A DNA stretch of 64,000 bases, from positions 7,096,501-7,160,500 of the forward strand of contig NZ_JARUBL010000001.1 of the NCBI RefSeq assembly GCF_029626155.1, in the 5' to 3' direction. This stretch comes from Solwaraspora sp. WMMD1047. Lineage in GTDB: Bacteria > Actinomycetota > Actinomycetes > Mycobacteriales > Micromonosporaceae. The translations under genes and the position numbers were made by a program. The notes beneath the pieces were generated by a model, which was not told the DNA's origin, ran no database searches, and saw only the letters and a list, made by a program, of their open reading frames with translations. Positions 1 through 64,000 of this stretch are shown one piece after another (the stretch's first letter is position 1; the number at the start of each line of letters is the position of its first letter).

Positions 1-1
1 C

Positions 2-791
<790 letters not shown>

Positions 792-805
<14 letters not shown>

Positions 806-1277
806 CCAACTCCCGGTACTGCGGGGAGTCCAGAAAACGCGGGACGATCTGGCCATAGGCCCGCCCGAACTCCAGGGCGCGCACGTCAGCGCCGTCGATG
901 AACCGCATCGCGGCCCCCTCCCCGCACACCACATCCCCATCCGTGGCGTCGGTCGGCGCGTAGAAGATCGAGAACTCGCCGACCGCGCCAGGGAACTTCG
1001 CCGACGGAGCGACGCCCTGCCAGAACAGCCGCAGTTCCTCGACCTTCAGGCCGGTCTCCTCCAGCAACTCCCGGTGAGCGGCAGCCAACGCGTCCTCACC
1101 CGGATCAACGTTGCCACCGGGCAGACACCAACGGTGCGGGTCCACGCGGGTGTTGCCGTCACGAAGCTGCAACAACAACCGACCTCCCCGATCGACCAAG
1201 ATCACACCCGCGATTCGCGCATCCACTCGCACAGCCACGCAGCGCAGCCTAGCCCCGGACGCAACAACCCCGACCAC
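792..1277 (-). CDS. Nudix hydrolase
   Basis: About 160 residues with a complete Nudix box, [20 protein letters not shown] followed by TGL, near residues 55 to 77, preceded by the usual beta strands ([19 protein letters not shown]). Nudix enzymes cleave nucleoside diphosphates linked to another moiety using a divalent metal held by the glutamates of the box; the substrate here cannot be read from sequence. The true start may be the GTG at about residue 17 ([11 protein letters not shown]), because the first 16 residues look non-conserved. It runs convergently with the epimerase and lies downstream of the 2H-type gene on the same strand, so the two may be co-transcribed. Confidence 0.82.
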
Positions 1278-1419
1278 AAGCCGCCATCAGGCCGGACATC
1301 CAAGGCAGCCAACATCCGGCCACACCGAGCGGGTCAACGCCAGCACGTCCTTCGCCAACCGCCTCATCCCCGAGCAGGCCACCTCGTGGTCAACGCCGAC
1401 GACGGCGCGATGGAGGTTG

Positions 1420-2136
1420 TTACCGGCGATCTGACACGGGCGTCACGGCCGATGCCCTTCGCAGTTGGGCGTGTCCGAGCCCCACTCTTACCGGCTGCCG
1501 GCCGTTGTGTCGGAACCGCAGCAGATCCGCCGTGTCGATGGTGGTCTCGCCCAGGTCCAGAGTCCGCCGGCTGGTCACCCAGTCCACCAGCCCTTGCCGG
1601 TCGCGGACCTCGCCCGTGAAGTGCACCAGCGTGGCGTACCAGATGTCCCTGTGATAGCTGTCCTCGAACCAGCCGTCTGGCCCCAACTGCTCGCCGAGCC
1701 GATCAGCGAACTCGTCAGCAGCACCGTCAAGGGGAAACGCGCACACCATCACCCCCGACGGCGTCAGCGTCAGCCCGCTCAACCTGAACCGCACCGGCCG
1801 GCACGCCGCCGCCGCCCGGCCCATCGCGGCCACGCAGCGACCTGCCAGCGCGTCACCGACAGGAACATGGCGACGATGAACCTGAATGGCGCGGACCGTG
1901 AAATGCACCGCCTCCGGAGCGCCGGTCGGCCAATGCCACGGGCCGGCCACTGCCATCACCTCGGCGGTCACCGCAGCCAGCCTCCGCACACTGCCAGCGT
2001 CGGGAACAAACACCACCGACATCCCCCACCGGCCACCCTCAACCGGCGCCGTGTCCCGATAGTGCGCACCAGTCAGGACCGCGTCACGACCCCGCACGAA
2101 CAACCGGTCAAACGCCGCCCGGTAGGCGACATCCAC
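1420..2136 (-). CDS. 2H phosphoesterase-like protein
   Basis: The open frame extends to 2304, but its first 56 residues are arginine-rich and look like antisense read-through. I place the start at GTG 2136, preceded by GGACAGG six bases upstream. Two H-x-T motifs (HFTV and HFTG), separated by about 95 residues, fit the 2H (LigT/CPDase-like) fold, whose paired histidines act on 2',3'-cyclic phosphate or related esters in RNA or nucleotides. The second motif sits in WYATLVHFTGEV, typical of the C-terminal half. The neighbouring Nudix gene also points to nucleotide chemistry, but a shared pathway is inference only. Confidence 0.6.
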   Translation of the reverse strand: MDVAYRAAFDRLFVRGRDAVLTGAHYRDTAPVEGGRWGMSVVFVPDAGSVRRLAAVTAEVMAVAGPWHWPTGAPEAVHFTVRAIQVHRRHVPVGDALAGRCVAAMGRAAAACRPVRFRLSGLTLTPSGVMVCAFPLDGAADEFADRLGEQLGPDGWFEDSYHRDIWYATLVHFTGEVRDRQGLVDWVTSRRTLDLGETTIDTADLLRFRHNGRQPVRVGLGHAQLRRASAVTPVSDRR

Positions 2137-2505
2137 CGCCCGCCTGTCCGAACCCCATGATCGCCTCGCCCTCGTCACCCGGCGCAGCCTACGCCCGCGC
2201 CGACCCCTCACCCCAGACGAACTGCCGTCACAGCGGCCGTCTCGCCGACGGCGAGATAGCAAGACGCGACGGTCTATCTGTCCATCGACCTCCATTGATG
2301 CCAACCGCTATATGCACCAGCCGAGTGCCGGCCCTTTTTGTCTTTTAGGCCGCTTTTGCAGATCGGCCGTTCGGTCGATTCGGTGAACAGCGGACCCCTG
2401 GAAAGCGCTTTCTGATCAGTATTAGAAGGGAGTACTTCGTCTCGGGAGTGGTTGCCACGCTCAGCCGGCGGTGAAACTCGACGTACGGGTGCCATCGGGG
2501 AGGTG

Positions 2506-3360
2506 ATGGGCGTGGCGAGACTATACGCGGTCGGGCCGGACGAGAGCCCGTTCAATCCACCACCGCGTCGGCCCGACGATGTGCGGTTGCATGGGCTGGG
2601 GCGGCGGCACTGGGCGTTGCTGTCCCTACTGGCCGAGCATGGAGTGCTGCATACCGGGCAGGTCGCGACGTTGATGTTCGGCAGTCGCCCGGCCGCCGCC
2701 CGCCACCTCGGCGCGTTGGTCAGGGCGGGTGTGGTGTGCAGGTTCGTGTACGACGACGACCCGACGCACCTGGCGCACTACGAGCTGAGCGCGGCCGGCG
2801 TGGAGGTCCTGACGCAGCGGCTGCAGCAGGCGGGTCGGGCGGTGCCGGTGGCGCTGGGCCGCCCGGGTGCGGACCTGTTCACGGTTAACGCGTTCTTCGT
2901 CGGCCTCGTCGCCGAAGCGCGTCAGCGGGGCCGGGGTGAGGTGTTGCGGTGGCGGCGGGCGTTGGAAGCCGCCCTGTGGCTACGGGAACACGGCGTGCCC
3001 GACGTGGCCCCGAGCGCGTACGGGGTGTGGATCGAGGACGGGCTCTCCGTGCGGTTCGTCCTGCACGTCGACCACGACCACGGTCCCCGCCTGTCCGAGG
3101 CCATAGTGCCGCCGGCGGCCGAGGCCCTGCACGGCTACCGACACGCCCCACGCGGGGTGCCGCTGACAGCGGTGCTGGTGCTGTGTCCCACCGCCGGTCG
3201 GGCGGCCGAGCTGCACCGGGACCTGGCCGCCGCGCCGGTGCCCGTCACCGTGGCGTCCACGACCTTCGACCGGTTCAGCGAGGCGTCCAGCGCGGCCGAG
3301 GCGATCTGGACCGTGACCGGCAACGACACCCCGCTACGACTGGCCGAGGTCGGCCGATAA
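2506..3360 (+). CDS. Replication-relaxation family protein, copy 1
   Basis: An N-terminal winged-helix-like segment (LGRRHWALLSLLAEHGVLHT to LVRAGVVCRF, about residues 30 to 85) is followed by a mixed alpha/beta domain containing the WIEDG and VRFVLHVDHDHG strands. This arrangement matches the actinobacterial replication-relaxation family found on plasmids and integrative elements near replication or conjugation genes; the biochemical role is not established. ATG 2506 is very close to GGGGAGG (2497 to 2503), so GTG 2512, eight bases from that Shine-Dalgarno, is an equally good start. A 12-bp palindrome at 2401 to 2412 lies upstream and could be an operator. A paralogue follows at 3609. Confidence 0.75.
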   Translation: MGVARLYAVGPDESPFNPPPRRPDDVRLHGLGRRHWALLSLLAEHGVLHTGQVATLMFGSRPAAARHLGALVRAGVVCRFVYDDDPTHLAHYELSAAGVEVLTQRLQQAGRAVPVALGRPGADLFTVNAFFVGLVAEARQRGRGEVLRWRRALEAALWLREHGVPDVAPSAYGVWIEDGLSVRFVLHVDHDHGPRLSEAIVPPAAEALHGYRHAPRGVPLTAVLVLCPTAGRAAELHRDLAAAPVPVTVASTTFDRFSEASSAAEAIWTVTGNDTPLRLAEVGR

Positions 3361-3608
3361 CCCACCCGCCTGAGTGGGGTCCACCGACGTCGGGCTGACA
3401 GATCCGGTCCCGGTGGCCGTTGGGCTGTCCGTGCGGGTGTCAGTGGGGGTGTCGGTCTTGATCCTGACCCCCAAACCGACCCCTGTCAGCATCTGACAGC
3501 GCTGGTGGACCCGCCTGTCAGCAACGGCCGTCATATCGCGACAGACCCTCCGTCCTGGGGTCTCCCCGGGGGAAGCAACCGCTACACACGTAGGAAGGAG
3601 TCACCGTC

Positions 3609-4487
3609 ATGGACGAACAATTCATGCGGGTACAGGCCCGCCTCACCGACCGCGACCACGTCCTGCTCGGCTGGCTGGCCGACCACGGCGTGCTCACCAC
3701 CGTCCAGATCAACCACGCCCTGTTCGGGTCGCTGGACTTCACCCAACGCCGGCTACGCAAGCTCTGCCACGCCGGTCTCCTGGCCCGGTTCCGCCCGTTC
3801 CGCGCCGAGGGCGGCACCTACCCCTACCACTACGTCCTCGCCCAACTCGGCGTCGAAGTCGTCGCCGCGCACCGCGGCGAGGACCTACCCCGCAAAGACC
3901 AGGCCCGCAAACGACGCTGGCACCTGACCAACCGGGCGAACCTGCCCCACCTCCTCGCCGTCAACCAGTTCTTCACCGACCTCGCCGGCCACGCCCGCAC
4001 CCACCCCGAGGCCAGTCTGGACCGGTGGTGGCCCGCCTCCCGGTTCCAGGGGCAGGGCGCCCTCGCGCAGCCCGGCGACCCGATCCAGGTCTTCGCCTAC
4101 ACCACCCGGGTCCGCCCGGACGGCCACGGCATCTGGACCGAACACGGTCTCAGCCTGTCCTTCTTCGCCGAGATCGACACCGGCACCGAACCGCTACCAG
4201 TCCTGGTCGACAAAGTCGACGGCTACCTACACATGGCTGGAGTCACCGGCCGGATCTGGCCCGTACTGTTCTGGCTCCACTCAGCCCTGCGGGAACGCCA
4301 CCTCCACACCCGGCTCACCGAGGCCGGCGTGGTGTACCCGGTCGCCACCGCAACCCGCGACACCGCCACACAACAGGCCGCCAGCCCCGCCGACGACATC
4401 TGGTGGCTCCACCGACACGCCGGAGCCCGACAACGTCTGGTCAGCCTCGCCGACGATGACGACGCAGTCAGGGAAATGGCCTGCTGA
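3609..4487 (+). CDS. Replication-relaxation family protein, copy 2
   Basis: 292 residues, same architecture as the preceding gene: a winged-helix segment (LTDRDHVLLGWLADHGVLTT, then RLRKLCHAGLLARF) and a C-terminal domain with IWTEHGLSLSFFAEIDTG, the counterpart of WIEDG...FVLHVDHD in copy 1. It is preceded by AGGAAGGAG eight bases before ATG 3609, a strong ribosome binding site. The 248-base gap from copy 1 contains several TGTCAG/CTGACAG words and no convincing gene. It differs strongly from copy 1 in sequence, so the pair is an old duplication or two separate acquisitions. Role in element replication or transfer is inferred from family context. Confidence 0.78.
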   Translation: MDEQFMRVQARLTDRDHVLLGWLADHGVLTTVQINHALFGSLDFTQRRLRKLCHAGLLARFRPFRAEGGTYPYHYVLAQLGVEVVAAHRGEDLPRKDQARKRRWHLTNRANLPHLLAVNQFFTDLAGHARTHPEASLDRWWPASRFQGQGALAQPGDPIQVFAYTTRVRPDGHGIWTEHGLSLSFFAEIDTGTEPLPVLVDKVDGYLHMAGVTGRIWPVLFWLHSALRERHLHTRLTEAGVVYPVATATRDTATQQAASPADDIWWLHRHAGARQRLVSLADDDDAVREMAC

Positions 4488-4695
4488 TCCGGCCGAACCG
4501 AACCGGGGGCGGGCGGATCGCCTGGTGGGTGAGGGGACGGTCCGGCTGTTGGGTCAGCGCGGGTCGGCTGTCGGGTACACGGAAGATGTCGCCACCGGAC
4601 AACCCCTTGCGCTGACAGCCCACCGAGGTACCCTGTCGCCTGGTCAGGGCTTCGTCGGGCCGAGACAGACACAGTCCTGAGGGGCCGGCCCGCTG

Positions 4696-5712
4696 TTAGG
4701 AGCGGATCAACTCCTCGGCTTCGGCGGCTCCGTGCCGCTGTTGCGGCTCTGGGACGTCTAGCGTGTGTTGTGCCTCTCGTAGGAGCGACACCGCAACCAT
4801 CGTGGCGATCAGGGCGTTGACCGGCTTGTACTGAATCCGGCTCACCGTGTGGGCAGTGGCGTGTCGGTTCGCGAGCGCGGGAACCCTGTCACCACGATCT
4901 GGGTGAAATTGGTCAAACATTCGCAGTAGCGGCCATAAGGTGGCTGAGTGTCGAAGATCCTGTAGCGTGCAGTCCCGCGACGCCTTCACTACCTCAATCA
5001 TGGGCCGGTAGAAGCCATTCTTCGGCACCGTGCTGAATAGGGTTCCCCGCAGGGTGGCGTCCACGATGTTCATCGCGTACGCCTGTCCTGGCCTGTCGTG
5101 ACCGGCCCACATCGCGGCCAGCAGGTCGCCGGCCGCCCGGCGGAACTCGTCCAGTTCCGGCGCTAACACCTCCGCCAAGGTCCGCAAGCAGTCCTGAAGT
5201 ACTTCGCCCCTCTGCCGCAGGAGCACCTCCCGCCGATGGTGCGGCTCGACTGCGAGAAGTGCCTTGATCACATTGGCGGACGGTACCCAGCACAGCGGGA
5301 TGCCCTCCACCGCGGCCAAGCTGGCGACGTCGGCGAGGAACATGCGTTCCGGCCAGTTCGGCGGGTAGGTGCCGTCCGTTCGCAGCCTGTCAACCCACCC
5401 GCCAACGTCCGGAATGCCAAGTGGGAACCTGGGGAGGTTGCTCTGTACCTGTCGTCGAAGGCTCTCCGCAGCACGGGTCCAGTTCGTGACGCGCGCGATC
5501 GATGCCCAGTTCTGCAAGGGGTAGATACCGGCAGCCCGCGCAGCCTGAGTCGCTGCGGCCAGCCCGGGCGTCTTGGCTGCAACTTCCAGGCGATGGTCGA
5601 TCCAGCCGGCCGCCCGCATGCGCTCCAGCGCCATCGAGACCGTGCCGAGCATCATCCAGGTAGCGACGTTGCCATTCGAGCCGTCGATGAGCGAGGGGAC
5701 CTGACGATGCAC
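4696..5712 (-). CDS. Possible HEPN-type protein, N-terminus apparently frameshifted
   Basis: A 338-residue frame with no clear full-length relative that I recognise. Near the C-terminus it has NRHATAHT, an R-x4-H motif followed by a hydrophobic helix (NALIATMVAVSLLREA). This is how HEPN ribonuclease domains of toxin and abortive-infection systems usually end, so an RNase/defence role is possible. GTG 5712 has no ribosome binding site. The same frame reads sensibly further upstream (AADPTRGDVARFAETV) but finds no start, while an adjacent frame provides ATG 5843 with GAGG. One missing or extra base near 5730 to 5750 would join them into a gene of about 380 residues. GC content is lower than in the core region. 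Confidence 0.5.
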   Translation of the reverse strand: MHRQVPSLIDGSNGNVATWMMLGTVSMALERMRAAGWIDHRLEVAAKTPGLAAATQAARAAGIYPLQNWASIARVTNWTRAAESLRRQVQSNLPRFPLGIPDVGGWVDRLRTDGTYPPNWPERMFLADVASLAAVEGIPLCWVPSANVIKALLAVEPHHRREVLLRQRGEVLQDCLRTLAEVLAPELDEFRRAAGDLLAAMWAGHDRPGQAYAMNIVDATLRGTLFSTVPKNGFYRPMIEVVKASRDCTLQDLRHSATLWPLLRMFDQFHPDRGDRVPALANRHATAHTVSRIQYKPVNALIATMVAVSLLREAQHTLDVPEPQQRHGAAEAEELIRS

Positions 5713-5729
5713 GGTCTCTGCGAAGCGGG

Positions 5730-5843
5730 CTACGTCCCCTCTCGTGGGGTCCGCCGCCGCTTCCGTCGAGGCTGGACGGACGCCGGGTGCCCACCGGATG
5801 ACTTGTTCACGGCTTCGTCCACACCCGAGGACTCGGAAGACAT
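5730..5843 (-). pseudogene. Probable true N-terminus of the HEPN-like gene, out of frame
   Basis: A 37-codon frame starting ATG 5843 after TTGAGGTGAG. It encodes a serine-rich leader, then a basic stretch PRRKRRRTPREGT, and stops at TAG 5730, a few codons after the overlapping frame of the downstream gene starts to read as protein. The position, the ribosome binding site and the basic linker make it the likely original start of the gene ending at 4696. The break lies next to a GGGG run (reverse strand), so a sequencing indel cannot be excluded. Confidence 0.45.
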
Positions 5844-5989
5844 CTCACCTCAATCTCTTATGCGAACGACCATGATCTCACTGGAAGGGACGCCCACGAT
5901 AGGGTTTCGGGCCTCGCCCGGCGGGTTAGTGTCAAGGTTGCCGGCATCTGTCGGGAGCAGCGGCCAGCGCGTGGGTACGTGGCCGTCAA

Positions 5990-6345
5990 GCAAACGGGCA
6001 CCAGGGTCAGCCCTCGTTGCCGTTGCCGGCCCGGCCGGTCCGCCGACGTCGGATCTGGCCTCGGCGGCCGGGCGCCTTCCGGCAGCGGTCCCGCCACCAC
6101 GGTCGACGGCGTGTTTGTGTAGAGCTGTCGTGCCGCGTGCTCGGCGGTCCGCGCTTGGTGTAGCCGGCATTGCGCCTCGCGCAGGTCGGCCAGTGTCTCG
6201 GCGAGCAGCGAGGGTGTAGATCAGGTGCAGGGCAGCGATGGTGTCCTAGTCCCGACACCGCACCCGGTGGCGGCAATGAGCCGGGACATCTTGCGCAGGT
6301 GTCCCGCCTGGGACACCTGGCGGGCCGGCTGCCGGCAGGACGTGC
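5990..6345 (-). pseudogene. Frameshifted remnant of a small helical mobile-element protein
   Basis: No intact gene spans 5844 to 6461, but pieces in alternating frames on the minus strand read as one protein: RQVSQAGHLRKMSRLIAATG, then TIAALHLIYTLA, then LAETLADLREAQCRLHQART and EHAARQLY. The pieces keep the right order, with at least two frame changes. The pattern is a helical, probably coiled-coil protein of the type seen next to relaxase or replication genes in actinobacterial elements; that comparison is from memory. The remainder of 5844 to 5990 holds nothing I can assign. Confidence 0.45.
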
Positions 6346-6370
6346 GCGGGGGTGCCGGAGGCACCCCCGC
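6346..6370. terminator. Perfect 11-bp hairpin
   Basis: GCGGGGGTGCC, a 3-base loop (GGA) and the exact complement GGCACCCCCGC. No T-tract on either side. It could be a terminator or an operator at the upstream edge of the decayed gene on the minus strand. Confidence 0.5.
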
Positions 6371-6461
6371 GTACGGTGTGGCCCAGCTAGGCAAAACCAG
6401 CGGAGAACCGACTGATCTGCGGGATGTGGGTTGCCGCAGTCACTGACACCCAACTCACATA

Positions 6462-6563
6462 CTAGGAACTCCCAAGCATGTCCAGGACTGCCGAGCGGAT
6501 CTCCGCAGGCAGGACGTGCCATACTTGGACCAGCCGAAGCGCGATCTTGACTGCCGAGCTCAT
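6462..6563 (-). CDS. Possible 33-residue protein
   Basis: ATG 6563 to a stop at 6462. The sequence MSSAVKIALRLVQVWHVLPA followed by EIRSAVLDMLGSS has amphipathic helical character and looks more protein-like than the other frames here. No clear ribosome binding site is visible. It may equally be the tail of a decayed gene. No function proposed. Confidence 0.22.
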   Translation of the reverse strand: MSSAVKIALRLVQVWHVLPAEIRSAVLDMLGSS

Positions 6564-6625
6564 GGCGACCAACCGGTCTCGGCAGTTGTCGGATCTCGTC
6601 TTCGCTTTCGGTAAGTGATCGGAGC

Positions 6626-6669
6626 GAGGGGCCCCGGCCGGGGTGAGAGCCGGTGACTTGGGGCCCCTC
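6626..6669. terminator. Hairpin downstream of the winged-helix gene
   Basis: GAGGGGCCCC at 6626 to 6635 pairs perfectly with GGGGCCCCTC at 6660 to 6669; GAGC/GCTC extends the stem after a one-base bulge. It lies about 30 bases beyond the stop (6697) of the minus-strand winged-helix gene, the expected place for its terminator. There is no T-tail, as is common in actinomycetes. Confidence 0.55.
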
Positions 6670-6696
6670 TGCTCGTTGGCTCTCGCCTTCCTTGGC

Positions 6697-7335
6697 CTAG
6701 CTCGCTTTCGTTGCCCTGTGTTGCGGGCCAATGGTCCGTTCCTCTCCTCGCGCCGCATCGGCGCGATCTTGGATTCGTACGGGCGGACTCGGACGCCCGG
6801 TCCCGTGGTCCGATTGAACATCCGCCCCAGCCTTCACCGGGTAGTGATAGAGACCCTTGCGCTGTCGGGCCAGCCGCCCGCGGCTGACCCAGTATCCGAG
6901 CGCGTTGCTGACCTTGTGAGTTGGCCACTCCACACCGAGCGCCGAAAGACGATTCGCAACATCTGACACGGTGAACCTTTCACCTGGATCTATCACCTGC
7001 CACACGAGTCGCCGCAGCGGCACATCCCGTGCACGCACCGCCCCAACGGAAGTCGTCGCGCCGCTGCCTCCTCCGCTCGATGAGCTGACGGCGGCACCTC
7101 CGGCCATGATCGCTTCGCCATCCCTGGCAAATGCCTCGTCCGGCTCGCGTTCGCCGAGCGACACCTCCCGCCGAGTGACGATCTCCATGCACGCCTCGTA
7201 CAGCCGCTCGGGAACCCGAACGTCGAGGCCAAGCGCGCGAGCCGCGTCTATCGCGGTAGCCACGTCATGCAGCTTCCGCACCACCTCCTCCACCTCGCCG
7301 GAGGTTCCGTCAGCGCCCGTGCTGAGATGAGCCAC
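6697..7335 (-). CDS. Winged-helix domain protein, divergent from the SMC-like ATPase
   Basis: 212 residues. The N-terminal part (EEVVRKLHDVATAIDAARAL to about residue 60) is helical; a serine/glycine-rich linker follows (about 78 to 95); then comes a compact winged-helix (VWQVIDPGERFTVSDVANRL, HKVSNALGYWVSRGRLARQR, KGLYHYP, about 108 to 165). The basic tail after it may be partly disordered. It is probably a DNA-binding protein or specificity subunit. It starts 265 bases from the GTG of the divergent ATPase gene, so the two may be co-regulated or functionally linked. Codon bias is weaker than in the chromosomal part of the window, which suggests acquisition by transfer. Confidence 0.62.
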   Translation of the reverse strand: MAHLSTGADGTSGEVEEVVRKLHDVATAIDAARALGLDVRVPERLYEACMEIVTRREVSLGEREPDEAFARDGEAIMAGGAAVSSSSGGGSGATTSVGAVRARDVPLRRLVWQVIDPGERFTVSDVANRLSALGVEWPTHKVSNALGYWVSRGRLARQRKGLYHYPVKAGADVQSDHGTGRPSPPVRIQDRADAARGEERTIGPQHRATKAS

Positions 7336-7472
7336 TGCTTCCCCCCTTCGCCAATCTTGGACAAGTGAGAACGGACTCTACATCCCGAGAGTTCGCGGGG
7401 CCGCGTGACCCCCTGCCGCACATGTAGCGCGAGACTCATCCCTTGCCAATTAGGACATAACGCTCATGTAGC

Positions 7473-7484
7473 CCCCTGCAGGGG
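7473..7484. promoter_or_regulatory. Palindrome in the divergent promoter region
   Basis: CCCCTGCAGGGG, a perfect 12-bp palindrome, lies in the 265-base space between the winged-helix gene and the ATPase gene, followed by an AT-rich CATATAAG. It is a candidate operator for the winged-helix protein. The rest of 7336 to 7600 shows no gene. Confidence 0.35.
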
Positions 7485-7600
7485 CATATAAGAGCCAATC
7501 CCCACCTTGTCACGTTCGCTAGAGTAGGCACGTCAGGTTCGGCGTTGAGATCGCCGGCAACCATACCGAGATCAAATAGCGAATGCGGAGGAAGCTGCAC

Positions 7601-9535
7601 GTGGCCACTGCGCTGCAGATCTGTCGGCTACGGGTCAAGACCGCACAGGGCTGGCAAGATCCGTATGATCTGGATCAGCCGGTCGTTGCTGTAGTAGGGC
7701 CCGTAGATACCGGGAAGAGCTCACTCCTTGACTGCATTGCCTTCGCTCTGGGTCGGGACATCGACGAATTTCGCGGGGCCGTTGACCGCGAGCTACGCGC
7801 GGTCGAAATAGTTGTTCGCGTTGCATCCGGCGTCTATACGTTGCGGCGTTCTCGCCGGACCCGCTCGTATATAGAGATCCTTGACGCCTCGGGAACTTCG
7901 GAGGGTCGGTTCCCAACCCGTATGCGCGAAGGTGTGCAAACCATTTCGGATTGGCTCTTCCAGCAATTGGGAATCGCTGACTTAATGGCCTCTGTCCGTC
8001 TGCCCGGCGAGAGGCGACTGGGCTTCGCGGATGCGCTCTTTCCTTATTGTTATCTAACGCAGGAAGACATTGATCGGCACGTAATAATGGCGCGACGGGA
8101 GGACGCGACACGCTTGACGACCCTCAAGCTCCTATTCAATCTCACTTCGGCGAAAGCCGAGCGGCTAGCGGGAACGATGCGCGACGTTGACAATGAGCTA
8201 GCAAGGGAAAAGCGAAGGCTGAAGACAATTGGCGACTTCCTCGCCGGTTCTGCGGCAACCCATCCGGATGCAGTTGACCGCGAAATAGAACGGCTCCGCG
8301 AAGCAGAGATGGTTTCCGCCAGTAACTTACTGAAGCTGAGGGCGAAGGCTCGATCCGATAGTCCTGATGCTGATCCCACACGGGAACGCGTCTTCAGCGC
8401 GCGTAGACGCGTGAGCGATGCAGAGCATGCTCTCGACGGGGCTATTCGGAAACGGAGAGCGGTCGAGGACCGGATGGAGCCCGTCAAGAACTCCCTCGAA
8501 GAGCTCGCAGAACTTGAGCATCGTTCCCCTGACTGTCGATCAACACTCCGTATAGCCTTCCGCGAGTGCCCTGCATGCGAGGCTGACATAACCGACCGGA
8601 TTACCTCTCCCGGCCATTGCCATCTTTGTATCCAGCGGCTCCCGGGAGCGGACCATCAAATGGAACGTGAACGGCTGACGCTTGCCTACCAGCGACTTGA
8701 AGCCGAGTTCGACAAGCTATATGAGGAGGAACGCCGCGCTCGGCTAGAGGCCGATGCCGCTCGCCGCGAACTAGAGGTCCTGCTGGATAGCCTCAACCTT
8801 CAGGCCGGCGAGATCGTGGCGCCGCATGTTGACAGCATCGCCGCCGCTGCGGGGGAACTGTCTAGAATCAGAGCCAGCGTGGCCGCCTTGACGCGCGTCC
8901 AGGATGCGCACAGACGTCTAAGAGAGCAATACGATCAGATAAGTGGGAAACAGAAGGAACAGGAGGAGCGACGCAGGAGAAATGTCGGGAGCGCTGACCT
9001 TGAGCGCTTAGAAGATGTCTTGTCCGCCATAAACGGAATCTTCGAGAGTATCGTCAAAGGAATCGAGCTGCCCAACGCAACAGGACAAGCCCGACTGGAC
9101 CCAGAAAGCTTGCTTCCGCTCGTTGACGAGCAAGCCTTCACACGAAGAGGAGGAGGGGCCCGCGCAGCGGTCAGCATCGCATACAGCCTTTCACTACTCA
9201 CTTACACCTTGGAGAACGGGCTTGCAAGACTGCCCGCCCTGTTGATGATCGATTCACCTCAGAAGAATTTTGGAGCCAACAAAGACGATAAGGCACTCGC
9301 CCACCGCGTATATGAACGATTCCTCGATTACATGGGCGAACGGTCTAGTTGGCGGCAGGTAGGGTTACGCCGGCCCTTCCAGGTGATAATAGTTGATAAC
9401 GATCTTCATGCCGACATTCGCAAACGCATCACAGTGCACCAATTCACACGTGATGAAGGGTTCATTCGGGGGTTGACTAATCCGCACGGCAGTCCTGCTA
9501 TCCGACAGCTCGCCATCGACGACGTCGACCGCTAA
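7601..9535 (+). CDS. SMC-like AAA/ABC ATPase with zinc hook
   Basis: About 644 residues. Near the N-terminus is a Walker A motif GPVDTGKSS followed by LLDCIAFALG, typical of RecF/SMC/Rad50-like heads. Long charged coiled coils occupy about residues 175 to 475. Between them sit two CxxC pairs (CPAC and CHLC, about 330 to 350), a zinc hook or zinc ribbon like that at the coiled-coil apex of Rad50. The second head half contains RRGGGARAAVSIAYSLSLLT, a signature-like segment, and LLMIDSPQKN, a Walker B with DSP instead of DE. I start it at GTG 7601 because GCGGAGGAAG lies six bases upstream; ATG 7583 would put that motif inside the gene. GC is low relative to its neighbours. A defence or DNA-maintenance role is inferred from the architecture; the family was not identified. 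Confidence 0.72.
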   Translation: MATALQICRLRVKTAQGWQDPYDLDQPVVAVVGPVDTGKSSLLDCIAFALGRDIDEFRGAVDRELRAVEIVVRVASGVYTLRRSRRTRSYIEILDASGTSEGRFPTRMREGVQTISDWLFQQLGIADLMASVRLPGERRLGFADALFPYCYLTQEDIDRHVIMARREDATRLTTLKLLFNLTSAKAERLAGTMRDVDNELAREKRRLKTIGDFLAGSAATHPDAVDREIERLREAEMVSASNLLKLRAKARSDSPDADPTRERVFSARRRVSDAEHALDGAIRKRRAVEDRMEPVKNSLEELAELEHRSPDCRSTLRIAFRECPACEADITDRITSPGHCHLCIQRLPGADHQMERERLTLAYQRLEAEFDKLYEEERRARLEADAARRELEVLLDSLNLQAGEIVAPHVDSIAAAAGELSRIRASVAALTRVQDAHRRLREQYDQISGKQKEQEERRRRNVGSADLERLEDVLSAINGIFESIVKGIELPNATGQARLDPESLLPLVDEQAFTRRGGGARAAVSIAYSLSLLTYTLENGLARLPALLMIDSPQKNFGANKDDKALAHRVYERFLDYMGERSSWRQVGLRRPFQVIIVDNDLHADIRKRITVHQFTRDEGFIRGLTNPHGSPAIRQLAIDDVDR

Positions 9536-9784
9536 TATCGCGACCGGACGAGTTCCTGCCTCGTCTGCGGTATATGCCTTGCGCGTCGCCATTCTCTTCG
9601 GGTCCCAAACCAGCGCCGATGAAGCGGTGCGCCCCGAACGCCTGCCGACTGCCCGTGCCGGCCTGCAACAGCTTTGATGTCCGCCACGGTGCGTGATGCT
9701 CCCGGTTTTGGACCGCCTCGTCGCCGATCTCGGTCCCACCGCTGCATTGCGCCTAGGGTAATGCCCGGCGGCGCAGGCGGCTGC
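9536..9784. other. Intergenic stretch without identifiable gene
   Basis: Frames here are short, arginine-rich and inconsistent on both strands. I see no hairpin or RNA gene. It separates the ATPase gene from the decayed STAS gene. Confidence 0.4.
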
Positions 9785-10117
9785 TCACCGCTCACGCGGA
9801 GGGGTCTTGCCCTCATCGTCGCCGCCGAGCAGGGCGGGTACGCCGGTGACGTCGAGGACCCGCCGTGCCGGCGGGCTGGCAGTTGATCACCTCAGTCCGG
9901 ACGGCGTTGTCGCTGCTGCGGTGGTAGGTGTCTAGGAGCGTGCTGATGCCTCAGAATCCAGGAAGCTGACCCCGGCGAGTTCGGCGGTCAGCGTCGCCGA
10001 GTGGTGGTCCAAGGCCTCGCGGAGGCCCACACGGAACTCGTCGGCGGTGCAGGTGTCCACCTCGCCGGCCACGACCAGCCGCGTGCCCGTCTCGTCGGAC
10101 AGCATGCTGCTCGCCAA
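9785..10117 (-). pseudogene. STAS-domain anti-anti-sigma factor, frameshifted
   Basis: The N-terminal part is in one frame (TRLVVAGEVDTCTADEFRVG, then ELAGVSFLDSE), the middle in a second (GISTLLDTYHRSSDNAVRTE, then VINCQPA) and the end in a third (RRVLDVTGVPALLGGDDEG to the stop at 9785). In order they rebuild a complete STAS domain of about 110 residues, the normal length of SpoIIAA-like anti-sigma-factor antagonists, including the segment around the phosphorylatable serine (FLDS) and the C-terminal LDVTGVPALL helix. Two single-base shifts are needed, near 9945 and near 9875. It is either a recent pseudogene or an intact gene spoiled by sequencing errors. Confidence 0.65.
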
Positions 10118-10193
10118 GACAGCCGACGACCCTCACGGCGACTCGGCACCACCAAAAAAATCGACCGCGCCCGGTCGAGATTGATAAGCATTG

Positions 10194-10244
10194 GCCATAT
10201 CTTGCTCCGCAAGTTTGGCCGCCAATTGCCATATCTTGCTCCGC
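10194..10244. repeat. Direct repeat, 17 bp, 34-bp period
   Basis: GCCATATCTTGCTCCGC occurs at 10194 to 10210 and again at 10228 to 10244, with different bases between. It lies in non-coding DNA upstream of the decayed STAS gene. It could be a pair of regulator or recombinase binding sites, or a small tandem duplication. Confidence 0.6.
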
Positions 10245-10249
10245 GACCG

Positions 10250-10722
10250 AAGGCGCGTACGCAGATCCGGTAACCGGTGCTACAACTTGCTGGCTCCGGT
10301 CTGGCCTTTACGGGAACTGTCACCGTAACCGTGCTACGGGCACGGACCAGCCCGTACGGAACGGTACCGCACGGCACGGCCGGCGTGCAGCACCCGGGCT
10401 GCGACGACACGCGGCGCGGCCCGGGTGTCGGTGCCGTCCGCCTCGCCGCTGCGGGGCCGGTAACCCCTGCTCCCGGCGTTACCAGCCGCTACCCGTAGCG
10501 CCGTTGCACCCCACCGGGCGCCGGTAACGCCCCGGTGGGGAAACCGCTTCGACGCGAATGAGACGGCACGAACATGCCAACTTCCTCACCCCTATTTCCC
10601 GGCCCGTGCCGGTCTCTCTCGTCCCGTTCCACCGGGCGCCGGAAACGGCCGTTACCGGCGGCTACGGGCAACGCGGGTGGTAACGCCCGCGCGTCATTCT
10701 CAACCCACGGAAGGCGAACCCC
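10250..10722. other. Non-coding stretch rich in GGTAAC/GTTACC words
   Basis: No convincing gene. The words CCGGTAAC, CCGTAACC, GGTAACCCC, CGTTACC and GGTAACGCC recur on both strands at irregular spacing through this segment, together with the hairpin at 10509 to 10540. It lies upstream of two small genes and could be a replication, transfer or regulatory region of the element; this is inference. Confidence 0.3.
10509..10540. terminator. Imperfect hairpin
   Basis: CCCCACCGGGCG at 10509 to 10520 pairs with CGCCCCGGTGGGG at 10528 to 10540 with a single bulged C; the loop is CCGGTAA. No T-tract follows. Terminator-like. Confidence 0.4.
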
Positions 10723-10797
10723 ATGAACAGAACACAGCGGACCCGACGAGCGGCATTCACAGCGGAGGATGATGGCCACAAGCCGGACGACACCTGA
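10723..10797 (+). CDS. Small ORF, 24 residues, upstream of the conserved hypothetical gene
   Basis: ATG 10723 is preceded by GGAAGG at an eight-base spacing, a good ribosome binding site. It encodes MNRTQRTRRAAFTAEDDGHK followed by PDDT and overlaps the start of the next gene at 10769 in another frame. It could be a leader peptide coupling translation of that gene. Too short for any family assignment. Confidence 0.35.
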   Translation: MNRTQRTRRAAFTAEDDGHKPDDT

Positions 10798-11242
10798 CCC
10801 GCGCCGTCGCCCACGAGGCGACCGGTCGCCGGTTCCGGGCGCTGATGCACCGGACCGCGACCCCACACCCGACCATCTCCACGAGTCCACGACCGGCCAG
10901 CCCAACGCGCGGGGGGTGTTACAGCTGGCCACCCACCCCGTTACCGCCCGCACGACAGCCCGGATCCCACCCCGACCAGACCAACCAGCCACGTCCGGCC
11001 GCGACGGACGAGCCGGCGAGCAACCAGAAGTACAGGCGCTCATGCGGCAACGGCTCGCCGCGATGGCCGCACCCCGCGACACCGACGACCCCGAGTTGGC
11101 GGCGCTGCGGGCCATCCTGCGCGACGAGTCATTGATGGCACACGTCACCGCGAACGTGGACCGGTGGCCACCGCTCACGGCCGATCAGCGCGCCACCGTG
11201 GCCGCGCTGCTTGGCCGGCGTCGGTACCGCGACAGAAGGTGA
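10769..11242 (+). CDS. Conserved hypothetical protein of mobile elements
   Basis: 157 residues. The first 80 are proline/arginine-rich and low in information. The C-terminal 65 form a helical domain (EVQALMRQRLAAMAAPRDTD, LAALRAILRDESLMAHVTAN, VDRWPPLTADQRATVAALLG). A second, damaged copy of this domain lies at 17711 beside the integrase, so the family travels with such elements. ATG 10769 and 10772 are possible starts; GGAGG directly precedes 10769, which is unusually close, so translation is probably coupled to the 24-codon ORF. A strong hairpin follows the stop. Function unknown. Confidence 0.62.
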   Translation: MMATSRTTPDPRRRPRGDRSPVPGADAPDRDPTPDHLHESTTGQPNARGVLQLATHPVTARTTARIPPRPDQPATSGRDGRAGEQPEVQALMRQRLAAMAAPRDTDDPELAALRAILRDESLMAHVTANVDRWPPLTADQRATVAALLGRRRYRDRR

Positions 11243-11257
11243 GCGCTCCGCCTTCCC

Positions 11258-11292
11258 GCTTCCGCTTCCGTCGAGCAGGCGGAAGCGGAAGC
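11258..11292 (+). terminator. Strong hairpin after the conserved hypothetical gene
   Basis: GCTTCCGCTTCCG at 11258 to 11270 pairs perfectly with CGGAAGCGGAAGC at 11280 to 11292 around a nine-base loop. Position 16 bases after the stop at 11242 fits an intrinsic terminator without a T-tract. Confidence 0.65.
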
Positions 11293-11928
11293 AGGAGGTG
11301 ACCTCGCACGAATGGAATCTGCCCCCGCGGCAGCGCTGTTGACCGGGTCCGGCTGTCCTCTCCGCGAGGTCGGTGTTGCCACTGGCTTCCCGGCAGCACC
11401 AACGGGGCCGGCGCGGGCGGTATCGCCGCCTGGCGCGCTGCGGATCGGACGGCGCGACGCGAGACTTTAACGCGGAACGGGCCGTGGGTGGCAGCAGGGG
11501 CGGAGGGCCTTGGTGTTTCGCGGGCAGTAGGTGGCTGTCTCGCTTGTGGTGTTGGTAGCGCCGCTGCGCTGTGATGGCGGTGGACGGTCGCCCTTGTCGC
11601 AGAGCATCCGGAGGCGGTAGTGCTCCCCGGAGGGCCGGTTGCGTCTCTTGGCTCACCGGCCGCTAAGGCTGGGCTTTCCGAACGGGGGCGAGGGGTGGAT
11701 CTGCTGACGGTTCGGCGCCAGGCGGAGATGTCCGTGTTGAACAGAGTTGGAAGTATTAGTTGATTTCGGCATCTATCTGCGGATAGAGGCGACTTCGGAG
11801 TTGTGCGATATGACGGTTGGCACCGTGGCACACATTGACGACGAATACTGGCCGTGCTTGTGTTGTTTCGACTAGTCATCATCGAGGCCATGCGCATGTG
11901 TCATCCGTCGTGAAGATCGGAGTATCGC
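11293..11928. other. Intergenic region, no gene identified
   Basis: About 640 bases. Frames on the minus strand are open but arginine/serine/proline-rich and unlike real proteins. The last 150 bases become AT-richer (around 11745 to 11930, including AGTATTAGTTGATTT) and probably contain the promoter of the secreted-protein operon. Confidence 0.4.
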
Positions 11929-12312
11929 ATGAGACGATTGGCGGCGGTCGCGATGGCGGCCGTCTGCGTGGTTTCCGTTGTCGCTGTTTCTAGTCCCGCG
12001 TGGGCGAATCCGTCGGGTTGTTCCCAGGGCAATACCACGATCAGCCAGAGTGGCGGCTACATGACCGCGTGGAACGACGCAGAATGTTCTTCGAGCGCGA
12101 CTCGCACCTTCCGCATCGAGATCAAGAGGGACGTGGCGGTCCTGCCCGACCCCGTGGTGTCCAGCTACGATGACTATTGGACGGGCAAGTTCTACTATGC
12201 TGAGACCAGCAGTTGTGACGGCGGCCGGAGCGCCAACTACTACGGTCGTTCGTTTTTCACGTCCCATCCAACCTACGTGGACACCAGCAATCTCATGGTG
12301 AACACCTGCTGA
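11929..12312 (+). CDS. Small secreted protein with four cysteines
   Basis: 127 residues. A classical Sec signal peptide (MRRLAAVAMAAVCVVSVVAV, then SSPAWA) predicts cleavage after residue 26. The mature chain of about 100 residues has exactly four cysteines (31, 53, 96 and the last residue 127), is rich in Ser/Tyr/Thr, and ends in cysteine, which suggests two disulphides and a compact extracellular domain. GGAG lies eight bases before the ATG. It is followed after 24 bases by an ABC ATPase and two overlapping membrane-protein genes. No family recognised. Possible roles are a secreted effector, a peptide handled by the transporter, or a sensor; all are inference. Confidence 0.7.
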   Translation: MRRLAAVAMAAVCVVSVVAVSSPAWANPSGCSQGNTTISQSGGYMTAWNDAECSSSATRTFRIEIKRDVAVLPDPVVSSYDDYWTGKFYYAETSSCDGGRSANYYGRSFFTSHPTYVDTSNLMVNTC

Positions 12313-12336
12313 CCTGATGTGATCGGGGGGCCTGCC

Positions 12337-13092
12337 ATGGAAGAGGCGGCGCTTGGGCGCGGACTGGCCCAGCGGTACGGGAAGCGGAATGTGTTTCGCG
12401 ATCTCGATATTGTCGTTCCGCCAGGGGTGACGGTTCTGCTGGGGCCGAATGGTGCGGGAAAGACGACACTGTTGCACACCATCGTGGGTCTCAAGCGTCC
12501 GGTGGCGGGAAGTCTTCACGTTCTCGGTTGTGATGTGCTGCGTCGCGGCGGTCTTCGGGCCGTCGCGGCGCGGGTCGGTTTCCTGCCGCAGGTTGTGTCG
12601 CACTATCCCGGTTACACCGTCCGGGAGTTCGTCACCTACGCCGCCTGGCTCAAGGGGGTACCCGGGCGGACCATCGGCGCGAAGGTGGATCGGGCGCTCG
12701 GCTTGATGAGCCTGTCCGGGCGGGCCGGATCCCGGATGGGCAGCCTGTCGGGTGGGCTGCTGCGCCGGGCCGGGATCGCGCAGGCGATCGTGCATGAACC
12801 GGCGCTGCTCATCCTCGACGAGCCGGCCGCAGGGCTCGACCCCGCGCAGCGCATCGAACTGCGCCGCGTCCTGCGAACGATCGCCGGTGAGTCCTCGGTG
12901 CTGGTCAGCACGCATGTGGTGGACGATGTGCGGCATGTCGCGGACACCATCGTCGTGCTCCGTGAGGGCGCGGTGGCGTTCACCGGGACGGTCGCCGGGC
13001 TGGAAGGTCTGGCCGGGCCGGGGGTGGACGGGGACAGCGATCTGGAACGCGGCTACCTGACCGCGTTGCGGCGCCCGGGGGTGCCCTCGTGA
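12337..13092 (+). CDS. ABC transporter ATP-binding protein
   Basis: About 251 residues from ATG 12337, chosen because GGGGGG lies seven bases upstream; the frame also contains an ATG at 12319. Walker A GPNGAGKTT (near residue 36), Q-loop region FLPQ, signature LSGG (in GSLSGGLLRR), Walker B LLILDEPAAGLD and H-loop STHVVDD are all present, so the ATPase should be active. The length and single domain fit the DrrA/CcmA-type exporter ATPases that pair with separate permeases. The stop overlaps the next start (GTGA), so translation is coupled to the permease. Confidence 0.88.
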   Translation: MEEAALGRGLAQRYGKRNVFRDLDIVVPPGVTVLLGPNGAGKTTLLHTIVGLKRPVAGSLHVLGCDVLRRGGLRAVAARVGFLPQVVSHYPGYTVREFVTYAAWLKGVPGRTIGAKVDRALGLMSLSGRAGSRMGSLSGGLLRRAGIAQAIVHEPALLILDEPAAGLDPAQRIELRRVLRTIAGESSVLVSTHVVDDVRHVADTIVVLREGAVAFTGTVAGLEGLAGPGVDGDSDLERGYLTALRRPGVPS

Positions 13093-14345
13093 CCCTGATC
13101 GGTATCGAGCTGCGCCGAGGGCCGGGCCTGTGGACCCTGCCCGTGCTGACGGTGGTCGGTGTGTTCATGGCCCGCGCGCAGTTGAGCACGGACACCGTCT
13201 GGTCGTATGCCACGGGCGCGGTGACGAGCGCCCCGATGTTGATGGCCCCGCTGGCGGTGGGCGTCGCCGCGTGGGCCGGGGGCCGCTCCCAGCGTCGCGG
13301 AGTACGCCATGCCTGGCTGCTGGCCGGGCGCGATCCGGTACAGGCGCCACTGATCGAGGCCGGTGTGCTGGTGGCCTGCGCCGCCGTGGCGTACATCCTG
13401 GTCGCTGTGGTGACGCTGCTACCCACGGCGGCTGCCGCGACGTGGGGCGGCCCGTTCTGGTGGTGGCTGGCCTCAGCCGGGGCCGGGTTCGCGGCCATGG
13501 TCGCTGTCGCCTACGGCGTGGGGGTGCTGGTGCCGGGCCGATTCACCCCGTTCGCCGTCGCGCTGCTCACTTACCTGGCCACAACCTGGAACCTCGGCAA
13601 CAGCGGCGCCGACTACGCGATGTTCCCGACTACCGTCGAGTTGATCGCACCGTTCAACGCACCGCACACCCCGACAATGCGAGGGCAGGTGCTGTGGTTC
13701 ACCGGCTCGGCACTGTCGGCCCTCACGCTGATCACTGTCAAGGTCCGCTCGTCTGCTTGGCTGATGTTCCCTGCGGTCGCGCTGTCAGTCACCCTGACCG
13801 CCGCCGGCGCCGCCTTGATCGTCAACGAGAACGGCCGCTACGTCGACCTGAACCGTCACATCACCTGGTCCTGCACGGGTAATTCACCCCAGGTGTGCAT
13901 CCACCCCGCCTTCGCCACCAGCCTCCCCGCGATCAGTGAACAGGCACAGGCCATCGAGCGGCGGCTGACCTCCACGCCTTTCGCCATCACCCGGGTCGAG
14001 CAGCGACCCCGAGGCGTCGGCGGCCAACCCACCCCCGGCGCCGTCGCCTACGCACTCGACACACCCACCGCCGACCACTACCACCGCGCCGGGCTCGACA
14101 TCGCCATCGCCGCCCTCGGCGTCGACTCCTGCGCTCGCAGACGCGACACCGACGCCCACGCCATGGCCCAACTGCTCGTCGCCTGGACCGTCGGCGACGA
14201 GACACTGTTCACCCCCCGCGACCCCATCCAACAACAGGCGAGACACCAGTTCCTCAACCTCCCGCTGACCGGACAACAGCAATGGCTGACCACCCACGCC
14301 AACGCCATCCGCACCTGTTCCCTGACTTCCCACACGTTCACATGA
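13089..14345 (+). CDS. ABC transporter membrane protein with extracytoplasmic C-terminal domain
   Basis: 418 residues, GTG start overlapping the ATPase stop. About six hydrophobic segments occupy residues 10 to 255 (for example VLVACAAVAYILVAVVTLLP and FTPFAVALLTYLATTW). After the last one comes a soluble domain of about 160 residues with a cysteine pair (SCTGNSPQVC, followed by IHPAF) and a further cysteine near residue 350. This large tail is unusual for a DrrB-like permease and probably faces outside, where the operon's secreted protein would also be. The end overlaps the next gene by four bases (ATGA). Transport substrate unknown. Confidence 0.72.
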   Translation: MTLIGIELRRGPGLWTLPVLTVVGVFMARAQLSTDTVWSYATGAVTSAPMLMAPLAVGVAAWAGGRSQRRGVRHAWLLAGRDPVQAPLIEAGVLVACAAVAYILVAVVTLLPTAAAATWGGPFWWWLASAGAGFAAMVAVAYGVGVLVPGRFTPFAVALLTYLATTWNLGNSGADYAMFPTTVELIAPFNAPHTPTMRGQVLWFTGSALSALTLITVKVRSSAWLMFPAVALSVTLTAAGAALIVNENGRYVDLNRHITWSCTGNSPQVCIHPAFATSLPAISEQAQAIERRLTSTPFAITRVEQRPRGVGGQPTPGAVAYALDTPTADHYHRAGLDIAIAALGVDSCARRRDTDAHAMAQLLVAWTVGDETLFTPRDPIQQQARHQFLNLPLTGQQQWLTTHANAIRTCSLTSHTFT

Positions 14346-14962
14346 CCGGCCCACGCCTGCTCCTGAAATCCCGCCGGACAGCGCCGCTCCTGCTAGCAGC
14401 CGTCGCCGTCGCCGTCGCCTCCCGAGAATTCGGCGGCCAGCACCTGCTCATCGGCGCCACCCAACCGGTCCCGCTGCCGTGGGCCGCGCTCCTGCCCGCG
14501 ATCACCGCCTACCTCACCGCCGTCGCGGCCTGGTCGACCCTGCCGCTACAGGAACACCTCGCCGTCCACCGCACCGACCGCTACGACCTGCTCCACCTCA
14601 CCACTGCCGCCCTCATCGGCGCCACACTGGTCGCCTGGGCTGCCCAACCACTCACCGGCACCATCACCACGCAAGGCGCCGTCCGCAACTACCTCGGACT
14701 CCTCGGCTACTCCCTGATCGGCATCGCCGTCTTCCACCCCACCATGGGCTGGACCATCCCCACCACCCTGCTCACCACCGGCCTCGTCACCGCCGGCACC
14801 CGCACCAACCTGCCCCTACTGGACTGGCCCGCCCGCCCCGACAACAACCCCACCTCCTGGACCATCAGCACCACAATCCTCCTCACCGGCCTAGCCACCT
14901 TCACCAGCCACAACCGCCGACGCGCACTCGCGGCGCGAACAGCCCGCACCCAACCCGAGTAA
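14342..14962 (+). CDS. Polytopic membrane protein of the ABC operon
   Basis: 206 residues from ATG 14342, inside the ATGA overlap with the upstream permease; a longer frame from 14282 would be read-through. Five or six hydrophobic segments (LLLAAVAVAVA, ALLPAITAYLTAVAAW, TAALIGATLVAWAA, YLGLLGYSLIGIAVF, TILLTGLATF). It is probably the second membrane subunit of the transporter. It ends just 46 bases before the insertion sequence, so any further downstream gene of the operon may have been separated by that insertion. Confidence 0.68.
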   Translation: MTGPRLLLKSRRTAPLLLAAVAVAVASREFGGQHLLIGATQPVPLPWAALLPAITAYLTAVAAWSTLPLQEHLAVHRTDRYDLLHLTTAALIGATLVAWAAQPLTGTITTQGAVRNYLGLLGYSLIGIAVFHPTMGWTIPTTLLTTGLVTAGTRTNLPLLDWPARPDNNPTSWTISTTILLTGLATFTSHNRRRALAARTARTQPE

Positions 14963-15008
14963 TTCCTCAGAATGACTAGCCTCCACGGGAATCCGACGAC
15001 CGCAACCC

Positions 15009-15033
15009 TGGGCTTGACCCGGTTTCACGGACA
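15009..15033. repeat. Left terminal inverted repeat of the IS3 element
   Basis: 25 bases, pairing with 16303 to 16327 at 23 of 25 positions; starts with TG. Preceded by the target duplication ACCC. Confidence 0.85.
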
Positions 15034-15050
15034 GGGTCGGTAAGTTGATC

Positions 15051-15950
15051 TCACGCTACCTTGCTGACGGGCCTGCTGGAGTAGGCGGCGGCTTCGTATT
15101 CGGCCGGGCTGAGGTAGTCCAGGGTGGAATGGCGGCGGCGGGTGTTGTACCAGCCCTCGGTCCAGTCGAAGATCGCCGCACGCGCGGCAGCGCGGGTCGG
15201 CCACGCCCGCCGGTCGAGTAGTTCGGTTTTGATCGTGGCGAAGAACGATTCCGCGACGGCGTTGTCCCAGCATTGACCCCGGGCGCCGACCGACAGCAGC
15301 ACCTGATGCTGGCTGGCGAGTCGGGCGTACTGGGTGCTGGTGTATTGACATCCACGGTCGCTGTGAAAGATCACCGGACCGGTCGGACGCCGGCTGGTGA
15401 GCGCGTTTGTCAGGGCTTGGGCAGGCAGGTCGGTACGGAGGTGGTCGGCGGTGGCCCAGCCGACCACCCGCCGCGACGCGATGTCGATCACGGTGGCGAG
15501 GTACAGCCAGCCCTCCCAGGTGTGGATGTAGGTGATGTCGCCGCACCAGCGGGTGTCGACCTGGCCGGCGGCGACGTCGAAGTCCCGACCGATCAGGTCC
15601 GCCGACAACGCCGCACCCGGGTCGGGCACGGTCGTGGTCCGCCACCGCTTCGGCGTGCGGCCGCACAGCCCGACGCCCCGCATCAGCCGGGCGACCCGCT
15701 TGCGGGAGTGCCGCCGACCCTGGGCGGCGAGTTCGGCCCGGACGCGGGGTGCGCCGTAGGTGCCGGCCGAGCCGGCGTGGATGTCTGTGATACGGGCAGT
15801 CAGGTCGGCGTCGTCGCGTTCCCGCCGCGACGGGCCACCGGTGCGGTGCTGGTAGTAGGCGGACCGGGAGACCTCCAGCAGCTCGCAGGAACGCTTCACG
15901 TTCCCGCCGGGCCGCGCCTTCTCCGCCTCGATGAACGGGTACACGTTCAC
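15051..15950 (-). CDS. IS3-family transposase OrfB (DDE integrase domain)
   Basis: 299 residues. An N-terminal HTH_21-like segment (CELLEVSRSAYYQHRTGG to TYGAPRVRAEL) precedes the rve catalytic core with D in WCGDITYI, D in IFHSDRGCQY and E in AVAESFFATIKTE, giving an intact DDE triad with the characteristic D-35-E spacing. It catalyses strand transfer of the element. The GTG start overlaps the OrfA stop (GTGA), so it may be made by coupling or as an OrfAB fusion by frameshifting. Confidence 0.95.
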   Translation of the reverse strand: MNVYPFIEAEKARPGGNVKRSCELLEVSRSAYYQHRTGGPSRRERDDADLTARITDIHAGSAGTYGAPRVRAELAAQGRRHSRKRVARLMRGVGLCGRTPKRWRTTTVPDPGAALSADLIGRDFDVAAGQVDTRWCGDITYIHTWEGWLYLATVIDIASRRVVGWATADHLRTDLPAQALTNALTSRRPTGPVIFHSDRGCQYTSTQYARLASQHQVLLSVGARGQCWDNAVAESFFATIKTELLDRRAWPTRAAARAAIFDWTEGWYNTRRRHSTLDYLSPAEYEAAAYSSRPVSKVA

Positions 15951-16258
15951 CGGGTCTCCCGCACGAAGAAAGCCGTGGCCCGTTTGAGGATGTCAACATC
16001 CTCGCGTAGCCGGCGGTTCTCCCGCCGCAGCCGCGCCAACTCGTCGCGTTCCTCGCTGGTCAACCCGTCCGACCGGGTGCCGGCGTCGAGGTCGGCCTGC
16101 CTGACCCACTCGCGTACCGCGGTCTCGGTCAGGTCGAAGTCCCTCGCGACCTGCACGATCGTCCGGTCACCCCGCCGGCATACCTCGACGATCTCCGCCT
16201 TGAACTCCGGCGTGAACGCCCTGCGCGGCCGGCGTGGTTTCTTGCCCATGCCTTCCAT
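15947..16258 (-). CDS. IS3-family transposase OrfA
   Basis: About 103 residues from ATG 16258, preceded by GGGAGG at nine bases; the frame is open up to 16312, which would run to the inverted repeat. A helix-turn-helix (FTPEFKAEIVEVCRRGDRTI, QVARDFDLTETAVREWVRQA) and a C-terminal leucine-zipper-like helix (RDELARLRRENRRLREDVDI) are typical of IS3 OrfA, which binds the ends and pairs with OrfB. Confidence 0.92.
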   Translation of the reverse strand: MEGMGKKPRRPRRAFTPEFKAEIVEVCRRGDRTIVQVARDFDLTETAVREWVRQADLDAGTRSDGLTSEERDELARLRRENRRLREDVDILKRATAFFVRETR

Positions 16259-16302
16259 GATGAACATCCTCCCGAGGAGCACACAGCCCCTCTGATCTGG
16301 GA

Positions 16303-16327
16303 TGTCCGTCAAACCGGGTCAGGCCCA
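16303..16327. repeat. Right terminal inverted repeat of the IS3 element
   Basis: Complement of the left end with two mismatches; ends in CA and is followed by ACCC. Confidence 0.85.
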
Positions 16328-17126
16328 ACCCGGACAGCTTCGCCGGCAGCGCGGGCAACCCCTCCCGGAAAGCGACGGCAACGCCTCACCTCCCGGGTGA
16401 GGCCGGGAAAGGTCTGGTGGGGTGTGGCTGCCACGACGCTGGTGGGTCGGTGGAGGGCAAGCCGGCCCCGCTACGTCGAACCGTCGACCCCGACGGGCCG
16501 ACGTAGCCGGCGGGCGACGTCGTCCAGGGCGAGCATCCAGCAGTCCGCCGGGCCTACTCGCGTAGCCCAGACTGTTGGTGGCTTGTCTTGCCGGTTGGCG
16601 GACGTCCGGTCCCGCTATCAATATGTCCGTTATAAGACAGAAGAGCGTTTCACCTTATCGATCGTTAACCTCGAATGTGGGGTCGGTGGCTGTGTGGCTC
16701 CCTCGGCCACCGGCCCCGCCTGATGCGGCCTTGGAGTGCATCAGGGCCGGTCGAGGGCCCGCCAAGGGCTGGGGGGCAGGGGCTGGTGCGGCAGTTACCC
16801 GCTCGTTGTGTGCGCCGGACTGTCAGGGTGGCGGTAGCCGGTGGTGGTGGTGTTGGCGTGGAGGGTGAAGCGGGCGTCGTCGACGAGGCGGTCGACGCGT
16901 ACGGAGCGGCCGTCACGCAGAGCCCATGCACAGGTGGGACCGGTCGGTGACGGTGGGGGCGTGGCGCATGGCGTCGGTGGTGGTGCCGGCGGCGCGCACC
17001 CTCTCTCCCACGAAGTGAAGACGGATCTAAGGTTGCAAGCATGTCATCCGACTCCAGAGGGATTTTGGCCCCTACGAGGAGATCGAACCTCGACATGTAG
17101 CGGCGGCTGCTCGCCTGACCGCTGCG
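16328..17126. other. Degenerate region with gene fragments
   Basis: No intact gene. On the minus strand an N-terminal-like piece starts at ATG 17096 (MSRFDLLVGAKIPLESDDML), and another frame further on reads TCAWALRDGRSVRVDRLVDD then ARFTLHANTTTTGYRHPDS before a stop near 16798, as if one gene had been broken by frameshifts. A 9-bp inverted repeat GCTACGTCG/CGACGTAGC lies at 16470 and 16499. The rest shows nothing I can assign. Confidence 0.35.
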
Positions 17127-17462
17127 ATGACCGTAATGTCGCCCCTATCCGTGATGACCATCATTGGCGCCGGGTACCACATGGCGACGATTGCCGGGGC
17201 GACTGCCAAGGCGAGCGAGTTCCCGGACTTGGTCGACCACCACACGACCTTCGAAGAGCCAGCGATCTTCACCCACGACACTGTCGAGTTCCTGGCCCGC
17301 TACATGGAAAGTTTGGCTGAGTCGGCGCGTCGGCGCCCGCACCGGTATACCTACCGCGATCCAGACGAGTTGGCGCACTGGATGGACCGGTGCGCGAAGG
17401 ATCTTCGGACTGCAGCGGCCACCATCAGGGACCAGCCGAAGAATCGGCCCTTGGAGCAGTAG
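17127..17462 (+). CDS. Hypothetical protein, 111 residues
   Basis: An open frame with balanced amino-acid content (KASEFPDLVDHHTTFEEPAI, EFLARYMESLAESARRRPHR, DELAHWMDRCAKDLRTAAAT). The C-terminal half is helical and charged. ATG 17127 has no obvious ribosome binding site; ATG 17154 is an alternative. It is not part of an evident operon. No family recognised. Confidence 0.45.
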   Translation: MTVMSPLSVMTIIGAGYHMATIAGATAKASEFPDLVDHHTTFEEPAIFTHDTVEFLARYMESLAESARRRPHRYTYRDPDELAHWMDRCAKDLRTAAATIRDQPKNRPLEQ

Positions 17463-17710
17463 CCCGTTCAGGTGGGCGCCCGGCTGTTCCCTTCGACCGC
17501 TCTGCGTGCGGTCCAACCGCTGCGGAGCGGTCCGCGTGTCGCTGCCTGTCGGGGCCGGCGACGGGCGAGACATCCCACCTCCGCCCGACATGCCGTTTGG
17601 CGGCAAGCGCCAAGGGACGGAACAGTCGGTAGCCCACGCGGCTCTGTGGTAGGGCCGTTCCCGGCCAGAGCGGGCGGACCAGTCAGGCCGGGCGGAACCG
17701 GCCGGTGGGC
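17463..17710. other. Intergenic region, no gene identified
   Basis: Only short inconsistent frames. The last part (from about 17650) may be the decayed 5' portion of the pseudogene that follows. Confidence 0.35.
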
Positions 17711-17933
17711 GAGCGGAGGTTCAGGCGCTCGTGCGCGAACGGCTCGCGGCGATGGCCGCACCCCCGCGACACCGACGACCCGGAGGTGGCGGCGCTGCGG
17801 GCGATCCTGCGTGATCAGGCGTTGATGGGCCCACGTCACCGCGAACGTGGACCGGTGGCCACCGCTGACCGACGAGCAACGCGCCACCGTGGCCGCGCTC
17901 CTCGGCCGATGCCGACACCGCGGCAGCCGGTGA
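17711..17933 (+). pseudogene. Damaged second copy of the 10769 gene
   Basis: Base by base this is the same domain as the 3' part of the gene ending at 11242 (GAGGTTCAGGCGCTCGTGCG against GAAGTACAGGCGCTCATGCG, and so on to the shared ATCAGCGC/AGCAACGC...GCCACCGTGGCCGCGCT end). It has one extra C in a C-run (CACCCCCGC against CACCCCGC, near 17760) and a second change at ATGGGCCCACGTC against ATGGCACACGTC (near 17828), so no frame covers it. It sits directly before the convergent integrase. Confidence 0.75.
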
Positions 17934-17952
17934 GTGAGCAGCGCCGGCTTAC

Positions 17953-17994
17953 ACGCGAAGGGGTCACCCCCGAATCGGGGTGCCCTCTTCGCGT
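17953..17994. terminator. Bidirectional terminator before the integrase stop
   Basis: ACGCGAAG at 17953 to 17960 pairs with CTTCGCGT at 17987 to 17994, and an inner CACCCC/GGGGTG stem continues the hairpin around CGAAT. It lies between two convergent genes. Confidence 0.6.
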
Positions 17995-18009
17995 GCTGCC
18001 GGAACGCGG

Positions 18010-19608
18010 CTACACGGCCGGTGCGCCGAGTCCGTGCTTAGGCTCGATGCGCAGCGCGGCCGGGTCGAACCCGCGTCCCTTGCGTCCGGACGGCAGGATT
18101 GTCACGGTCATCAGCCGGTCGATGACGACCCGCTTGTCCGCCAACGGCGCGTCCCGCCACGCCTTCACGGGATCGGGCGCGTTCACGAACCGGGCCAGCG
18201 GGTCGCTCCCCGCGTTGACGTTCAGCTGCTCGTCGATTTCCGCGATCATCGCGGCGCACTGACGGCGGGCCTGGCGCGCGTACTCGCGCGTCTCCAACCC
18301 GCGCAGTTCATCGTCCAGGATCCGCGTCAACCGTTGCCCGATCGCGGCCCGCTGCGCGCGCAGTCCCTCGGCGTCCACCTCCGGTGTCGGCTCGGCCAGC
18401 AACTCGAACGCACGCGGGTGCGTCAACGCGTACAACACATGCGCTACCACGGCAGCGTCGACATGAGCCTGATTGCGGGTCAGGTGGCCGAACTCCTTAC
18501 ACCGGTACCGAGGCACCCGACCCCCCAGGGTCACCTGAACCGTCATCGGCCGGTCCGTGTCCGTCCCCGGCGGGGTACAGATCCCGCACCGGTACACCCC
18601 CGTACCCAGCCAACGCGGGGCTGCGCCCGGCCCCACCCGCCGGGACGGGTCGGTCAACAGATCCCGCACCGCGAAGAACACCGCAGGCTCCGTGATCGGA
18701 TCCCACGGCGCGGTCACACCCTCCAAAATCTCCCCGTCGTGCACCATGAAACCGGCGTTACGCGGACGCAACAGGATCTCCCGCACCGTCTCGGCGCTCC
18801 ACGTCCCACCAGCCACCGTCGCCACCTTCGCCGTACGCACCTCCGCGGCCAACGCCCGCAACGTCACACCCTCCAACACCCGCTGTGACCAGTCCGCTAT
18901 CAGGCCACACTCACTGTCAATCCGCGTGACACCCGCGACGCAGTCACGCCCGCCGTGCCACGCACACACATACGTCTGCGGGTCGCCGCCGCCGACCTGC
19001 GGCGGACCGCTGCAGAACCCGAACGGACGCCGACCTCCACCCCACTGACCGTTCATCGCCTGCCGCAACCGCTCCGCGCTGACCCGACGCGACGTGTCCC
19101 GACTCGACTTGTTCCCCATCGTCACCATCACCCGCGCCAAGGTGATCTCCGCGTCCGTACCACCATCGGTGAACCGCAACGAACCCGACAACGACTGCGC
19201 GTTCGCCCTCACCTCCTGCATCACATCGATCATGTCTTCCAAATCGCGGGGATCACGAACCGTCCGATCCAGATCCACCGCCAACACCGCCTGAGACTGC
19301 CCACTGCGCAACCGATCCAACAACCGCCGGAACCCCGGCCGGATCACCCGCAACACCGTCGACCCGTCCGGCAACCTCACCTTGCGCCGCTTGAACGCCG
19401 ACGCCGGTTTCGGCTTGCCACCCGCCATATCGTTCTCGACAATGACCTCACCAACCGTCCAGCCAAGCTGACCCGCACGACCCACAAGCAACCGCTCGTG
19501 CTCCACGAGCCCCTTGCTCACCCCATCGCTGTTCAGATCCTCAACCCGAAGATCGGACAAGCGCAGGTACAGATCCGCAACCACCGTTGGAGGAGTAACA
19601 ATGCCCAT
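18010..19608 (-). CDS. Large serine recombinase (integrase)
   Basis: 532 residues. The resolvase domain has YLRLSDLR (catalytic serine about residue 18), then AVDLDRTVRDPRDLEDMIDV and the arginine-bearing SRDTSRRVSAERL region. A recombinase DNA-binding domain follows (RRPFGFCSG to about 300), with a zinc ribbon (CGIC, then CKEF) and a long coiled-coil-containing C-terminus (AEIDEQL). This is the architecture of phage- and ICE-type large serine integrases that insert DNA between short attB and attP sites. ATG 19608 lies about 20 bases from a truncated chromosomal gene, so this gene marks the right end of the element. A terminator is shared with the convergent pseudogene. Confidence 0.93.
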   Translation of the reverse strand: MGIVTPPTVVADLYLRLSDLRVEDLNSDGVSKGLVEHERLLVGRAGQLGWTVGEVIVENDMAGGKPKPASAFKRRKVRLPDGSTVLRVIRPGFRRLLDRLRSGQSQAVLAVDLDRTVRDPRDLEDMIDVMQEVRANAQSLSGSLRFTDGGTDAEITLARVMVTMGNKSSRDTSRRVSAERLRQAMNGQWGGGRRPFGFCSGPPQVGGGDPQTYVCAWHGGRDCVAGVTRIDSECGLIADWSQRVLEGVTLRALAAEVRTAKVATVAGGTWSAETVREILLRPRNAGFMVHDGEILEGVTAPWDPITEPAVFFAVRDLLTDPSRRVGPGAAPRWLGTGVYRCGICTPPGTDTDRPMTVQVTLGGRVPRYRCKEFGHLTRNQAHVDAAVVAHVLYALTHPRAFELLAEPTPEVDAEGLRAQRAAIGQRLTRILDDELRGLETREYARQARRQCAAMIAEIDEQLNVNAGSDPLARFVNAPDPVKAWRDAPLADKRVVIDRLMTVTILPSGRKGRGFDPAALRIEPKHGLGAPAV

Positions 19609-19635
19609 GCATCAACTATGTGCTAGAACCCGGGT
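19609..19635. other. Probable attachment-site junction (element right end)
   Basis: Left of this point is the integrase start; right of it an AfsR-like protein begins abruptly in its P-loop (PGPGKTTFALHW) with an in-frame TAG at 19624 to 19626. The crossover therefore lies in about 19610 to 19635, containing CCCGGGTCCCGGCAAGACC. The matching junction should be outside the window to the left. Confidence 0.6.
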
Positions 19636-21519
19636 CCCGGCAAGACCACGTTCGCGCTGCACTGGGCGCACCGGGTGGCGAGCGAGTTCCCCGACGGCCA
19701 GCTCCACGTGAACCTGCGCGGGTACGACGCGGAGGACGTGGTGGATCCGGCCGACGCCCTCTGCGGCTTCCTGGAGGCGCTCGGCGTGCCCCATGCCCGG
19801 ATACCGGCCAGCATCGAGGCCCGGATCGGGCTCTACCGCAGCCGGCTGGCCAATCGCCGGATCCTGGTGGTGCTCGACAACGCCCGCGACTCCGCCCAGG
19901 TGCGACCGCTGCTGCCCGGCACGGGCGGTTGCGTCGTCGTGGTGACCAGCCGGGACCGGCTCTCCGACCTGATCGCGACCCAGGGCGCCCGACCGCTGAG
20001 CCTGGACGTGCTCACCCCGGACGAGTCGATGAGCCTGCTCGCCGGCCGGATCGGTGCCGGCCGGCTCGCCGCCGAGCCGGCCGCGGTCGCCGACATCACC
20101 GGCACCACCGGCCGGCTTCCGCTCGCCCTGTCGATCGTGGCGGCGCGCGTCGCCCTGCACCCCGGGTTCCCGCTCGACACCTTCGCCGCCGAGCTGCGCT
20201 CGGACGAGGCGCGGCTCGACGCCTTCTCCGACGGTCACGTCCGGGCCGCCTTCTCCTGGTCCTACCTGGCGCTGAGCCAACCCGCGGCCCGGCTGTTCCG
20301 GCTGCTGGGGCTGCATCCCGGGCCGGACATGACCGCGGACGCCGCCGCCGCGCTCGACGGCCGGCCCGAGGCCACCGTCACCCCGCTGCTGCGGGAGCTG
20401 ACCCGGCTGCACCTGCTGACCGAACACGAGCCCGGCCGGTACGCCTTCCACGACCTGCTGCGGGTGTACGCGGCCGAACTGGTGGAGTCGTCGGAGGGCG
20501 CCGACGAACGGCGGGCCGCCCGGCAGCGGCTGTTCGACCACTACCTGCACAGCGCTTACCCGGCCGCCGTGCTGCTGCAGCCCCAGTGGTTGACGATCGA
20601 ACCCGTTCCGCCGCTGCCGTCGAACTCCAGCCCGACAATGAAAGATCATGATTCCGCGCTCGCCTGGTTCGCGGCGGAGCACCGGGTGCTGCTCCGCCTC
20701 GTCCGGCAGGCCGCCGCCGAGACCGGCTTCGAGGCGTACGCCTGGCAGCTCGCCTGGGCGTTGACCACCTTCTTCGCCCCGCGCGGCCTGTGGCAGGACC
20801 AGCTCGCCGCCCAGCAGGCCGCGCTGGCCGCGGCGGAGCGCAGCGGCGACCTCGCCGGCCAGGCCATCGCCAACCGGTTGCTGTCCCGCGCCGAGACCCG
20901 CCTCGGCGACCTCGACTCGGCGGAGAACCGGCTGCGGCGCGCACTGGAGCTGCACGGACAACTCGGCGACCCGACCGGCCAGGCGCAGACGCTGCACAAC
21001 CACGCCGAGCTCTGCTATCTGCGCGGCGATCCGGCCGCCGGGCTGGCGCTCGGGCACGAGGCGCTGCGGCTGTACCGGCTGGCCGGGAACCGCGCCGGAG
21101 CGGCGCGGACGTTGAACGCGATCGGCTGGCTCTACGCGGCGACCGGCGACTACGCCCGGGCCATCGAGAGCTGCACCGAGGCGCTGGCGGAGCAGCGCGC
21201 GAGCGACGATCGGAACGGTCAGGCCGCCACCCTGGACAGCCTGGGGTTCGCCTACCACCGCCTCGGGGAGCACGACCGCGCGGTCGACTGTTTCGAAGCG
21301 GCCATCCCGCTCTTCCGCGACTCCGCCGACCGCTACCACGAGGCCGAGACCCTGCTGCGGCTCGGCGACACCCGCGAGTCGATGTCCGACCCGGCCAGGG
21401 CCGCCGAGGCGTGGCGGAGCGCCGCCCGCATCTTCGACGAACTCGGCGATCCGGCGGCCGGGGACGCCCGGCAACGGCTGGCGCGGCTGCGGCCCGCCCC
21501 ACCACTCGAATCTGCGTAG
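19627..21519 (+). pseudogene. AfsR/SARP-type regulator, 5' half lost by integration
   Basis: About 630 residues remain: the end of a P-loop (GPGKTTFALHW), an NB-ARC ATPase (ILVVLDNARD, VVVTSRDRL, GRLPLALSIVAARV), a winged-helix region (HDLLRVYAAELVE) and at least five TPR-like repeats (DSAENRLRRALELHGQLGDP, GAARTLNAIGWLYAATGDYA, ATLDSLGFAYHRLGEHDRAV). AfsR-family proteins normally carry an N-terminal SARP DNA-binding domain and a bacterial transcriptional activator domain; both are missing and replaced by the integrase end. The first in-frame start is GTG 19675, after the P-loop, so a product would lack ATP binding. Probably inactive while the element is inserted. Confidence 0.8.
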
Positions 21520-21542
21520 GGGGCGGGCCGGCATGGCACCGG

Positions 21543-21965
21543 TCAGGCCTTCACCACCACCGTCTTGACGATCTTGTCGGCGAGGGTCTGCTTCTGGCTG
21601 TCCCAGAGCGGGAAGAGGTACCCGATGTAGCAGATCACCGTGTCGATGATGTGCGCCAGGTCGCGCAGGAACGCCTTGCCGGCGCCGATCGGCTGGCCGC
21701 TGTCGACGCCGACCAGCGAGATGTTCAGCGCCTTCTTGCCCCAGCTCTGGCCGGTCTTGCCGGCCAGGAACCAGCGGTTGTAGGCGCTCACCAGGAATCC
21801 GATGAGCGCGAAGAGCCAGTAGATGGCGCCGCCGCCGGAGGCCACGCCGGTCTCGGCGTCCACCTGCGGCCGGTCCACCAGCCACCCGATCAGGTAGATC
21901 GGCAGCACGACCAGACCGTCGACGAGGTAGGCACCCACACGGGTGCCCCAGCTTGCGTAGTTCAT
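21543..21965 (-). CDS. RDD-family membrane protein
   Basis: 140 residues with three or four hydrophobic segments. The family-defining R and D residues are visible: R and D in GTRVGAYLVDGLVVLPIYLI and the final D in TLADKIVKTVVV; the cytoplasmic SWGKKALNI motif is also present. RDD proteins are small membrane proteins of unclear function, some linked to ion or osmotic stress. It is convergent with the truncated AfsR-like gene and 31 bases from the DUF2752 gene on the same strand, with which it may form a transcription unit. Confidence 0.82.
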   Translation of the reverse strand: MNYASWGTRVGAYLVDGLVVLPIYLIGWLVDRPQVDAETGVASGGGAIYWLFALIGFLVSAYNRWFLAGKTGQSWGKKALNISLVGVDSGQPIGAGKAFLRDLAHIIDTVICYIGYLFPLWDSQKQTLADKIVKTVVVKA

Positions 21966-21996
21966 GAGGGGTTCAGCTCCTGAGGGGGAATGACGC

Positions 21997-22455
21997 TCAG
22001 CTGACGCCGAGCCGGTTCAACTGGAATGCCCAGCTCGCGAGGGCGAGCAGGGCGGCTGCCCATCCGGTCCGACGCCGCCACCGGTCCGACCACGCGACCG
22101 GCGGCGGCAACGCTCCGGTCGCCCGCGCAGTCAGGAGTACGACGGCGAGCACCGCGGTCGCGGCGAGCCCGAGGATGACCGGGTTCGCCGCGAACGCGCC
22201 GCCGACGTCGCCGCGCACCAACGCCACCGCGCCGGTGGTGAGGCCGCAGCCCGGACAGGGCACACCGGTCAGCCAGCGCAGCGGGCAGGGCGCCGCCACG
22301 CCGGTCGCTCCGGTCACCGCCGGCCAGACCGTCGCCGCCGACAGAACTCCGATTCCGAGTACGCCGAGCCGCTCGGGCACCGACAGGTTCCGCCGCACCT
22401 TTGGTCCTCGCTGCTCGGGCGATCCCGGCCAGCCCGGGAAGGGAATCGACAGCAT
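21997..22455 (-). CDS. DUF2752 membrane protein
   Basis: 152 residues from ATG 22455; the longer frame upstream is antisense to the TetR gene's neighbourhood. The DUF2752 hallmark CPLRWLTGVPCPGCGLTTGA lies at about 57 to 76, followed by a membrane segment (AANPVILGLAATAVLAVVLL) and a C-terminal hydrophobic helix. This family is widespread in actinobacteria and its role is unknown; the paired cysteines suggest metal or redox involvement. It runs in the same direction as the RDD gene. Confidence 0.85.
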   Translation of the reverse strand: MLSIPFPGWPGSPEQRGPKVRRNLSVPERLGVLGIGVLSAATVWPAVTGATGVAAPCPLRWLTGVPCPGCGLTTGAVALVRGDVGGAFAANPVILGLAATAVLAVVLLTARATGALPPPVAWSDRWRRRTGWAAALLALASWAFQLNRLGVS

Positions 22456-22511
22456 ACGGATCCGGCGGCTCCGACGGGTGCCCGTTCCGGACCGACCCCG
22501 GTGGTCCTTCG

Positions 22512-23108
22512 CTAGTGGATTCGCAGGCCGGCGACGACGAGGGCGACCAGGCGGCGGGGCTGGTAGCCGGGACTGTCGGCGCCGATGCAGAGATTCCCGA
22601 TGCCGCGCATCAGGACCAGGGCGTTCAGGTCGGAGACGATCTCGCCCGCCGTCACGGCGGCGTCGAGCAGTTCGGCGCAGACGGGGACCAGCCGGTCGAG
22701 GAAGTAGGCGTGCAGCGCCTGGAACGCGGGATCGTCGGACTGCATCGCCTCGGCCAGGCCGTGCTTGGTGACCAGGAAGTCGACGAAGAGGTCGAGCCAC
22801 TTCGCGAGCGCGGCGTACGGGGTCGGGCCCTGCGCCAGCAGCGCGGGGCCGGCGGCGGCGCACGCCTCGACCTGGTGCCGGTAGACCGCGACGATGAGGT
22901 CGGCCCGGGTCGGGAAGTGGCGGTAGATCGTGCCGACGCCGACGCCCGCGCGGGCGGCGACGTCGCGCACCGGGGCGTCGACGCCGGCCGCGACGAAGAC
23001 CGCGGCGGCCGCCTCCAGCAGCGCCTCCTGGTTGCGCCGGGCATCCGCCCGCTGCTTGCGCGGGCCGCCCGAACCGCCACCCGTGCCGGCCATTGTTACC
23101 CCCGTCAC
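22512..23108 (-). CDS. TetR-family repressor, divergent from the hydrolase gene
   Basis: 198 residues (ATG 23108, or 23093 without the first five residues). The helix-turn-helix is classical: RNQEALLEAAAAVFVAAGVD, VRDVAARAGVGVGTIYRHFP, TRADLIVAVYRHQ. The C-terminal ligand domain (WLDLFVDFLVTKHGLAEAMQ) resembles the transcriptional regulator SbtR-like C-terminal family. It starts 111 bases from the divergent alpha/beta hydrolase gene; two identical palindromes between them are the probable operators, suggesting autorepression and control of the hydrolase. Confidence 0.92.
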   Translation of the reverse strand: MTGVTMAGTGGGSGGPRKQRADARRNQEALLEAAAAVFVAAGVDAPVRDVAARAGVGVGTIYRHFPTRADLIVAVYRHQVEACAAAGPALLAQGPTPYAALAKWLDLFVDFLVTKHGLAEAMQSDDPAFQALHAYFLDRLVPVCAELLDAAVTAGEIVSDLNALVLMRGIGNLCIGADSPGYQPRRLVALVVAGLRIH

Positions 23109-23122
23109 ACTCGTTGTTTAAA

Positions 23123-23162
23123 CGGAACCTTGTTCCGTATCTTTTAGCGGAACAGAGTTCCG
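23123..23162. promoter_or_regulatory. Twin TetR operators
   Basis: CGGAAC-CTT-GTTCCG at 23123 to 23137 and CGGAAC-AGA-GTTCCG at 23148 to 23162: two 15-bp palindromes with identical half-sites, centres 25 bp apart, in the divergent promoter region between the TetR gene and the hydrolase gene. Confidence 0.8.
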
Positions 23163-23219
23163 TATCGCGCAGCATGCCAGAACCGGCCGGCTGATGCCAG
23201 GACACGAAGGACCCCCATC

Positions 23220-24119
23220 ATGCTCCCCATGCCCGCACCCACCCCGGTCGTCTCGGTGCACCCCGTCACCCTGCCCACGCCCGATCGCGGCGATGATCTG
23301 CGGGTCCGGATCTCCGCGCCCACGACCGGCCACGAGCTGCCCGTCATCGTCTTCTCACACGGCTTCGGCCAGTCCGCCTCCGGCTACCGCCCACTTGTCG
23401 ACTTCTGGGCCGCCCACGGCTTTGTCGTCATCGCGCCGACCCACCTCGACTCGCGAACCCTGAACCTCCCGCCCGACGACCCCCGCACGCCGCTGATCTG
23501 GCGGATCCGGGTCGACGACCTGAGGCACAGCATCGACCAGCTCGACCTGCTGGAATCGTCGGTACCCAATCTCGCCGGACGCCTCGACCGGACCCGGATC
23601 GCGGTCGCCGGCCACTCCTGGGGCGCCCAGACGGCCAGCACCCTGCTGGGCGCCCGGGTTCTCGACGCCGACGGCAACCCCGGCGAGAACCTGCGCGACC
23701 CGCGCGTCAGCGCCGGCGTCCTGCTGGCCGTCACCGGCCGGGGTGGCGCCGACCTCTCCCCGTTCGCGGCCGAACACTTCCCCTTCATGAGCCCCAGCTT
23801 CGCCGAGCTGACCACCCCGACGCTGGTGGTCGCGGGCGATCGGGACGACTCTCCGCTGTCGGTACGCGGGCCGGACTGGTTCACCGATGCGTACCACCTC
23901 AGCCCCGGCGGCAAGAGCCTGCTCACCCTCTTCGGGGCGGAGCACTCACTCGGCGGGATCGCCGACTACGAGGCCCGGGAGACCACCGACGAGAACCCCG
24001 AGCGGGTCGCCCTGATCCAGCGGCTCACCTGGGCGTACCTGCGCGACGCCGTGGGACTGAAGGACGCCACCTGGCCGCCACCGGTGGAGAGCACCCTCGG
24101 CCGCCTCGAATCCAGGTGA
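23220..24119 (+). CDS. Alpha/beta hydrolase (chlorophyllase/PAF-acetylhydrolase-like)
   Basis: 299 residues, no signal peptide. The oxyanion region is VIVFSHGFGQSASGYRPLVD; the nucleophile serine is in AVAGHSWGAQTAST; the acid is likely in VVAGDRDDS and the histidine in FGAEHSLGG, so the triad is complete. The order and HGFG/GHSWG motifs fit the dienelactone-hydrolase/chlorophyllase branch. Substrate unknown. ATG 23220 and 23229 (MPAP) are both possible. It is divergent from the TetR gene with twin operators between, so it is probably induced by a ligand of that repressor. Confidence 0.85.
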   Translation: MLPMPAPTPVVSVHPVTLPTPDRGDDLRVRISAPTTGHELPVIVFSHGFGQSASGYRPLVDFWAAHGFVVIAPTHLDSRTLNLPPDDPRTPLIWRIRVDDLRHSIDQLDLLESSVPNLAGRLDRTRIAVAGHSWGAQTASTLLGARVLDADGNPGENLRDPRVSAGVLLAVTGRGGADLSPFAAEHFPFMSPSFAELTTPTLVVAGDRDDSPLSVRGPDWFTDAYHLSPGGKSLLTLFGAEHSLGGIADYEARETTDENPERVALIQRLTWAYLRDAVGLKDATWPPPVESTLGRLESR

Positions 24120-24148
24120 GACCTCACGGTCGACCGCTCGAGTCGACA

Positions 24149-24166
24149 ATTGCTCAGCTGAGCAAT
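24149..24166. promoter_or_regulatory. 18-bp perfect palindrome, probable TetR operator
   Basis: ATTGCTCAGCTGAGCAAT, a perfect palindrome with GCTCAGCTGAGC core, lies 113 bases upstream of the TetR-family gene at 24279 in the 159-base gap after the hydrolase gene. It probably autoregulates that gene and its coupled membrane-protein gene. Confidence 0.7.
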
Positions 24167-24278
24167 AGGGTGGGATCATGATCGCCGATCTCCTCGGGTA
24201 TCCCCGACCGCCCGGTCCGCGCTCCGTCGCGGCCGCGCGGTCGGTAGGCGATCGGCAGACCTCGGCGGCGGGAATGCT

Positions 24279-24893
24279 GTGGCAGCGCGCGTACGGCTGA
24301 GTGCGGAGGTCCGGCGGGCCCAGATCGTCGACAGCGCGATCGGGGTCATCGCCGACGACGGTTTCGCCGCCGCCACGTTCGCCCGGATTGCCAGGCGCGC
24401 CGGCCTGTCCAGCACCGCGCTCATCTCGTACCACTTCACGGACAAGGCCGACCTCATGCGCGCCATCGTGGGCGCGGTCTTCGCCAAGGCGTACGACTTC
24501 ATCCGGCCACGCATGGATGCCCAGTCGTCGCCGGCGGCGATCCTGCACGAGTTCATCGTGGCGAGCGTGGAGTTCTACGCCGCCCACCCGCAGGCGATCC
24601 GCGCGCTCACCGCAGTCCGCGGAAACCTGCGCCGGGCCGACGGCCGACCCGAGTTCGGGCCCGAGATCCACGATCCCGAGCTGGCGCAACTGCAGGAGTT
24701 CATGCACCAGGCACAGCGCGCCGGCGAGATGGCCACGTTCGACACCCGCGTCGCGGCCGTGAGCCTGCGTGCCGCGCTTGATGCCGCCGCCCTGGAGGTG
24801 TCCCGACCCGACCGCACAGATCCGGCCCGATACGCCCGTGAACTCGCGCGGCTCTTCGCCAGCGCGACCGGTCAGAAGGCGGTAAAGCCATGA
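24279..24893 (+). CDS. TetR-family regulator
   Basis: 204 residues from GTG 24279. The N-terminal helix-turn-helix is clear (RRAQIVDSAIGVIADDGFAA, FARIARRAGLSSTALISYHF, TDKADLMRAIVGAVF). The C-terminal domain is of the TetR_C type with no recognisable ligand. Its stop overlaps the start of the membrane-protein gene (ATGA, 24890 to 24893), so the two are translated together; the regulator probably controls that membrane protein. A palindromic operator candidate lies upstream. Confidence 0.9.
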   Translation: MAARVRLSAEVRRAQIVDSAIGVIADDGFAAATFARIARRAGLSSTALISYHFTDKADLMRAIVGAVFAKAYDFIRPRMDAQSSPAAILHEFIVASVEFYAAHPQAIRALTAVRGNLRRADGRPEFGPEIHDPELAQLQEFMHQAQRAGEMATFDTRVAAVSLRAALDAAALEVSRPDRTDPARYARELARLFASATGQKAVKP

Positions 24894-25888
24894 AACGCTG
24901 TCTGCCAGCCCTGATCCTGTTCCTACTCGCCCCGCTGATCGGGGAGTACCTACTCGGCAACCTGCCCCTGGACAGCACGGACGCACTCGCGGTGTACCTG
25001 CCGCTGGTCCTCCTCTACGGAGCCGGCGCCGTTCTCATCCGGGAGGTCACCGTCCGCGCCGGTCGGGGATGGCCGACGCTCGTACTGCTGGCCCTCGCCT
25101 ACGGCGTCATCGAAGAGGGCCTCGTCACCCAGTCGCTGTTCAACCCGACGTATGTCGGGTTGGAGCTCAACGAGTACGGCAAGATCCCCGGTACGCAGAC
25201 CGGCGCCTCCTGGGCGTCGTACGTGCTGACCCTGCACTCGGTGTGGAGCATCGTCGTGCCGACGGCGCTGATCGAGGTGCTGTTCCCCGACCGCCGGCGA
25301 GTCCCGTGGCTGCCGTGGCCCGCACTGGCAGCGGCCGCTGTCGGGTACCTCATCGGCGCGGTCGTGCTCGGTCTGGGCACGTACCTGTCGGAGGACTTCT
25401 TCGCCGGGCCCGGCCAGTTGGCCGCCGCCGCGGGGATCGCCGCCCTGCTGGTGGTCGTCGCCTTCCTCGTCCCGCGACGACCGACGCCGGGCGTAGCGTC
25501 GCGACCGGCGGTCCCGCCGTGGCGACCCGTCGTGCTGGCCGGACTCACCTTCGCCGCCGGTTCCTGCTTCTTCCTGCTCTACATCCTCGGGGTGAGCGAG
25601 CGGCTGCTCCCGCCGGTCGTGCACGTCGCCGCGACCCTGGCACTGATCGGCGCATACGTCCAGGTGGTTCGGACCAACGCCGGCCGTGCCGGCTGGTCCG
25701 ATGTCCACCTGTTCGCCCTCGTCACCGGCGCCGTCCTGACCTACTGCTGGACCGGCGTCTTCATCCAGGCCAGCCAGTACGGCTACGGCCTGGTCACCGG
25801 GGTGGTCCAGGCCATCCTCATCGCGGCCGCGATCATCCTGCTGGCGGCCGTCGGAAAGCGGACCACCGAAAGGAGCACCCAGCGATGA
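24890..25888 (+). CDS. Polytopic membrane protein with EE motif
   Basis: 332 residues with about eight to nine transmembrane segments. The segment ALAYGVIEEGLVTQSLFNP places two glutamates in a membrane helix, and a later helix carries LTLHSVWSIVVPTALIEVLF; such EE...H arrangements recall CPBP intramembrane proteases, but the spacing does not clearly match, so a protease role is only a possibility. It is coupled to the upstream TetR gene by a 4-base overlap. The downstream gene begins at its stop but is broken. Confidence 0.68.
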   Translation: MKRCLPALILFLLAPLIGEYLLGNLPLDSTDALAVYLPLVLLYGAGAVLIREVTVRAGRGWPTLVLLALAYGVIEEGLVTQSLFNPTYVGLELNEYGKIPGTQTGASWASYVLTLHSVWSIVVPTALIEVLFPDRRRVPWLPWPALAAAAVGYLIGAVVLGLGTYLSEDFFAGPGQLAAAAGIAALLVVVAFLVPRRPTPGVASRPAVPPWRPVVLAGLTFAAGSCFFLLYILGVSERLLPPVVHVAATLALIGAYVQVVRTNAGRAGWSDVHLFALVTGAVLTYCWTGVFIQASQYGYGLVTGVVQAILIAAAIILLAAVGKRTTERSTQR

Positions 25889-26090
25889 TGACCATCGGTC
25901 GGTTGCGCGCCGCGACAGTGGTCGGTACCGCCCTCACCCGGACTGGCCGGAACCGTGACCGTGGAGCCGAACACCGCGGAGCCCGTCAGCATCCGTTCGC
26001 GGCCGGTGGCCGTGACCGAACACGGTGCCGTACGAGCATCACTGGGATCGACCACCCGTACGAGCTCCGGGGTTCCTGGCCTGAGCACGG
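25885..26090 (+). pseudogene. Broken small gene after the membrane-protein gene
   Basis: ATG 25885 overlaps the upstream stop. The frame reads MMTIGRLRAATVVGTALT and then becomes nonsense, while the neighbouring frame continues sensibly (GLAGTVTVEPNTAEPVSIRS, RPVAVTEHGAVRASLGSTTR). One missing or extra base near 25938 explains this. The product would have an N-terminal membrane anchor and a small outside domain. The frame then runs into the convergent dnaX gene, so the 3' end is also uncertain. Confidence 0.45.
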
Positions 26091-28637
26091 TCATGATCGA
26101 CCAACTTCGATCTCGCCGATGCGCTCGGCACGGAACGCCTGCTCGAAGAGTTGGACGGCCTGCTGCTCGCTGGTCTGCCGTGCGGTCTTCTCGTCCACCA
26201 CCTCGTCCAGCGGTTCATCGCCCGGGTCGAATCCCTCGTAGCTGGACTGGGCGGTGGCGGCGCTGGCCACCGGGGCAGCGGATCCGGGCGGGCCGTCGTA
26301 GTCCGGGTCGTACGGCGGCTCGCCGGCCCAGTCCTGGTCAGCGGTCTTTGGAGCGGCCGAGGACTTCGGGCCACCGCGACCGGCCGCCGCCGCACGGGCG
26401 GCGGCGAGCCCGGCGCCCACCCGGCCCGTGCCCGCCCGGGTCGCCGGGGCCGGTGATCCGGCCGATCCGGTCGAGTTTGCACCGGAGTCATCGGACGGGC
26501 GCGCCCCACCTCGGCCGCCCGGAGCCGCCCCCGCGTCCGGGGTGGAGTTCGGCCCGCCGAGCCGGACCGGCTCGGGCCACTCCTCCTCGCCTCCCCCGGC
26601 TGAGCTGTCCGCCTGCGTCCCGTCGCCGCCCAGGTTTGCGCCACCAGGCACAGGGCCACCCGACGTCGGACCGCTCCCGGCCGGGCCGTCTGGCGGGGTG
26701 CTACCCGACGAAGCAGGGTTGCCGAGGCCGCCCGGTGGGACCGGTTCAGGCCAGTCGTCGTCACCGCCGCCGCTGGGCTCCTGGGCGGTGGGCCGGGTCC
26801 GGGGCGCCCGGTCGGTGGCCGGTGCCGTCGCCCCGTTCGGCACGGCGGTTCGGCCGGCCGGCGGCGTGGATGCCGGCGGCGCGTTGCGGGGTGCGGCGGC
26901 CGGGGCCGACCGGGACGGGCCGGCGGCGCGCTGGTCACCGGCCACCTCGCAGCGGATCTGCCAGCGACCGCCCAGCTCCTCGTAGAGGGCGTTGGTGAGC
27001 ACCTCGGCGTTGGCGGTGACCATGTTGGCCAGCACCGACGACTTCATGGTCAGCACCAGCGTCTCGCCGTCGAGGTCCCGAACGACCGCGTCCCGGACCA
27101 GGGCGGCGAGCCGCTTGTTGGTCCGGTTGATCATCGCGACGATGTCGCCCCAGACCCGCCGGACGGCGGCGGCGTCCAGCTCACCGGGGGCTGCCGAGCC
27201 AGGCACCTCCGGATCGGGGGTACCAGGGTCCGGCATCACCGCCTCCGGCGGCACCGGCCGGGCAGCCACCGGCTGGGCGGCCGGCGCGGAAGCTGGGGCG
27301 GCGGAGGGCGGCCGGGACACCGGTGGGGCAGGCGAGGCGGGGGCGTTCGGGGGCGGGGAGCCGACCTGGGGAGCGGGTGGTTCGGGTACCTCCGCTGCAG
27401 GTGTGGGAGCTGGTGTGCGTACCGGATGGGGGTCTTGGGGTGGGGTGGAGGCGGCGGGCGGCGGTGGGGTGTCGCCGGTGAGGGTGAGGCGGCGTTCCAT
27501 GCGTTCGAGGCGTTGCAGGAGGCCGCGGGTGGAGTCCTCGGCGCCGGGCAGCAGCATCCGGGCGCAGATCAGCTCCAGCAGCAGGCGGGGGGCGGTGGTA
27601 CCGCGCATCTCGACCAGGCCGTCGTGCACGATGTCGGCGCAGCGGGAGAGGGTGGCCGGGCCGAGGCGTTCGGCCTGGGCGGTCATCCGCTCCAACTGGT
27701 CGCTCGGGGCGTCGATCAGGCCCTTGGTCGCGGCGTCCGGGACCTGCTGCAGGACGATCAGGTCGCGGAGGCGTTCCAGCAGGTCGGCGGCGAACCGGCG
27801 AGGGTCGTGGCCGGCCTCGGCGACCCGGTCGACGGTGGCGTAGGCGGCCGCGCCGTCACCGGCCGCCAGCGCGTCGCACATCTCGTCGATGAGTGCCGAG
27901 TCGGTGACCCCGAGCAGGGCGACCGCGCGGGCGTAGCTGACGCCCTCCGGGCCGGCGCCGGCGATGAGCTGGTCGAGCACCGACAGTGAGTCCCGGGCGC
28001 TGCCGCCGCCGGCCCGCACCACCAGCGGGAAGACCGCCGGTTCGACCTTGACCCCCTCGGCCGCCGTCAACTGCTCCAGGTACGGCCGCAGCACGCCGGG
28101 CGGGATCAGCCGGAACGGGTAGTGGTGGGTCCGCGACTTGATCGTGCCGAGGACCTTCTCCGGCTCGGTGGTGGCGAAGATGAACTTGACGTACTCCGGC
28201 GGCTCCTCGACCAGCTTGAGCAGGGCGTTGAAGCCGGCCGACGAGACCATGTGCGCCTCGTCGATGACGTAGATCTTGAAACGGCTGGTGGCCGGCGCGA
28301 AGACGGCACGTTCCCGCAGCTCACGGGCATCATCAACACCACCGTGACTGGCCGCGTCGATCTCCAGAACGTCGATCGAGCCGCCGTCGGTGGCCAGCGA
28401 CCGGCACGATTCACATCTGCCGCAGGGCTCCGGGGTGGGGCCCTGCTCACAGTTGAGCGAGCGGGCCAGGATGCGGGCGCTGGAGGTCTTGCCGCAGCCG
28501 CGCGGCCCGGAGAAGAGGTACGCGTGGTGCAGCCGGCCGCTGCGCAGCGCCTGCGACAGCGGCTCGGTCACGTGCTCCTGGCCGATCACCTCGGCGAACG
28601 TGCGCGGCCGGTACTTGCGGTAGAGCGCCAATGCCAC
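26091..28637 (-). CDS. dnaX: DNA polymerase III subunits gamma and tau
   Basis: 848 residues from GTG 28637 (VALALYRKYRPRTFAEVIGQ), with GAGGAGG upstream; the open frame extends to 29258 but that part is antisense to another gene. Motifs: Walker A GPRGCGKTSS, zinc site C...CGRCESC, DEAH-type IDEAHMVS, sensor ATTEPEKV, and the SRD-like arginine of SARDSLSVLDQ. Clamp-loader domains fill about residues 1 to 370; then a long proline/alanine/glycine-rich region (about 380 to 800) and a short acidic C-terminus. It loads the beta sliding clamp at the replication fork. Next to it upstream are a hydrolase gene, the SRP RNA and a tRNA-Ser, a common actinobacterial neighbourhood. Confidence 0.95.
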   Translation of the reverse strand: MALALYRKYRPRTFAEVIGQEHVTEPLSQALRSGRLHHAYLFSGPRGCGKTSSARILARSLNCEQGPTPEPCGRCESCRSLATDGGSIDVLEIDAASHGGVDDARELRERAVFAPATSRFKIYVIDEAHMVSSAGFNALLKLVEEPPEYVKFIFATTEPEKVLGTIKSRTHHYPFRLIPPGVLRPYLEQLTAAEGVKVEPAVFPLVVRAGGGSARDSLSVLDQLIAGAGPEGVSYARAVALLGVTDSALIDEMCDALAAGDGAAAYATVDRVAEAGHDPRRFAADLLERLRDLIVLQQVPDAATKGLIDAPSDQLERMTAQAERLGPATLSRCADIVHDGLVEMRGTTAPRLLLELICARMLLPGAEDSTRGLLQRLERMERRLTLTGDTPPPPAASTPPQDPHPVRTPAPTPAAEVPEPPAPQVGSPPPNAPASPAPPVSRPPSAAPASAPAAQPVAARPVPPEAVMPDPGTPDPEVPGSAAPGELDAAAVRRVWGDIVAMINRTNKRLAALVRDAVVRDLDGETLVLTMKSSVLANMVTANAEVLTNALYEELGGRWQIRCEVAGDQRAAGPSRSAPAAAPRNAPPASTPPAGRTAVPNGATAPATDRAPRTRPTAQEPSGGGDDDWPEPVPPGGLGNPASSGSTPPDGPAGSGPTSGGPVPGGANLGGDGTQADSSAGGGEEEWPEPVRLGGPNSTPDAGAAPGGRGGARPSDDSGANSTGSAGSPAPATRAGTGRVGAGLAAARAAAAGRGGPKSSAAPKTADQDWAGEPPYDPDYDGPPGSAAPVASAATAQSSYEGFDPGDEPLDEVVDEKTARQTSEQQAVQLFEQAFRAERIGEIEVGRS

Positions 28638-28831
28638 CCGTCCCGCCTCCTCTCGACCGAGCCATTCTCCACCCGGCGCCGCGATCGTCGAACACCGCCG
28701 GTCCGACCGGGCTCGACGTCTCCCGGCACGGGTCGTCGCCCGTGCCGTCCGCCAGGCTGTCACGGCACTACGACGATTGCCACGTCTGGCCGCCGTGCCG
28801 GCCGCCTGGTTGCCGCGCCTGCCGGTGCCGC

Positions 28832-29701
28832 CTAGCGCGGCAGCGGTGCCAGGAAGTCGGCGAGCGTGGCGGCCAGTTGCTCCGGGGCGTCCTCGGCCAT
28901 GTGGTGCCCGCTCTCGATCGGGCCGCCGCGCAGGTCCGGCGCCCAGGGCCGCCAGACGGCCAGCACGTCGCCGTAGAGGTCCTCCATGTCGTCGCGGGTC
29001 GACCAGAGCACCAGCGTGGGGCATTCGATCTGCCGGTCGGCGGCCCGGTCGGAGTCGTCGGCCGCCCGGTCGGGACCCAGGCCGGCGCGGTAGTCCGCCA
29101 GCATCGCCCGGACCGTCGCCGGGTCGTGGATGGCGGCCCGGTAGTCGGCGTGGTTCGCCGCCCCCATCCGGTCGGGGTCGCCGCCGTACCAGGCGTCCGG
29201 GTCGGCCAGGATCGCCCGCTCCGGCTTCTCCGGCTGGGCGAAGAAGAACCAGTGCCACCAGGCGGCGGCGAACTTCGCGTCGGCGCGGGCCAGCGCCTCG
29301 CCGATCGGCACGCTGTCGAGCACGGCGAGCCGGGTCACGGCCTCGGGTGCGTCAAGCGCCAAGCGGTACGCGACGTAGCTGCCCCGGTCGTGGCCGACGA
29401 CGGCGAACCGGTCGTGGCCGAGCTGGCGCATCAGGACCACGATGTCGCCGGCCATCGCGCGCTTGGAATAGGCAGCGTGATCGGGCGTGGTGGGGGGTTT
29501 GTCGGATTGGCCGTAGCCGCGCAGGTCGGGGCAGACGACGGTGTGGCCGGCGGCGACCAGCAGCGGCGCCACCCGGTGCCAGGTGGTGTGCGTACGCGGG
29601 TGGCCGTGCAGCAGGACCACCGGTGGGCCGGCGCCTCCGGTGCGGACCCGCAGGGTCACCGCGCCGAGGTCGATCCTGCGCTCCTCGAAGCCCTCGAACA
29701 T
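28832..29701 (-). CDS. Alpha/beta hydrolase, fluoroacetate (haloacetate) dehalogenase-like
   Basis: 289 residues from ATG 29701. HGHPRTHTTWHRVAP (oxyanion loop with the RxxxxR-like arginine), nucleophile aspartate in VVGHDRGSYVAYRLALD, WHWFFFAQP, DAWYGGDP (halide-binding tryptophan region) and C-terminal ESGHHMAEDAPEQL match haloacetate dehalogenases, in which Asp attacks the halogenated carbon and His activates water. Relatives also include epoxide hydrolases, so the substrate is not certain. No operon partner; it lies between dnaX and ffs. Confidence 0.82.
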   Translation of the reverse strand: MFEGFEERRIDLGAVTLRVRTGGAGPPVVLLHGHPRTHTTWHRVAPLLVAAGHTVVCPDLRGYGQSDKPPTTPDHAAYSKRAMAGDIVVLMRQLGHDRFAVVGHDRGSYVAYRLALDAPEAVTRLAVLDSVPIGEALARADAKFAAAWWHWFFFAQPEKPERAILADPDAWYGGDPDRMGAANHADYRAAIHDPATVRAMLADYRAGLGPDRAADDSDRAADRQIECPTLVLWSTRDDMEDLYGDVLAVWRPWAPDLRGGPIESGHHMAEDAPEQLAATLADFLAPLPR

Positions 29702-29779
29702 GGGGTCAGTGTGCCCAGGGGGACCGACAGTCACACCCGGCCGACGTCGGCCCTCCCGCCGGCCCCGGAGACGAGAAGG

Positions 29780-29863
29780 CCCCCCGTGCACCCGTCAGAG
29801 CCCGCTTATCCTTGCTGCCTTCCGGCCCTGGGGAGGTTCACGAGATGCACGCCGCACGGGGGG
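29780..29863 (-). ncRNA. ffs: Signal recognition particle RNA, small bacterial type
   Basis: On the minus strand the apical domain reads GTGAACCTCCCCAGGGCCGG then AAGGCAGCAAGG, the conserved SRP S-domain with the GNAR-type tetraloop (GGAA) and the asymmetric loop AGCA. The ends CCCCCCGTGC and GCACGGGGGG pair to close a single long hairpin. It forms the SRP with Ffh for co-translational targeting of membrane proteins. Confidence 0.92.
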
Positions 29864-29946
29864 TATGCCGAGTCTACCCGGCCGGGTTGTGGATCTTGAC
29901 GGGTGGGCGGAAGCCGGCCCGCCCGGGTGCCTGTATCCTGTCGTGC

Positions 29947-30031
29947 GGAGGATTCGCCTAGAGGCCTAGGGCGCACGCTTGGAAAGCGTGTTGGGTTCAC
30001 ACCCTCACGAGTTCGAATCTCGTATCCTCCG
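29947..30031 (+). tRNA. tRNA-Ser (anticodon GGA)
   Basis: 85 bases. Acceptor GGAGGAT/ATCCTCC with discriminator G, anticodon loop CTTGGAAAG with anticodon GGA at 29981 to 29983, a long variable arm (GTTGGGTTCACACCCTC) and T-arm GAGTTCGAATCTC, all as expected for a class II serine tRNA. CCA is not encoded. Confidence 0.96.
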
Positions 30032-30054
30032 CTCTCCCGAGCAGCGCAAACGTC

Positions 30055-30082
30055 GAGGCCGGTCCTGTACAGGACCGGCCTC
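30055..30082 (+). terminator. Terminator of tRNA-Ser
   Basis: GAGGCCGGTCCTGT followed directly by its complement ACAGGACCGGCCTC, a perfect 28-base palindrome 23 bases after the tRNA 3' end. Confidence 0.7.
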
Positions 30083-30222
30083 ACGCGGTATCCGACATGG
30101 CGCGTTCTCCGGGTCGGGCCGACATGTCCGCGTACCTGCCGACCCAGTCGGCCCGCCTCGACTCCGCACCCGAAGAGTTCCCGATGAACACCCAGCCCAG
30201 CCGTCCAACTGCTCTGAGCCCC

Positions 30223-30281
30223 ACGAGGTGAACACCTGTTACCCTAAAACGCGATCGTAGGGTAACAGGTGTTCACCTCGT
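30223..30281. repeat. Perfect 23-bp inverted repeat
   Basis: ACGAGGTGAACACCTG followed by TTACCCT (30223 to 30245) pairs without mismatch to 30259 to 30281, with a 13-base loop AAAACGCGATCGT. The stem is far longer than the terminators nearby. It immediately precedes the frameshifted small gene, whose GTG start lies in the right arm. It could be a terminator of the 30083 to 30222 stretch, which holds no gene, or the end of a small mobile element. Confidence 0.75.
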
Positions 30282-30546
30282 CTCGATCCCGCCGCTCAAC
30301 GCGGGCGCGATCCTCGGCAGAGAGGGCGCGCGACGCCGAACAGCTCCGGCTCGCAAGGGCGATGAGCTACGACAGGTGGCCGACGCCGCCCGCGACTCCG
30401 CGATCGAAACCCGGATCAGACAGGCACTCGACCTCGGACGACAGGGCCAACCGCGGCTCGCGCCGCCGCGGCTGGACAACCGACGACCGCACCGGTTCGA
30501 CGGCAGCCTGCGCAAGCAGCCGGCGGGCGGAGCCAACGATGACTGA
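30269..30546 (+). pseudogene. Small helical protein gene, frameshifted
   Basis: The 5' part reads STRARSSAERARDAEQLRLA in one frame; after about 30360 the adjacent frame continues as DELRQVADAARDSAIETRIR, QALDLGRQGQPRLAPP and ends ...LRKQPAGGANDD at 30546. A single lost base around GGGCGATGAG restores one helical protein of about 90 residues. It overlaps the next gene by eight bases, so the two formed an operon. This gene pair looks like those carried by actinobacterial plasmids and elements (from memory). Confidence 0.5.
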
Positions 30547-30745
30547 CGACGGTGTCCCCACCCGGGCCAACAGGGTCGAAGCCGCGCGGCGGGTCAAGCA
30601 GGCGCACGATGCCGGAGTCCGCTGCTGCTGGTCCTGCGGCCCCGGTTGCGACGAACTCGACCGGGCCGCCCAGGTGCTCGCCGAAGCGGCCCGGCGACCA
30701 CCGGCCGGCCGGGCCGTCTCCCGCGCACTACGCAGCATCGGCTAA
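30539..30745 (+). CDS. Small cysteine-motif protein
   Basis: 68 residues. A charged N-terminal helix (NRVEAARRVKQAHDAGVR) leads into CCWSCGPGC, a tight cluster of four cysteines that could bind a metal, then a second helix (DELDRAAQVLAEAARRPP). Start ATG 30539 lies inside the end of the upstream, frameshifted gene. The arrangement suggests a small zinc-binding or redox protein of a mobile element; function unknown. Confidence 0.55.
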   Translation: MTDDGVPTRANRVEAARRVKQAHDAGVRCCWSCGPGCDELDRAAQVLAEAARRPPAGRAVSRALRSIG

Positions 30746-30793
30746 CGAAACGCGTGTCGTACACATGTTCTATCCACAGGCTGTGGGCGACGG

Positions 30794-31924
30794 TCATGGG
30801 GTGTAGGAGAGCAGCGATCGGCCCGCTTCCGCCGGTGACTCGGTCGTGCGGGCGATCAACCGATCGTCGGCGTCCAGCAGTACCAGCTCGCTGCCCGAGC
30901 CGGTGTCGACCCGGGCCAGCAGGCCGCCGTCGGGTGTGAACAGCACCGCGCGCAGCTCGCCGCCGATCGGCACGTCGACGACCCGGCGGCGGGCCACGTC
31001 GATGACGGTGTCGCAGCTGAGGTTGCGGGCGACGTCGCCGACCGGCTCCCCCTCGGGCACCGTACTGACGCAGACCCGCCCCCCGTCGGCGGAGATCGCG
31101 GCCAGGTCGGTGAAGACCCGGTCCCCACCGAGGACTTCACGGTCGAGGGTCCGCTCTCGGCCCCCGTAGACGTCCGAGACGGTCACCGCGCTCAGATCCC
31201 CGTGCAGGTAGGCGAGCCTCTCGCCATCCGCCGACCAGCGGTAGTGGCAGCCCAGCGGTTCGCCGAGGTGGTCACCGGCACCCCCGGCGAAGTACCCGAT
31301 CACCACCCCGGGAACGAAGGGCCCCGAGACGAACAACATGCGGGTGGAGTCGCCGGACCAGATCGGCTCGACGCAACTGCCGTCGACGTCGAAGTGCACG
31401 GTCCGGCGGTTGCCGCCGTCCACGTCGGACATCAGCAGATCGCCGGTGCCGGACGAGTCGACCCAGGTCACCCGGGTCCCGTCCGGGGAGACGTTCACGC
31501 TCGTCAGCTCGCCGCCGGGATACCGCCGACCGTCCGCGTGCAGCCTGCCGGACTGGTCGAGGTAGAACACCGTGCCGGGAACCGGCGGCAGTCCACCGGA
31601 CGGGGAGCTGGGCGGCGGCGGAGGGTCCAGCGACGGCGCCGCCGAAGGCGAGGGCGACGCCGAAGATGATGGCTCAGGAGTAGGTGGCGCGCTGGTCGCA
31701 CCGGGTGGCGGCGTGACCTGCCGCGGGTCGCCGATCGCCGCGTACGCGATCGCCGGCAGCGCGACGGCGCACACCACCACGGCCGCGACGGCGGCCACCC
31801 GGCGGCGGTGCCGCACCGTGTCGCGGACCGCGCCCACCCCGGCCGGCCGGATACACGGCGACACGTTGGCCCGGAACGCGGCGAACGCGTCGGAGATCCG
31901 CCGGTCGTCGTCGGCGTCAGGCAT
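30794..31924 (-). CDS. Membrane-anchored TolB-like beta-propeller protein, partner of the ECF sigma gene
   Basis: About 376 residues from ATG 31924, which overlaps the sigma gene stop by eight bases. Cytoplasmic N-terminus of about 40 residues (DDRRISDAFAAFRANVSPCI), one transmembrane helix (VAAVAAVVVCAVALPAIAYA), a Pro/Ser-rich spacer (about 70 to 115), then an extracytoplasmic region with WD40/TolB-like repeats (SVNVSPDGTRVTWVDSSGTG, YRWSADGERLAYLHG, ISADGGRVCVS, FTPDGGLLARVDTG). The coupling and topology suggest that it regulates the adjacent sigma factor, as an anti-sigma-like sensor, but no ZAS motif is visible. Confidence 0.7.
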   Translation of the reverse strand: MPDADDDRRISDAFAAFRANVSPCIRPAGVGAVRDTVRHRRRVAAVAAVVVCAVALPAIAYAAIGDPRQVTPPPGATSAPPTPEPSSSASPSPSAAPSLDPPPPPSSPSGGLPPVPGTVFYLDQSGRLHADGRRYPGGELTSVNVSPDGTRVTWVDSSGTGDLLMSDVDGGNRRTVHFDVDGSCVEPIWSGDSTRMLFVSGPFVPGVVIGYFAGGAGDHLGEPLGCHYRWSADGERLAYLHGDLSAVTVSDVYGGRERTLDREVLGGDRVFTDLAAISADGGRVCVSTVPEGEPVGDVARNLSCDTVIDVARRRVVDVPIGGELRAVLFTPDGGLLARVDTGSGSELVLLDADDRLIARTTESPAEAGRSLLSYTP

Positions 31925-32444
31925 TGCCCTCCCCCTCCTCGCTGAGCTTCGCGGCCAGGGCCGCACGACCCCGGTGCAGCCGCGACTTGATCGTGTTCTC
32001 GGCCACCCCCTCCTGCCGGGCGATCTGCCGGATCGGCAGGTCGGCCAGGTGGTAGAGGATGACCGCGCGCCGTTGCTCGGCCGGCAGGGTGGCGAGCGCG
32101 GTGGCCAGCGCGACCCGGTCGGGGCTCGGCTCCTCGACGTGCTCGGGGCGCTGCCGGCGCAGGAACGACGCGGCGGTCTGCAGCCGGCGCCACCGGCTGG
32201 TCGCCAGGTTCCAGGCGACCCGGGTCACCCAGGCCGCCGGATCGTGGTACCCGCTGACCCGGCCCCACCGGGCGTACGCCCGGCAGAACGCCTCCTGGGC
32301 CAGGTCCTGGGCCGCCGCCAGGTCACGCGTGTACGCGTACATCTGGATCGTCAGCGAATGGAAGAACGCCGAGTAGAACTCCTCGAACCCTGGCTGCGCC
32401 GATCGCACCGCCTCCACGGTGCCCCCGTCCCGCAAGGTGACCAC
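31917..32444 (-). CDS. ECF RNA polymerase sigma factor (SigE-like, group of 70-family)
   Basis: 175 residues from GTG 32444. Region 2 is MYAYTRDLAAAQDLAQEAFC with RAYARWGRVSGYHDPAAWVTRVAWN; region 4 is LPAEQRRAVILYHLADLPIR, QIARQEGVAENTIKSRLHRG. It resembles the SigE/SigM-like actinobacterial ECFs whose target promoters cannot be predicted here. It is co-transcribed with the membrane-anchored propeller protein, which starts inside its last codons. The promoter lies in 32445 to 32720, shared with the divergent helR region. Confidence 0.9.
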   Translation of the reverse strand: MVTLRDGGTVEAVRSAQPGFEEFYSAFFHSLTIQMYAYTRDLAAAQDLAQEAFCRAYARWGRVSGYHDPAAWVTRVAWNLATSRWRRLQTAASFLRRQRPEHVEEPSPDRVALATALATLPAEQRRAVILYHLADLPIRQIARQEGVAENTIKSRLHRGRAALAAKLSEEGEGNA

Positions 32445-32544
32445 CCCAACACCCTCCCCGTGCGCCGGCCATCAGCAGCTACACGCGCCAGGGGCGGTTG
32501 GGGTTCCAGCGGGGTCAGGAGCGCGACAAAAGAGGGGGTACGAA

Positions 32545-32579
32545 AAATGGAAAGGAACGGTGGCCGCTCCTTTCCATTT
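32545..32579. terminator. Hairpin upstream of helR
   Basis: AAATGGAAAGGAAC at 32545 to 32558 pairs with GCTCCTTTCCATTT at 32566 to 32579 with one mismatch. It lies between the divergent sigma and helR genes, directly before the RAE-like site. It may insulate the two promoters or act as an attenuator. Confidence 0.45.
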
Positions 32580-32598
32580 CTAACGTATACCGCACCGG

Positions 32599-32617
32599 GG
32601 GGCTTGCGGCAAGACCG
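32599..32617 (+). promoter_or_regulatory. RAE-like element (rifamycin-associated element)
   Basis: GGGGCTTGCGGCAAGACCG contains the perfect palindrome CTTGC-G-GCAAG (32603 to 32613), 104 bases before the helR start. Rifamycin-resistance genes of actinomycetes, including helR, are known to be preceded by a 19-bp inverted repeat named RAE that is needed for induction by rifamycins; the sequence and place agree with what I recall of it. Confidence 0.65.
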
Positions 32618-32720
32618 CGGTGGAGGCGCAGAATCGCTGGCCGAGGCCGGGATCCACGCCGTCGGGGGGCGCGAATTGCCCTGCGCGCAATGGCTGGATC
32701 CCAGATCGGAGCTGAAGAGC

Positions 32721-34940
32721 ATGACCGCCCGCATTTTTGATCTTCCAGACCAGCTCTCCGCGAAGGTCGACCCGGCCCTGATCGCCGACGACGAACGGCA
32801 CTTCGCGGCCATCGCCACCAGCCTCGAACAGGCGCAGGCCGAGCTGACCGAGCGCCTGGCCGCCGCCCGCCGGCAGCCCGGTGGCAAGGGCCGGCAGGCG
32901 GTGGACCGCGACCAGGAGGTACGCCGGCTGGCCAGCCGGCTGCGTACGCTGCGTCGCTTCGGGGTCGACCTGTGCCTCGGGCGCATGGTCGGCACGGACA
33001 ACCCGGAGCCGGTGTACGTCGGGCGGCAGGGCCTCACCGACAGCGACGGGCGCCGGCTGCTGCTCGACTGGCGCTCCCCGGCCGCCGAACCGTTCTTCGG
33101 CGCCACCCACGCCAACCGGATGGGGCTGGCCAGCCGCCGCCGCTACCGCTGGACCCTCGGCCGGATCAGCGACTACTGGGACGAGGTGTTCACCCCGGAC
33201 GGGCTCGACGGGCACGCCGCCCTCGACGACCAGTCCGCCTTCATCGCCAGCCTGGGCGGCAGCCGGTCGGCCCGGATGCGCGACGTGCTCGCCACCATCC
33301 AGGCCGACCAGGACGCCATCATCCGGGCCGGGTCCACGGGCGCGCTGGTCGTCGACGGCGGACCGGGCACCGGCAAGACGGTGGTCGCGCTGCACCGCAC
33401 CGCGTACCTGCTCTATTCCGACCCGCGGCTCGGGCACCGCCGGGGTGGGGTGCTCTTCGTCGGACCGCACCAGCCCTACCTGAACTACGTCTCCGACGTG
33501 CTGCCCAGCCTGGGCGAGGACGAGGTGCAGATCTGCACCCTGCGGGACCTGGTTCCCGAGGGCGCCTCCGCGACCGACGAGACCGACCCGGAGGTGGCCC
33601 GGCTCAAGTCCACCGCCGACCTGGTGAGGGCGATCGAGGCGGCCGTACGGTTCTACGAGGAGCCGCCCACCGACGCGACGACGGTCAGCACCGACTGGGG
33701 CGAGGTCCGGCTGACCGCCGACGACTGGGCTGCCGCGTTCGCCGCCCCCGACCCGGGCACCCCGCACAACGAGGCGCGCGACGAGATCCTGGCCGAGCTG
33801 TGCACGATCCTGGCCGACCGGCACGACGACGACGTCCCGACCGACGACATCCCGACCGACGACATCCCGGTCGACGACATCCCGGCCAACGACGTCCCGG
33901 CCGACCAGCTCCGCGTCGCGCTGCTGCGTAACCGGGAACTGCAGACCGCCGTCAACCGGGCCTGGCCGCTCCTGGAGCCGGCCGACCTGGTCGCCGACCT
34001 CTGGTCGGTCCCCGCCTACCTGCGCAAGTGTGCGCCGTGGCTGCGTACCGAGGAGATCCGGAGCCTGCAGCGGGCGGAGCCGCGGGCCTGGACGGTGGCT
34101 GACCTGCCGCTGCTGGACGCGGCCCGGCAGCGGCTCGGCGACCCGGCGGCGTCCCGGCTCGAGCGGCGGCGCGCGGCCACCGTCGCCGCCGAACGCGGGC
34201 GGATGGCCCGGGTCATCGACGACCTGTTGGAAGCCAACGTGTACGACGACGGCGAAGGGCTGCTGTCGATGCTGCGCCAGCCGGATCTGCACGACGTGCT
34301 GGTGGACGAGGCCGTGCTGCCGGGCGCCGACCCGGACCTGCTCGCCGGGCCGTTCGCGCACATCGTGGTGGACGAGGCGCAGGAGTTGACCGACGCGCAG
34401 TGGCAGATGCTGCTGCTGCGCTGCCCGTCGCGCAGCTTCACCATCGTCGGGGACCGGGCGCAGGCCCGGCACGGCTTCACCGAGTCGTGGCAGGAGCGGC
34501 TGCGCCGGGTCGGGCTGGACCGGATCGAGCTGGCCTCGCTGACCGTCAACTACCGGACGCCGGCCGAGGTGATGGCGGCGGCCGAGCCGGTCATCCGGGC
34601 CGCGCTGCCGGACGCCAACGTGCCCACCTCCATCCGCGGCGGCGGGCATCCCGTCGTACGCGGATCGGTTTCCGATCTGGAGTCGATTCTGGAGACGTGG
34701 CTGGCCGGGCATGCGGACGGGGTGGCCGCTGTGATCGGGGAGCCGGCGTTCGAGGGGACGGCGCGGGTCCGGTCGCTGACGCCGGAGCTGGCGAAAGGGC
34801 TGGAGTTCGATCTGGTCGTGCTCGTGGAGCCGGAGCGCTTCGGCGACGGCATCGAGGGCGCGGTCGACCGCTACGTGGCGATGACCCGGGCCACCCAGCA
34901 GCTCGTCATCCTCGGGGACGAAAGATCGTCAGGACATTGA
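32721..34940 (+). CDS. helR: RNA polymerase recycling motor ATPase HelR
   Basis: 739 residues from ATG 32721; the open frame upstream is antisense to the sigma operon. A UvrD/HelD-like motor: N-terminal coiled coil (DDERHFAAIATSLEQAQAEL), then PVYVGRQGLTD and LLLDWRSPAAEPFF, Walker A GGPGTGKTVVALHR (about 210), Walker B HIVVDEAQELTDAQW (about 550), motif IVGDRAQA and C-terminal AKGLEFDLVVLVEPERF, YVAMTRATQQL. HelR proteins dissociate stalled or rifamycin-bound RNA polymerase from DNA and give rifamycin tolerance. A pentapeptide-like repeat (DDIPT/V x4, about 370 to 395) interrupts the sequence and is probably a flexible insertion. It ends in a bidirectional terminator. Confidence 0.9.
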   Translation: MTARIFDLPDQLSAKVDPALIADDERHFAAIATSLEQAQAELTERLAAARRQPGGKGRQAVDRDQEVRRLASRLRTLRRFGVDLCLGRMVGTDNPEPVYVGRQGLTDSDGRRLLLDWRSPAAEPFFGATHANRMGLASRRRYRWTLGRISDYWDEVFTPDGLDGHAALDDQSAFIASLGGSRSARMRDVLATIQADQDAIIRAGSTGALVVDGGPGTGKTVVALHRTAYLLYSDPRLGHRRGGVLFVGPHQPYLNYVSDVLPSLGEDEVQICTLRDLVPEGASATDETDPEVARLKSTADLVRAIEAAVRFYEEPPTDATTVSTDWGEVRLTADDWAAAFAAPDPGTPHNEARDEILAELCTILADRHDDDVPTDDIPTDDIPVDDIPANDVPADQLRVALLRNRELQTAVNRAWPLLEPADLVADLWSVPAYLRKCAPWLRTEEIRSLQRAEPRAWTVADLPLLDAARQRLGDPAASRLERRRAATVAAERGRMARVIDDLLEANVYDDGEGLLSMLRQPDLHDVLVDEAVLPGADPDLLAGPFAHIVVDEAQELTDAQWQMLLLRCPSRSFTIVGDRAQARHGFTESWQERLRRVGLDRIELASLTVNYRTPAEVMAAAEPVIRAALPDANVPTSIRGGGHPVVRGSVSDLESILETWLAGHADGVAAVIGEPAFEGTARVRSLTPELAKGLEFDLVVLVEPERFGDGIEGAVDRYVAMTRATQQLVILGDERSSGH

Positions 34941-34985
34941 GCACGCGATCAAGGGCTGATGCGTGCCCGATGTCCTGACGATCTT
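34922..34985. terminator. Bidirectional terminator between helR and the FtsX-type gene
   Basis: AAGATCGTCAGGACAT at 34922 to 34937 pairs perfectly with ATGTCCTGACGATCTT at 34970 to 34985; inside it GCACGC/GCGTGC forms a second stem. It contains the helR stop codon and lies seven bases from the stop of the convergent permease gene. Confidence 0.8.
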
Positions 34986-34991
34986 GACGAC

Positions 34992-37397
34992 CTACTCGGT
35001 GCGCAGGGCGACCGCCACCCGGGTCCTCGCCGCCCAGCCGGCCGGGAGCAGGGCGCCGGCCACCGCGATGACCAGGCCGGCGAGGCCGAAGAGGAGCAGT
35101 TGGACCGGGCTGTAGACGTCCAGGACCGAGTCGGGCAGGCGGAAGCCGACGCTGCCGGCCATCTCCGTGATCACCGCCCGTTGCAGCAGCACCCCGAACG
35201 CCGTGCCGACCACCCCGCCGACCAGGCCCGTCACCACCACCGAGGCGACGACCATCGCGGTGGTCTGCCAGGGCGTCATCCCCAGCGCCTTGTGTACGCC
35301 CAGGTCGTGCACGCGTTCGCGGGTCTCCAGGACGACCGTGTTCAACACGCCGAGCGCGGCGACGACGATCAGCATGAGGCTGAGCAGCCCGGTCAGCGTG
35401 TTGACGACGATCACCATCTCGTTGGTGTCATGTGCGAGGCGGTCGGCCTGCGCGCCGACCGGTCGCAGTGCCGTCGACAGCGCCTCGGCGTACGTGCCGG
35501 CGTCGGTGCCGGACCGCACGGTCACGTAGTACACCGACGGGGTCAGCTCCGGCTCGGCCTGGCGCAGGGTGGCCAGGTCGGTGATCACCTGCATGCCGTC
35601 GTTGTCGACGTTGAAGACCTCGGCGACGATCGTGACCGGGATGTCGACGCCGTCGACGGTCAGGACGATGCTCTCCCCCACCTGCTTGCCGGCGGCGGTC
35701 AGGAACGGCGTCGAGACGGCGATCTGCCCCGGCCCGGTCAGCCAGGAACCAGAGACCATCCGGTAGTAGCGCGCCGAATCCGGCCCGGTGACGCCGACCG
35801 CGTCGAGGCTGCCGCTGATCCCGACGGCGGTGATCTCGCCGCGGGCCACGCCCATGAACCCGGCGGTGCCCGGCTGGTCGGTGATCGCCCGCTCGACCGC
35901 CGCCGGATCGTCGAGCCGCGGCGGCCCCTCCGGACCCGGACCCCGATCCGGTGCCGGCGCCGCCGGCGGGCCCGAACCCGGTGGCCCGTCCAGCCCGAGC
36001 TCGCGCACCACCCCGACCTCGACGTCGGCGATGTCCTCGACCTCCTGGACCCGGTTCAGCGAGGTACCGAGCCCTACGGCGAAGGTGACGGCGGCGGCGC
36101 CGAACGCGATCGCGGCGACGATGCTCACCGCCCGCACCGGCCGGGCGAAGGGGTGGGCCAGGCCGAGCGTCACCGGCCTGGACAGCGGCAACCGGCCGGT
36201 CAGCTTCGCCGCCCACCGGCCCCGACCGGGCCGGGGGGTACGGCCGACGGCGAGCGCGTCGACACTGCGCAACCGGCCGGCCCGCACTGCGGCGACCAGG
36301 GCGGTTACCGCCACCAGGGCGAGCGCGCCGCCGACCACCACCGCGTCGACCCAGAGCTCCACCCCGCTGTCGTTCGTACCGTAGACGCGGTTGGTCTGGG
36401 CGAGGATCGGCACGGTCAGCAGGTTGCCGGCGACCGCCCCGAGCACCGCACCGACCGTGGCCGGGATGAGCGCCTGGCCCACGTACGCCCGCACCACCTG
36501 CGCCGGGGTGAAGCCGAGCGCCTTGAGGATGCCGATCCGGCGGGTGGCGGTGGAGACGGCACCGGCGATCACGTTGCCGATGATCAACACCGCCATCACC
36601 ACGCCCAGCACGCCGAACGCGATCAGGAACGGCACCAGCAGGAGAGTGTCGCTTATCGCCTCCCGGCGGACGTCCAGCCAGGACCGGAAGCCGGCATCGG
36701 CGGGCAGGGCCGCCGCCACCGCGGACCGGCCGATCTCGACCTGCCCGTCCGTCTCCGCCGAGGTGAAGCGATAGAGCATCTGGTACGCGCGGGCGCTGTC
36801 AGCCCCGGACCAGGCGGCGAGCTGCGCCGGGGTGGTCCAGGCGTCACCGGTCTGGCTGGCCGACCGGGCGATCCCGACGACGGTCACCGGCGCGTCGGGC
36901 GACGCGCCGGTGACCGTCCACCGCCGGCCGATCACCTGTAGCGGCAACCACAGGCGACCCCCCGTGGCCAGCACGATCTCGCCGGGTCCGGTCGCCCACC
37001 GGCCGCCGACGAGGACGATCTGATCGACGGCGCCGCCCGGGTCGGCCCGCCCGACGACGGTCAGCGCCGGCAGCGGGTGACCCTCCGGACTGGTCAGTTC
37101 GAGCTGCGCAGTCGGGAACGGTCCCGCCGACGCGGCCACCCCGGCGGCGCTGGCGGACGCGGCGAGCTGCGCCTCGGTGACCGTGCCGGCATCGACCGCT
37201 CCGGCGTCGATGGTGGCCGCGAGATGCGCCCCCTTCTGCTGTGTGAACGCCCGGTCGAACGGCCCCTGCGAGGCCACCATCAACGAACCGCCGAGCACCG
37301 CCGAGGTCACCGCGATCATCACGACCAGCCCGATCACAACGGTCTGGACCCGCCGCCGCCCCACCCCGGACCGCACCACCCGAGCCAACGCGCTCAT
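34992..37397 (-). CDS. FtsX-domain ABC transporter permease (LolE/MacB type, duplicated)
   Basis: 801 residues. An N-terminal membrane helix (VQTVVIGLVVMIAVTSAVLG), a large outside domain, three membrane helices of a first FtsX domain (about 255 to 360; RRIGILKALGFTPAQVVRAY), a further helix, a second outside domain and a second FtsX domain (about 660 to 790; RVHDLGVHKALGMTPWQTTA). This duplicated layout is usual for actinobacterial ABC3 transporters that export or extract substrates at the envelope. It starts 58 bases after the ATPase gene and, with it, lies divergent from a two-component system, suggesting an antibiotic- or envelope-stress-responsive module. Confidence 0.85.
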   Translation of the reverse strand: MSALARVVRSGVGRRRVQTVVIGLVVMIAVTSAVLGGSLMVASQGPFDRAFTQQKGAHLAATIDAGAVDAGTVTEAQLAASASAAGVAASAGPFPTAQLELTSPEGHPLPALTVVGRADPGGAVDQIVLVGGRWATGPGEIVLATGGRLWLPLQVIGRRWTVTGASPDAPVTVVGIARSASQTGDAWTTPAQLAAWSGADSARAYQMLYRFTSAETDGQVEIGRSAVAAALPADAGFRSWLDVRREAISDTLLLVPFLIAFGVLGVVMAVLIIGNVIAGAVSTATRRIGILKALGFTPAQVVRAYVGQALIPATVGAVLGAVAGNLLTVPILAQTNRVYGTNDSGVELWVDAVVVGGALALVAVTALVAAVRAGRLRSVDALAVGRTPRPGRGRWAAKLTGRLPLSRPVTLGLAHPFARPVRAVSIVAAIAFGAAAVTFAVGLGTSLNRVQEVEDIADVEVGVVRELGLDGPPGSGPPAAPAPDRGPGPEGPPRLDDPAAVERAITDQPGTAGFMGVARGEITAVGISGSLDAVGVTGPDSARYYRMVSGSWLTGPGQIAVSTPFLTAAGKQVGESIVLTVDGVDIPVTIVAEVFNVDNDGMQVITDLATLRQAEPELTPSVYYVTVRSGTDAGTYAEALSTALRPVGAQADRLAHDTNEMVIVVNTLTGLLSLMLIVVAALGVLNTVVLETRERVHDLGVHKALGMTPWQTTAMVVASVVVTGLVGGVVGTAFGVLLQRAVITEMAGSVGFRLPDSVLDVYSPVQLLLFGLAGLVIAVAGALLPAGWAARTRVAVALRTE

Positions 37398-37455
37398 GGC
37401 CGCCCCCGCTTCGCCGCACGCGGCCAGGAGGCGCCGGTCCGCTCACTCCGGGCGC

Positions 37456-38148
37456 TCATCGGACCGGCTCCATCGCGGAGTCGGCGGCGATCCGGCCGTC
37501 GAGGAGGTGGACGGTCCGGGTGGCGCACCGCTGGGCCAACTCCAGGTCGTGGGTGACCAGGACGATGGTCTGGCCGTCGGCGTGCAGCTCGGTCAGCAGG
37601 CGCATGACCTCCTCGCCGGAGGCGGTGTCCAAGGCCCCGGTCGGCTCGTCGGCCAACAGCAGCGCCGGCCGGTTCATCAACGCCCGCGCGACCGCGACTC
37701 GCTGCCGCTCACCACCGGAGAGCCGACCCGGGTAGGCGGCGGCGTGCCGGTCGACGCCGAGCCGGCCGAGCAGGTCGGCGGCCCGGCGCTGGGCGGCACC
37801 GCGACCCATCCCGGCCAGCTGCGCCGGCAGCATGACGTTGTCGACGACGGTCAGGTCGTCGAGCAGGTTGAAGAACTGGAACACCAGGCCGATCCGGGCC
37901 CGCCGGTACCGGGCCGACGCCGCCTCGCCGAGCTGGTCGACCCGTACCCCGTCGACGGTGACCGTGCCCGCGCTCGGCCGATCCAGCCCGGCGACCAGGT
38001 TGAGCGTGGTCGACTTGCCGCTGCCGGACGGGCCGAGGATCGCCACCGCCTCGCCGGGCGCGATCCGCAACGTCACCTCCCGCAGCGCCGGTGGTCCCTC
38101 GTCGTACCGGCGCGTCACCTCATGCAGTTCGATAAGCGGTGCGGTCAT
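37456..38148 (-). CDS. ABC transporter ATP-binding protein (LolD/MacB type)
   Basis: 230 residues. Walker [19 protein letters not shown]-loop FQFFNLLDDLTVVDNV, signature [15 protein letters not shown], Walker [13 protein letters not shown] and H-loop VTHD are all present. The motif FNLLDDLT is typical of the LolD/MacB class that pairs with FtsX permeases. It drives the downstream permease and is divergent from the histidine kinase gene, 200 bases away. Confidence 0.92.
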   Translation of the reverse strand: MTAPLIELHEVTRRYDEGPPALREVTLRIAPGEAVAILGPSGSGKSTTLNLVAGLDRPSAGTVTVDGVRVDQLGEAASARYRRARIGLVFQFFNLLDDLTVVDNVMLPAQLAGMGRGAAQRRAADLLGRLGVDRHAAAYPGRLSGGERQRVAVARALMNRPALLLADEPTGALDTASGEEVMRLLTELHADGQTIVLVTHDLELAQRCATRTVHLLDGRIAADSAMEPVR

Positions 38149-38348
38149 GTCCCCGTCTCCTCACGTGGTGTCAACTGGCGCTGACGCTATGGGCGGGTCC
38201 GATTCGGACGCATCGGCAGCGGGAGGCATCTTCGGTACCGCGTCGGGATGAGCGGTGGCGGCGTCATCCCTGCGAGGTAGGCGTACGACGTAGCAGGCCC
38301 GTTCCGTGGGTGGATGCCGGGAACCGACCCGGCGGCGAGAATGGGCCG

Positions 38349-39749
38349 ATGACGGGGCGTGCGCTGGTCGGCCGGCTGTGGGCCGGGATCCGGTCCCTGG
38401 CGCGACCGGTCGGGCCGCTGCCGCCGCTGTCACGCCGGGGGCAGGTGTTCGACGCGCTGGTGGCGCTGGGGCTCGGCCTGGTCGCGATCCAGTCGGACGG
38501 GCCCGGGACAGACGACCGGCCGGCGCCGTTCCAGGTGGAGTTACCGCCGGACGTGGCGGACCGATCGGCCGAGCGAGTTTCCCCCTTGCCCCCGCCCCCG
38601 CCACCCCCACCGCCCCCGCCACCCCCGCCGCCCCCGGAGCCACCCGACCCGGTGTGGCCGCCATTCCAGCCGGTCGAGGACGACGGGTCCGGCTGGACGG
38701 TCGTCCTGCTCCTGCTGGTCGCGCTGCCGCTGGTGTTCCGGCGTCGGTATCCGCTCGGAGTGCTCTGGGCCCTGCTGGCGATAGCCGTCATCGTCAGCGA
38801 GAACCCGGCCGCGCTACGGCTTTCGTTCTTCGCCTGCGTCATCGCGGGCTACAGCGCGGCGGTCTTCAGCCCGTACAGGATTCCGGCGCTGGCCAGTCTG
38901 CCGGTGGCGGCGATCCTGCACGCCGGGCTGCAGTCGGACGCCAGCTCGGTCTCCGACGGTGCCGTGCCGTTCCTGATCCTGATCCCGATCGCGGTGGCGG
39001 CCGAGGGCCTGCGCCGCTGGAAGCAGCACGCCGACGAGGGCCGGGCCCGGCTGACGGCGATGGAGCACGAGCAGATCGAGGCGCTGCGCCGGGCCACCGA
39101 ACTGGAGCGGGCCCGGATCGCGCGGGAGCTGCACGACGTGGTGACCCACAACGTCAGCGTGATGGTGATCCAGGCCGGCGCCGCCCGCAAGGTCATGGAT
39201 GCCACGCCCGACGAGGCCCGGGCGGCGCTGCTCGCGGTCGAGGCCAGCGGCCGGGCGGCGATGACCGAGCTGCGACACGTGATGGGGCTGCTCACCATGG
39301 ACGGCGACGCCACCGACGCCGCTGATGGCACGTCCGGCTCCGACAGGGCCGACCTGGCGCCGCAGCCGGGGCTCGACGGAGTCGACGCGCTGGTGCGACG
39401 GATGCGCGACTCCGGGGTCGAGGTCGAATTCGCGGTACGCGGAGAGCCGGTGCCGCTGCCGTCCGGGATCGAGCTGACCGGGTACCGGCTGGTGCAGGAG
39501 GCGCTGACGAACACCGTGAAACACGCGGCCGGCGCCTCCGTCCGGGTGCTCGTCGAGTACGCCGCGGACCACCTGCTGGTCGAGGTCACCGACACCGGCG
39601 GCCGACCCGGTGGGACCGCCGGCACCGGCACCGGCCGGGGGTTGATCGGTCTGCGGGAGCGGCTCGCGGTCTACGGTGGCACCCTGCAGGCGGGCCCGCG
39701 ACTCACCGGCGGATACCGCGTCCGGGCCCGGATTCCGGTGGAGGTGTGA
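38349..39749 (+). CDS. Sensor histidine kinase, NarL/DesK type, with polyproline loop
   Basis: 466 residues from ATG 38349. One hydrophobic helix at about 30 to 48, an extracytoplasmic or loop segment with a run of 16 consecutive prolines (about 80 to 95), four more hydrophobic segments (about 118 to 235), then HisKA_3 (RARIARELHDVVTHNVSVMV, phospho-His about 263) and an HATPase_c domain (LVQEALTNTVKHAAGA, GRGLIGLRERLAVYGG). The proline run probably needs EF-P for translation. Its stop overlaps the start of the response regulator. With the divergent ABC transporter it probably senses an envelope or antibiotic signal. Confidence 0.9.
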   Translation: MTGRALVGRLWAGIRSLARPVGPLPPLSRRGQVFDALVALGLGLVAIQSDGPGTDDRPAPFQVELPPDVADRSAERVSPLPPPPPPPPPPPPPPPPEPPDPVWPPFQPVEDDGSGWTVVLLLLVALPLVFRRRYPLGVLWALLAIAVIVSENPAALRLSFFACVIAGYSAAVFSPYRIPALASLPVAAILHAGLQSDASSVSDGAVPFLILIPIAVAAEGLRRWKQHADEGRARLTAMEHEQIEALRRATELERARIARELHDVVTHNVSVMVIQAGAARKVMDATPDEARAALLAVEASGRAAMTELRHVMGLLTMDGDATDAADGTSGSDRADLAPQPGLDGVDALVRRMRDSGVEVEFAVRGEPVPLPSGIELTGYRLVQEALTNTVKHAAGASVRVLVEYAADHLLVEVTDTGGRPGGTAGTGTGRGLIGLRERLAVYGGTLQAGPRLTGGYRVRARIPVEV

Positions 39750-40408
39750 TGACCGCGACGCCGCGGGTGGTGGTCGCCGACGACCAGGCGCTGGTCCGGG
39801 CCGGGTTCCGGATGATCCTGACCGCCGACGGGATCGAGGTGGTGGCGGAGGCCACCACCGGGGTCGAGGCGGTCGACGCGGTCCGCCGGCACCGCCCCGA
39901 CGTGGTGCTGATGGACATCCGGATGCCGGAGCTGGACGGTCTGGCGGCAACCCGGCAGATCCTGGCCGGCCCCGGCGAGGCACCGCGCATCATCATGCTC
40001 ACCACCTTCGACCTCGACCACTACGTGTACGCGGCACTGGCCGCCGGGGCCAGCGGCTTCCTGCTCAAGGACGTCACCCCGGAACAGCTGGTGGGTGCCG
40101 TCCGGCTGGTCCGCGCGGGCGACGCGCTGCTGGCGCCGGCGATCACCCGCCGGCTGGTGCAACGGTTCGCCCAGCACGACACCGACCCGCCGGTCGTCCA
40201 CCGCGACCTGGCCGCGCTGACCCCGCGCGAGTTGGAGGTGCTGGGCCTGCTCGCCCAGGGCCTCAGCAACGCCGAACTCGCCGGCCGGCTGCACCTGTCG
40301 GAGGCGACCGTGAAGACCCACGTCGCCCGCATCCTGGCGAAACTCGGCCTCCGCGACCGCGTCCAGGCCGTCGTGGTCGCCTACCGCACCGGCCTGGTCA
40401 CCCCCTGA
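39749..40408 (+). CDS. Response regulator, NarL/LuxR type
   Basis: 219 residues. Receiver domain with acidic pocket VVVADDQ, phospho-acceptor Asp in VVLMDIRMP, conserved Thr in IIMLTTFD and Lys in FLLKDV; the C-terminal LuxR helix-turn-helix is LTPRELEVLGLLAQGLSNAE, then LHLSEATVKTHVARILAKLG. ATG 39749 overlaps the kinase stop by one base; GTG 39746 is an alternative. It is the partner of the upstream kinase and a likely regulator of the divergent ABC genes. A terminator follows. Confidence 0.94.
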   Translation: MTATPRVVVADDQALVRAGFRMILTADGIEVVAEATTGVEAVDAVRRHRPDVVLMDIRMPELDGLAATRQILAGPGEAPRIIMLTTFDLDHYVYAALAAGASGFLLKDVTPEQLVGAVRLVRAGDALLAPAITRRLVQRFAQHDTDPPVVHRDLAALTPRELEVLGLLAQGLSNAELAGRLHLSEATVKTHVARILAKLGLRDRVQAVVVAYRTGLVTP

Positions 40409-40417
40409 CGAAGTGCT

Positions 40418-40469
40418 GTGATCACGAAGGGTCCGGGTTGCCGCTACAACCCGGACCCTTCACGATCAC
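40418..40469 (+). terminator. Terminator after the NarL-type operon
   Basis: Arms 40418 to 40440 and 40447 to 40469: the stem AAGGGTCCGGGTTG/CAACCCGGACCCTT is perfect, followed by a two-base mismatch and GTGATC/GATCAC. Loop CCGCTA. No T-tract. Confidence 0.7.
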
Positions 40470-40506
40470 GGTTCGACCCGACGGGCGGCGGTGTTACCTT
40501 TCCGGC

Positions 40507-41151
40507 GTGGCCGGGAGCGTGGTGATCGTCGAGCGGCTCACCGTCAGCTACGGCTCGACTGTCGTGTTGGACGGGCTCGGCGCGACCGTGAACAGGGGGG
40601 CCGTGCTCAGCCTGGTCGGGGAGAACGGGGCCGGGAAGTCGACCCTGCTGCGGTGTGTCACCGGGCTGCAGGAGCCGGACAGCGGGCACATCAGGGTCTT
40701 CGGGGACCCGCCCGACCGGGGTGCGCGCTTCTGGCGGCGGGTGGCGACCACCGTCGACAACCCGAGCTGGTACCACGGCCTGACCGTGCGGGAGCACGTC
40801 GAGCTGATCCGGATGGCGAACGGCGCCGACCCGGCCGACGGCACCATCGACGGGGTCTTCGAGCTGCTCGGGCTGACCGGGCTGGCCGACGCCACCCCGG
40901 TCACCCTCTCCTCCGGGCAGCGGCAGCGGTTCCTGCTCAGCGCGGTGCTGGCCCGCCCGAGTGAGCTGCTGGTCCTCGACGAGCCCGAGCAGCGGCTGGA
41001 CACCACGATCCGGACGGTGGTCGCCGAGCACCTGCGGTCGTACGCCGAATCGGGTGGGTCGGTGCTGATGGCCAGCCACGACCCGGCCTTCGTCGCGAGC
41101 GTCGGCGGCGACGTGCTCGCCCTGGACCGCTCCGCCCAGCCGGCCCCGTGA
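40507..41151 (+). CDS. ABC transporter ATP-binding protein
   Basis: 214 residues from GTG 40507. Walker A GENGAGKSTLLRCVTGL, signature region LSSGQRQRFLLSAVL (LSSGQ), Walker B LLVLDEPEQRLD and H-loop ASHD. The short length fits the small heterodimer-type exporters with a separate permease. The Q-loop FGD...TVDNPSWYHGLTV lacks the usual Q. The stop overlaps the next gene's start (GTGA), so the DUF6297-like protein is its likely membrane partner. Confidence 0.88.
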   Translation: MAGSVVIVERLTVSYGSTVVLDGLGATVNRGAVLSLVGENGAGKSTLLRCVTGLQEPDSGHIRVFGDPPDRGARFWRRVATTVDNPSWYHGLTVREHVELIRMANGADPADGTIDGVFELLGLTGLADATPVTLSSGQRQRFLLSAVLARPSELLVLDEPEQRLDTTIRTVVAEHLRSYAESGGSVLMASHDPAFVASVGGDVLALDRSAQPAP

Positions 41152-42758
41152 GCACCACCGTATCGACAACCGGACCCGGAGCCGGGCCGAGCGGGGCCGA
41201 GCCGAGCGGGGCCGGACCGGGTCGGACCGGGCCGAGCGCGGCCGAGCTGCGGCGCTGGGTTCGGCGGCGGCGGGCGGCGGCCGGCGCTCGGGTCTCGGCC
41301 AGCAGCGTCTACGTGGTGGTGTTGACGGTCGTCGTCACGCTCGCCATGTTCGGTCCGCGGCTGCGGGACGCCGCCTGGCCGGCCGAGACCGCGCAGGGCC
41401 TGGCGGGCCTGGGCACGGGCGCGATGCTCGGGCTGGCGTTCCTCGCGATCTACGCGGCGCTGCGCCAGGCCGGCCCGGTGGTGATCGGTCGGGCCGACGC
41501 CTTCTGGCTGCTCACCGCCCCACTCCCCCGGCGGGCGTTGTTGTTGCCCGGGTTCGTCCGGGCGGCCACCGGCGCCGCCGTGGCCGGCGCCCTGATCGGC
41601 CTGGCCGGGGTGGGCAACCTGGCGGCCCGCCCGGTCCCACCCCAGCACTGGGCCTGCGCGACAGCCCTCGGTGCGGGCGTCGGCGTGCTGTTGACCACGG
41701 CCGCGGCCGCCGGGCAGCGCCGCCAGCGGGTCGGGCGGGTCCTGGACCGGGTCGCGATCGGCGCGCTGCTGGCCTTCGCCGCCGTGCTGATCACCGACGG
41801 TCGGTCCCGGCCCGCCGTGCTCACCGACCTTTCCGGGTACGCCGAAGCACCGGCCTGGTTCACCGAATTCGGCCCGCCGACGCAGGCGGTGACGGCGGTC
41901 GTGTTGGTGGTGGCGGCGCTCGCGGCGGGGTGGACGGGCTGGACGTTGGACCGGCTGCCGGCGTACCGGATCCAGCAGGCGTCGGTCGCGGCCGGCGCCT
42001 TTCTCGACGCGGCCTACGCCGCGGAGCCGTCGTTCGTGTTGGCGCCGCGCGAGCGGGGCTACTGGTCGGGGCGGGCGCTGCGGTCGGTGCCGCTGGGCCG
42101 GCTGCGCGGCCTGCCGGCGCTGGCCCGGCAGGATCTGCTGGTGCTGGGGCGGTACCGACGGCGGCAGTTGACGGTGCTCGGTGCGGTGCTGTTGCCGCTG
42201 GTGTTGGCGGACGGGCCGGCCTGGTTGGTGGCCGGGGCGGTGCTCTTCGGCGGGCTCTACGTGGCGGGGACCACCCTGGACGCGGTTCGGCAGGACGCCG
42301 ATCATCCGGCGCTGATCCGGCTGCTCGGGCTGGCCGGGCGGCGGGTGATCGCGCAGCGGCTGCTGGTGCCGGGGCTGCTGGCCACCGTCTGGTGCGGGCT
42401 GACCCTGGCGGTGTTGGCGCCGCTGGTGCCGTTGCCGCCGGGTCCGTGGTGGGCGCTGGGGTTGGCGCTCGGGCCGGCGGTGGCGGTCGCGGCGGTGCAC
42501 CGGGCCCGCTCCGGGCCGGTCAACAACGACCTGCCGTTGATCATCACGCCGATGGGGGCGGTCTCGCCGGGGCCGATCATCTGGGCGCTGACCGGCGCGG
42601 ACGTGCTGGTGCCGCTGGGCCTGCCGGCGGCGTGGGCGCTCATCGCGTACCCGGTGGGTCTGTCCTGGTGGTGGGTGCTGGCGCAGGCGGTCTTCGCCGG
42701 GCTCGGCGCGGTGGTCTATCTGCTGTTGGCGACCAGTCGGCGGCGCGGCGAGCTGTAG
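41148..42758 (+). CDS. Large membrane protein, DUF6297-like, ABC partner
   Basis: 536 residues, GTG start. After a Gly/Pro/Ser-rich, poorly conserved leader of about 35 residues come ten or more hydrophobic segments (YVVVLTVVVTLAMFGPRLRD, LGLAFLAIYAALRQAGPVVI, FWLLTAPLPRRALLLPGFVR, ...). The motif ADAFWLLTAPLPRRALLLPG is typical of the DUF6297 family of actinobacteria, usually encoded next to an ABC ATPase, as here. Probably the transmembrane part of an exporter with the upstream ATPase; substrate unknown. Confidence 0.72.
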   Translation: MSTTVSTTGPGAGPSGAEPSGAGPGRTGPSAAELRRWVRRRRAAAGARVSASSVYVVVLTVVVTLAMFGPRLRDAAWPAETAQGLAGLGTGAMLGLAFLAIYAALRQAGPVVIGRADAFWLLTAPLPRRALLLPGFVRAATGAAVAGALIGLAGVGNLAARPVPPQHWACATALGAGVGVLLTTAAAAGQRRQRVGRVLDRVAIGALLAFAAVLITDGRSRPAVLTDLSGYAEAPAWFTEFGPPTQAVTAVVLVVAALAAGWTGWTLDRLPAYRIQQASVAAGAFLDAAYAAEPSFVLAPRERGYWSGRALRSVPLGRLRGLPALARQDLLVLGRYRRRQLTVLGAVLLPLVLADGPAWLVAGAVLFGGLYVAGTTLDAVRQDADHPALIRLLGLAGRRVIAQRLLVPGLLATVWCGLTLAVLAPLVPLPPGPWWALGLALGPAVAVAAVHRARSGPVNNDLPLIITPMGAVSPGPIIWALTGADVLVPLGLPAAWALIAYPVGLSWWWVLAQAVFAGLGAVVYLLLATSRRRGEL

Positions 42759-42817
42759 GAGACAGGTTTGTGGGACCGGCGGCGGGCGCCCACAGCCGCC
42801 GCCGGCCCCTGCCTCCG

Positions 42818-43939
42818 TCAGGAGGCGGTACAGGTGGGCGTCATGCCCGACCCGCTGCCGCCCGCTTGGAAGCCGAATTCGGTCGACTGGCCGGCGGCGA
42901 TCCGGCCGTTGTAGCTCACGTTCCTGAACTGGACGGCGCCGCTGTTGCCACTACGGTCGGCGCTCCAGGCGTTGGAGATGGTGGCGCCGGACGGCAGCGT
43001 CATCGAGACGGTCCAGCCGTTGGTTCCGGCCGAGCCGGCGGTCACCCGGACGGTGGCGACGAAGCCGCCGTTCCAGGAGTTCAGGGCGATGCTGGCGGTG
43101 CAGCCGGCGCCACCCGGCGGGGGCGTGGTGGGCGGCGGCGTGGTCGGGGGTGGGGTGGTGGGCGGCGGCGTGGTCGGGGGTGGGGTGGTGGTCGGCGGGG
43201 GCGTGGTCGGCGGCGGGGTGGTGGGGCTGGTGCCGTCGGTCAGGCTGCCGGGCACGGCCTGGAGGGCGTTGTACCAGGCGGTGGCCATCTTGCTGTAGCC
43301 GCTGGCGTTCGGGTGCACCAGGTCGGCCAGGTCGCCGGTGTTGAGGGCGGAGAAGATGTCGACGAAGTAGACCGGGCGGCCCGCGTTGGCGCGGGTCCGC
43401 ACGAGCTGCGGGATGGCCGCGTTGAAGGTGCGGATCTGGTTGTTGATGCCGGTGTTGTTCGCCGGCACGATCGAGGCCACGAAGATCTTGGTGTCCGGCG
43501 ACGCGGCGCTGATCTTGTCGATCAGGGCGGCCAGCCGGTTCGGGGCGTTCGGCAGGTCCCGGTTCTGGGTGATGTCGTTGGTGCCGATGTGCAGCAGCAC
43601 GGTACGCGGCGTGTAGCTGCGCATCCAGGAGTTGATGTTCGCGTCGAGCTGGTCGATCCGCCAGCCGGAGTGGCCCTCGTGGTTGCGGTCGCCGAGGCTG
43701 GCGGGTCCGTTGGTCAGGGAGCCGACGAAGTCGACGTTGTAGCCACCGGCGACCACCTTCTGCCAGAGGTCGATCCGGTAGCCACCCGGCACGTTGAAGC
43801 CGTCTGTGATCGAGTCACCGAGCGGCATCACCCGGACCGCGGCGGCCTGCGCGCTGGCGCCGCTGTTGATCACGATGGCCATGGTCAGCAGCAACGCCGC
43901 CGCCAACCCCGCGGCACATCGACGAAGCACCGAGTTCAC
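42818..43939 (-). CDS. Secreted SGNH/GDSL hydrolase with C-terminal CBM2
   Basis: About 373 residues from GTG 43939 (AAAGGGGTGGCTC upstream); the frame extends to 44008 without a better start. Sec signal (VLRRCAAGLAAALLLTMAIV, then INSGASAQA). SGNH blocks: MPLGDSITDGF (nucleophile Ser), GS, IGTNDI (Asn) and DLVHPN (Asp/His). A TTPPP-type linker (about 245 to 280) leads to a family 2 carbohydrate-binding module (GCTASIALNSWNGGFVATVR, WSADRSGNSGAVQFRNVSYN, PTCTAS) with the end cysteines. Probably an acetyl esterase acting on plant polysaccharides at the surface of cellulose. Confidence 0.92.
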   Translation of the reverse strand: MNSVLRRCAAGLAAALLLTMAIVINSGASAQAAAVRVMPLGDSITDGFNVPGGYRIDLWQKVVAGGYNVDFVGSLTNGPASLGDRNHEGHSGWRIDQLDANINSWMRSYTPRTVLLHIGTNDITQNRDLPNAPNRLAALIDKISAASPDTKIFVASIVPANNTGINNQIRTFNAAIPQLVRTRANAGRPVYFVDIFSALNTGDLADLVHPNASGYSKMATAWYNALQAVPGSLTDGTSPTTPPPTTPPPTTTPPPTTPPPTTPPPTTPPPTTPPPGGAGCTASIALNSWNGGFVATVRVTAGSAGTNGWTVSMTLPSGATISNAWSADRSGNSGAVQFRNVSYNGRIAAGQSTEFGFQAGGSGSGMTPTCTAS

Positions 43940-44098
43940 GAGCCACCCCTTTCTCGTTTCATAGTGGAGCGCGGAACGTTGCATCGAGATACGTGGATGG
44001 CAACCCATCGACCGGGGTCACGACGACCCCCGAACGGGTTCCGCGCGACGAACGGTCAGCCTCCTGCGCCGAGCGGCACCCGGCCCGCTGAATCCGTT

Positions 44099-44893
44099 TC
44101 AGCCGGACGCTGCGTCCGGAGCCACCGAGGCGACGTAGACCGTGTTGGCCGATTGCCCGCCCGTGAGCGGGTTGGGAAAACCGACCACGTGCGCCGCCGA
44201 GGTCGCGAACACCTCGTCGAGCACCGCGGCGAACCCGTCGTCCGGCGGATCGTCCGACCAGAGCGCGAAGACGCCGCCCGGCCGCAGTTGGCCGGCGAGC
44301 CGGCGGAGCCCGGCCGGTTGATAGAAGCCCGCGTGACCGGGGTGCAGGACGTGGCGGGGCGAGTGGTCGATGTCGACCAGAATGGCGTCGAACCGCCGGC
44401 CCGGCGCGTCCGGGTCCAAGCCGTCGCCGGCCGCGACCAGGGCGAAGAAATCCCCGGGTACGAGCCGGGTGCGCGGATCACCGGTCAGCTCGGCGGCGGA
44501 CGGCAGCAGGTCGCGGCGGTGCCAGTCGATGACCGGGCCGAGCGCCTCCACGACGACCAGGGACCGCACCCGGGGGTCGGCCAGCGCCGCGCGGGCGGTG
44601 TAGCCGAGCCCGAGTCCGCCGACCACCACATCGAATCCGGCACCGGCGCCTGGCAGGGCGGCTCCGTTGCCGGCGCCCGGCAGGGCGGCCAGGCCAAGCC
44701 GGGCGAGTTCGATCTCGGCGACGGTGAAGAGGCTGGACATCAGGTACTCGTCGCCAAGCTTGACCTCGTACACGTCGATGTCGAGGGCGGGGTCGCGGCG
44801 GCGGCGCAGGCTGATCTCGCCGATCGGGGTCTGCTGCCAGTCAAGTTCCTCGAACCGGATGCTCAACGGCACTTCCCTTCTGCTGTGGACCAC
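44099..44893 (-). CDS. Spermidine-synthase-like methyltransferase-fold protein
   Basis: 264 residues; the first codon may instead be TTG 44863 (SIRFEELDWQQ) because GAAGGGAAG precedes it. The Rossmann core has FDVVVGGLGLGYTARAALAD (SAM/dcSAM-binding glycine motif), VVVEALGPVIDW, RLVPGDFF and FDAILVDIDHSP, as in polyamine-synthase-fold proteins. The polyamine-binding residues of true spermidine synthases are not evident, so the reaction is unknown. A glycine/alanine repeat (LPGAGNGAALPGAGAG) sits just before the core. Stands alone, downstream of nothing on its strand. Confidence 0.68.
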   Translation of the reverse strand: MVHSRREVPLSIRFEELDWQQTPIGEISLRRRRDPALDIDVYEVKLGDEYLMSSLFTVAEIELARLGLAALPGAGNGAALPGAGAGFDVVVGGLGLGYTARAALADPRVRSLVVVEALGPVIDWHRRDLLPSAAELTGDPRTRLVPGDFFALVAAGDGLDPDAPGRRFDAILVDIDHSPRHVLHPGHAGFYQPAGLRRLAGQLRPGGVFALWSDDPPDDGFAAVLDEVFATSAAHVVGFPNPLTGGQSANTVYVASVAPDAASG

Positions 44894-45024
44894 CCTGATC
44901 TTCAGTCTCGACGACCGACCCGGTTGAACCTAACCGAATGGCCATTTCCGGCGGGGTGGTCATAATGGACTAACCCGGCATCAGCTATGGTTTGTCGCCG
45001 AGGAGTCATACCGGGGGTTTTGTG

Positions 45025-45588
45025 ATGGAGCGCCGTCTTTCGTTGATCATGGTTCTGCTGGCGACGTCTCTCGTCGCCGGCTGTTCGGCGACGTCGGACG
45101 CCCCATCCAAACCCGTCGACACGCCGTCCGTCGCCGACCGGCCGCAGGCCGATCGCGGCCGGTACGGGCCGGACGTCGTCCACCTGGCCGGCCTGCGGGA
45201 CATCGAATTCGGCGAAAGCCAGCGGAAGCTGACCCGGGAGGGCACCCTGCTCCCGCAGACCACCCCGTGCGGCGCCCGCCTCGCCGGGGTCGCCACCGCC
45301 GGCCCGGTCTTCGACGAGGACCGGCTGGTGCTGCTCTGGGCCGACTCGCCGATGCAGACGCCGGAGGGAATCATGGTCGGCACCGCGGTGGAGCAGGTGC
45401 GCCGGGCCTATCCGCAGGCCACCCGGCTGACCGCGCCGCAGGGGACGTACCGGTTCGACGGGTTGCTGGCCACCGAGGGCGACCGGGCCTACCTGTTCCT
45501 GCACGACGGCCAGACCGTCCGCAAAACCGTCGTCGGGTACGCCGACTATGCCCGCAAGCTGTTCGACGAGGGCTTCGGCACCTGCTGA
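45025..45588 (+). CDS. Lipoprotein of unknown function
   Basis: 187 residues from ATG 45025. N-terminal signal LSLIMVLLATSLVAGC, with the lipobox LVAGC, so the mature chain is anchored to the membrane by a lipidated cysteine. The mature domain has IEFGESQRKLTREGTLL, LAGVATAGPVFDEDRLVLLW and TPEGIMVGTAVEQVRRAYPQ, resembling small actinobacterial surface lipoproteins in which the VGTAVEQVRRAYP helix recurs. Substrate or partner unknown. It has no co-transcribed neighbours. Confidence 0.75.
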   Translation: MERRLSLIMVLLATSLVAGCSATSDAPSKPVDTPSVADRPQADRGRYGPDVVHLAGLRDIEFGESQRKLTREGTLLPQTTPCGARLAGVATAGPVFDEDRLVLLWADSPMQTPEGIMVGTAVEQVRRAYPQATRLTAPQGTYRFDGLLATEGDRAYLFLHDGQTVRKTVVGYADYARKLFDEGFGTC

Positions 45589-45700
45589 CCGCTGACACCG
45601 TCGATCGCGGCGGTAACCGTCCACGGTGTGGTCTGTTGCCAATCCGGGGCAACGGTCGAGGAGCGATGGCAATAGATCTTGTCCGATATAGCATCTTCTG

Positions 45701-46771
45701 ATGCCTGAATTCGAGTTCGATGTGGCGCTGTCGTTTGCCGGGGAAGATCGCGTTTTCGTCGAACGGGTCGCGAACATCCTCCGCGACAACCGCGTCCGGG
45801 TCTTCTACGACGAGTTCGAGGTGCTCACCCTCTGGGGGCTCGACCTCTACACGTTCCTCGACGACGTCTACCGCCACAAGTCCCGCTACGCGGTCGTGTT
45901 CGCCTCGGAGAACTACTCCCGCAAGATGTGGACCTCGCACGAGCGGCGCAGCGCCCAGGCCCGCGCGCTGCAGGAGAAGGACTCGTACCTGCTGCCGGTC
46001 CGGCTCGACGACAGCTCGGTACCGGGCCTGCGGCCGACCATCGGCTACATCGACGGCACCGCCCGCGGCCCCGAGGCGGTCGCCAAACTGATCATCGCGA
46101 AGATCGGCGCACCGACGCCGGCGCCGGAGCCCACCGAGCCGCCGGAGGATCGCCTACTGGGTGTCCCGCTCACCCCGGAGGAGAAGCAGTCGATCATCTC
46201 GACCCGGCCGCGCGGCTGGGAATACCTCCTCCTGGCCGGCGGCATCTGGCAGGGCGTACAGGAACTGGAGCCGAAACGGCTCGACCACGAGCTGCGCTAC
46301 GCCCGCGCCTGCGACCGGTACATCACCCGCGACGGCATCCGGACCTTCAGCCAGCAGGCCATCGACCAGTTCACCAACCTGGTCGCAAAAGTCATGAACG
46401 TGGTACGCAAGGAGTCACAGGACTGGGCGCTCGGCGCGGCCGGCAGCCCCGGCGACCCGACCCGGATCAACCACCTGACCAAACGCTTCGCCAGCGCGTA
46501 CGAGGAACTGCTGGACTGGGCCGCCGACGTGCGCGGCACCGCCTGCCCGGAGGAGTGCCGCCGACTGCTGGAGCTGATCGCCCGCTTCGCCGACGAGCCG
46601 GTCGAGAAGATCAACGAATTCGCCCGGCAGATCGTCGCCGAGGCCGGCCGTATCCCGGAGCACGTGGCCAGCGGCACCGACGAGGTTCTCAGCATCACCC
46701 TGGAACTGCGCTTCGACGGCGACCCCGACCTGGTCGCCGAATTCGGCCGTGAGCTGGACCGCCTCGACTGA
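45701..46771 (+). CDS. TIR-domain protein
   Basis: 356 residues. The TIR domain fills about 1 to 140: FEFDVALSFAGEDRVFVERV, NRVRVFYDEFEVLTLWGLDL, SRYAVVFASENYSRKMWTSH and ERRSAQARAL; W77 and E81 fit the position of the catalytic glutamate of TIR NADases. Residues 155 to 356 form a helical region (EEKQSIISTRPRGWEYLLLA, ACDRYITRDGIRTFSQQAID) with no recognised domain. Bacterial TIR proteins are usually NAD-consuming effectors of phage defence or of host interaction; no partner gene (SIR2, Argonaute, STAND) lies next to it, so the trigger is unknown. Confidence 0.8.
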   Translation: MPEFEFDVALSFAGEDRVFVERVANILRDNRVRVFYDEFEVLTLWGLDLYTFLDDVYRHKSRYAVVFASENYSRKMWTSHERRSAQARALQEKDSYLLPVRLDDSSVPGLRPTIGYIDGTARGPEAVAKLIIAKIGAPTPAPEPTEPPEDRLLGVPLTPEEKQSIISTRPRGWEYLLLAGGIWQGVQELEPKRLDHELRYARACDRYITRDGIRTFSQQAIDQFTNLVAKVMNVVRKESQDWALGAAGSPGDPTRINHLTKRFASAYEELLDWAADVRGTACPEECRRLLELIARFADEPVEKINEFARQIVAEAGRIPEHVASGTDEVLSITLELRFDGDPDLVAEFGRELDRLD

Positions 46772-46845
46772 TGAGTTTCGGGTCGGCTGCGGGTCACAGT
46801 CTGCAGGAGCGTCGGCAGACTGGCGCCACACCCGGACGGAGACCC

Positions 46846-47403
46846 ATGGCAAAGCTCATCTACTCGATGATCACCTCACTCGACGGTTACGCCGAGGCGG
46901 CGGACGGCAACCTCGGCACCGGAGCCGAAGACCCGGAGGTGCACACCTTCATCGGTGACCGCTTCCGCGCCGTCGGCACCTACCTCTACGGCCGCCGCAT
47001 GTACGAGACGATGGTCTTCTGGGAGACCGCGCACACCCACCCCGACGCGCCGCCGCACATCGTGCAGTACGCCCGGGACTGGCAGGCCGCGGAGAAGGTC
47101 GTCTACTCCACGACGCTGGAGTCGGTGTCCAGCGCGAGGACGAGGATCGAGCGGACCTTCGACCCGGAGGCGGTAGGCAAGCTCAAGGCCGAGTCGGATC
47201 ACGACCTGACCATCGACGGCCCGAACCTGGCGGCCCAGGCGATCCGGGCGGGCCTGGTGGACGAGTACCATCTCTTCGTCACCACGAGCGTGGTCGGCGG
47301 CGGCAAGCGGTTCTTCCCCGACGGCGTACGCCTGGATCTCCAACTGGTCGAGCAGCGCGCCTTCGACACCGGGCTGATCTACGCGCACTACCGCACCCGC
47401 TGA
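46846..47403 (+). CDS. Dihydrofolate-reductase-family protein (RibD C-terminal type)
   Basis: 185 residues from ATG 46846. MAKLIYSMITSLDGYAEAAD, then TYLYGRRMYETMVFW, TIDGPNLAAQAIRAGLVDEY and FFPDG are standard features of the RibD_C/DHFR-like family, which uses NADPH. Stand-alone members are common in actinobacteria and mostly of unknown substrate; some give dihydrofolate reductase-like or riboflavin-type activity. The upstream TIR gene ends 75 bases earlier; the two may share a promoter. Confidence 0.85.
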   Translation: MAKLIYSMITSLDGYAEAADGNLGTGAEDPEVHTFIGDRFRAVGTYLYGRRMYETMVFWETAHTHPDAPPHIVQYARDWQAAEKVVYSTTLESVSSARTRIERTFDPEAVGKLKAESDHDLTIDGPNLAAQAIRAGLVDEYHLFVTTSVVGGGKRFFPDGVRLDLQLVEQRAFDTGLIYAHYRTR

Positions 47404-47414
47404 TTCGGTCCCCG

Positions 47415-47825
47415 TCAGGCCGGGCGGATCAGTTCCGTCCGGTCGGCGGGGTACACCTCGGTCGTCCCGTCGGGATGCCGAACCTCGATCACGGGCACCC
47501 CTTCGTCCAGATCGCGATCGACCCGCTCCGGGTCATGCGGCATCCGGGCTATCGCAGTTCCGCCCGGCGGCAGTTCGACCGCCGCTCGATTGAGGGCTGC
47601 CCGGACCCGGGACCGTTCCCCGCGTTCGGTGGTCACCAGTCCTTCGGCGCGTAGCAACGCGAGCGCCTGTCGGACCGCGTCGCGACCTACACCGTGCTCC
47701 TGCGACAGCGTCGCCTCACTCGGCAACGGCGCGTCGGCCGGGTACTCGCCCGAGTAGATCCGCTCGCGGATCAGATTCGCCATCTGCCGGTAGACGGGCG
47801 TGTGTGAGCGCCGATCGATGGACAT
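47415..47825 (-). CDS. GntR-family transcriptional regulator
   Basis: 136 residues from ATG 47825. The winged helix is classic: SHTPVYRQMANLIRERIYSG, YPADAPLPSEATLSQEHGVG, RDAVRQALALLRAEGLVTTE. The C-terminal 55 residues are short compared with FadR/HutC types, so ligand binding is uncertain. A perfect palindrome GCCATATGGC at 47876 to 47885, within GTGGCCATATGGCTA upstream of the start, is a likely operator. Convergent with the RibD_C-type gene. Confidence 0.88.
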   Translation of the reverse strand: MSIDRRSHTPVYRQMANLIRERIYSGEYPADAPLPSEATLSQEHGVGRDAVRQALALLRAEGLVTTERGERSRVRAALNRAAVELPPGGTAIARMPHDPERVDRDLDEGVPVIEVRHPDGTTEVYPADRTELIRPA

Positions 47826-47875
47826 GCGCCGCAGCCTTGCTGACCCGTAAGGGCATGTGGTCTTGTGGCCCTGTG

Positions 47876-47885
47876 GCCATATGGC
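47876..47885. promoter_or_regulatory. GntR operator candidate
   Basis: GCCATATGGC, a 10-bp palindrome with GTGGCCCTGTGGCC nearby, 50 bases upstream of the GntR gene; probably for autoregulation. Confidence 0.45.
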
Positions 47886-47952
47886 TACCCTGGACGCTAC
47901 CTGACACGAACGATGCCCACGTCCGGATGCCCGAGACGGGCGACCACCGGAT

Positions 47953-48408
47953 GTGCCCGACCGAAGAAGCCGAGGGTTGAACTTCAACGGACGTGCAGCG
48001 CAGCCCCCGACCGGGGCGGCGCGGAGTGGGGTGAATCAGCGGCCGGCTGGGGGCTATCGACGGGTTGGCCAGCGTTCGTTGACTCCCGATCTTCACGATG
48101 ACGGCCGGCGACGGGTGTTCCGGCCGCTGCCCCGCGATGCCGTAGCCGCCTTCACCGGACTGACGCCCACCACACCCCGGTTCGTCATCCTGCTGCCGAC
48201 CGAAACCACCGACCTGTGGAAGACGCTGAACCTCGCCGTGGTCCTCGGACGCTCCCTGCGACACGTACCCGACCTGCGCCCCCGCGACGAGCTCGTCCTC
48301 GATGTCGAGTCGAACACCTACCACCACGCCTTCTGCGACCTCGTCCTGCCCGGCAACCTCGACTGCTTGCGCCCCTGCGGCCACGACGGCCGCTGCCAGC
48401 CCCATTAG
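47953..48408 (+). CDS. Hypothetical protein
   Basis: The 3' two thirds read as protein (RVFRPLPRDAVAAFTGLTPT, PRFVILLPTETTDLWKTLNL, AVVLGRSLRHVPDLRPRDEL) and end in CLRPCGHDGRCQPH, with three cysteines near the C-terminus. The first 50 residues are low in information, so the real start is probably a later GTG or was lost. The antisense frame here is a GC-skew shadow. Family unknown; possibly a truncated gene. Confidence 0.4.
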   Translation: MPDRRSRGLNFNGRAAQPPTGAARSGVNQRPAGGYRRVGQRSLTPDLHDDGRRRVFRPLPRDAVAAFTGLTPTTPRFVILLPTETTDLWKTLNLAVVLGRSLRHVPDLRPRDELVLDVESNTYHHAFCDLVLPGNLDCLRPCGHDGRCQPH

Positions 48409-48773
48409 TTACCTCTTACAGGCTGGCAGCGATAGAACCAGTAGGCGGTATGACACGGAGGCATAATTATGACTCGGTGGTATATCACTCAACCGGCATG
48501 TTCTTTTGGGCGGGTTTACCTACGTGCAACAGGCGACGGTTGCGCTATGCTCCGCGTCGGGACAGGCACGGCGACGGATCAGAGGATTTCCGGCAACGCC
48601 GCCACCGCCCCCGCAATTTTCATTCAGCAACTTGCACCACAGCCGTGGAAATGCCGCACACTCGGCCCCAAAACTGAGTGAATCAAACGTGAAAGTGTGC
48701 GAGTTGATCGGCGCCCGCAACCGGAACCTAAGAATGGTGACAGAGGTTCTGGAATCACGGGAGGGCGACCCCG
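48409..48773. other. Intergenic region with weak small ORF
   Basis: Lower GC than the surroundings. A frame of 70 codons (48469 to 48681, MTRWYITQPACSFGRVYLRA...) is preceded by ACGGAGG at a seven-base spacing, but its content is not clearly protein-like. The promoter of the DUF6082-like gene should lie in the last 100 bases. Confidence 0.35.
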
Positions 48774-49526
48774 ATGAGCGATCACTTCAACATCCTCCGC
48801 ACCCTGGCCGTGCGGGGCGCGGCCCTGCTGGCCGGATTGGTGGTGCTGATCAGCGCCCCGGTGGGGCTACTGCTGTCGCCCATGTTGATCAGCACGGTCG
48901 ACCGGGAGGACCGGGACTGGGCGCGGTTGAGCGACATCGGCGAGACGTACGGGGCGGTATCGGCGATGCTCGCCACGTTGGCCCTCGGCGTCGTCTCCGT
49001 GTCATTGATCCTGCAGCGGAGTCAGGTACGACACGAACGGATCTGGCTGCAGCGGGAACTCCATGTCAACATCGTCAGTTTCGCTATCGAGGACCCGGTC
49101 TTCGCCCAGTGCTGGGGCCCCCGGGTGGCCCCACCGGACATGGACGAGAGACTGTTCTACTACCTCAATCTGATCGTGATGCTCTGGTCGCACGCCTGGG
49201 AGCACCGGCTGTTGCCGGAAAGGCAGGCGCGGACCTACGCCCAGTCCCTCTTCGAAAGCGAGGTGGCCCGCGAATACTGGAACCGGTTCGGCGCCTGGCG
49301 CGCACCGGCCGGTTCCCGGGAGCGCAGCTTCATCCGCCTCGTGCAGCAGGAGTACGAACGAGCCGTACTCGCCGGTCCGCCGACCAGGCCGTACGAGCCG
49401 CCGGCCGGCTTTCCCGGCCCGTCGCCCGCGATGCCGCATGCCGAACCGTCACACGCGACCGCGACCCAGGTACGCGCGACGCGTCGGCCCGGCGACCAGT
49501 CCGGCCCCCGACGCAAAGGGCGGTGA
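48774..49526 (+). CDS. DUF6082-like membrane protein
   Basis: 250 residues. Two transmembrane segments (LAVRGAALLAGLVVLISAPV, then GAVSAMLATLALGVVSVSLI) precede a cytoplasmic domain (QVRHERIWLQRELHVNIVSF, IEDPVFAQCWGPRVAPPDMD, YYLNLIVMLWSHAWEHRLLP). The pattern GAVSA..A.LALG.VSVSLILQ and the AIEDP.. helix recall DUF6082 proteins, abundant in Streptomyces and Micromonosporaceae, function unknown. The C-terminal 45 residues are proline-rich. Confidence 0.6.
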   Translation: MSDHFNILRTLAVRGAALLAGLVVLISAPVGLLLSPMLISTVDREDRDWARLSDIGETYGAVSAMLATLALGVVSVSLILQRSQVRHERIWLQRELHVNIVSFAIEDPVFAQCWGPRVAPPDMDERLFYYLNLIVMLWSHAWEHRLLPERQARTYAQSLFESEVAREYWNRFGAWRAPAGSRERSFIRLVQQEYERAVLAGPPTRPYEPPAGFPGPSPAMPHAEPSHATATQVRATRRPGDQSGPRRKGR

Positions 49527-49598
49527 GCCGGTGGTGACGGCAGCGCGGCCGGGGTGCCACGGACCGCGTCCTCGCGGCCCGTGGCGATCGGCAGCAAG

Positions 49599-49802
49599 CT
49601 ATTCGCGTGGGTTCGCCAGACCCGGAGCTTTGACTCCGGACATGAAGCGGCTCCACGCGCTCGGCGCGAAGGCCAGACTGACCTCGGGGCGCTGCGAGTT
49701 GCGTACTCCGATCTCGGTTCCTGACGCCACCTCCACGCAGTGGTGTTCCGCTACGCAGCGATTGCTCTTCCGCCACGTCCCCTGAACAGAATTCAGTTTC
49801 AC
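49599..49802 (-). CDS. DUF397 protein
   Basis: 67 residues: TWRKSNRCVAEHHCVEVASG, TEIGVRNSQRPEVSLAFAPS and AWSRFM, matching DUF397. Such proteins are usually encoded just downstream of an XRE-type helix-turn-helix regulator and influence development or a toxin-antitoxin-like switch. No XRE gene is next to this one, so it is an orphan or the partner was lost. Confidence 0.82.
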   Translation of the reverse strand: MKLNSVQGTWRKSNRCVAEHHCVEVASGTEIGVRNSQRPEVSLAFAPSAWSRFMSGVKAPGLANPRE

Positions 49803-49947
49803 TGGACCAGTTCCCCCACGGTCGGCCGAAGCTTCGGCGAACTAACACGACGCAGCCACAATAGGCTACAAAAGGGAGTAAACCTGGATAAGACAGGCTT
49901 TTGCTGCCTGTGTCGCCACCGTCGTCCCGAAGGTGTCCTCATCTCGG

Positions 49948-50628
49948 TCACGACCGGACGAGGCGTACGCCGGTCACGAGCAGCCAGACGAGCCAGGCGA
50001 CGAACCCCAGGAGCCCGACGAAGATCAGCGCCGAGCCGTCGGCGATCGCGAGGGTGCCGACCCCCGCGGCGAGCAGCAGGCTCCCGCCCACCACGCCCAG
50101 CAGGCGCTGCCAAGCCGGAGTCAGCCCGCTCGCGTGCGCGGCGAGGGCCGCGCCGACGAAGGTGATGCCGATCGTCGGCAGGGCCAGCGCGAACGCCGCC
50201 GCGTGAGCCTGCCAGACGAGTTCGAACGCGGGCGTCGGCTCGGCGAGGCCGTCGGCGGCGAGCGCGAGCCCGATCTGCAGGACGTTGACAAGCACGAAGG
50301 TGGCCGACAGCGTCGCGCCAGCGGCCAGGGCGAGGCGCGACCAGTCGGCGCCCGCTCCACCGCGACGCTCCACGAGGCCGTGCAGGCCCGTCACGAACAC
50401 CAGCAGCAGCGGCAGATACAGCGCCACCAGACCGGACACGATCGCGACCGAGTCGCGGTTGGCCGCGTAGTAGGCCAGCACTTCCTCGATCGGAGCGCCA
50501 TAGGTCAGCGCACCCGTCACCGCAAACAGCGCGTTCTCCACCACCACCAACACCGCGAACGCGATCGCCGCAGCACCGACGAGCCGGCCTCGAACGACCC
50601 CACTGCGGGCTGGCGTGGTGGCGGTCAT
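49948..50628 (-). CDS. Six-helix membrane protein of the oxidoreductase operon
   Basis: 226 residues with six or seven hydrophobic segments (AIAFAVLVVVENALFAVTGA, VSGLVALYLPLLLVFVTGLH, LALAAGATLSATFVLVNVLQ, AFALALPTIGITFVGAALAA, LLGVVGGSLLLAAGVGTLAI, IFVGLLGFVAWLVWLLVTGV). Start ATG 50628 overlaps the oxidoreductase stop (ATGA), so both are one operon. It resembles DUF4386-like proteins; role unknown. Confidence 0.7.
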   Translation of the reverse strand: MTATTPARSGVVRGRLVGAAAIAFAVLVVVENALFAVTGALTYGAPIEEVLAYYAANRDSVAIVSGLVALYLPLLLVFVTGLHGLVERRGGAGADWSRLALAAGATLSATFVLVNVLQIGLALAADGLAEPTPAFELVWQAHAAAFALALPTIGITFVGAALAAHASGLTPAWQRLLGVVGGSLLLAAGVGTLAIADGSALIFVGLLGFVAWLVWLLVTGVRLVRS

Positions 50629-51698
50629 CGGTCCTCCTTCGAGCGGAGCGGTCCGTCCGCCGGGGTGACGACGACCTTCCCTCGGGTGTGGCCGGCCCCG
50701 ACGTAGCGGAGGGCGTCGGCTGCTTCGTCGAGGGGGTAGACGCGGTCGATGAGCGGCGTGACCTGCCCCGTCGCGAGCAGGTCGGCCAGGGTGAGCAGGT
50801 CCCGGCGCTTCTCGACCGACACGAGAGGCTTCAGTTGCTGACGGGTGAACCCGGACAGCAGGCGCGCTTTGGCGATCCGGCCGAGAGGGCCGATCCAGCG
50901 GCCGCCGCGACCGCTGTTGGGGATGAGCGTGCCGGTGGGCGTCAGCGCTCGACGGACATCCGCCAAGGGCTGGGCTTCCACGTTGTCGAGGATGATGTCG
51001 TAGCGCTTCTCGGCGCGGGTGAAGTCGGTCTTCGTGTAGTCAACGACGTGGTCGGCACCGAGCGACCGGACCAGGTCGACGTTGCGGGTGCTGCACACAC
51101 CGGTCACCTCGGCGCCAAACGCCTTGGCGATCTGCACGGCGAAGGAGCCGACGCCACCCGACGCGCCGGTGACCAGCACCGTCTGGCCCGGTCGAACCTT
51201 CGCGGTGTCGCGCAATGCCTGCAGCGCCGCCATGGCCGAGGTGGGGACCGCCGCCGCGTCCACGGCCGACAGGTTGGTGGGCACGGACACGAGGTTGGCC
51301 GCTGGAACGCAGGCGTACTCCGCGAGCGTGCCAGCGGTGCTCCAGCCGAACACCTCCTCGCCAGGGCGGAAAGCGGTGACATCCTTTCCGACCGCTGCCA
51401 CCACGCCGGCAAGGTCCCTGCCACGGATGCCGTTGCGCGGCCGGCGGAGCCCGAATGCCAGACGCGCCACGTAGGGCTCACCGGTCATGACGAAGTAGTC
51501 GCCGAGATGCACGGCGGCCGCGCCCACCTGGACGAGCACCTCGCCTCGACCGGGCAGTGGTAGCCCGACCTCGCACGACTCGAGCACTGAGGGTGGGCCG
51601 TAGCGGTGCCCGACGATGGCCCGCATCGTCGCCGCCCCCGCCTGACTGGCCCCTGGCACCAGGCGTGCTGAGGCGTTCGATCGCTGTTCGTCTCCCAT
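50625..51698 (-). CDS. NAD(P)-dependent quinone oxidoreductase / zinc-less alcohol dehydrogenase
   Basis: 357 residues from ATG 51698, after GAGGAGG. Medium-chain dehydrogenase/reductase fold: GroES-like N-terminus (GRGEVLVQVGAAAVHLGDYF, GRDLAGVVAAVGKDV, FGWSTAGTLAEYACVPA), then the Rossmann motif VLVTGASGGVGSFAVQIAKA (GxGGVG) and GADHVVDYT. No catalytic zinc ligands, so it belongs with quinone oxidoreductases. Divergent from a TetR gene with clear operators between them, hence probably induced by a small electrophile or antibiotic. Confidence 0.9.
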   Translation of the reverse strand: MGDEQRSNASARLVPGASQAGAATMRAIVGHRYGPPSVLESCEVGLPLPGRGEVLVQVGAAAVHLGDYFVMTGEPYVARLAFGLRRPRNGIRGRDLAGVVAAVGKDVTAFRPGEEVFGWSTAGTLAEYACVPAANLVSVPTNLSAVDAAAVPTSAMAALQALRDTAKVRPGQTVLVTGASGGVGSFAVQIAKAFGAEVTGVCSTRNVDLVRSLGADHVVDYTKTDFTRAEKRYDIILDNVEAQPLADVRRALTPTGTLIPNSGRGGRWIGPLGRIAKARLLSGFTRQQLKPLVSVEKRRDLLTLADLLATGQVTPLIDRVYPLDEAADALRYVGAGHTRGKVVVTPADGPLRSKEDR

Positions 51699-51737
51699 CG
51701 GAGCCTCCTCAAGTCAGGGCTGCGACCCGGGCTCGTT

Positions 51738-51782
51738 CGTACACCGTACGACGTACGCTGTACTATCCTCGTACGGTGTACG
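51738..51782. promoter_or_regulatory. TetR operator region
   Basis: CGTACACCGTACG (51738 to 51750) and its exact complement CGTACGGTGTACG (51770 to 51782), with the related ACGTACGCTGTAC between. They lie in the 117-base space between the divergent oxidoreductase and TetR genes. Confidence 0.75.
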
Positions 51783-51815
51783 ATTGTCAAGCCATCTGAG
51801 GAAGCGAGGAGACCC

Positions 51816-52490
51816 GTGCCGGTGAGGAAGCAACGCCAGGGCACGTCGGACGCGGGGCTCAGCAAGCAGCGGGTGGTGGTTGAGGCGATCCGGCTCGCCG
51901 ACCGCGACGGGGTCGACGGGCTGAGCATGCGCCGGCTGGCTGACGCGCTAGGCGCTGGCGCGATGTCCCTCTACCACTACGTGGCGAACAAGGAGGAGCT
52001 GCTGGACGCGATGATCGACGTCGTGTTCGAGGAGATCGAGCTCCCACCCGAGGGGACCGACTGGCAGTCGGCGATACGACGGCGGACGATATCCGCCCGA
52101 CAGGTTCTCGCCCGCCACCCGTGGGCGATCGGCCTGATGGAGTCGCGGACATCGCCGGGACCCGCGCACCTGCGCCACCGCGAAGCGGTCACCGCCTGCC
52201 TGCGGAAGGCTGGCTTCCCGGTGCTGATGGCGACGCACGCCAACTGGTTACTCGACGTCTACCTCTACGGGTTCGCCCTGCAGGAAGCCAGCCTGCCGTT
52301 CGGCTCCGCCGATGAGTTCGCGGACATGGCCGAGGACGTCTATCTGCCCCAGCTTCCTCCGGACGAGTTTCCCTACCTCAACGAGTCCGCCGCGGCGCTC
52401 GTCGCCGCCAACTACGACCCGGCAGAGGAGTTCCTGTTCGGCCTCGACCTCGTCCTGGCCGCCCTCGAGCCCCTGAGAGCCTCCGGATAG
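51816..52490 (+). CDS. TetR-family regulator (TetR_C_1 type)
   Basis: 224 residues. HTH: SKQRVVVEAIRLADRDGVDG, LSMRRLADALGAGAMSLYHY, VANKEELLDAMIDVVFEEIE. The C-terminal domain (WAIGLMESRTSPGPAHLRHR, VYLYGFALQEASLPFGSADE) is of the tetracycline-repressor type. Ribosome binding site GAAGCGAGGAG upstream of ATG 51816. It almost certainly controls itself and the divergent oxidoreductase operon through the 13-bp inverted repeats. Confidence 0.92.
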   Translation: MPVRKQRQGTSDAGLSKQRVVVEAIRLADRDGVDGLSMRRLADALGAGAMSLYHYVANKEELLDAMIDVVFEEIELPPEGTDWQSAIRRRTISARQVLARHPWAIGLMESRTSPGPAHLRHREAVTACLRKAGFPVLMATHANWLLDVYLYGFALQEASLPFGSADEFADMAEDVYLPQLPPDEFPYLNESAAALVAANYDPAEEFLFGLDLVLAALEPLRASG

Positions 52491-52497
52491 CGACGAG

Positions 52498-52532
52498 AAC
52501 GCGGTCATACCCGCGAGGGATATGACCGCGTT
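52498..52532. terminator. Bidirectional terminator
   Basis: AACGCGGTCATA at 52498 to 52509 and TATGACCGCGTT at 52521 to 52532 pair perfectly around an 11-base loop and are followed by TT on the plus strand. It ends the TetR gene and the opposing tRNA-Ser. Confidence 0.72.
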
Positions 52533-52538
52533 TCAGAG

Positions 52539-52625
52539 CGGTGGCGGCGGGATTTGAACCCGCGGAGGGCGTGAACCCTCACACGCTTTCGAGGCGTGCT
52601 CCTTAGGCCACTCGGACACACCACC
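52539..52625 (-). tRNA. tRNA-Ser (anticodon CGA)
   Basis: 87 bases on the minus strand: acceptor GGTGGTG pairs with CGCCACC and discriminator G; D-arm TCCGAGTGGCC; anticodon CGA (52589 to 52591) in CTCGAAAG; long variable arm TGTGAGGGTTCACGCCCTC; T-arm GGGTTCAAATCCC. A class II serine tRNA. CCA is not encoded. Confidence 0.96.
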
Positions 52626-52691
52626 GCCGAGAAGGGTACCCGACGTCCCCGCCGGGCCGCCGGCTGCACCCCGCCTGGCAGGATCACCCCC

Positions 52692-53402
52692 ATGAGTACG
52701 CACATCGGCGCGAAGCCGGGCGAGATCGCCGAGCGGGTCCTGATGCCGGGTGACCCCCTGCGGGCCAAGTGGATCGCGGAGACCTACCTCGACGACGCGA
52801 AGTGTTACTCGACCGTGCGGGGCATGCTCGGCTTCACCGGCCGGTGGTCCGGGGTCGAGGTCTCCGTACAGGGGTCCGGCATGGGCATGCCGTCGGCGTC
52901 CATCTACGCCCACGAGCTGATCAACGACTACGGCGTCCGGACGCTGATCCGGGTCGGCTCCTGCGGGGCGATCACCGACGACCTCAACCTGCGGGACGTG
53001 ATCGCCGCGAGCGGGTCGTCCACCGACTCGAACATGAACCGGGTGCGCTTCGACGGGCTGATCGACTACGCCCCGGTCGCCGACTTCGGGCTGCTGCGTA
53101 CCTCGGTCGAGGTGGCGCAGCGGCGCGGCGTGCCGGTGCGGGTCGGGTCGGTCCTGGCCGCCGACGCGTTCTACACCGACCGCCCGGACCTCTACGACCG
53201 GTTGGCCGACTACGGCGTGCTCGCCGTCGAGATGGAATCGGCCGCGCTCTACACGATCGCCGCCCGCTTCAAGGCCCGCGCACTGACCCTGTTGACCGTC
53301 AGCGACCACATCAAGACCGGCGAGCGGACCACCGCGCAGGAGCGCGAGCAGACCTTCAGCCAGATGGTCGAGATCGCCCTGGACACCGCCACCACCGTCT
53401 GA
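52692..53402 (+). CDS. deoD: Purine-nucleoside phosphorylase, hexameric type
   Basis: 236 residues from ATG 52692. [58 protein letters not shown] (phosphate-binding Ser/Gly-rich loop), ADAFYT and [16 protein letters not shown] (nucleoside-binding EMES) are the signature regions of DeoD; the catalytic Asp is likely in [12 protein letters not shown]. Cleaves purine (deoxy)ribonucleosides to base and sugar-1-phosphate in salvage. No partner gene beside it. Confidence 0.95.
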
Positions 53403-53456
53403 TCCCGGCCCGGCGCGGTGAGGTGATCCGCGCGATCACCCCGCCGCGCCGGCTCG

Positions 53457-54713
53457 TCAGGGAGTGGCCAGCGCCTCCGTCGGGGAGAGCCGGGCGGCCC
53501 GGATCGCCGGATAGAGACCGGCGACTGCCCCGATCACCAGGGTCGCGCCCACCCCGCCGACGCTCACCCAGGCCGGGACCACGGTCGGCCAGCCCTGCGA
53601 CAGGGCATAGCCGGCGGTCACTGCCACCCCGAGCAGCACCCCACCCAGGCCGCCGAGCGCCGACAGCAGCAGCGACTCGGCCAGGAACTGCGTCCGCACC
53701 TGCCCCCGGGTCGCCCCCAGCGAACGACGGAGACCGATCTCGGCCCGCCGCTCCAACACCGAGATGACCATCGTGTTGGCCACCCCGACCCCGCCCACCA
53801 GCAGCGCCACCGCGCCCAGCCCGAGCAGCAGCCCGGTGAACGCCTCGTCGGTGGCCTGCTGGGCGGCGAGCGCGTCGGACGGCCGGGAGACGTCGACCTC
53901 GTTCGGCGCCGACGGGTTGGCGGTCGCCGCCAGCACGTCCCGGACGGCCGCCACGTGGGCGTCGGCCGAGCGGGTGTAGACGGTCGTCGGGTGGCCGTCG
54001 AAGCCGAGGTAGCTGCCGGCGGCCGACCAGCCGACCAGCGCCGTCGAATCCAGCTCCGACGCCAGCGGCACCGGGGCCAGGATGCCGACCACGGTGAACC
54101 ACCGGCCGCCGATCTGCACCCGCACGTCGGTGCCGGCCGCGCCCAGCCCCAGCCGGTCGGCGGCCGCCGCGCCGAGCACGGTGGCCGGATACCGGGCGGT
54201 GGCCGCGTTGAGCCAGCTTCCACTGACCACCTCGCCGCCGACGGTGTCCAGCAGCTCCAGGCTGGTCGCCCGGGTGGCCAGCCCACCGGTCTGCGCGCGC
54301 GGGATCCGATCGGACCGGTAGACCGGGGTGTCGGCGAGCTGCGCGGTCGCCGCCACCTGCTGAACTGGCCCGATCCGCCCGATCATCGCCACCGACTCGA
54401 CCGGCAGTTGCGCGTCCTCGCCGAAGAAGGTGCTGCCGGGCGAGACGGTGAGCAGGTTGGTGCCCAGCGTCGCCAGCATCCGGTCCAGTTCGGCGCGCGA
54501 CGACGACGAGATGCCGACCACGGCGATCATCGCGGCGATACCGATGGCGATGCCGAGCGCCGACAGGAACGCCCGCAGCGGCCGGGTCCGCAGCCCGACC
54601 CCACCCACCCGCAACACGTCGGCCGGCCGCATCCGCGCCGGCACCAGCCTCGCCGGCCCGCCGCCAGCCGGCGCGGTCCGCCCGGCCCCCCGCCGAGTCA
54701 CCGTCGCGGTCAT
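53457..54713 (-). CDS. MacB-like FtsX-domain ABC permease
   Basis: 418 residues with the MacB layout: one N-terminal membrane helix ([20 protein letters not shown]), a large extracytoplasmic domain of about 220 residues ([60 protein letters not shown]), then three helices of an FtsX domain ([60 protein letters not shown]). Overlaps the ATPase gene by four bases (ATGA). Part of a tripartite-like export operon with the adaptor below. Confidence 0.9.
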
Positions 54714-55465
54714 CGGGCCACCTCCACGGGTACGCCAGCAGCCACCCCCGGCGACCCGCCAACATCCGCCGCTGACCCGCCGTCGTCCGACAGCACGAGG
54801 CCGTCGCGCATCCGGACCTGGCGGGGCAGGCTGGCGGCGATCTGCAGGTCGTGGGTGATCACGATGACCGTGGTGCCGGCGGCGTGCAGTTCGCGCAGCA
54901 GGTCCATCACCCCGGCGCCGGACGTCGAGTCCAGGTTGCCGGTCGGCTCGTCGGCCAGCAGCACCGGCGGCTCACCGCTCACCGCCCGCGCGATGGCCAC
55001 CCGCTGACGTTCCCCGCCGGACAGCTCGTGCGGCCGGTGGTCCAGCCGGTGCGCCAGCCCGACCCGCCGCAACGCGGCCTCCGCCCGCCGCCGCCGCTCC
55101 GATCGGGGTACGCCGTTGTAGAGCAGCCCGTCGGCCACGTTGTCGACCACCGGCACCCCGGGGGCCAGGTGGAACTGCTGGAACACGAAGCCGATCCGGC
55201 TGGCCCGCAGCGCGGACAGTTCCCGGTCGGAGAGGCGGGCCACGTCGTACCCGTCGATGACCACGGTGCCGGCGGTCGGCCGGTCCAGGGTGCCGATCAC
55301 GTTCAGCATGGTCGACTTGCCCGAGCCGGACGGTCCGACGATCGCCACCAGTTCACCCCGGCGGATGGTCAGCGACACCCCGCCGAGCGCGGTCACCCCG
55401 CCGCCGTAGACCTTCGTCACGCCGGTCAGCTCCACCACCGGCGGGGCCGCTGCCGGGTCAGTCAT
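54710..55465 (-). CDS. MacB/LolD-type ABC transporter ATP-binding protein
   Basis: 251 residues from ATG 55465. Walker [22 protein letters not shown]-loop [17 protein letters not shown], signature [17 protein letters not shown], Walker [13 protein letters not shown] and H-loop ITHD. The start lies eight bases inside the adaptor gene's 3' end and its stop overlaps the permease gene, so all four genes of the operon are tightly coupled. Confidence 0.94.
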
Positions 55466-56570
55466 TCGGCACCCCGACGGCCAGCCCTTCGGCGATGTCG
55501 GGGCCGGAGACCTCGACCTGGCCGGCGGCGAAGAGGCCGGTCTCGACCGCCACGATCCGGGTTTGCTCCCCCTCGACGACCTCCAGGCCGTACCCGCCCT
55601 CGGCGACCGCGAGCAGCGCGGCAACCGGAACGCTCAGCACGTCGGCGCGCTCGTCGGCGGTGAACCCGACCTCGACCGACGCCTGGTCGTAGTCGGCGAG
55701 CGGCGCCGGGTCGTCACCGGTGACGGTGACCTCGATCTTCGTCTCGGTGCTCGCCTCCTGACCGCCGCCACCCGCCGAGGTCTCGATCACCGTCTCGACC
55801 ATGGTGATCTTCCCGGTGGTAGCCGTGCCGTCCGGCAGGTTGATGGTCACCGGGGCGTCCCGCCGGGCAAGCCGCTGGTCGTCGATGTCCAACTCGACGG
55901 TGATCACCCGGGCGGTGCCGGTGAAGGTGACCACCGCTGAGCCGGGTTGCACCGTATCGCCGATGGCGGCGTCGTGGCTGTCGACGCGGACCGCACCGGC
56001 GGCGTAGACGATCCGGCCCGGCTCCACCCGGCCGGTCTCGGGCAGGCCCAGCTTCTCCTGCCAGTCGCGCACCGCGTCGGCGGTGGCGGAGGTGTAGTCG
56101 GAGTCGACGGTGAAGCCGTCGTTGCCGAGCGCGGCGAGGTTCTGCTCGAACTGCTTGACGTCCCGGCCGTCCATCCCGGGCTCCAACATCCGGTACGCCG
56201 GCAGCGACCCGTGCAGCAGCACCACCGGCTCCTCGTCCACCCGGTAGAGCGCCTGGCCCCGCTTGACCGTGGTCCCGGTGGCCGGCAGCCAGGTCACCGT
56301 GCCGCCGGCCCGGCTGGCGGCGGCGCGGGTGGCGCCGTACCCGAGTTCGCCGTTGTGCGTTTCGCGGTCCACCAGGGTCTGCCGGGTGATGGTGGCGGTG
56401 GCCGGCGGCAGCGTCGAGCCGCTGGCCGTACTCTCGCTGCCGCCACCGAAACCGACCGCGGCCGCGACCCCCGCCGCCACCACGACCACCGCAGCGAGCA
56501 CCGCGACCGCGGTCCGGGCGCGCGGGCGGCGGCGCCGGGCGCCCCCGTCGGTCTGCGCTGTCCCGGTCAC
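55458..56570 (-). CDS. HlyD/MacA-type membrane-fusion adaptor with peptidoglycan-binding domain
   Basis: 370 residues from GTG 56570 (inside the previous gene's end, GTGA). One membrane anchor ([20 protein letters not shown]), then a barrel-sandwich half ([32 protein letters not shown]), a PG_binding_1-like domain ([31 protein letters not shown]) inserted where the hairpin would be, and beta-barrel strands ([52 protein letters not shown]). Actinobacteria lack an outer membrane, so it probably links the transporter to the cell wall. Confidence 0.88.
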
Positions 56571-57211
56571 GAGCCACCGCCCCGGCGGCCCAGGTTGGGC
56601 ATGAACTCCTGGCACTTCTCGAACGCGGCCCGCACCGCCGGGTCCTGCGGGTCGATGTCGCCCTGACCCAGCTGGATCCGGCCGTCGGCCGCCGGGTCCG
56701 GGAAGTCCGGCACCCCGTTCTCGCGCATGCACTTGGCGAGTTCGCGGACCGCCTCGACCTGCTCCGGGTCGAGCTGCACCCCCTCGCCGCCGTTCGGGGC
56801 GAACTCCCGGCACGCTTCGGCGGCGGCCCGGACCTGCTGCGGGTCGACGTCCTCGCCGAAGTTGAACCGCGGTCCCCGCTGGCCGGGCTCCGGGTCCGGC
56901 ACGTCCAGGCCCTGCCCGCGCAGGCACTCGGCGAACTTGAGCCGGCGCTCGTCCTCGCTCAGCTCCGCGGCCGGTGAGGCGGACGCCACACCGGCGCCGC
57001 CGTCGCCCACCGACGCGACGCCGGAGGCGTCGTCGGATCCGCCTCCGCAACCGGCCAGCGCGAGGCCGATCACCAGGGCAAGGACCGCCCCCAGCGCCCT
57101 GGCCCGGCCGGTCGACCGGCGACGCCGTACCCGTTCACCTGGTCGTCGCAGCTCACCGGGCGCGGGGCGACCGGCTTTCAGCCGCGGCGCGGCGGCAGTC
57201 TGTTGGAACAT
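56567..57211 (-). CDS. Lipoprotein with two CxxxxG(x)P repeats, first gene of the export operon
   Basis: 214 residues. Lipobox in LALVIGLALAGC after a basic leader that is unusually long (about 38 residues), so an internal start is possible. The mature part holds two copies of one motif: LKFAECLRGQGLDVPDPEPG to EACREFAP, and ELAKCMRENGVPDFPDPAAD to EKCQEFMPN, each with two cysteines. Such tandem units occur in secreted actinobacterial proteins next to MacB-type operons; function unknown. It overlaps the adaptor gene by four bases. Confidence 0.75.
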   Translation of the reverse strand: MFQQTAAAPRLKAGRPAPGELRRPGERVRRRRSTGRARALGAVLALVIGLALAGCGGGSDDASGVASVGDGGAGVASASPAAELSEDERRLKFAECLRGQGLDVPDPEPGQRGPRFNFGEDVDPQQVRAAAEACREFAPNGGEGVQLDPEQVEAVRELAKCMRENGVPDFPDPAADGRIQLGQGDIDPQDPAVRAAFEKCQEFMPNLGRRGGGS

Positions 57212-57343
57212 CGTCCGTCGCTCCCTTTCGGGGCCGGCTCCCTACGCCGGCCGTTGTGGACAAGTCGACTCCCCGGGCGGTATCCGGGGCGTAACCGTCG
57301 GAGTTAACGGCCGCGTTATCCGGCGGCGCGCGACGATGTAGCG

Positions 57344-58000
57344 GTGCGAGTGCTGGTGGTGGAGGACGAGCGGCTGATGGCGGACGCGGTCACCGAGTGG
57401 CTGCGCCGGGAGGCGTTCGCGGTGGACACCGTCTACGACGGGGACGCCGCCCTGGAACGGCTCGGCGTCAACGAGTACGACGTGGTGGTGCTGGACCGGG
57501 ACCTGCCGGTGGTGCACGGCGACGACGTCTGCCGGGCGATCGTGGACAGCGGCGGGGCGACCCGGGTGCTGATGCTGACCGCCGCGGCGGCGGTCCGGGA
57601 CCGGGTGGCCGGCCTGGCGCTCGGCGCCGACGACTACCTGATCAAGCCGTTCGCGCTGGCCGAACTATCCGCCCGGGTGCACGCGCTGACCCGGCGCGCC
57701 CGGCCGGCCGCCCCGCCGCAACTGACCCGGGCCGGCATCGTGATCGACCCGGCCCGTCGCGAGGTGCACCGGGACGGCCGGTACGTCGCGTTGTCCCGCA
57801 AGGAGTTCGCCGTGCTGGCCGAGCTGATGCGGGCCGAGGGCGCGGTGGTCTCCGCCGAGGAGCTGCTGGAACGGGCCTGGGACGAGCACATCGACCCGTT
57901 CACGAACGTGGTGCGGGTGACGATCATGAAGTTGCGCCGCAAGCTGGGTGAGCCACAGGTGGTCCAGACCGTCCCGGGAGTGGGGTACCAGATCCCGTGA
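57344..58000 (+). CDS. Response regulator, OmpR/PhoB type
   Basis: 218 residues, GTG start. Receiver acidic pair VVEDERLM, phospho-Asp in VVVLDRDLP, conserved Thr in MLTAAA and Lys in LIKPFALAEL; C-terminal winged helix VALSRKEFAVLAELMRAEGA, NVVRVTIMKLRRKLG. Its stop overlaps the kinase start (ATGA). Divergent from the lipoprotein-MacB operon (132 bases apart), which it probably regulates. Confidence 0.94.
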   Translation: MRVLVVEDERLMADAVTEWLRREAFAVDTVYDGDAALERLGVNEYDVVVLDRDLPVVHGDDVCRAIVDSGGATRVLMLTAAAAVRDRVAGLALGADDYLIKPFALAELSARVHALTRRARPAAPPQLTRAGIVIDPARREVHRDGRYVALSRKEFAVLAELMRAEGAVVSAEELLERAWDEHIDPFTNVVRVTIMKLRRKLGEPQVVQTVPGVGYQIP

Positions 58001-59262
58001 AACGACTCAGCCTGCGGCTGCGGCTCACCCTGATCCACGGCGGCCTGGTCCTGCTCGCCGGGGTGCTCCTGCTCGGCGTCACCTACGTCCTGGTCGACCA
58101 GCGGATGTCGCACCTGTTCGGACCGGCGCTACCCGACCGGGAGGTGACCGCCGAGCTGCTGGCCGAACGGCGGATCGCCGGGCAGGACATCGAGCAGCTC
58201 CGGCAGTTCGTCCAGCGGGTCCAGGACGAGGCCCGGGAGAACGCGCTGAACTCACTGCTCACCCAGGGCGGGGTCGCGTTGGTGGTGGTTTCGTTGATCG
58301 CCGTCGCGTTCGGCTGGCTGATCGCCGGCCGGTCGTTGCAGCCGCTGCACCAGATCACCGCCACCGCCCGCCGCATCGCCGGTGCCGAGACCGCCGGGCG
58401 GGGGCTGCACGAGCGGATCGCGCTGCGCGGCCCCCGCGACGAGGTACGCGAGCTGGCCGACACGTTCGACCTGATGCTGGAACGGCTGGACCGGTCCTTC
58501 GACGGGCAGCGGCGGTTCGTGGCGAACGCCTCGCACGAGCTGCGCACCCCGCTCGCGCTGAACCGCACGCTCGTCGAGCTGGCGGTCAGCCGCCCGGACG
58601 CGGCGCCGGGCACCCGGCAGCTCGGCGAGACGCTGCTGGCGGTGAACGCACGACACGAGCGACTGATCGAAGGGCTGCTCACGCTCGCCGACTCGGAGAG
58701 CGGCCTGGTGGACCGGACCCCGGTGAACCTGGCCGAGGTCGCCGCGCACGTCGCCGACCAGGCGGCCGCGCGGCTGGCAGATCAGTCGGCCCCGCCGGTG
58801 GCAGATCAGGCGGCCCCGCCCGTGGCAGATCAGGCGGCCGCGCAGGCGGGCGACCAGACGGTCGCCGGGCTGGCGATCCGGCGGGAGTTGGCGCCGGCGC
58901 GGACGGTCGGCGATCCGGTGCTGCTGGAGCGGCTGACCCAGAACCTGGTGGAGAACGCGGTACGCCACAACGTCGCGGCCGACGGCTGGGTGTCGGTCAG
59001 CACCGGCACGGTCGACGGCTGGGCGCTGCTGTCGGTGAGCAACTCCGGGCCGGTGGTGCCGCCGTACGAGGTGGAGGCGATCTTCCAGCCGTTCCGGCGG
59101 CTGCGGCAGGAGCAGGTGGAGGGTCGCGGTTTCGGTCTCGGACTGTCGATCGTGCGGGCGGTGGCGCACGCCCACGGCGGGCGGGCGGTGGCCGTCCCGC
59201 GCGACGGCGGCGGCCTCACCGTCACCGTCTCGCTGCCGCCGGCCTCGTCGCCGGCCGTCTGA
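57997..59262 (+). CDS. Sensor histidine kinase
   Basis: 421 residues. Membrane helices at about 10 to 32 and 86 to 106 enclose a small sensor region (EVTAELLAERRIAGQDIEQL); HAMP follows (GRSLQPLHQITATARRIAG); HisKA box FVANASHELRTPLALNRT (phospho-His about 182); HATPase_c with NLVENAVRHN, GRGFGLGLSIVRAVAHAHGG. Between HisKA and HATPase is an unusual linker of tandem VADQAAPP-type repeats (about 255 to 290). Partner of the upstream response regulator. Confidence 0.93.
   Translation: MKRLSLRLRLTLIHGGLVLLAGVLLLGVTYVLVDQRMSHLFGPALPDREVTAELLAERRIAGQDIEQLRQFVQRVQDEARENALNSLLTQGGVALVVVSLIAVAFGWLIAGRSLQPLHQITATARRIAGAETAGRGLHERIALRGPRDEVRELADTFDLMLERLDRSFDGQRRFVANASHELRTPLALNRTLVELAVSRPDAAPGTRQLGETLLAVNARHERLIEGLLTLADSESGLVDRTPVNLAEVAAHVADQAAARLADQSAPPVADQAAPPVADQAAAQAGDQTVAGLAIRRELAPARTVGDPVLLERLTQNLVENAVRHNVAADGWVSVSTGTVDGWALLSVSNSGPVVPPYEVEAIFQPFRRLRQEQVEGRGFGLGLSIVRAVAHAHGGRAVAVPRDGGGLTVTVSLPPASSPAV
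58775..58850 (+). repeat. Tandem 24-nt coding repeat in the histidine kinase
   Basis: Units of about 24 bases (GGCAGATCAGGCGGCCCCGC with GTG/CGT) recur three to four times in frame and encode ADQxAPPV. The same amino-acid register is kept, so expansion would alter linker length without breaking the gene. Confidence 0.6.
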
Positions 59263-59284
59263 CGCCCGCCCGGAAGCGGCCCGG

Positions 59285-59860
59285 TCAGCGGAAGAAGGCG
59301 CGCAGGGCGGCGGCGCACTCGTCGGCCAGCACTCCGCCGTACACCTGTGGTCGGTGGTTGAGCCGGCGGTCGCGTACCACGTCCCAGAGGGAGCCGACCG
59401 CGCCGGTCTTCGGTTCCCACGCGCCGAAGACGAGGGTGGACACCCGGGCCAGCACCAGCGCACCCGCGCACATCGTGCACGGCTCCAGGGTGACGACAAG
59501 TGTGCAGCCGTCCAGCCGCCAGGAACCGAGCACCGCCGCGGCCCGGCGCAGGGCCAGGATCTCGGCGTGCGCGGTCGGGTCGCCGGTGAGTTCCCGTTCG
59601 TTGCGCCCGGTCGCCAACTCCGTCCCGTCCGGCCCGTAGAGCACGGCCCCCACCGGCACGTCGTCCGGGCTACGTCGGCCGTCGGCTGGATCAGCACCAG
59701 TCGGACCAGCGCCAGCCGGACCAGCGCCGGCCGGCTGGTGGCCTGGCGGCGGGGCCGCAGCGGCGGAGATCGCCAGCGCCCGGCGCATCCACACCAGATG
59801 CCGCTCCCGGCGGTTCAGGCCGTCGCCCGGCGCGAACGCCTCGTTCTCCGGGCCGGTCAC
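59285..59860 (-). CDS. tadA: tRNA adenosine(34) deaminase
   Basis: 191 residues. Zinc site and catalytic Glu in DPTAHAEILALRRAA, and LEPCTMCAGALVLARVSTLV; VPVGAVLYGPDG and GRNERELTGDP also match TadA. It edits A34 to inosine in tRNA-Arg(ACG). Relative to the typical family there is an insertion of about 22 alanine/glycine/proline residues (GHQPAGAGPAGAGPTGADPA) before the first strand. Start ATG 59860 or the internal ATG near MRRALAIS. Encoded directly downstream of the TadA-associated protein gene. Confidence 0.93.
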   Translation of the reverse strand: MTGPENEAFAPGDGLNRRERHLVWMRRALAISAAAAPPPGHQPAGAGPAGAGPTGADPADGRRSPDDVPVGAVLYGPDGTELATGRNERELTGDPTAHAEILALRRAAAVLGSWRLDGCTLVVTLEPCTMCAGALVLARVSTLVFGAWEPKTGAVGSLWDVVRDRRLNHRPQVYGGVLADECAAALRAFFR

Positions 59861-59879
59861 GCGCCGCCTTCCCGTGCGG

Positions 59880-60407
59880 TCACGCTTCGCGGAGTTCGTC
59901 GACCTCGTCGCCGCAGCCGATCAACCGGCACACCTCGGCCGTCATGTCGGCGGGCAGCATGCCCTCGTGGGAGGTGAGCGCGAGCAGCCGGCGGGCCGGC
60001 ACGCCCAGGTCGGTGAGGAGGTCGGCGTCGCCGACCGGGTCGGCGTCCGGGTCGGCCGCCGGCTCCTCCTCCTCGTCGGCCGGCGCGGCGGCGGCGATCT
60101 CGTCGATCTCGACGGCCGGCGCCTTGATGTCGCCGACCAGCAGCGCACCCAGCCGGGACTCCTCGGCGAAGGCCGAATCGGAGCCGAAGACGCGCAGATC
60201 CTCCCCCTCGTCCAGCCGGATGATCACCAGGTAGGCGTCATCGGACTCGACGAACAGCAGTGACACCTCGGCCTCGGAGTCGACGTCCCGAAGCCGGTCG
60301 GCGACCTCGTCGAGGTCGGCCACGCCGCCCAGATCCAGCTCGGACGCGGTCCAGCCCTTCGCGTCGCGTACCACGGCCGCAGCAAAGTACGACACGGTCT
60401 CCCCCAA
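59880..60407 (-). CDS. tRNA adenosine deaminase-associated protein
   Basis: 175 residues. VSYFAAAVVRDAKGWTASEL, DLDEVADRLRDVDSEAEVSL and VFGSDSAFAEESRLGALLV are the standard pattern of the actinobacterial protein that always precedes tadA. An acidic, low-complexity stretch (AADEEEEPAADPDADPVGDA-like, about 110 to 132) separates it from a C-terminal helical part (PADMTAEVCRLIGCGDEVDE). Role in tRNA editing is presumed from conserved linkage only. Its stop is 19 bases from tadA's start. Confidence 0.88.
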   Translation of the reverse strand: MGETVSYFAAAVVRDAKGWTASELDLGGVADLDEVADRLRDVDSEAEVSLLFVESDDAYLVIIRLDEGEDLRVFGSDSAFAEESRLGALLVGDIKAPAVEIDEIAAAAPADEEEEPAADPDADPVGDADLLTDLGVPARRLLALTSHEGMLPADMTAEVCRLIGCGDEVDELREA

Positions 60408-60630
60408 CTAACCAGCGACCACCGGGCCGAGCTGGACGCCAGCCGGCCCGTCGGCACGCATGCCTGTCGACATGACGGTAACGGTTCAGATCGGCGGGGA
60501 CCGCACAACTCCCCGATGCGGCCGCCTGAGTTTGAGCAGAGGGTGAGGTCCGATGCCGCCTGACAGAGCGGCTGGCTGGGGCACCGGAGAGCCCCGGCCG
60601 GTCCGTCCGGTGCGCGGTGTCGCGCCCGGT

Positions 60631-60864
60631 TCAGTTCGCCAGACGGCGACGGTTGTCGATCAGTTCGCGGAGGCGATCGACCCGTACGCGTCGTGGATGT
60701 TCCCGCTCGCGCACCGATTTCGCTCCGGCCAGCTCCGCCAGAAGCTGCAACCGGCGGCGGCTACGCTCGGGGTCGAGCCGCTGCTCTGTCCAGGCCATAA
60801 CGCGAGAGTGCCGAGTCGCACGGCGTTCGTCAAGACCGGTCACGCAGAGCTGATCGACAGGCAC
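60631..60864 (-). CDS. Small basic hypothetical protein
   Basis: 77 residues; the frame is most convincing from ATG 60798: MAWTEQRLDPERSRRRLQLL, AELAGAKSVREREHPRRVRV and DRLRELIDNRRRLAN, a helical, charged sequence. The 223 bases between it and the tadA-associated gene hold no other gene. Function unknown; could be a small nucleic-acid-binding protein. Confidence 0.4.
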   Translation of the reverse strand: MPVDQLCVTGLDERRATRHSRVMAWTEQRLDPERSRRRLQLLAELAGAKSVREREHPRRVRVDRLRELIDNRRRLAN

Positions 60865-60892
60865 GCAGCGCAGTGGCGATCACTGAAAGTGA

Positions 60893-61324
60893 TCACCACA
60901 TCGGCCAGTCGCCGGCCTCCGCCCACTGCACCGCGAGAGCCGCCGCCGCGATGCTCCAGCCCACCGCGGTGACCATCGCCACCCCCGCGGCCACCCCCCG
61001 GTCGCCCCACCTGACCAGCGCCACCGCCACCAGCCACGCGACCGACCCGGCCAGCAACGTCCACCACAGGTAGCCGCGCAGGTCGGCGCCGAGCAGGCCG
61101 AAGGCCAGCAGCCAGACCCCACCGGCGGCGACCCCGGTCGCCAACGCCCCCGACCGGACCGGGTGTGGTTCCCGGTAGGTCGGCCGGGACGGCCGCGGCG
61201 GCGGTCCCGACGGGAACAACCCGGACGGGGTACGCGCCGCGGGCCAGCCCGGTGGCGGGGCCGGGGAGCGCCACGGACCGGTCGGGGAGCCCGGCGGACC
61301 AGCCGGCCAGCTCGGCTGCGCCAT
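60893..61324 (-). CDS. Small membrane protein
   Basis: About 143 residues from ATG 61324. A proline-rich cytoplasmic N-terminus of about 60 residues, then four hydrophobic segments (ALATGVAAGGVWLLAFGLLG, GYLWWTLLAGSVAWLVAVAL, AAGVAMVTAVGWSIAAAALA and the C-terminal turn). Typical of small actinobacterial membrane proteins of unknown role. Divergent from the M23 peptidase gene. Confidence 0.65.
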   Translation of the reverse strand: MAQPSWPAGPPGSPTGPWRSPAPPPGWPAARTPSGLFPSGPPPRPSRPTYREPHPVRSGALATGVAAGGVWLLAFGLLGADLRGYLWWTLLAGSVAWLVAVALVRWGDRGVAAGVAMVTAVGWSIAAAALAVQWAEAGDWPMW

Positions 61325-61424
61325 CACCCTCAACCCCTTCGTACCTCGTCCTGGCCGCAGCGTACCCGCCCAGCCCGGCCGGACCCGGCCGGCGCCGAGC
61401 GCCCCGTTCTGTCAGGATGGCCGG

Positions 61425-62171
61425 GTGTCCAGGGGAGGAACGGGAACGCGGTTGGCGTACCCGATGGTTGTGCTGTTGACCGTGGCGCTCGGCGCCGGCG
61501 GCTGCGCGACCAGCCGCACCCCGAACGGCCCGACCGTCGAGCAACCGCCGACGCCGCCGGCCGCGGCCGCCCCGACCGGCACCCCCACGGGTACGCCGAC
61601 CGCGGCCCCGACACCGAGCGGGCGTCCCACCGCCCCGCCGTCGTCGGCGAAACCCAAGCCGCGGTACGTCTTCCCGGTGCGCGCCGGCAACGTCTCGTAT
61701 CACCCCACCCACTCGGCGTACCCGGGCACCGACATCTTCGCCAACTGCGGCGCCCCGGTGGTGGCCGTCACCGACGGCAAGGTCCTGGAGGTCAGCCGGG
61801 TCGACCGGTACCGGAAGTCCGGTCCACAGGGGCCGGACAACGGCGGCCGGTCGGTCGCCATCCTGGGCGCCGACGGGGTCCGGTACTACGGCTCGCACCT
61901 GACCGAGGTCGCCGCCGGGCTGGCCGCCGGGGTCCGGGTCCGGGCCGGCCAGCAGGTCGGCACGGTGGGCAGGACCGGAAACGCCAACAACGTCTGCCAC
62001 CTGCACTTCGGCATCTCGCCGCCGTGCGAGCAGACCGGGGACTGGTGGATCCGGCGGGGCGTCGTCTGGCCGGCCGAGTTCCTGGACGCGTGGCGGCGCA
62101 ACGTCAACCGGTCACCCGCCGGCGAGGTACGCGACTGGCACCGCAAGCGGGGCTGCCCACCGGCACCCTGA
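61425..62171 (+). CDS. M23-family peptidase lipoprotein (LysM-less)
   Basis: 248 residues. Signal YPMVVLLTVALGAGGC with a lipobox-like GAGGC, then a Pro/Thr-rich spacer of about 45 residues. The M23 domain has HPTHSAYPGTDIFANCGAPV (first zinc His and Asp), YGSHLTE and CHLHFGISPP (HxH), so the metal site is complete. Cleaves peptidoglycan cross-links or binds the wall. The next gene starts 125 bases downstream; no shared function seen. Confidence 0.9.
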   Translation: MSRGGTGTRLAYPMVVLLTVALGAGGCATSRTPNGPTVEQPPTPPAAAAPTGTPTGTPTAAPTPSGRPTAPPSSAKPKPRYVFPVRAGNVSYHPTHSAYPGTDIFANCGAPVVAVTDGKVLEVSRVDRYRKSGPQGPDNGGRSVAILGADGVRYYGSHLTEVAAGLAAGVRVRAGQQVGTVGRTGNANNVCHLHFGISPPCEQTGDWWIRRGVVWPAEFLDAWRRNVNRSPAGEVRDWHRKRGCPPAP

Positions 62172-62296
62172 CCAGCGCCCGCCCGCCGGGGCGATCGGTG
62201 CCGCCCGCCGGGCTGACACCGGGTCGACGGTTCCGGACGCCGGGCGCGGTGGGGAGCTGCGCGATTCCGGCCGTCCGGTGTGCGAGAGTCACCGGC

Positions 62297-63289
62297 GTGG
62301 ACATCGCGGTGATCGGGCTCGGGCTGATCGGCGGTTCGGCGCTGCGCGCGCTCGCCGCCGCCGGGCACCGGGTGCTCGGTCACGACGCCGATCCGGCCAC
62401 CCGGGCCACCGCTCGCACCGCCGCCGCCCAGGCGCCCGCGCCGGCCCGCTGGCAGGTCGCGGGCACGATCCGGGACGCCGTCGCCAACGCCGACCTGGTG
62501 GTGATCGCGGTCCCGCTGCCGGCCGTCGGAACCGTGCTCGACGAGCTGGCGGCGACCGGCTACCAGGGCCTGGTCACCGACGTGACCTCGGTCAAGGGGC
62601 CGGTACGGGACCTGGTGGAGACCCGGCTGCGGCACCGGCACGGCGCGCTGGCCGGCTTCGTCGGCGGGCACCCGATGGCCGGCCGGGAGACCTCCGGCTT
62701 CGCGGCGTCCGATCCGACGCTCTTCACCGGTTGCGCCTGGGTGCTCTGCCTGGAGCCGGGCACCCCGTTGGCCGACTGGCTGGAGCTGGCGGCGCTGGTC
62801 ACCGGCCTCGGCGCCCGGGTGGTGCCGACCACCGCCGACGAGCACGACCGGGCGGTGGCCCGGATCAGCCACCTGCCGCACCTGCTGGCCGCCGCGCTGG
62901 CCGCCAGCACCGCCGACGACCCGCTGGCCGGGACGCTGGCCGCCGGGTCGTTCCGGGACGGCACCCGGGTGGCGGCCACCCGACCGGACCTGATCGCCGC
63001 GATGTGCGGCGGCAACGCGGCGGCCGTCCGGCCGGCGTTGGACGCGGTGCTGGCGGCGCTGACCGGGGCGCGGGAGGCGTTGGACGCCGCAGAGCCGATC
63101 GCCGCGCTGCGCGACTGGCTGACTCCGGGCACCGCCGCCCGGGCGGCCTGGCCGCCCCGGCCCGGCCCGGCGATCGAATTGCCGGCCGGCCCGGACGCGC
63201 TGCTGACGCTCGGCCGGGCCGGCGGCTGGCTGACCGGCGTCGCCGCCGACCGCCGCACGGTCACCGCCGTCCGACCGGCGCCGGGATAA
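62297..63289 (+). CDS. tyrA: Prephenate dehydrogenase
   Basis: 330 residues from GTG 62297; the open frame upstream is antisense-biased read-through. Rossmann motif VIGLGLIGGSALRALAAAGH (GxGxxG), VLGHDADPATRA, IAVPLPAVGTVLDELAATGY, DVTSVKGPV, GGHPMAGRETSGF (prephenate-binding His/Gly) and SHLPHLLAAAL are all present. Converts prephenate to 4-hydroxyphenylpyruvate in tyrosine biosynthesis, using NAD(P). Convergent with mtnA. Confidence 0.94.
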   Translation: MDIAVIGLGLIGGSALRALAAAGHRVLGHDADPATRATARTAAAQAPAPARWQVAGTIRDAVANADLVVIAVPLPAVGTVLDELAATGYQGLVTDVTSVKGPVRDLVETRLRHRHGALAGFVGGHPMAGRETSGFAASDPTLFTGCAWVLCLEPGTPLADWLELAALVTGLGARVVPTTADEHDRAVARISHLPHLLAAALAASTADDPLAGTLAAGSFRDGTRVAATRPDLIAAMCGGNAAAVRPALDAVLAALTGAREALDAAEPIAALRDWLTPGTAARAAWPPRPGPAIELPAGPDALLTLGRAGGWLTGVAADRRTVTAVRPAPG

Positions 63290-63295
63290 CGACGG

Positions 63296-64000
63296 TCAGA
63301 GCCGCTCGCCCCGGTCCAGCCGGATCACGCGGCGGTCGGTGACGATCGCGGTGATCAGGTCGTGCGGGGTCACGTCGAAGGCGGGGTTGGCCGCCCGGGT
63401 GCCGGCGGGGCCGACGCTGGCGCCGTCCGGGCGGGTCAGCACCTCGGCCGTACCCCGATCCTCGATCTGGACCTCGGCACCGGTGGCGGTGGCCAGGTCG
63501 ACCGTCGACTCCGGCGCCACCACCACGAACGGGATGCCGGCCCGCCGGGCACCGAGCGCGTGCGCGTAACTGCCGATCTTGTTGACGGTGTCCCCGTTCG
63601 CGCAGATCCGGTCGGCGCCCAGCACCACCGCGTCCACCTCGCCCCGGGCCATCAGAAACGGCCCGGCGCCGTCCACCGCCACCCGGAAGTCCACCCCGGC
63701 CCGGTCCAGCTCCCAGGCCGTCAACCGGGCGCCCTGCAGCAGCGGGCGGGTCTCGCTGGCCACCACCGAGTCGAGCACCCCGCGCCGGTGCAGTTCGAGC
63801 ACCGCGCCGAGGGCCGTGCCGCCGACCACCGTGGCCAGCCCGCCGGTGTTGCAGTGGGTGAGCAGCCGGGGCCGGTCGCCGCAGAGCTCCAGCAGCAGGT
63901 CGGCCCCGAGGCGGGCCATCGCCTCCGACGCGGCGATCTCCTCGTCGCGGACCGCGAGCGCCTCGGCGAGCACCGCGTCCGGGCCGTCGGGCAGTCGGCC
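63296..64000 (-). CDS. mtnA: S-methyl-5-thioribose-1-phosphate isomerase (5' part outside window)
   Basis: The frame is open to base 64000 and continues beyond it; about 235 C-terminal residues are visible. LLTHCNTGGLATVVGGTALG (catalytic Cys), ASETRPLLQGARLTAWEL, DAVVLGADRICANGDTVNKI (catalytic Asp) and NPAFDVTPHDLITAIVTDRR match MtnA of the methionine salvage pathway, an eIF2B-like isomerase. ATG 63973 is internal. Convergent with tyrA, six bases between the stops. Confidence 0.94.
   Translation of the reverse strand, partial: GRLPDGPDAVLAEALAVRDEEIAASEAMARLGADLLLELCGDRPRLLTHCNTGGLATVVGGTALGAVLELHRRGVLDSVVASETRPLLQGARLTAWELDRAGVDFRVAVDGAGPFLMARGEVDAVVLGADRICANGDTVNKIGSYAHALGARRAGIPFVVVAPESTVDLATATGAEVQIEDRGTAEVLTRPDGASVGPAGTRAANPAFDVTPHDLITAIVTDRRVIRLDRGERL

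Follow-up and report, generated by a model that had tools for sequence, protein, structure and literature searches.

We describe a clade of large serine integrases that, judging from comparison of DNA sequences, probably uses the DNA encoding the Walker A motif (P-loop) as its attB; we put the probability of this reading at roughly 0.9. The member considered here comes from Solwaraspora sp. WMMD1047, from a stretch of 64,000 nucleotides (the whole of which is termed the window), where an integrative element splits the gene of an XRE-HTH/NB-ARC/TPR regulator. The proposed attB reads roughly GGN-NNN-NCC-GGN-NNC-GGN-AAG-ACN-NNN-NTN-GNN. Its recombination with an inverted-repeat attP would take place at the AA of the invariant lysine codon, so that integration would divide the host gene, leaving an N-terminal stub that closes with ...G-K and a 3′ remnant starting from that K; this division can be read in 10 elements. 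In GC-rich actinobacteria the codons of the P-loop are almost uniform in DNA sequence and come up in dozens of genes, so that one integrase would find many attB sites in a related host. The inserts that survive would presumably sit in P-loop genes that the host can spare, for the most part paralogues of regulators and helicases.

The integrase gene (18010–19608, minus strand; 532 aa) has Pfam matches to Resolvase (9.5e-8) and Recombinase (2.5e-6) and, by eye, the catalytic-serine motif YLRLSD near its N-terminus. Its start codon lies 33 bases from the inferred crossover at 19642 and 18 bases from the opening of the regulator frame, a distance estimated at about 20 bases in a first-pass annotation of this DNA. 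As that annotation had also recorded, the NB-ARC/TPR protein begins abruptly within its P-loop after an in-frame TAG (19624–19626, plus strand): the frame opens at 19627, right after the TAG, and reads N-P-G-P-G-K-T-T-F-A. The 3′ half of the split gene (19642–21519, plus strand; K-T-T-F-A-L-H-W...) holds the C-terminal part of the regulator, with Pfam matches to TPR_12 (4.1e-24) and NB-ARC (2.3e-4; 20.9 bits, below the cut-off of 23.5). This half is without the P-loop part of the NB-ARC domain. The 5′ half lies outside the window, at attL, and consists of an XRE-type HTH (HTH_31, E = 5.4e-15; no BTAD in Pfam), a linker and then ...SGMAGIGK. The two halves meet at the same Walker A lysine codon, and the regulator has presumably lost its function. 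The gene had been annotated as AfsR/SARP; the AfsR-like NB-ARC/TPR part stands, but the N-terminus is of the XRE type and no SARP part (Trans_reg_C plus BTAD) was found in the gene's own 5′ half. The SARP guess was a reasonable one for the family, since the nearest intact relatives in other genomes have a SARP-type N-terminus (four by eye; L138 by Pfam, BTAD 2.4e-36); we provisionally label G286, G051, G142, L139, L140 and L144 as SARP-type. When the window and the adjoining 80 kb on its left side were searched with an AfsR-like query of our own, the BTAD part gave no match at E 1, in agreement with the earlier remark that SARP is absent from the window.

The element measures 65,382 bp from attL to attR (G000:C1:7050760–7116141), with both ends located. 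Its right 19.6 kb occupy positions 1–19641 of the window, and its left end, where the 5′ half of the gene is found, is 45.7 kb to the left of the window. Reading both ends confirms the proposal of the first-pass annotation that an integrative element has its right end within the P-loop codons of an AfsR-like gene; the annotation's minimum length of 19.6 kb was a lower bound, and the 5′ half that it suggested seeking to the left is found at the other end of the element, 65,382 bp away. Among the part of the element's ORFs that was scanned are two Replic_Relax proteins (PF13814), at 2452–3360 (plus strand; 6.9e-12) and 3609–4487 (plus strand; 1.7e-53); the element of G288 carries Replic_Relax, DUF2637 and a TrwB/HerA-like ATPase. 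Through assembly error or later rearrangement, a 5′ half 65 kb away could have come from another P-loop gene, and this would fit both the N-terminal 80 residues, which are XRE-type where the best relatives of the 3′ half are SARP-type, and the left and right neighbour genes, which are absent from the relatives' 1.5-kb flanks. We consider such an origin very unlikely, as residues 82–134 of the 5′ half (linker and P-loop segment) share with the 3′ half the same best intact relatives, L138, L139, L140 and L144, and nine other elements have matched gene halves by inspection. Those four relatives read through the junction with the gene intact, which is the comparison with an intact gene that had been recommended.

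Both attL and attR fall at the Walker A lysine codon, bearing out the suggestion of a coding-sequence attachment site at P-loop codons. The inferred crossover dinucleotide is AA, the first two bases of the lysine codon AAG (19642–19643, plus strand) and the centre of the attP inverted repeat. The left arm of attP, now the left side of attR (19614–19641, plus strand; AACTATGTGCTAGAACCCGGGTCCCGGC), is assigned from the inverted-repeat arms and a random-place control, and TGTGCTAGAA recurs beside several related integrases. In 10 of 10 elements, 14–18 of 28 arm positions are complementary, a level matched at random places in the same element in 0–5 of 2000 draws. The attL sites were chosen by reading-frame fit; by arm score alone the chosen site ranks first in seven elements, ties in G000 and comes second in G286 and G168. 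The sequence CCCGGGTCCCGG was considered as the shared core and is rejected, because attL and attR share only CGGCAAG unbroken; CCCGGGTCCC is part of the element's own attP arm. In G288 the shared core narrows to CAAG, and a short attL/attR core flanked by inverted-repeat attP arms is the arrangement of serine integrases. When 20 right halves are aligned (the inverted G319 and the non-P-loop loci set aside), T stands at +11 in 20/20 and G at +13 in 19/20, and GG is found at −18/−17 and −9/−8 in 10/10, all in columns free of the search pattern; columns +1 to +5 and the GG at −3/−2 were set by the search patterns and are therefore not independent evidence.

Near-full-length relatives of the integrase number at least 24 in 354 genomes of the host's family (about 42–100% identity), a minimum because at most four candidates were scored per genome, so that further copies may be missed. 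Twenty-one of the 24 lie directly beside the codon for the Walker A lysine in a P-loop gene; the genes concerned are 11 NB-ARC regulators, five UvrD-like helicases, two ComM genes (G291 and G214, at ComM's Walker A), and one AAA gene, one EF-Tu paralogue and one kinase-like gene. This count includes the G104 integrase, degenerate at its N-terminus, and omits relatives below about 42% identity (L036–L042 and others, as well as L064 at 35%) and four partial copies, three of which could not be judged (G306:C1:5319811, G232:C11 and G105:C197) and one, G064:C74, ending in DNA other than a P-loop gene. The first-pass annotation had named a pleiotropic regulator as the target; regulator P-loop codons are indeed used here, but the target is not one gene, since relatives insert at that codon in P-loop genes of unrelated kinds. 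Pfam backs the classes UvrD-like helicase (weakly), EF-Tu, Mg_chelatase/ComM, AAA and T2SSE, and gave no match for the G260 target or the 5′ half at G319:C42. We use as provisional labels NB-ARC for targets other than the regulator itself, helicase other than in G168 and the window, ComM for G214 and the outgroup, kinase-like for G260, CpaF as a name for T2SSE, and IleRS-like for cargo in G168. Both ends were read in 10 of the 21 (elements of 19.9–65.4 kb, each with both ends at the Walker A lysine codon) and attR alone in the others, G319 being represented by its inverted junction alone. The search for attL, which covered elements other than that of G104, found none in G322, G291, G214, G239, G064, G341, G260, G158 and G137, where contigs are short or elements longer.

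Many serine integrases use one site in one gene, and the local outgroup (L038–L042) does so as well, with five of five at one site in the ComM N-terminus. Were the present integrase likewise specific for one regulator gene, the P-loop position would be coincidental. This is scarcely credible given that relatives lie at the same codon in different P-loop genes even when their integrases are nearly the same: those of G286 and G158 are identical (534/534), with 6.64 kb of element at 99.5% identity, and the 3′ halves of their target regulators are only 33% identical, while the integrases of G304 and G306 agree in 523 of 532 residues and lie one in a regulator and the other in a helicase. Pairs at 93–98% with different targets comprise G304/G306, G214/G260 and G239/G291. 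The same pairs, the identical one included, speak against stepwise switching, in which each integrase lineage would be faithful to one P-loop gene with occasional shifts; some close integrases do share a target class (G094 and G341, both in helicases, in a quick tree that left out G104 and G319:C5), but we hold this course unlikely, for a change of target evidently needs little or no change in the enzyme. Four integrase clusters at ≥93% identity have two target kinds each and none has more than three, the yardstick for multi-targeting being the presence of one cluster at 90% identity in target genes that form more than three clusters at 50% identity.

A possible, if doubtful, alternative is loose multi-targeting, that is, a short GC-rich preference around AAGAC with which Walker A dominates through word frequency, without selection for the motif. 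Two of the three integrases away from Walker A lend it some weight: G105 keeps the AA core, at G-N-P in a gene that is weakly beta-lactamase-like and lies outside the P-loop class, and G133 has the core AC, one base from AA. The third, G319:C5, has a target with no Pfam match that we provisionally label 13E12-like. The host's own genome points the same way. The 31-bp attB-like pattern has 36 sites there (the reversed pattern has none), and the 29 inspected, a number that reflects L114 and L115 giving the same site, are all Walker A, so any enzyme with a liking for an AAGAC-type word would land in that motif. One such site lies unoccupied in the window (L136; 33357–33387, plus strand), over the Walker A codons in an ORF for a UvrD-like helicase (31572–34940; UvrD-helicase 4.9e-9). 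In another set of 30 pattern matches, 26 are Walker A, 10 of these being att sites, and the 19 non-att matches divide into 16 Walker A and three others. On the other side, the sites also share GG at −18/−17 and −9/−8 and T at +11, beyond a 5-bp preference, although Walker A codons would give the same; and loose multi-targeting differs from recognition of Walker A DNA in evolutionary cause rather than mechanism. Recognition of Walker A DNA is further supported by background counts: of 3,638 stretches of equal length, 170 contain the search pattern and 36 have it in frame with both GK[ST] and a long ORF, against 19 of 23 places beside integrases. Twelve distant serine integrases had an N-terminus that could be located, and in none was the forward core found up to 150 bases away, by a detector that recovers 16 of 21 true cases and in a control where 8 of 20 loci could not be judged.

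The finding of related integrases at the same codon in a helicase, an elongation factor and a secretion ATPase suggests that the DNA of the motif itself may serve as the landing site. If the integrase reads Walker A codons with the catalytic lysine at their centre, every P-loop gene in a GC-rich host could serve as attB; the 36 pattern sites indicate many attB sites in the present host, and other hosts can be expected to resemble it. Whether the lineage has evolved to exploit a universal protein motif as a dispersed, host-independent landing site, much like P-loop inteins with their different chemistry, some members carrying a recoded copy of the gene that they break (G094), is in our judgement evenly balanced. 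That such elements generally bring a rescue copy of their target is rejected: copies were seen in two of 20 elements examined (G094 and G104) and none in the present one, and 10 of the 20 are incomplete, among them that of G104, whose copy is thus not placed inside the element. On the reading just given, the recoded copy in G094 would turn disruption into gene replacement. The usual description of integrases is that they choose either a single gene or a short word that is almost random. Choice of the DNA of a universal motif by a whole clade would account for the entry of one element into many hosts and genes, would make landing places predictable in any genome, and would offer, in a natural integrase, a specificity open to dissection by synonymous codon changes; NB-ARC/AfsR-type regulators of antibiotic-producing actinomycetes would be predicted to be knocked out repeatedly by such elements.

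Beyond the family, a search of 394 class-level genomes gave three relatives besides the own genome at E 1e-40; among the three relatives seen outside the host's family, two, from another family, lie at the P-loop, in T2SSE/CpaF-like ATPases. A scan of genome contigs returned one locus, in M. chalcea DSM 43026, a scan of viral contigs gave no confirmed match, and solved structures gave none at E 0.01. All matches to 246 phage records and 14 plasmid records are below 60% identity (at most 28.5% among the 30 phage matches listed and 33.8% among the plasmid matches listed), so that these records yielded no named phage carrying attP in free form. No earlier report of integrases using Walker A DNA as attB was found in the open-licence papers searched.

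phiC31 and Bxb1 have one preferred attB each. The present clade resembles phiC31, Bxb1 and R4 (whose integrase is a 26% relative) in its Resolvase and Recombinase domains, short attP and attB, inferred 2-bp crossover and integration into coding sequence, and differs in that its attB is a motif common to many unrelated genes. All 10 integrases that were scanned have Resolvase (PF00239) and Recombinase (PF07508) matches above the cut-off, and an R-x-S catalytic serine is seen by eye near the N-termini (YLRLSD/LARLSD/YVRLSE). According to Durrant et al. (2022; PMC10083194), close relatives within the Cp36/TndX-like multi-targeting clade integrate into many distinct target genes, DUF4368 occurs in 63% of the clade, some multi-targeting recombinases have motifs more complex than AT-rich words, and the worked example is a TT-core site with T/A-rich ends; 'Walker', 'ATPase' and 'ATP-binding' are absent from its main text. 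Close relatives in the present clade also lie in distinct target genes, but its sites are GC-rich Walker A coding DNA and DUF4368 was found in none of the 10 integrases scanned (E 0.1). That paper also gives ComM/Mg-chelatase genes as targets of 12.4% of predicted site-specific integrases (PMC10083194). G291 and G214 of the present clade are in ComM too, but, in line with the clade's other P-loop targets, at the Walker A of the gene, whereas the local outgroup is at the ComM N-terminus. The enzymes of P-loop inteins are unrelated to serine integrases. Such inteins, for example mycobacteriophage TerL1-a (PMC5050341), are inserted in Walker A with the invariant Lys on one side and Thr on the other, the same spot as the present elements; they are spliced from the protein and spare its function, whereas the present elements split the gene with 20–65 kb of DNA. 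Inteins and integrases, as mobile elements of unrelated kinds, would thus converge on the same lysine codon.

The integrative element whose right end lies in the window is best read as one instance of a clade of motif-targeted serine integrases. As the first-pass annotation described, a serine integrase open reading frame (ORF) of 532 aa occupies window positions 18010–19608 on the minus strand, and after an in-frame TAG (window 19624–19626) an NB-ARC/TPR frame opens abruptly with NPGPGKTTFALHW. The missing 5′ half that it proposed to seek left of the window is present and ends in its P-loop at the other end of the element. It reads LTQEDLAAATGLSVRSIRDVESGRV...FVGRRDELAVLDAGLAEGSAGAKNVIIFAVSGMAGIGK, followed directly by PDTGM and a stop, and is the single P-loop-ending stretch found by tblastn with a generic AfsR-like query in the 80 kb left of the window. 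The two ends, GGCATC-GGCAAG-CCCGATACCGG on the left (attL) and GGTCCC-GGCAAG-ACCACG on the right (attR), bound an element of 65,382 bp at G000:C1:7050760–7116141 (contig C1 of the present genome, G000; other genomes are numbered likewise, and their loci carry L-numbers). An IS3-like transposase (rve, HTH_21; window 15051–16312) with a partner-like second ORF lies inside it near the integrase, and 13.7 kb from attR an unoccupied attB-like Walker A site (window 33357–33387) is located in a UvrD-like helicase ORF.

Joining the two regulator halves gives a 759-aa protein that aligns unbroken over the junction with intact genes of related genomes (L138 73%, L140 73%, L139 72%, L144 67%; residues 10–629), all four of which read through it. 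Identity to L138–L140 is 61–67% left of the junction (53–59 aligned residues) and 74–75% right of it. Among 49 loci compared, the top relatives of the junction-side part of the 5′ half (residues 82–134) are L140, L138, L144 and L139, and those of the 3′ half are L138, L139 and L140. The head of the regulator is XRE-type, in contrast to these four closest intact relatives, which are SARP-type: residues 1–80 match HTH_31 (5.4e-15), and the L138 counterpart is Trans_reg_C plus BTAD. Of the proposal that an AfsR/SARP regulator was split, the split in the P-loop therefore stands and the SARP head does not. Neighbour genes of the element were not found within 1.5 kb of the four intact relatives, so the evidence for the empty site comes from the gene itself and not from its locus.

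The target had also been called unusual; P-loop codons of a regulator are indeed hit, but this regulator is only one case among many P-loop genes. A search of 354 genomes at the level of the Micromonosporaceae recovered at least 23 loci (L013–L035) with integrases approximately 42–100% identical over most of their length, to which G319:C5 (L186) was later added as the 24th examined. At 19 loci, the DNA past the integrase start reads GGN/GTC-AA[G/A]-AC and shares the reading frame of a P-loop protein; G104, whose integrase is degenerate, is the 20th such case. The 21st, G319:C42 (L035), is inverted, its 5′ half (...EGTAGIGK) lying on the integrase side. The 21 targets comprise 11 NB-ARC regulators, five UvrD-like helicases, two ComM, one AAA ATPase, one EF-Tu paralogue and one kinase-like gene. 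Pfam, applied to one representative per non-NB-ARC kind, returned GTP_EFTU (2.6e-51), Mg_chelatase (8.7e-65) and AAA (1.6e-26), with the UvrD-like helicase below cut-off (5.5e-5) and the kinase-like target lacking a match. Three of the 24 integrases (G133, G105 and G319:C5) are not at a Walker A motif; the G319:C5 target, next to a 44% relative of the clade, is by eye 13E12-repeat-like without a Pfam match, and its core is again CCAAGCC. Outside the family, three more relatives were examined: L065 and L066 occupy, in opposite orientations, the P-loop codons of a T2SSE/CpaF-like ATPase, and L064 (35%) is in a helix-hairpin-helix gene. Where the P-loop site is used in reverse, in L066 (G650) and L035, the core reads TT rather than AA on the side of the integrase.

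Of 3,638 stretches of 290 bases in the fetched DNA, 170 (4.7%) contain the attR search pattern, and 36 (1.0%, att sites counted in) contain it in frame with GK[ST] and an ORF of at least 150 aa; next to the integrases the figure is 19 of 23. In the present genome, a 31-bp attB-like pattern has 36 forward and 0 reversed sites; all 30 loci printed (29 distinct of the 36) read G-x4-G-K-T, and 25 of them also pass a crude open-frame test. Scanning the 1.21 Mb fetched from 65 loci with an attB weight matrix yielded 30 hits above 14 bits, 26 of them Walker A; 10 of these 26 are att sites themselves, 16 of the 19 non-att hits are Walker A, and used sites score 21–50 bits against a matrix built without them. 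Among 20 more distant serine integrases taken as controls, the N-terminus was located in 12, and none of the 12 has a forward core within 150 bases by a detector that recovers 16 of 21 true cases; CTTNCC occurs within that distance in three of the 12, without a Walker A reading. The outgroup (L038–L042) uses a single site in a single gene, by eye the ComM N-terminus, in five of five loci (four called by protein pattern, L040 by eye).

Ten elements are closed, with lengths of 65.4 (G000), 31.4 (G286), 24.0 (G168), 24.5 (G304), 32.3 (G306), 19.9 (G288), 31.3 (G323), 24.7 (G094), 39.2 (G051) and 26.0 kb (G142). In all ten, the 5′ half at attL ends G-K and the 3′ half at attR opens at the same lysine codon; by inspection, the matched halves are XRE-NB-ARC in G000, G304, G288 and G323, SARP-type in G286, G051 and G142, and helicase in G168, G306 and G094. 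The choice of attL was settled by frame fit; by arm score alone it ranks first in seven, shares the top rank in G000 and comes second in G286 and G168. The attL of G000, used as a blastn query, gave the same attL place in G286, G288, G304 and G306. In G288, the element's own site (attP) reads GTCAAG against GGCAAG in the host site (attB), which narrows the common core to CAAG. Around a centre at AA, the two attP arms show complementarity at 14 to 18 of 28 positions; for 2000 places drawn at random in each element the mean is 6.6 to 7.6, and the observed value is attained in 0 to 5 of the draws. Right halves of attB (n = 20) have T at +11 in 20 and G at +13 in 19, and left halves (n = 10) all have GG at −18/−17 and −9/−8; the columns closest to the core were preset by the search patterns. 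The attP right arm begins GACC in five of the ten (G168, G304, G306, G094 and G142), where the stub keeps a formal G-x4-G-K-T because the arm restores T after the lysine; attP in these five evidently imitates Walker A. In the other five the stub reads K-P, and in G000 its frame ends five residues past the lysine. A homologous ORF lies 0.3–3.8 kb inside attL in nine of the ten closed elements; that of G288 is DUF2637.

The integrases of G286 and G158 (M. chalcea DSM 43026; L043) are identical at 534 of 534 residues and the adjoining 6.64 kb of element at 99.5%, yet the target 3′ halves are 33% identical. Integrases in G304 (regulator) and G306 (helicase) agree at 523 of 532 residues, and targets also differ within G214/G260 (integrases 94%) and G239/G291 (93%). 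A quick integrase tree unites a clade of 22 (SH-aLRT 99), has long branches for G105, G319 and L064, and requires at least four changes of the NB-ARC target label on starred branches. The sequences show genes split precisely at the lysine codon, conserved attB and attP shapes, many target genes, and an identical enzyme in different ones. Recognition would occur at the DNA level and crossover at the AA of the lysine codon. The split would inactivate the target gene, and no working protein is expected because the remaining NTPase domain is absent from each half alone. Persisting inserts may owe their position in dispensable paralogues to survival bias, with which G064 is consistent: among its three EF-Tu genes, the split copy is not the strongest match.

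Cargo of the G000 element includes a YcaO protein, an S15 peptidase, two ABC transporters with membrane domains, a FecCD permease, two Peripla_BP_2 proteins, Fur, an Fe/Mn-SOD, two Replic_Relax proteins, peptide deformylase and an alanyl-tRNA synthetase, the second copy in the genome (the other is at 2953724). The YcaO, ABC, FecCD, Fur and SOD genes look like a metal-uptake or peptide-product cluster, and the second synthetase and the deformylase resemble self-resistance copies. A second case of tRNA-synthetase cargo is a 1052-aa ORF in the G168 element (coordinates 12302–15460), by eye a second isoleucyl-tRNA synthetase. The G288 element carries DUF2637, a TrwB/HerA-like ATPase and Replic_Relax, and with such genes conjugation or mobilization of the elements is possible. 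Adjoining its integrase, the G094:C13 element has its own intact helicase (coordinates 21051–23054), 62% and 69% identical to the split 3′ and 5′ halves, with altered P-loop codons (a recoded Walker A). A 95% target copy at G104:C1:186084–187493 is 1.8 kb from the integrase and may lie inside the element; none was found in the other 18 elements examined, nine of them incomplete.

In the portions of open-licence literature consulted, no description was found of a serine integrase or recombinase targeting Walker A or the P-loop; this absence is weak evidence, because the search covered open-licence papers only. The excerpts of PMC9513070 (where 'Walker A' is an author name) and PMC10581047 contain no such integrase. 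Durrant et al. 2022 (PMC10083194) describe both multi-targeting and ComM-targeting recombinases, and the main text does not mention Walker A; two members of the present clade are likewise in ComM, at its Walker A. P-loop inteins, inserted at the same Lys/Thr junction according to PMC5050341, are like the integrase clade in that both are found at the Walker A lysine.
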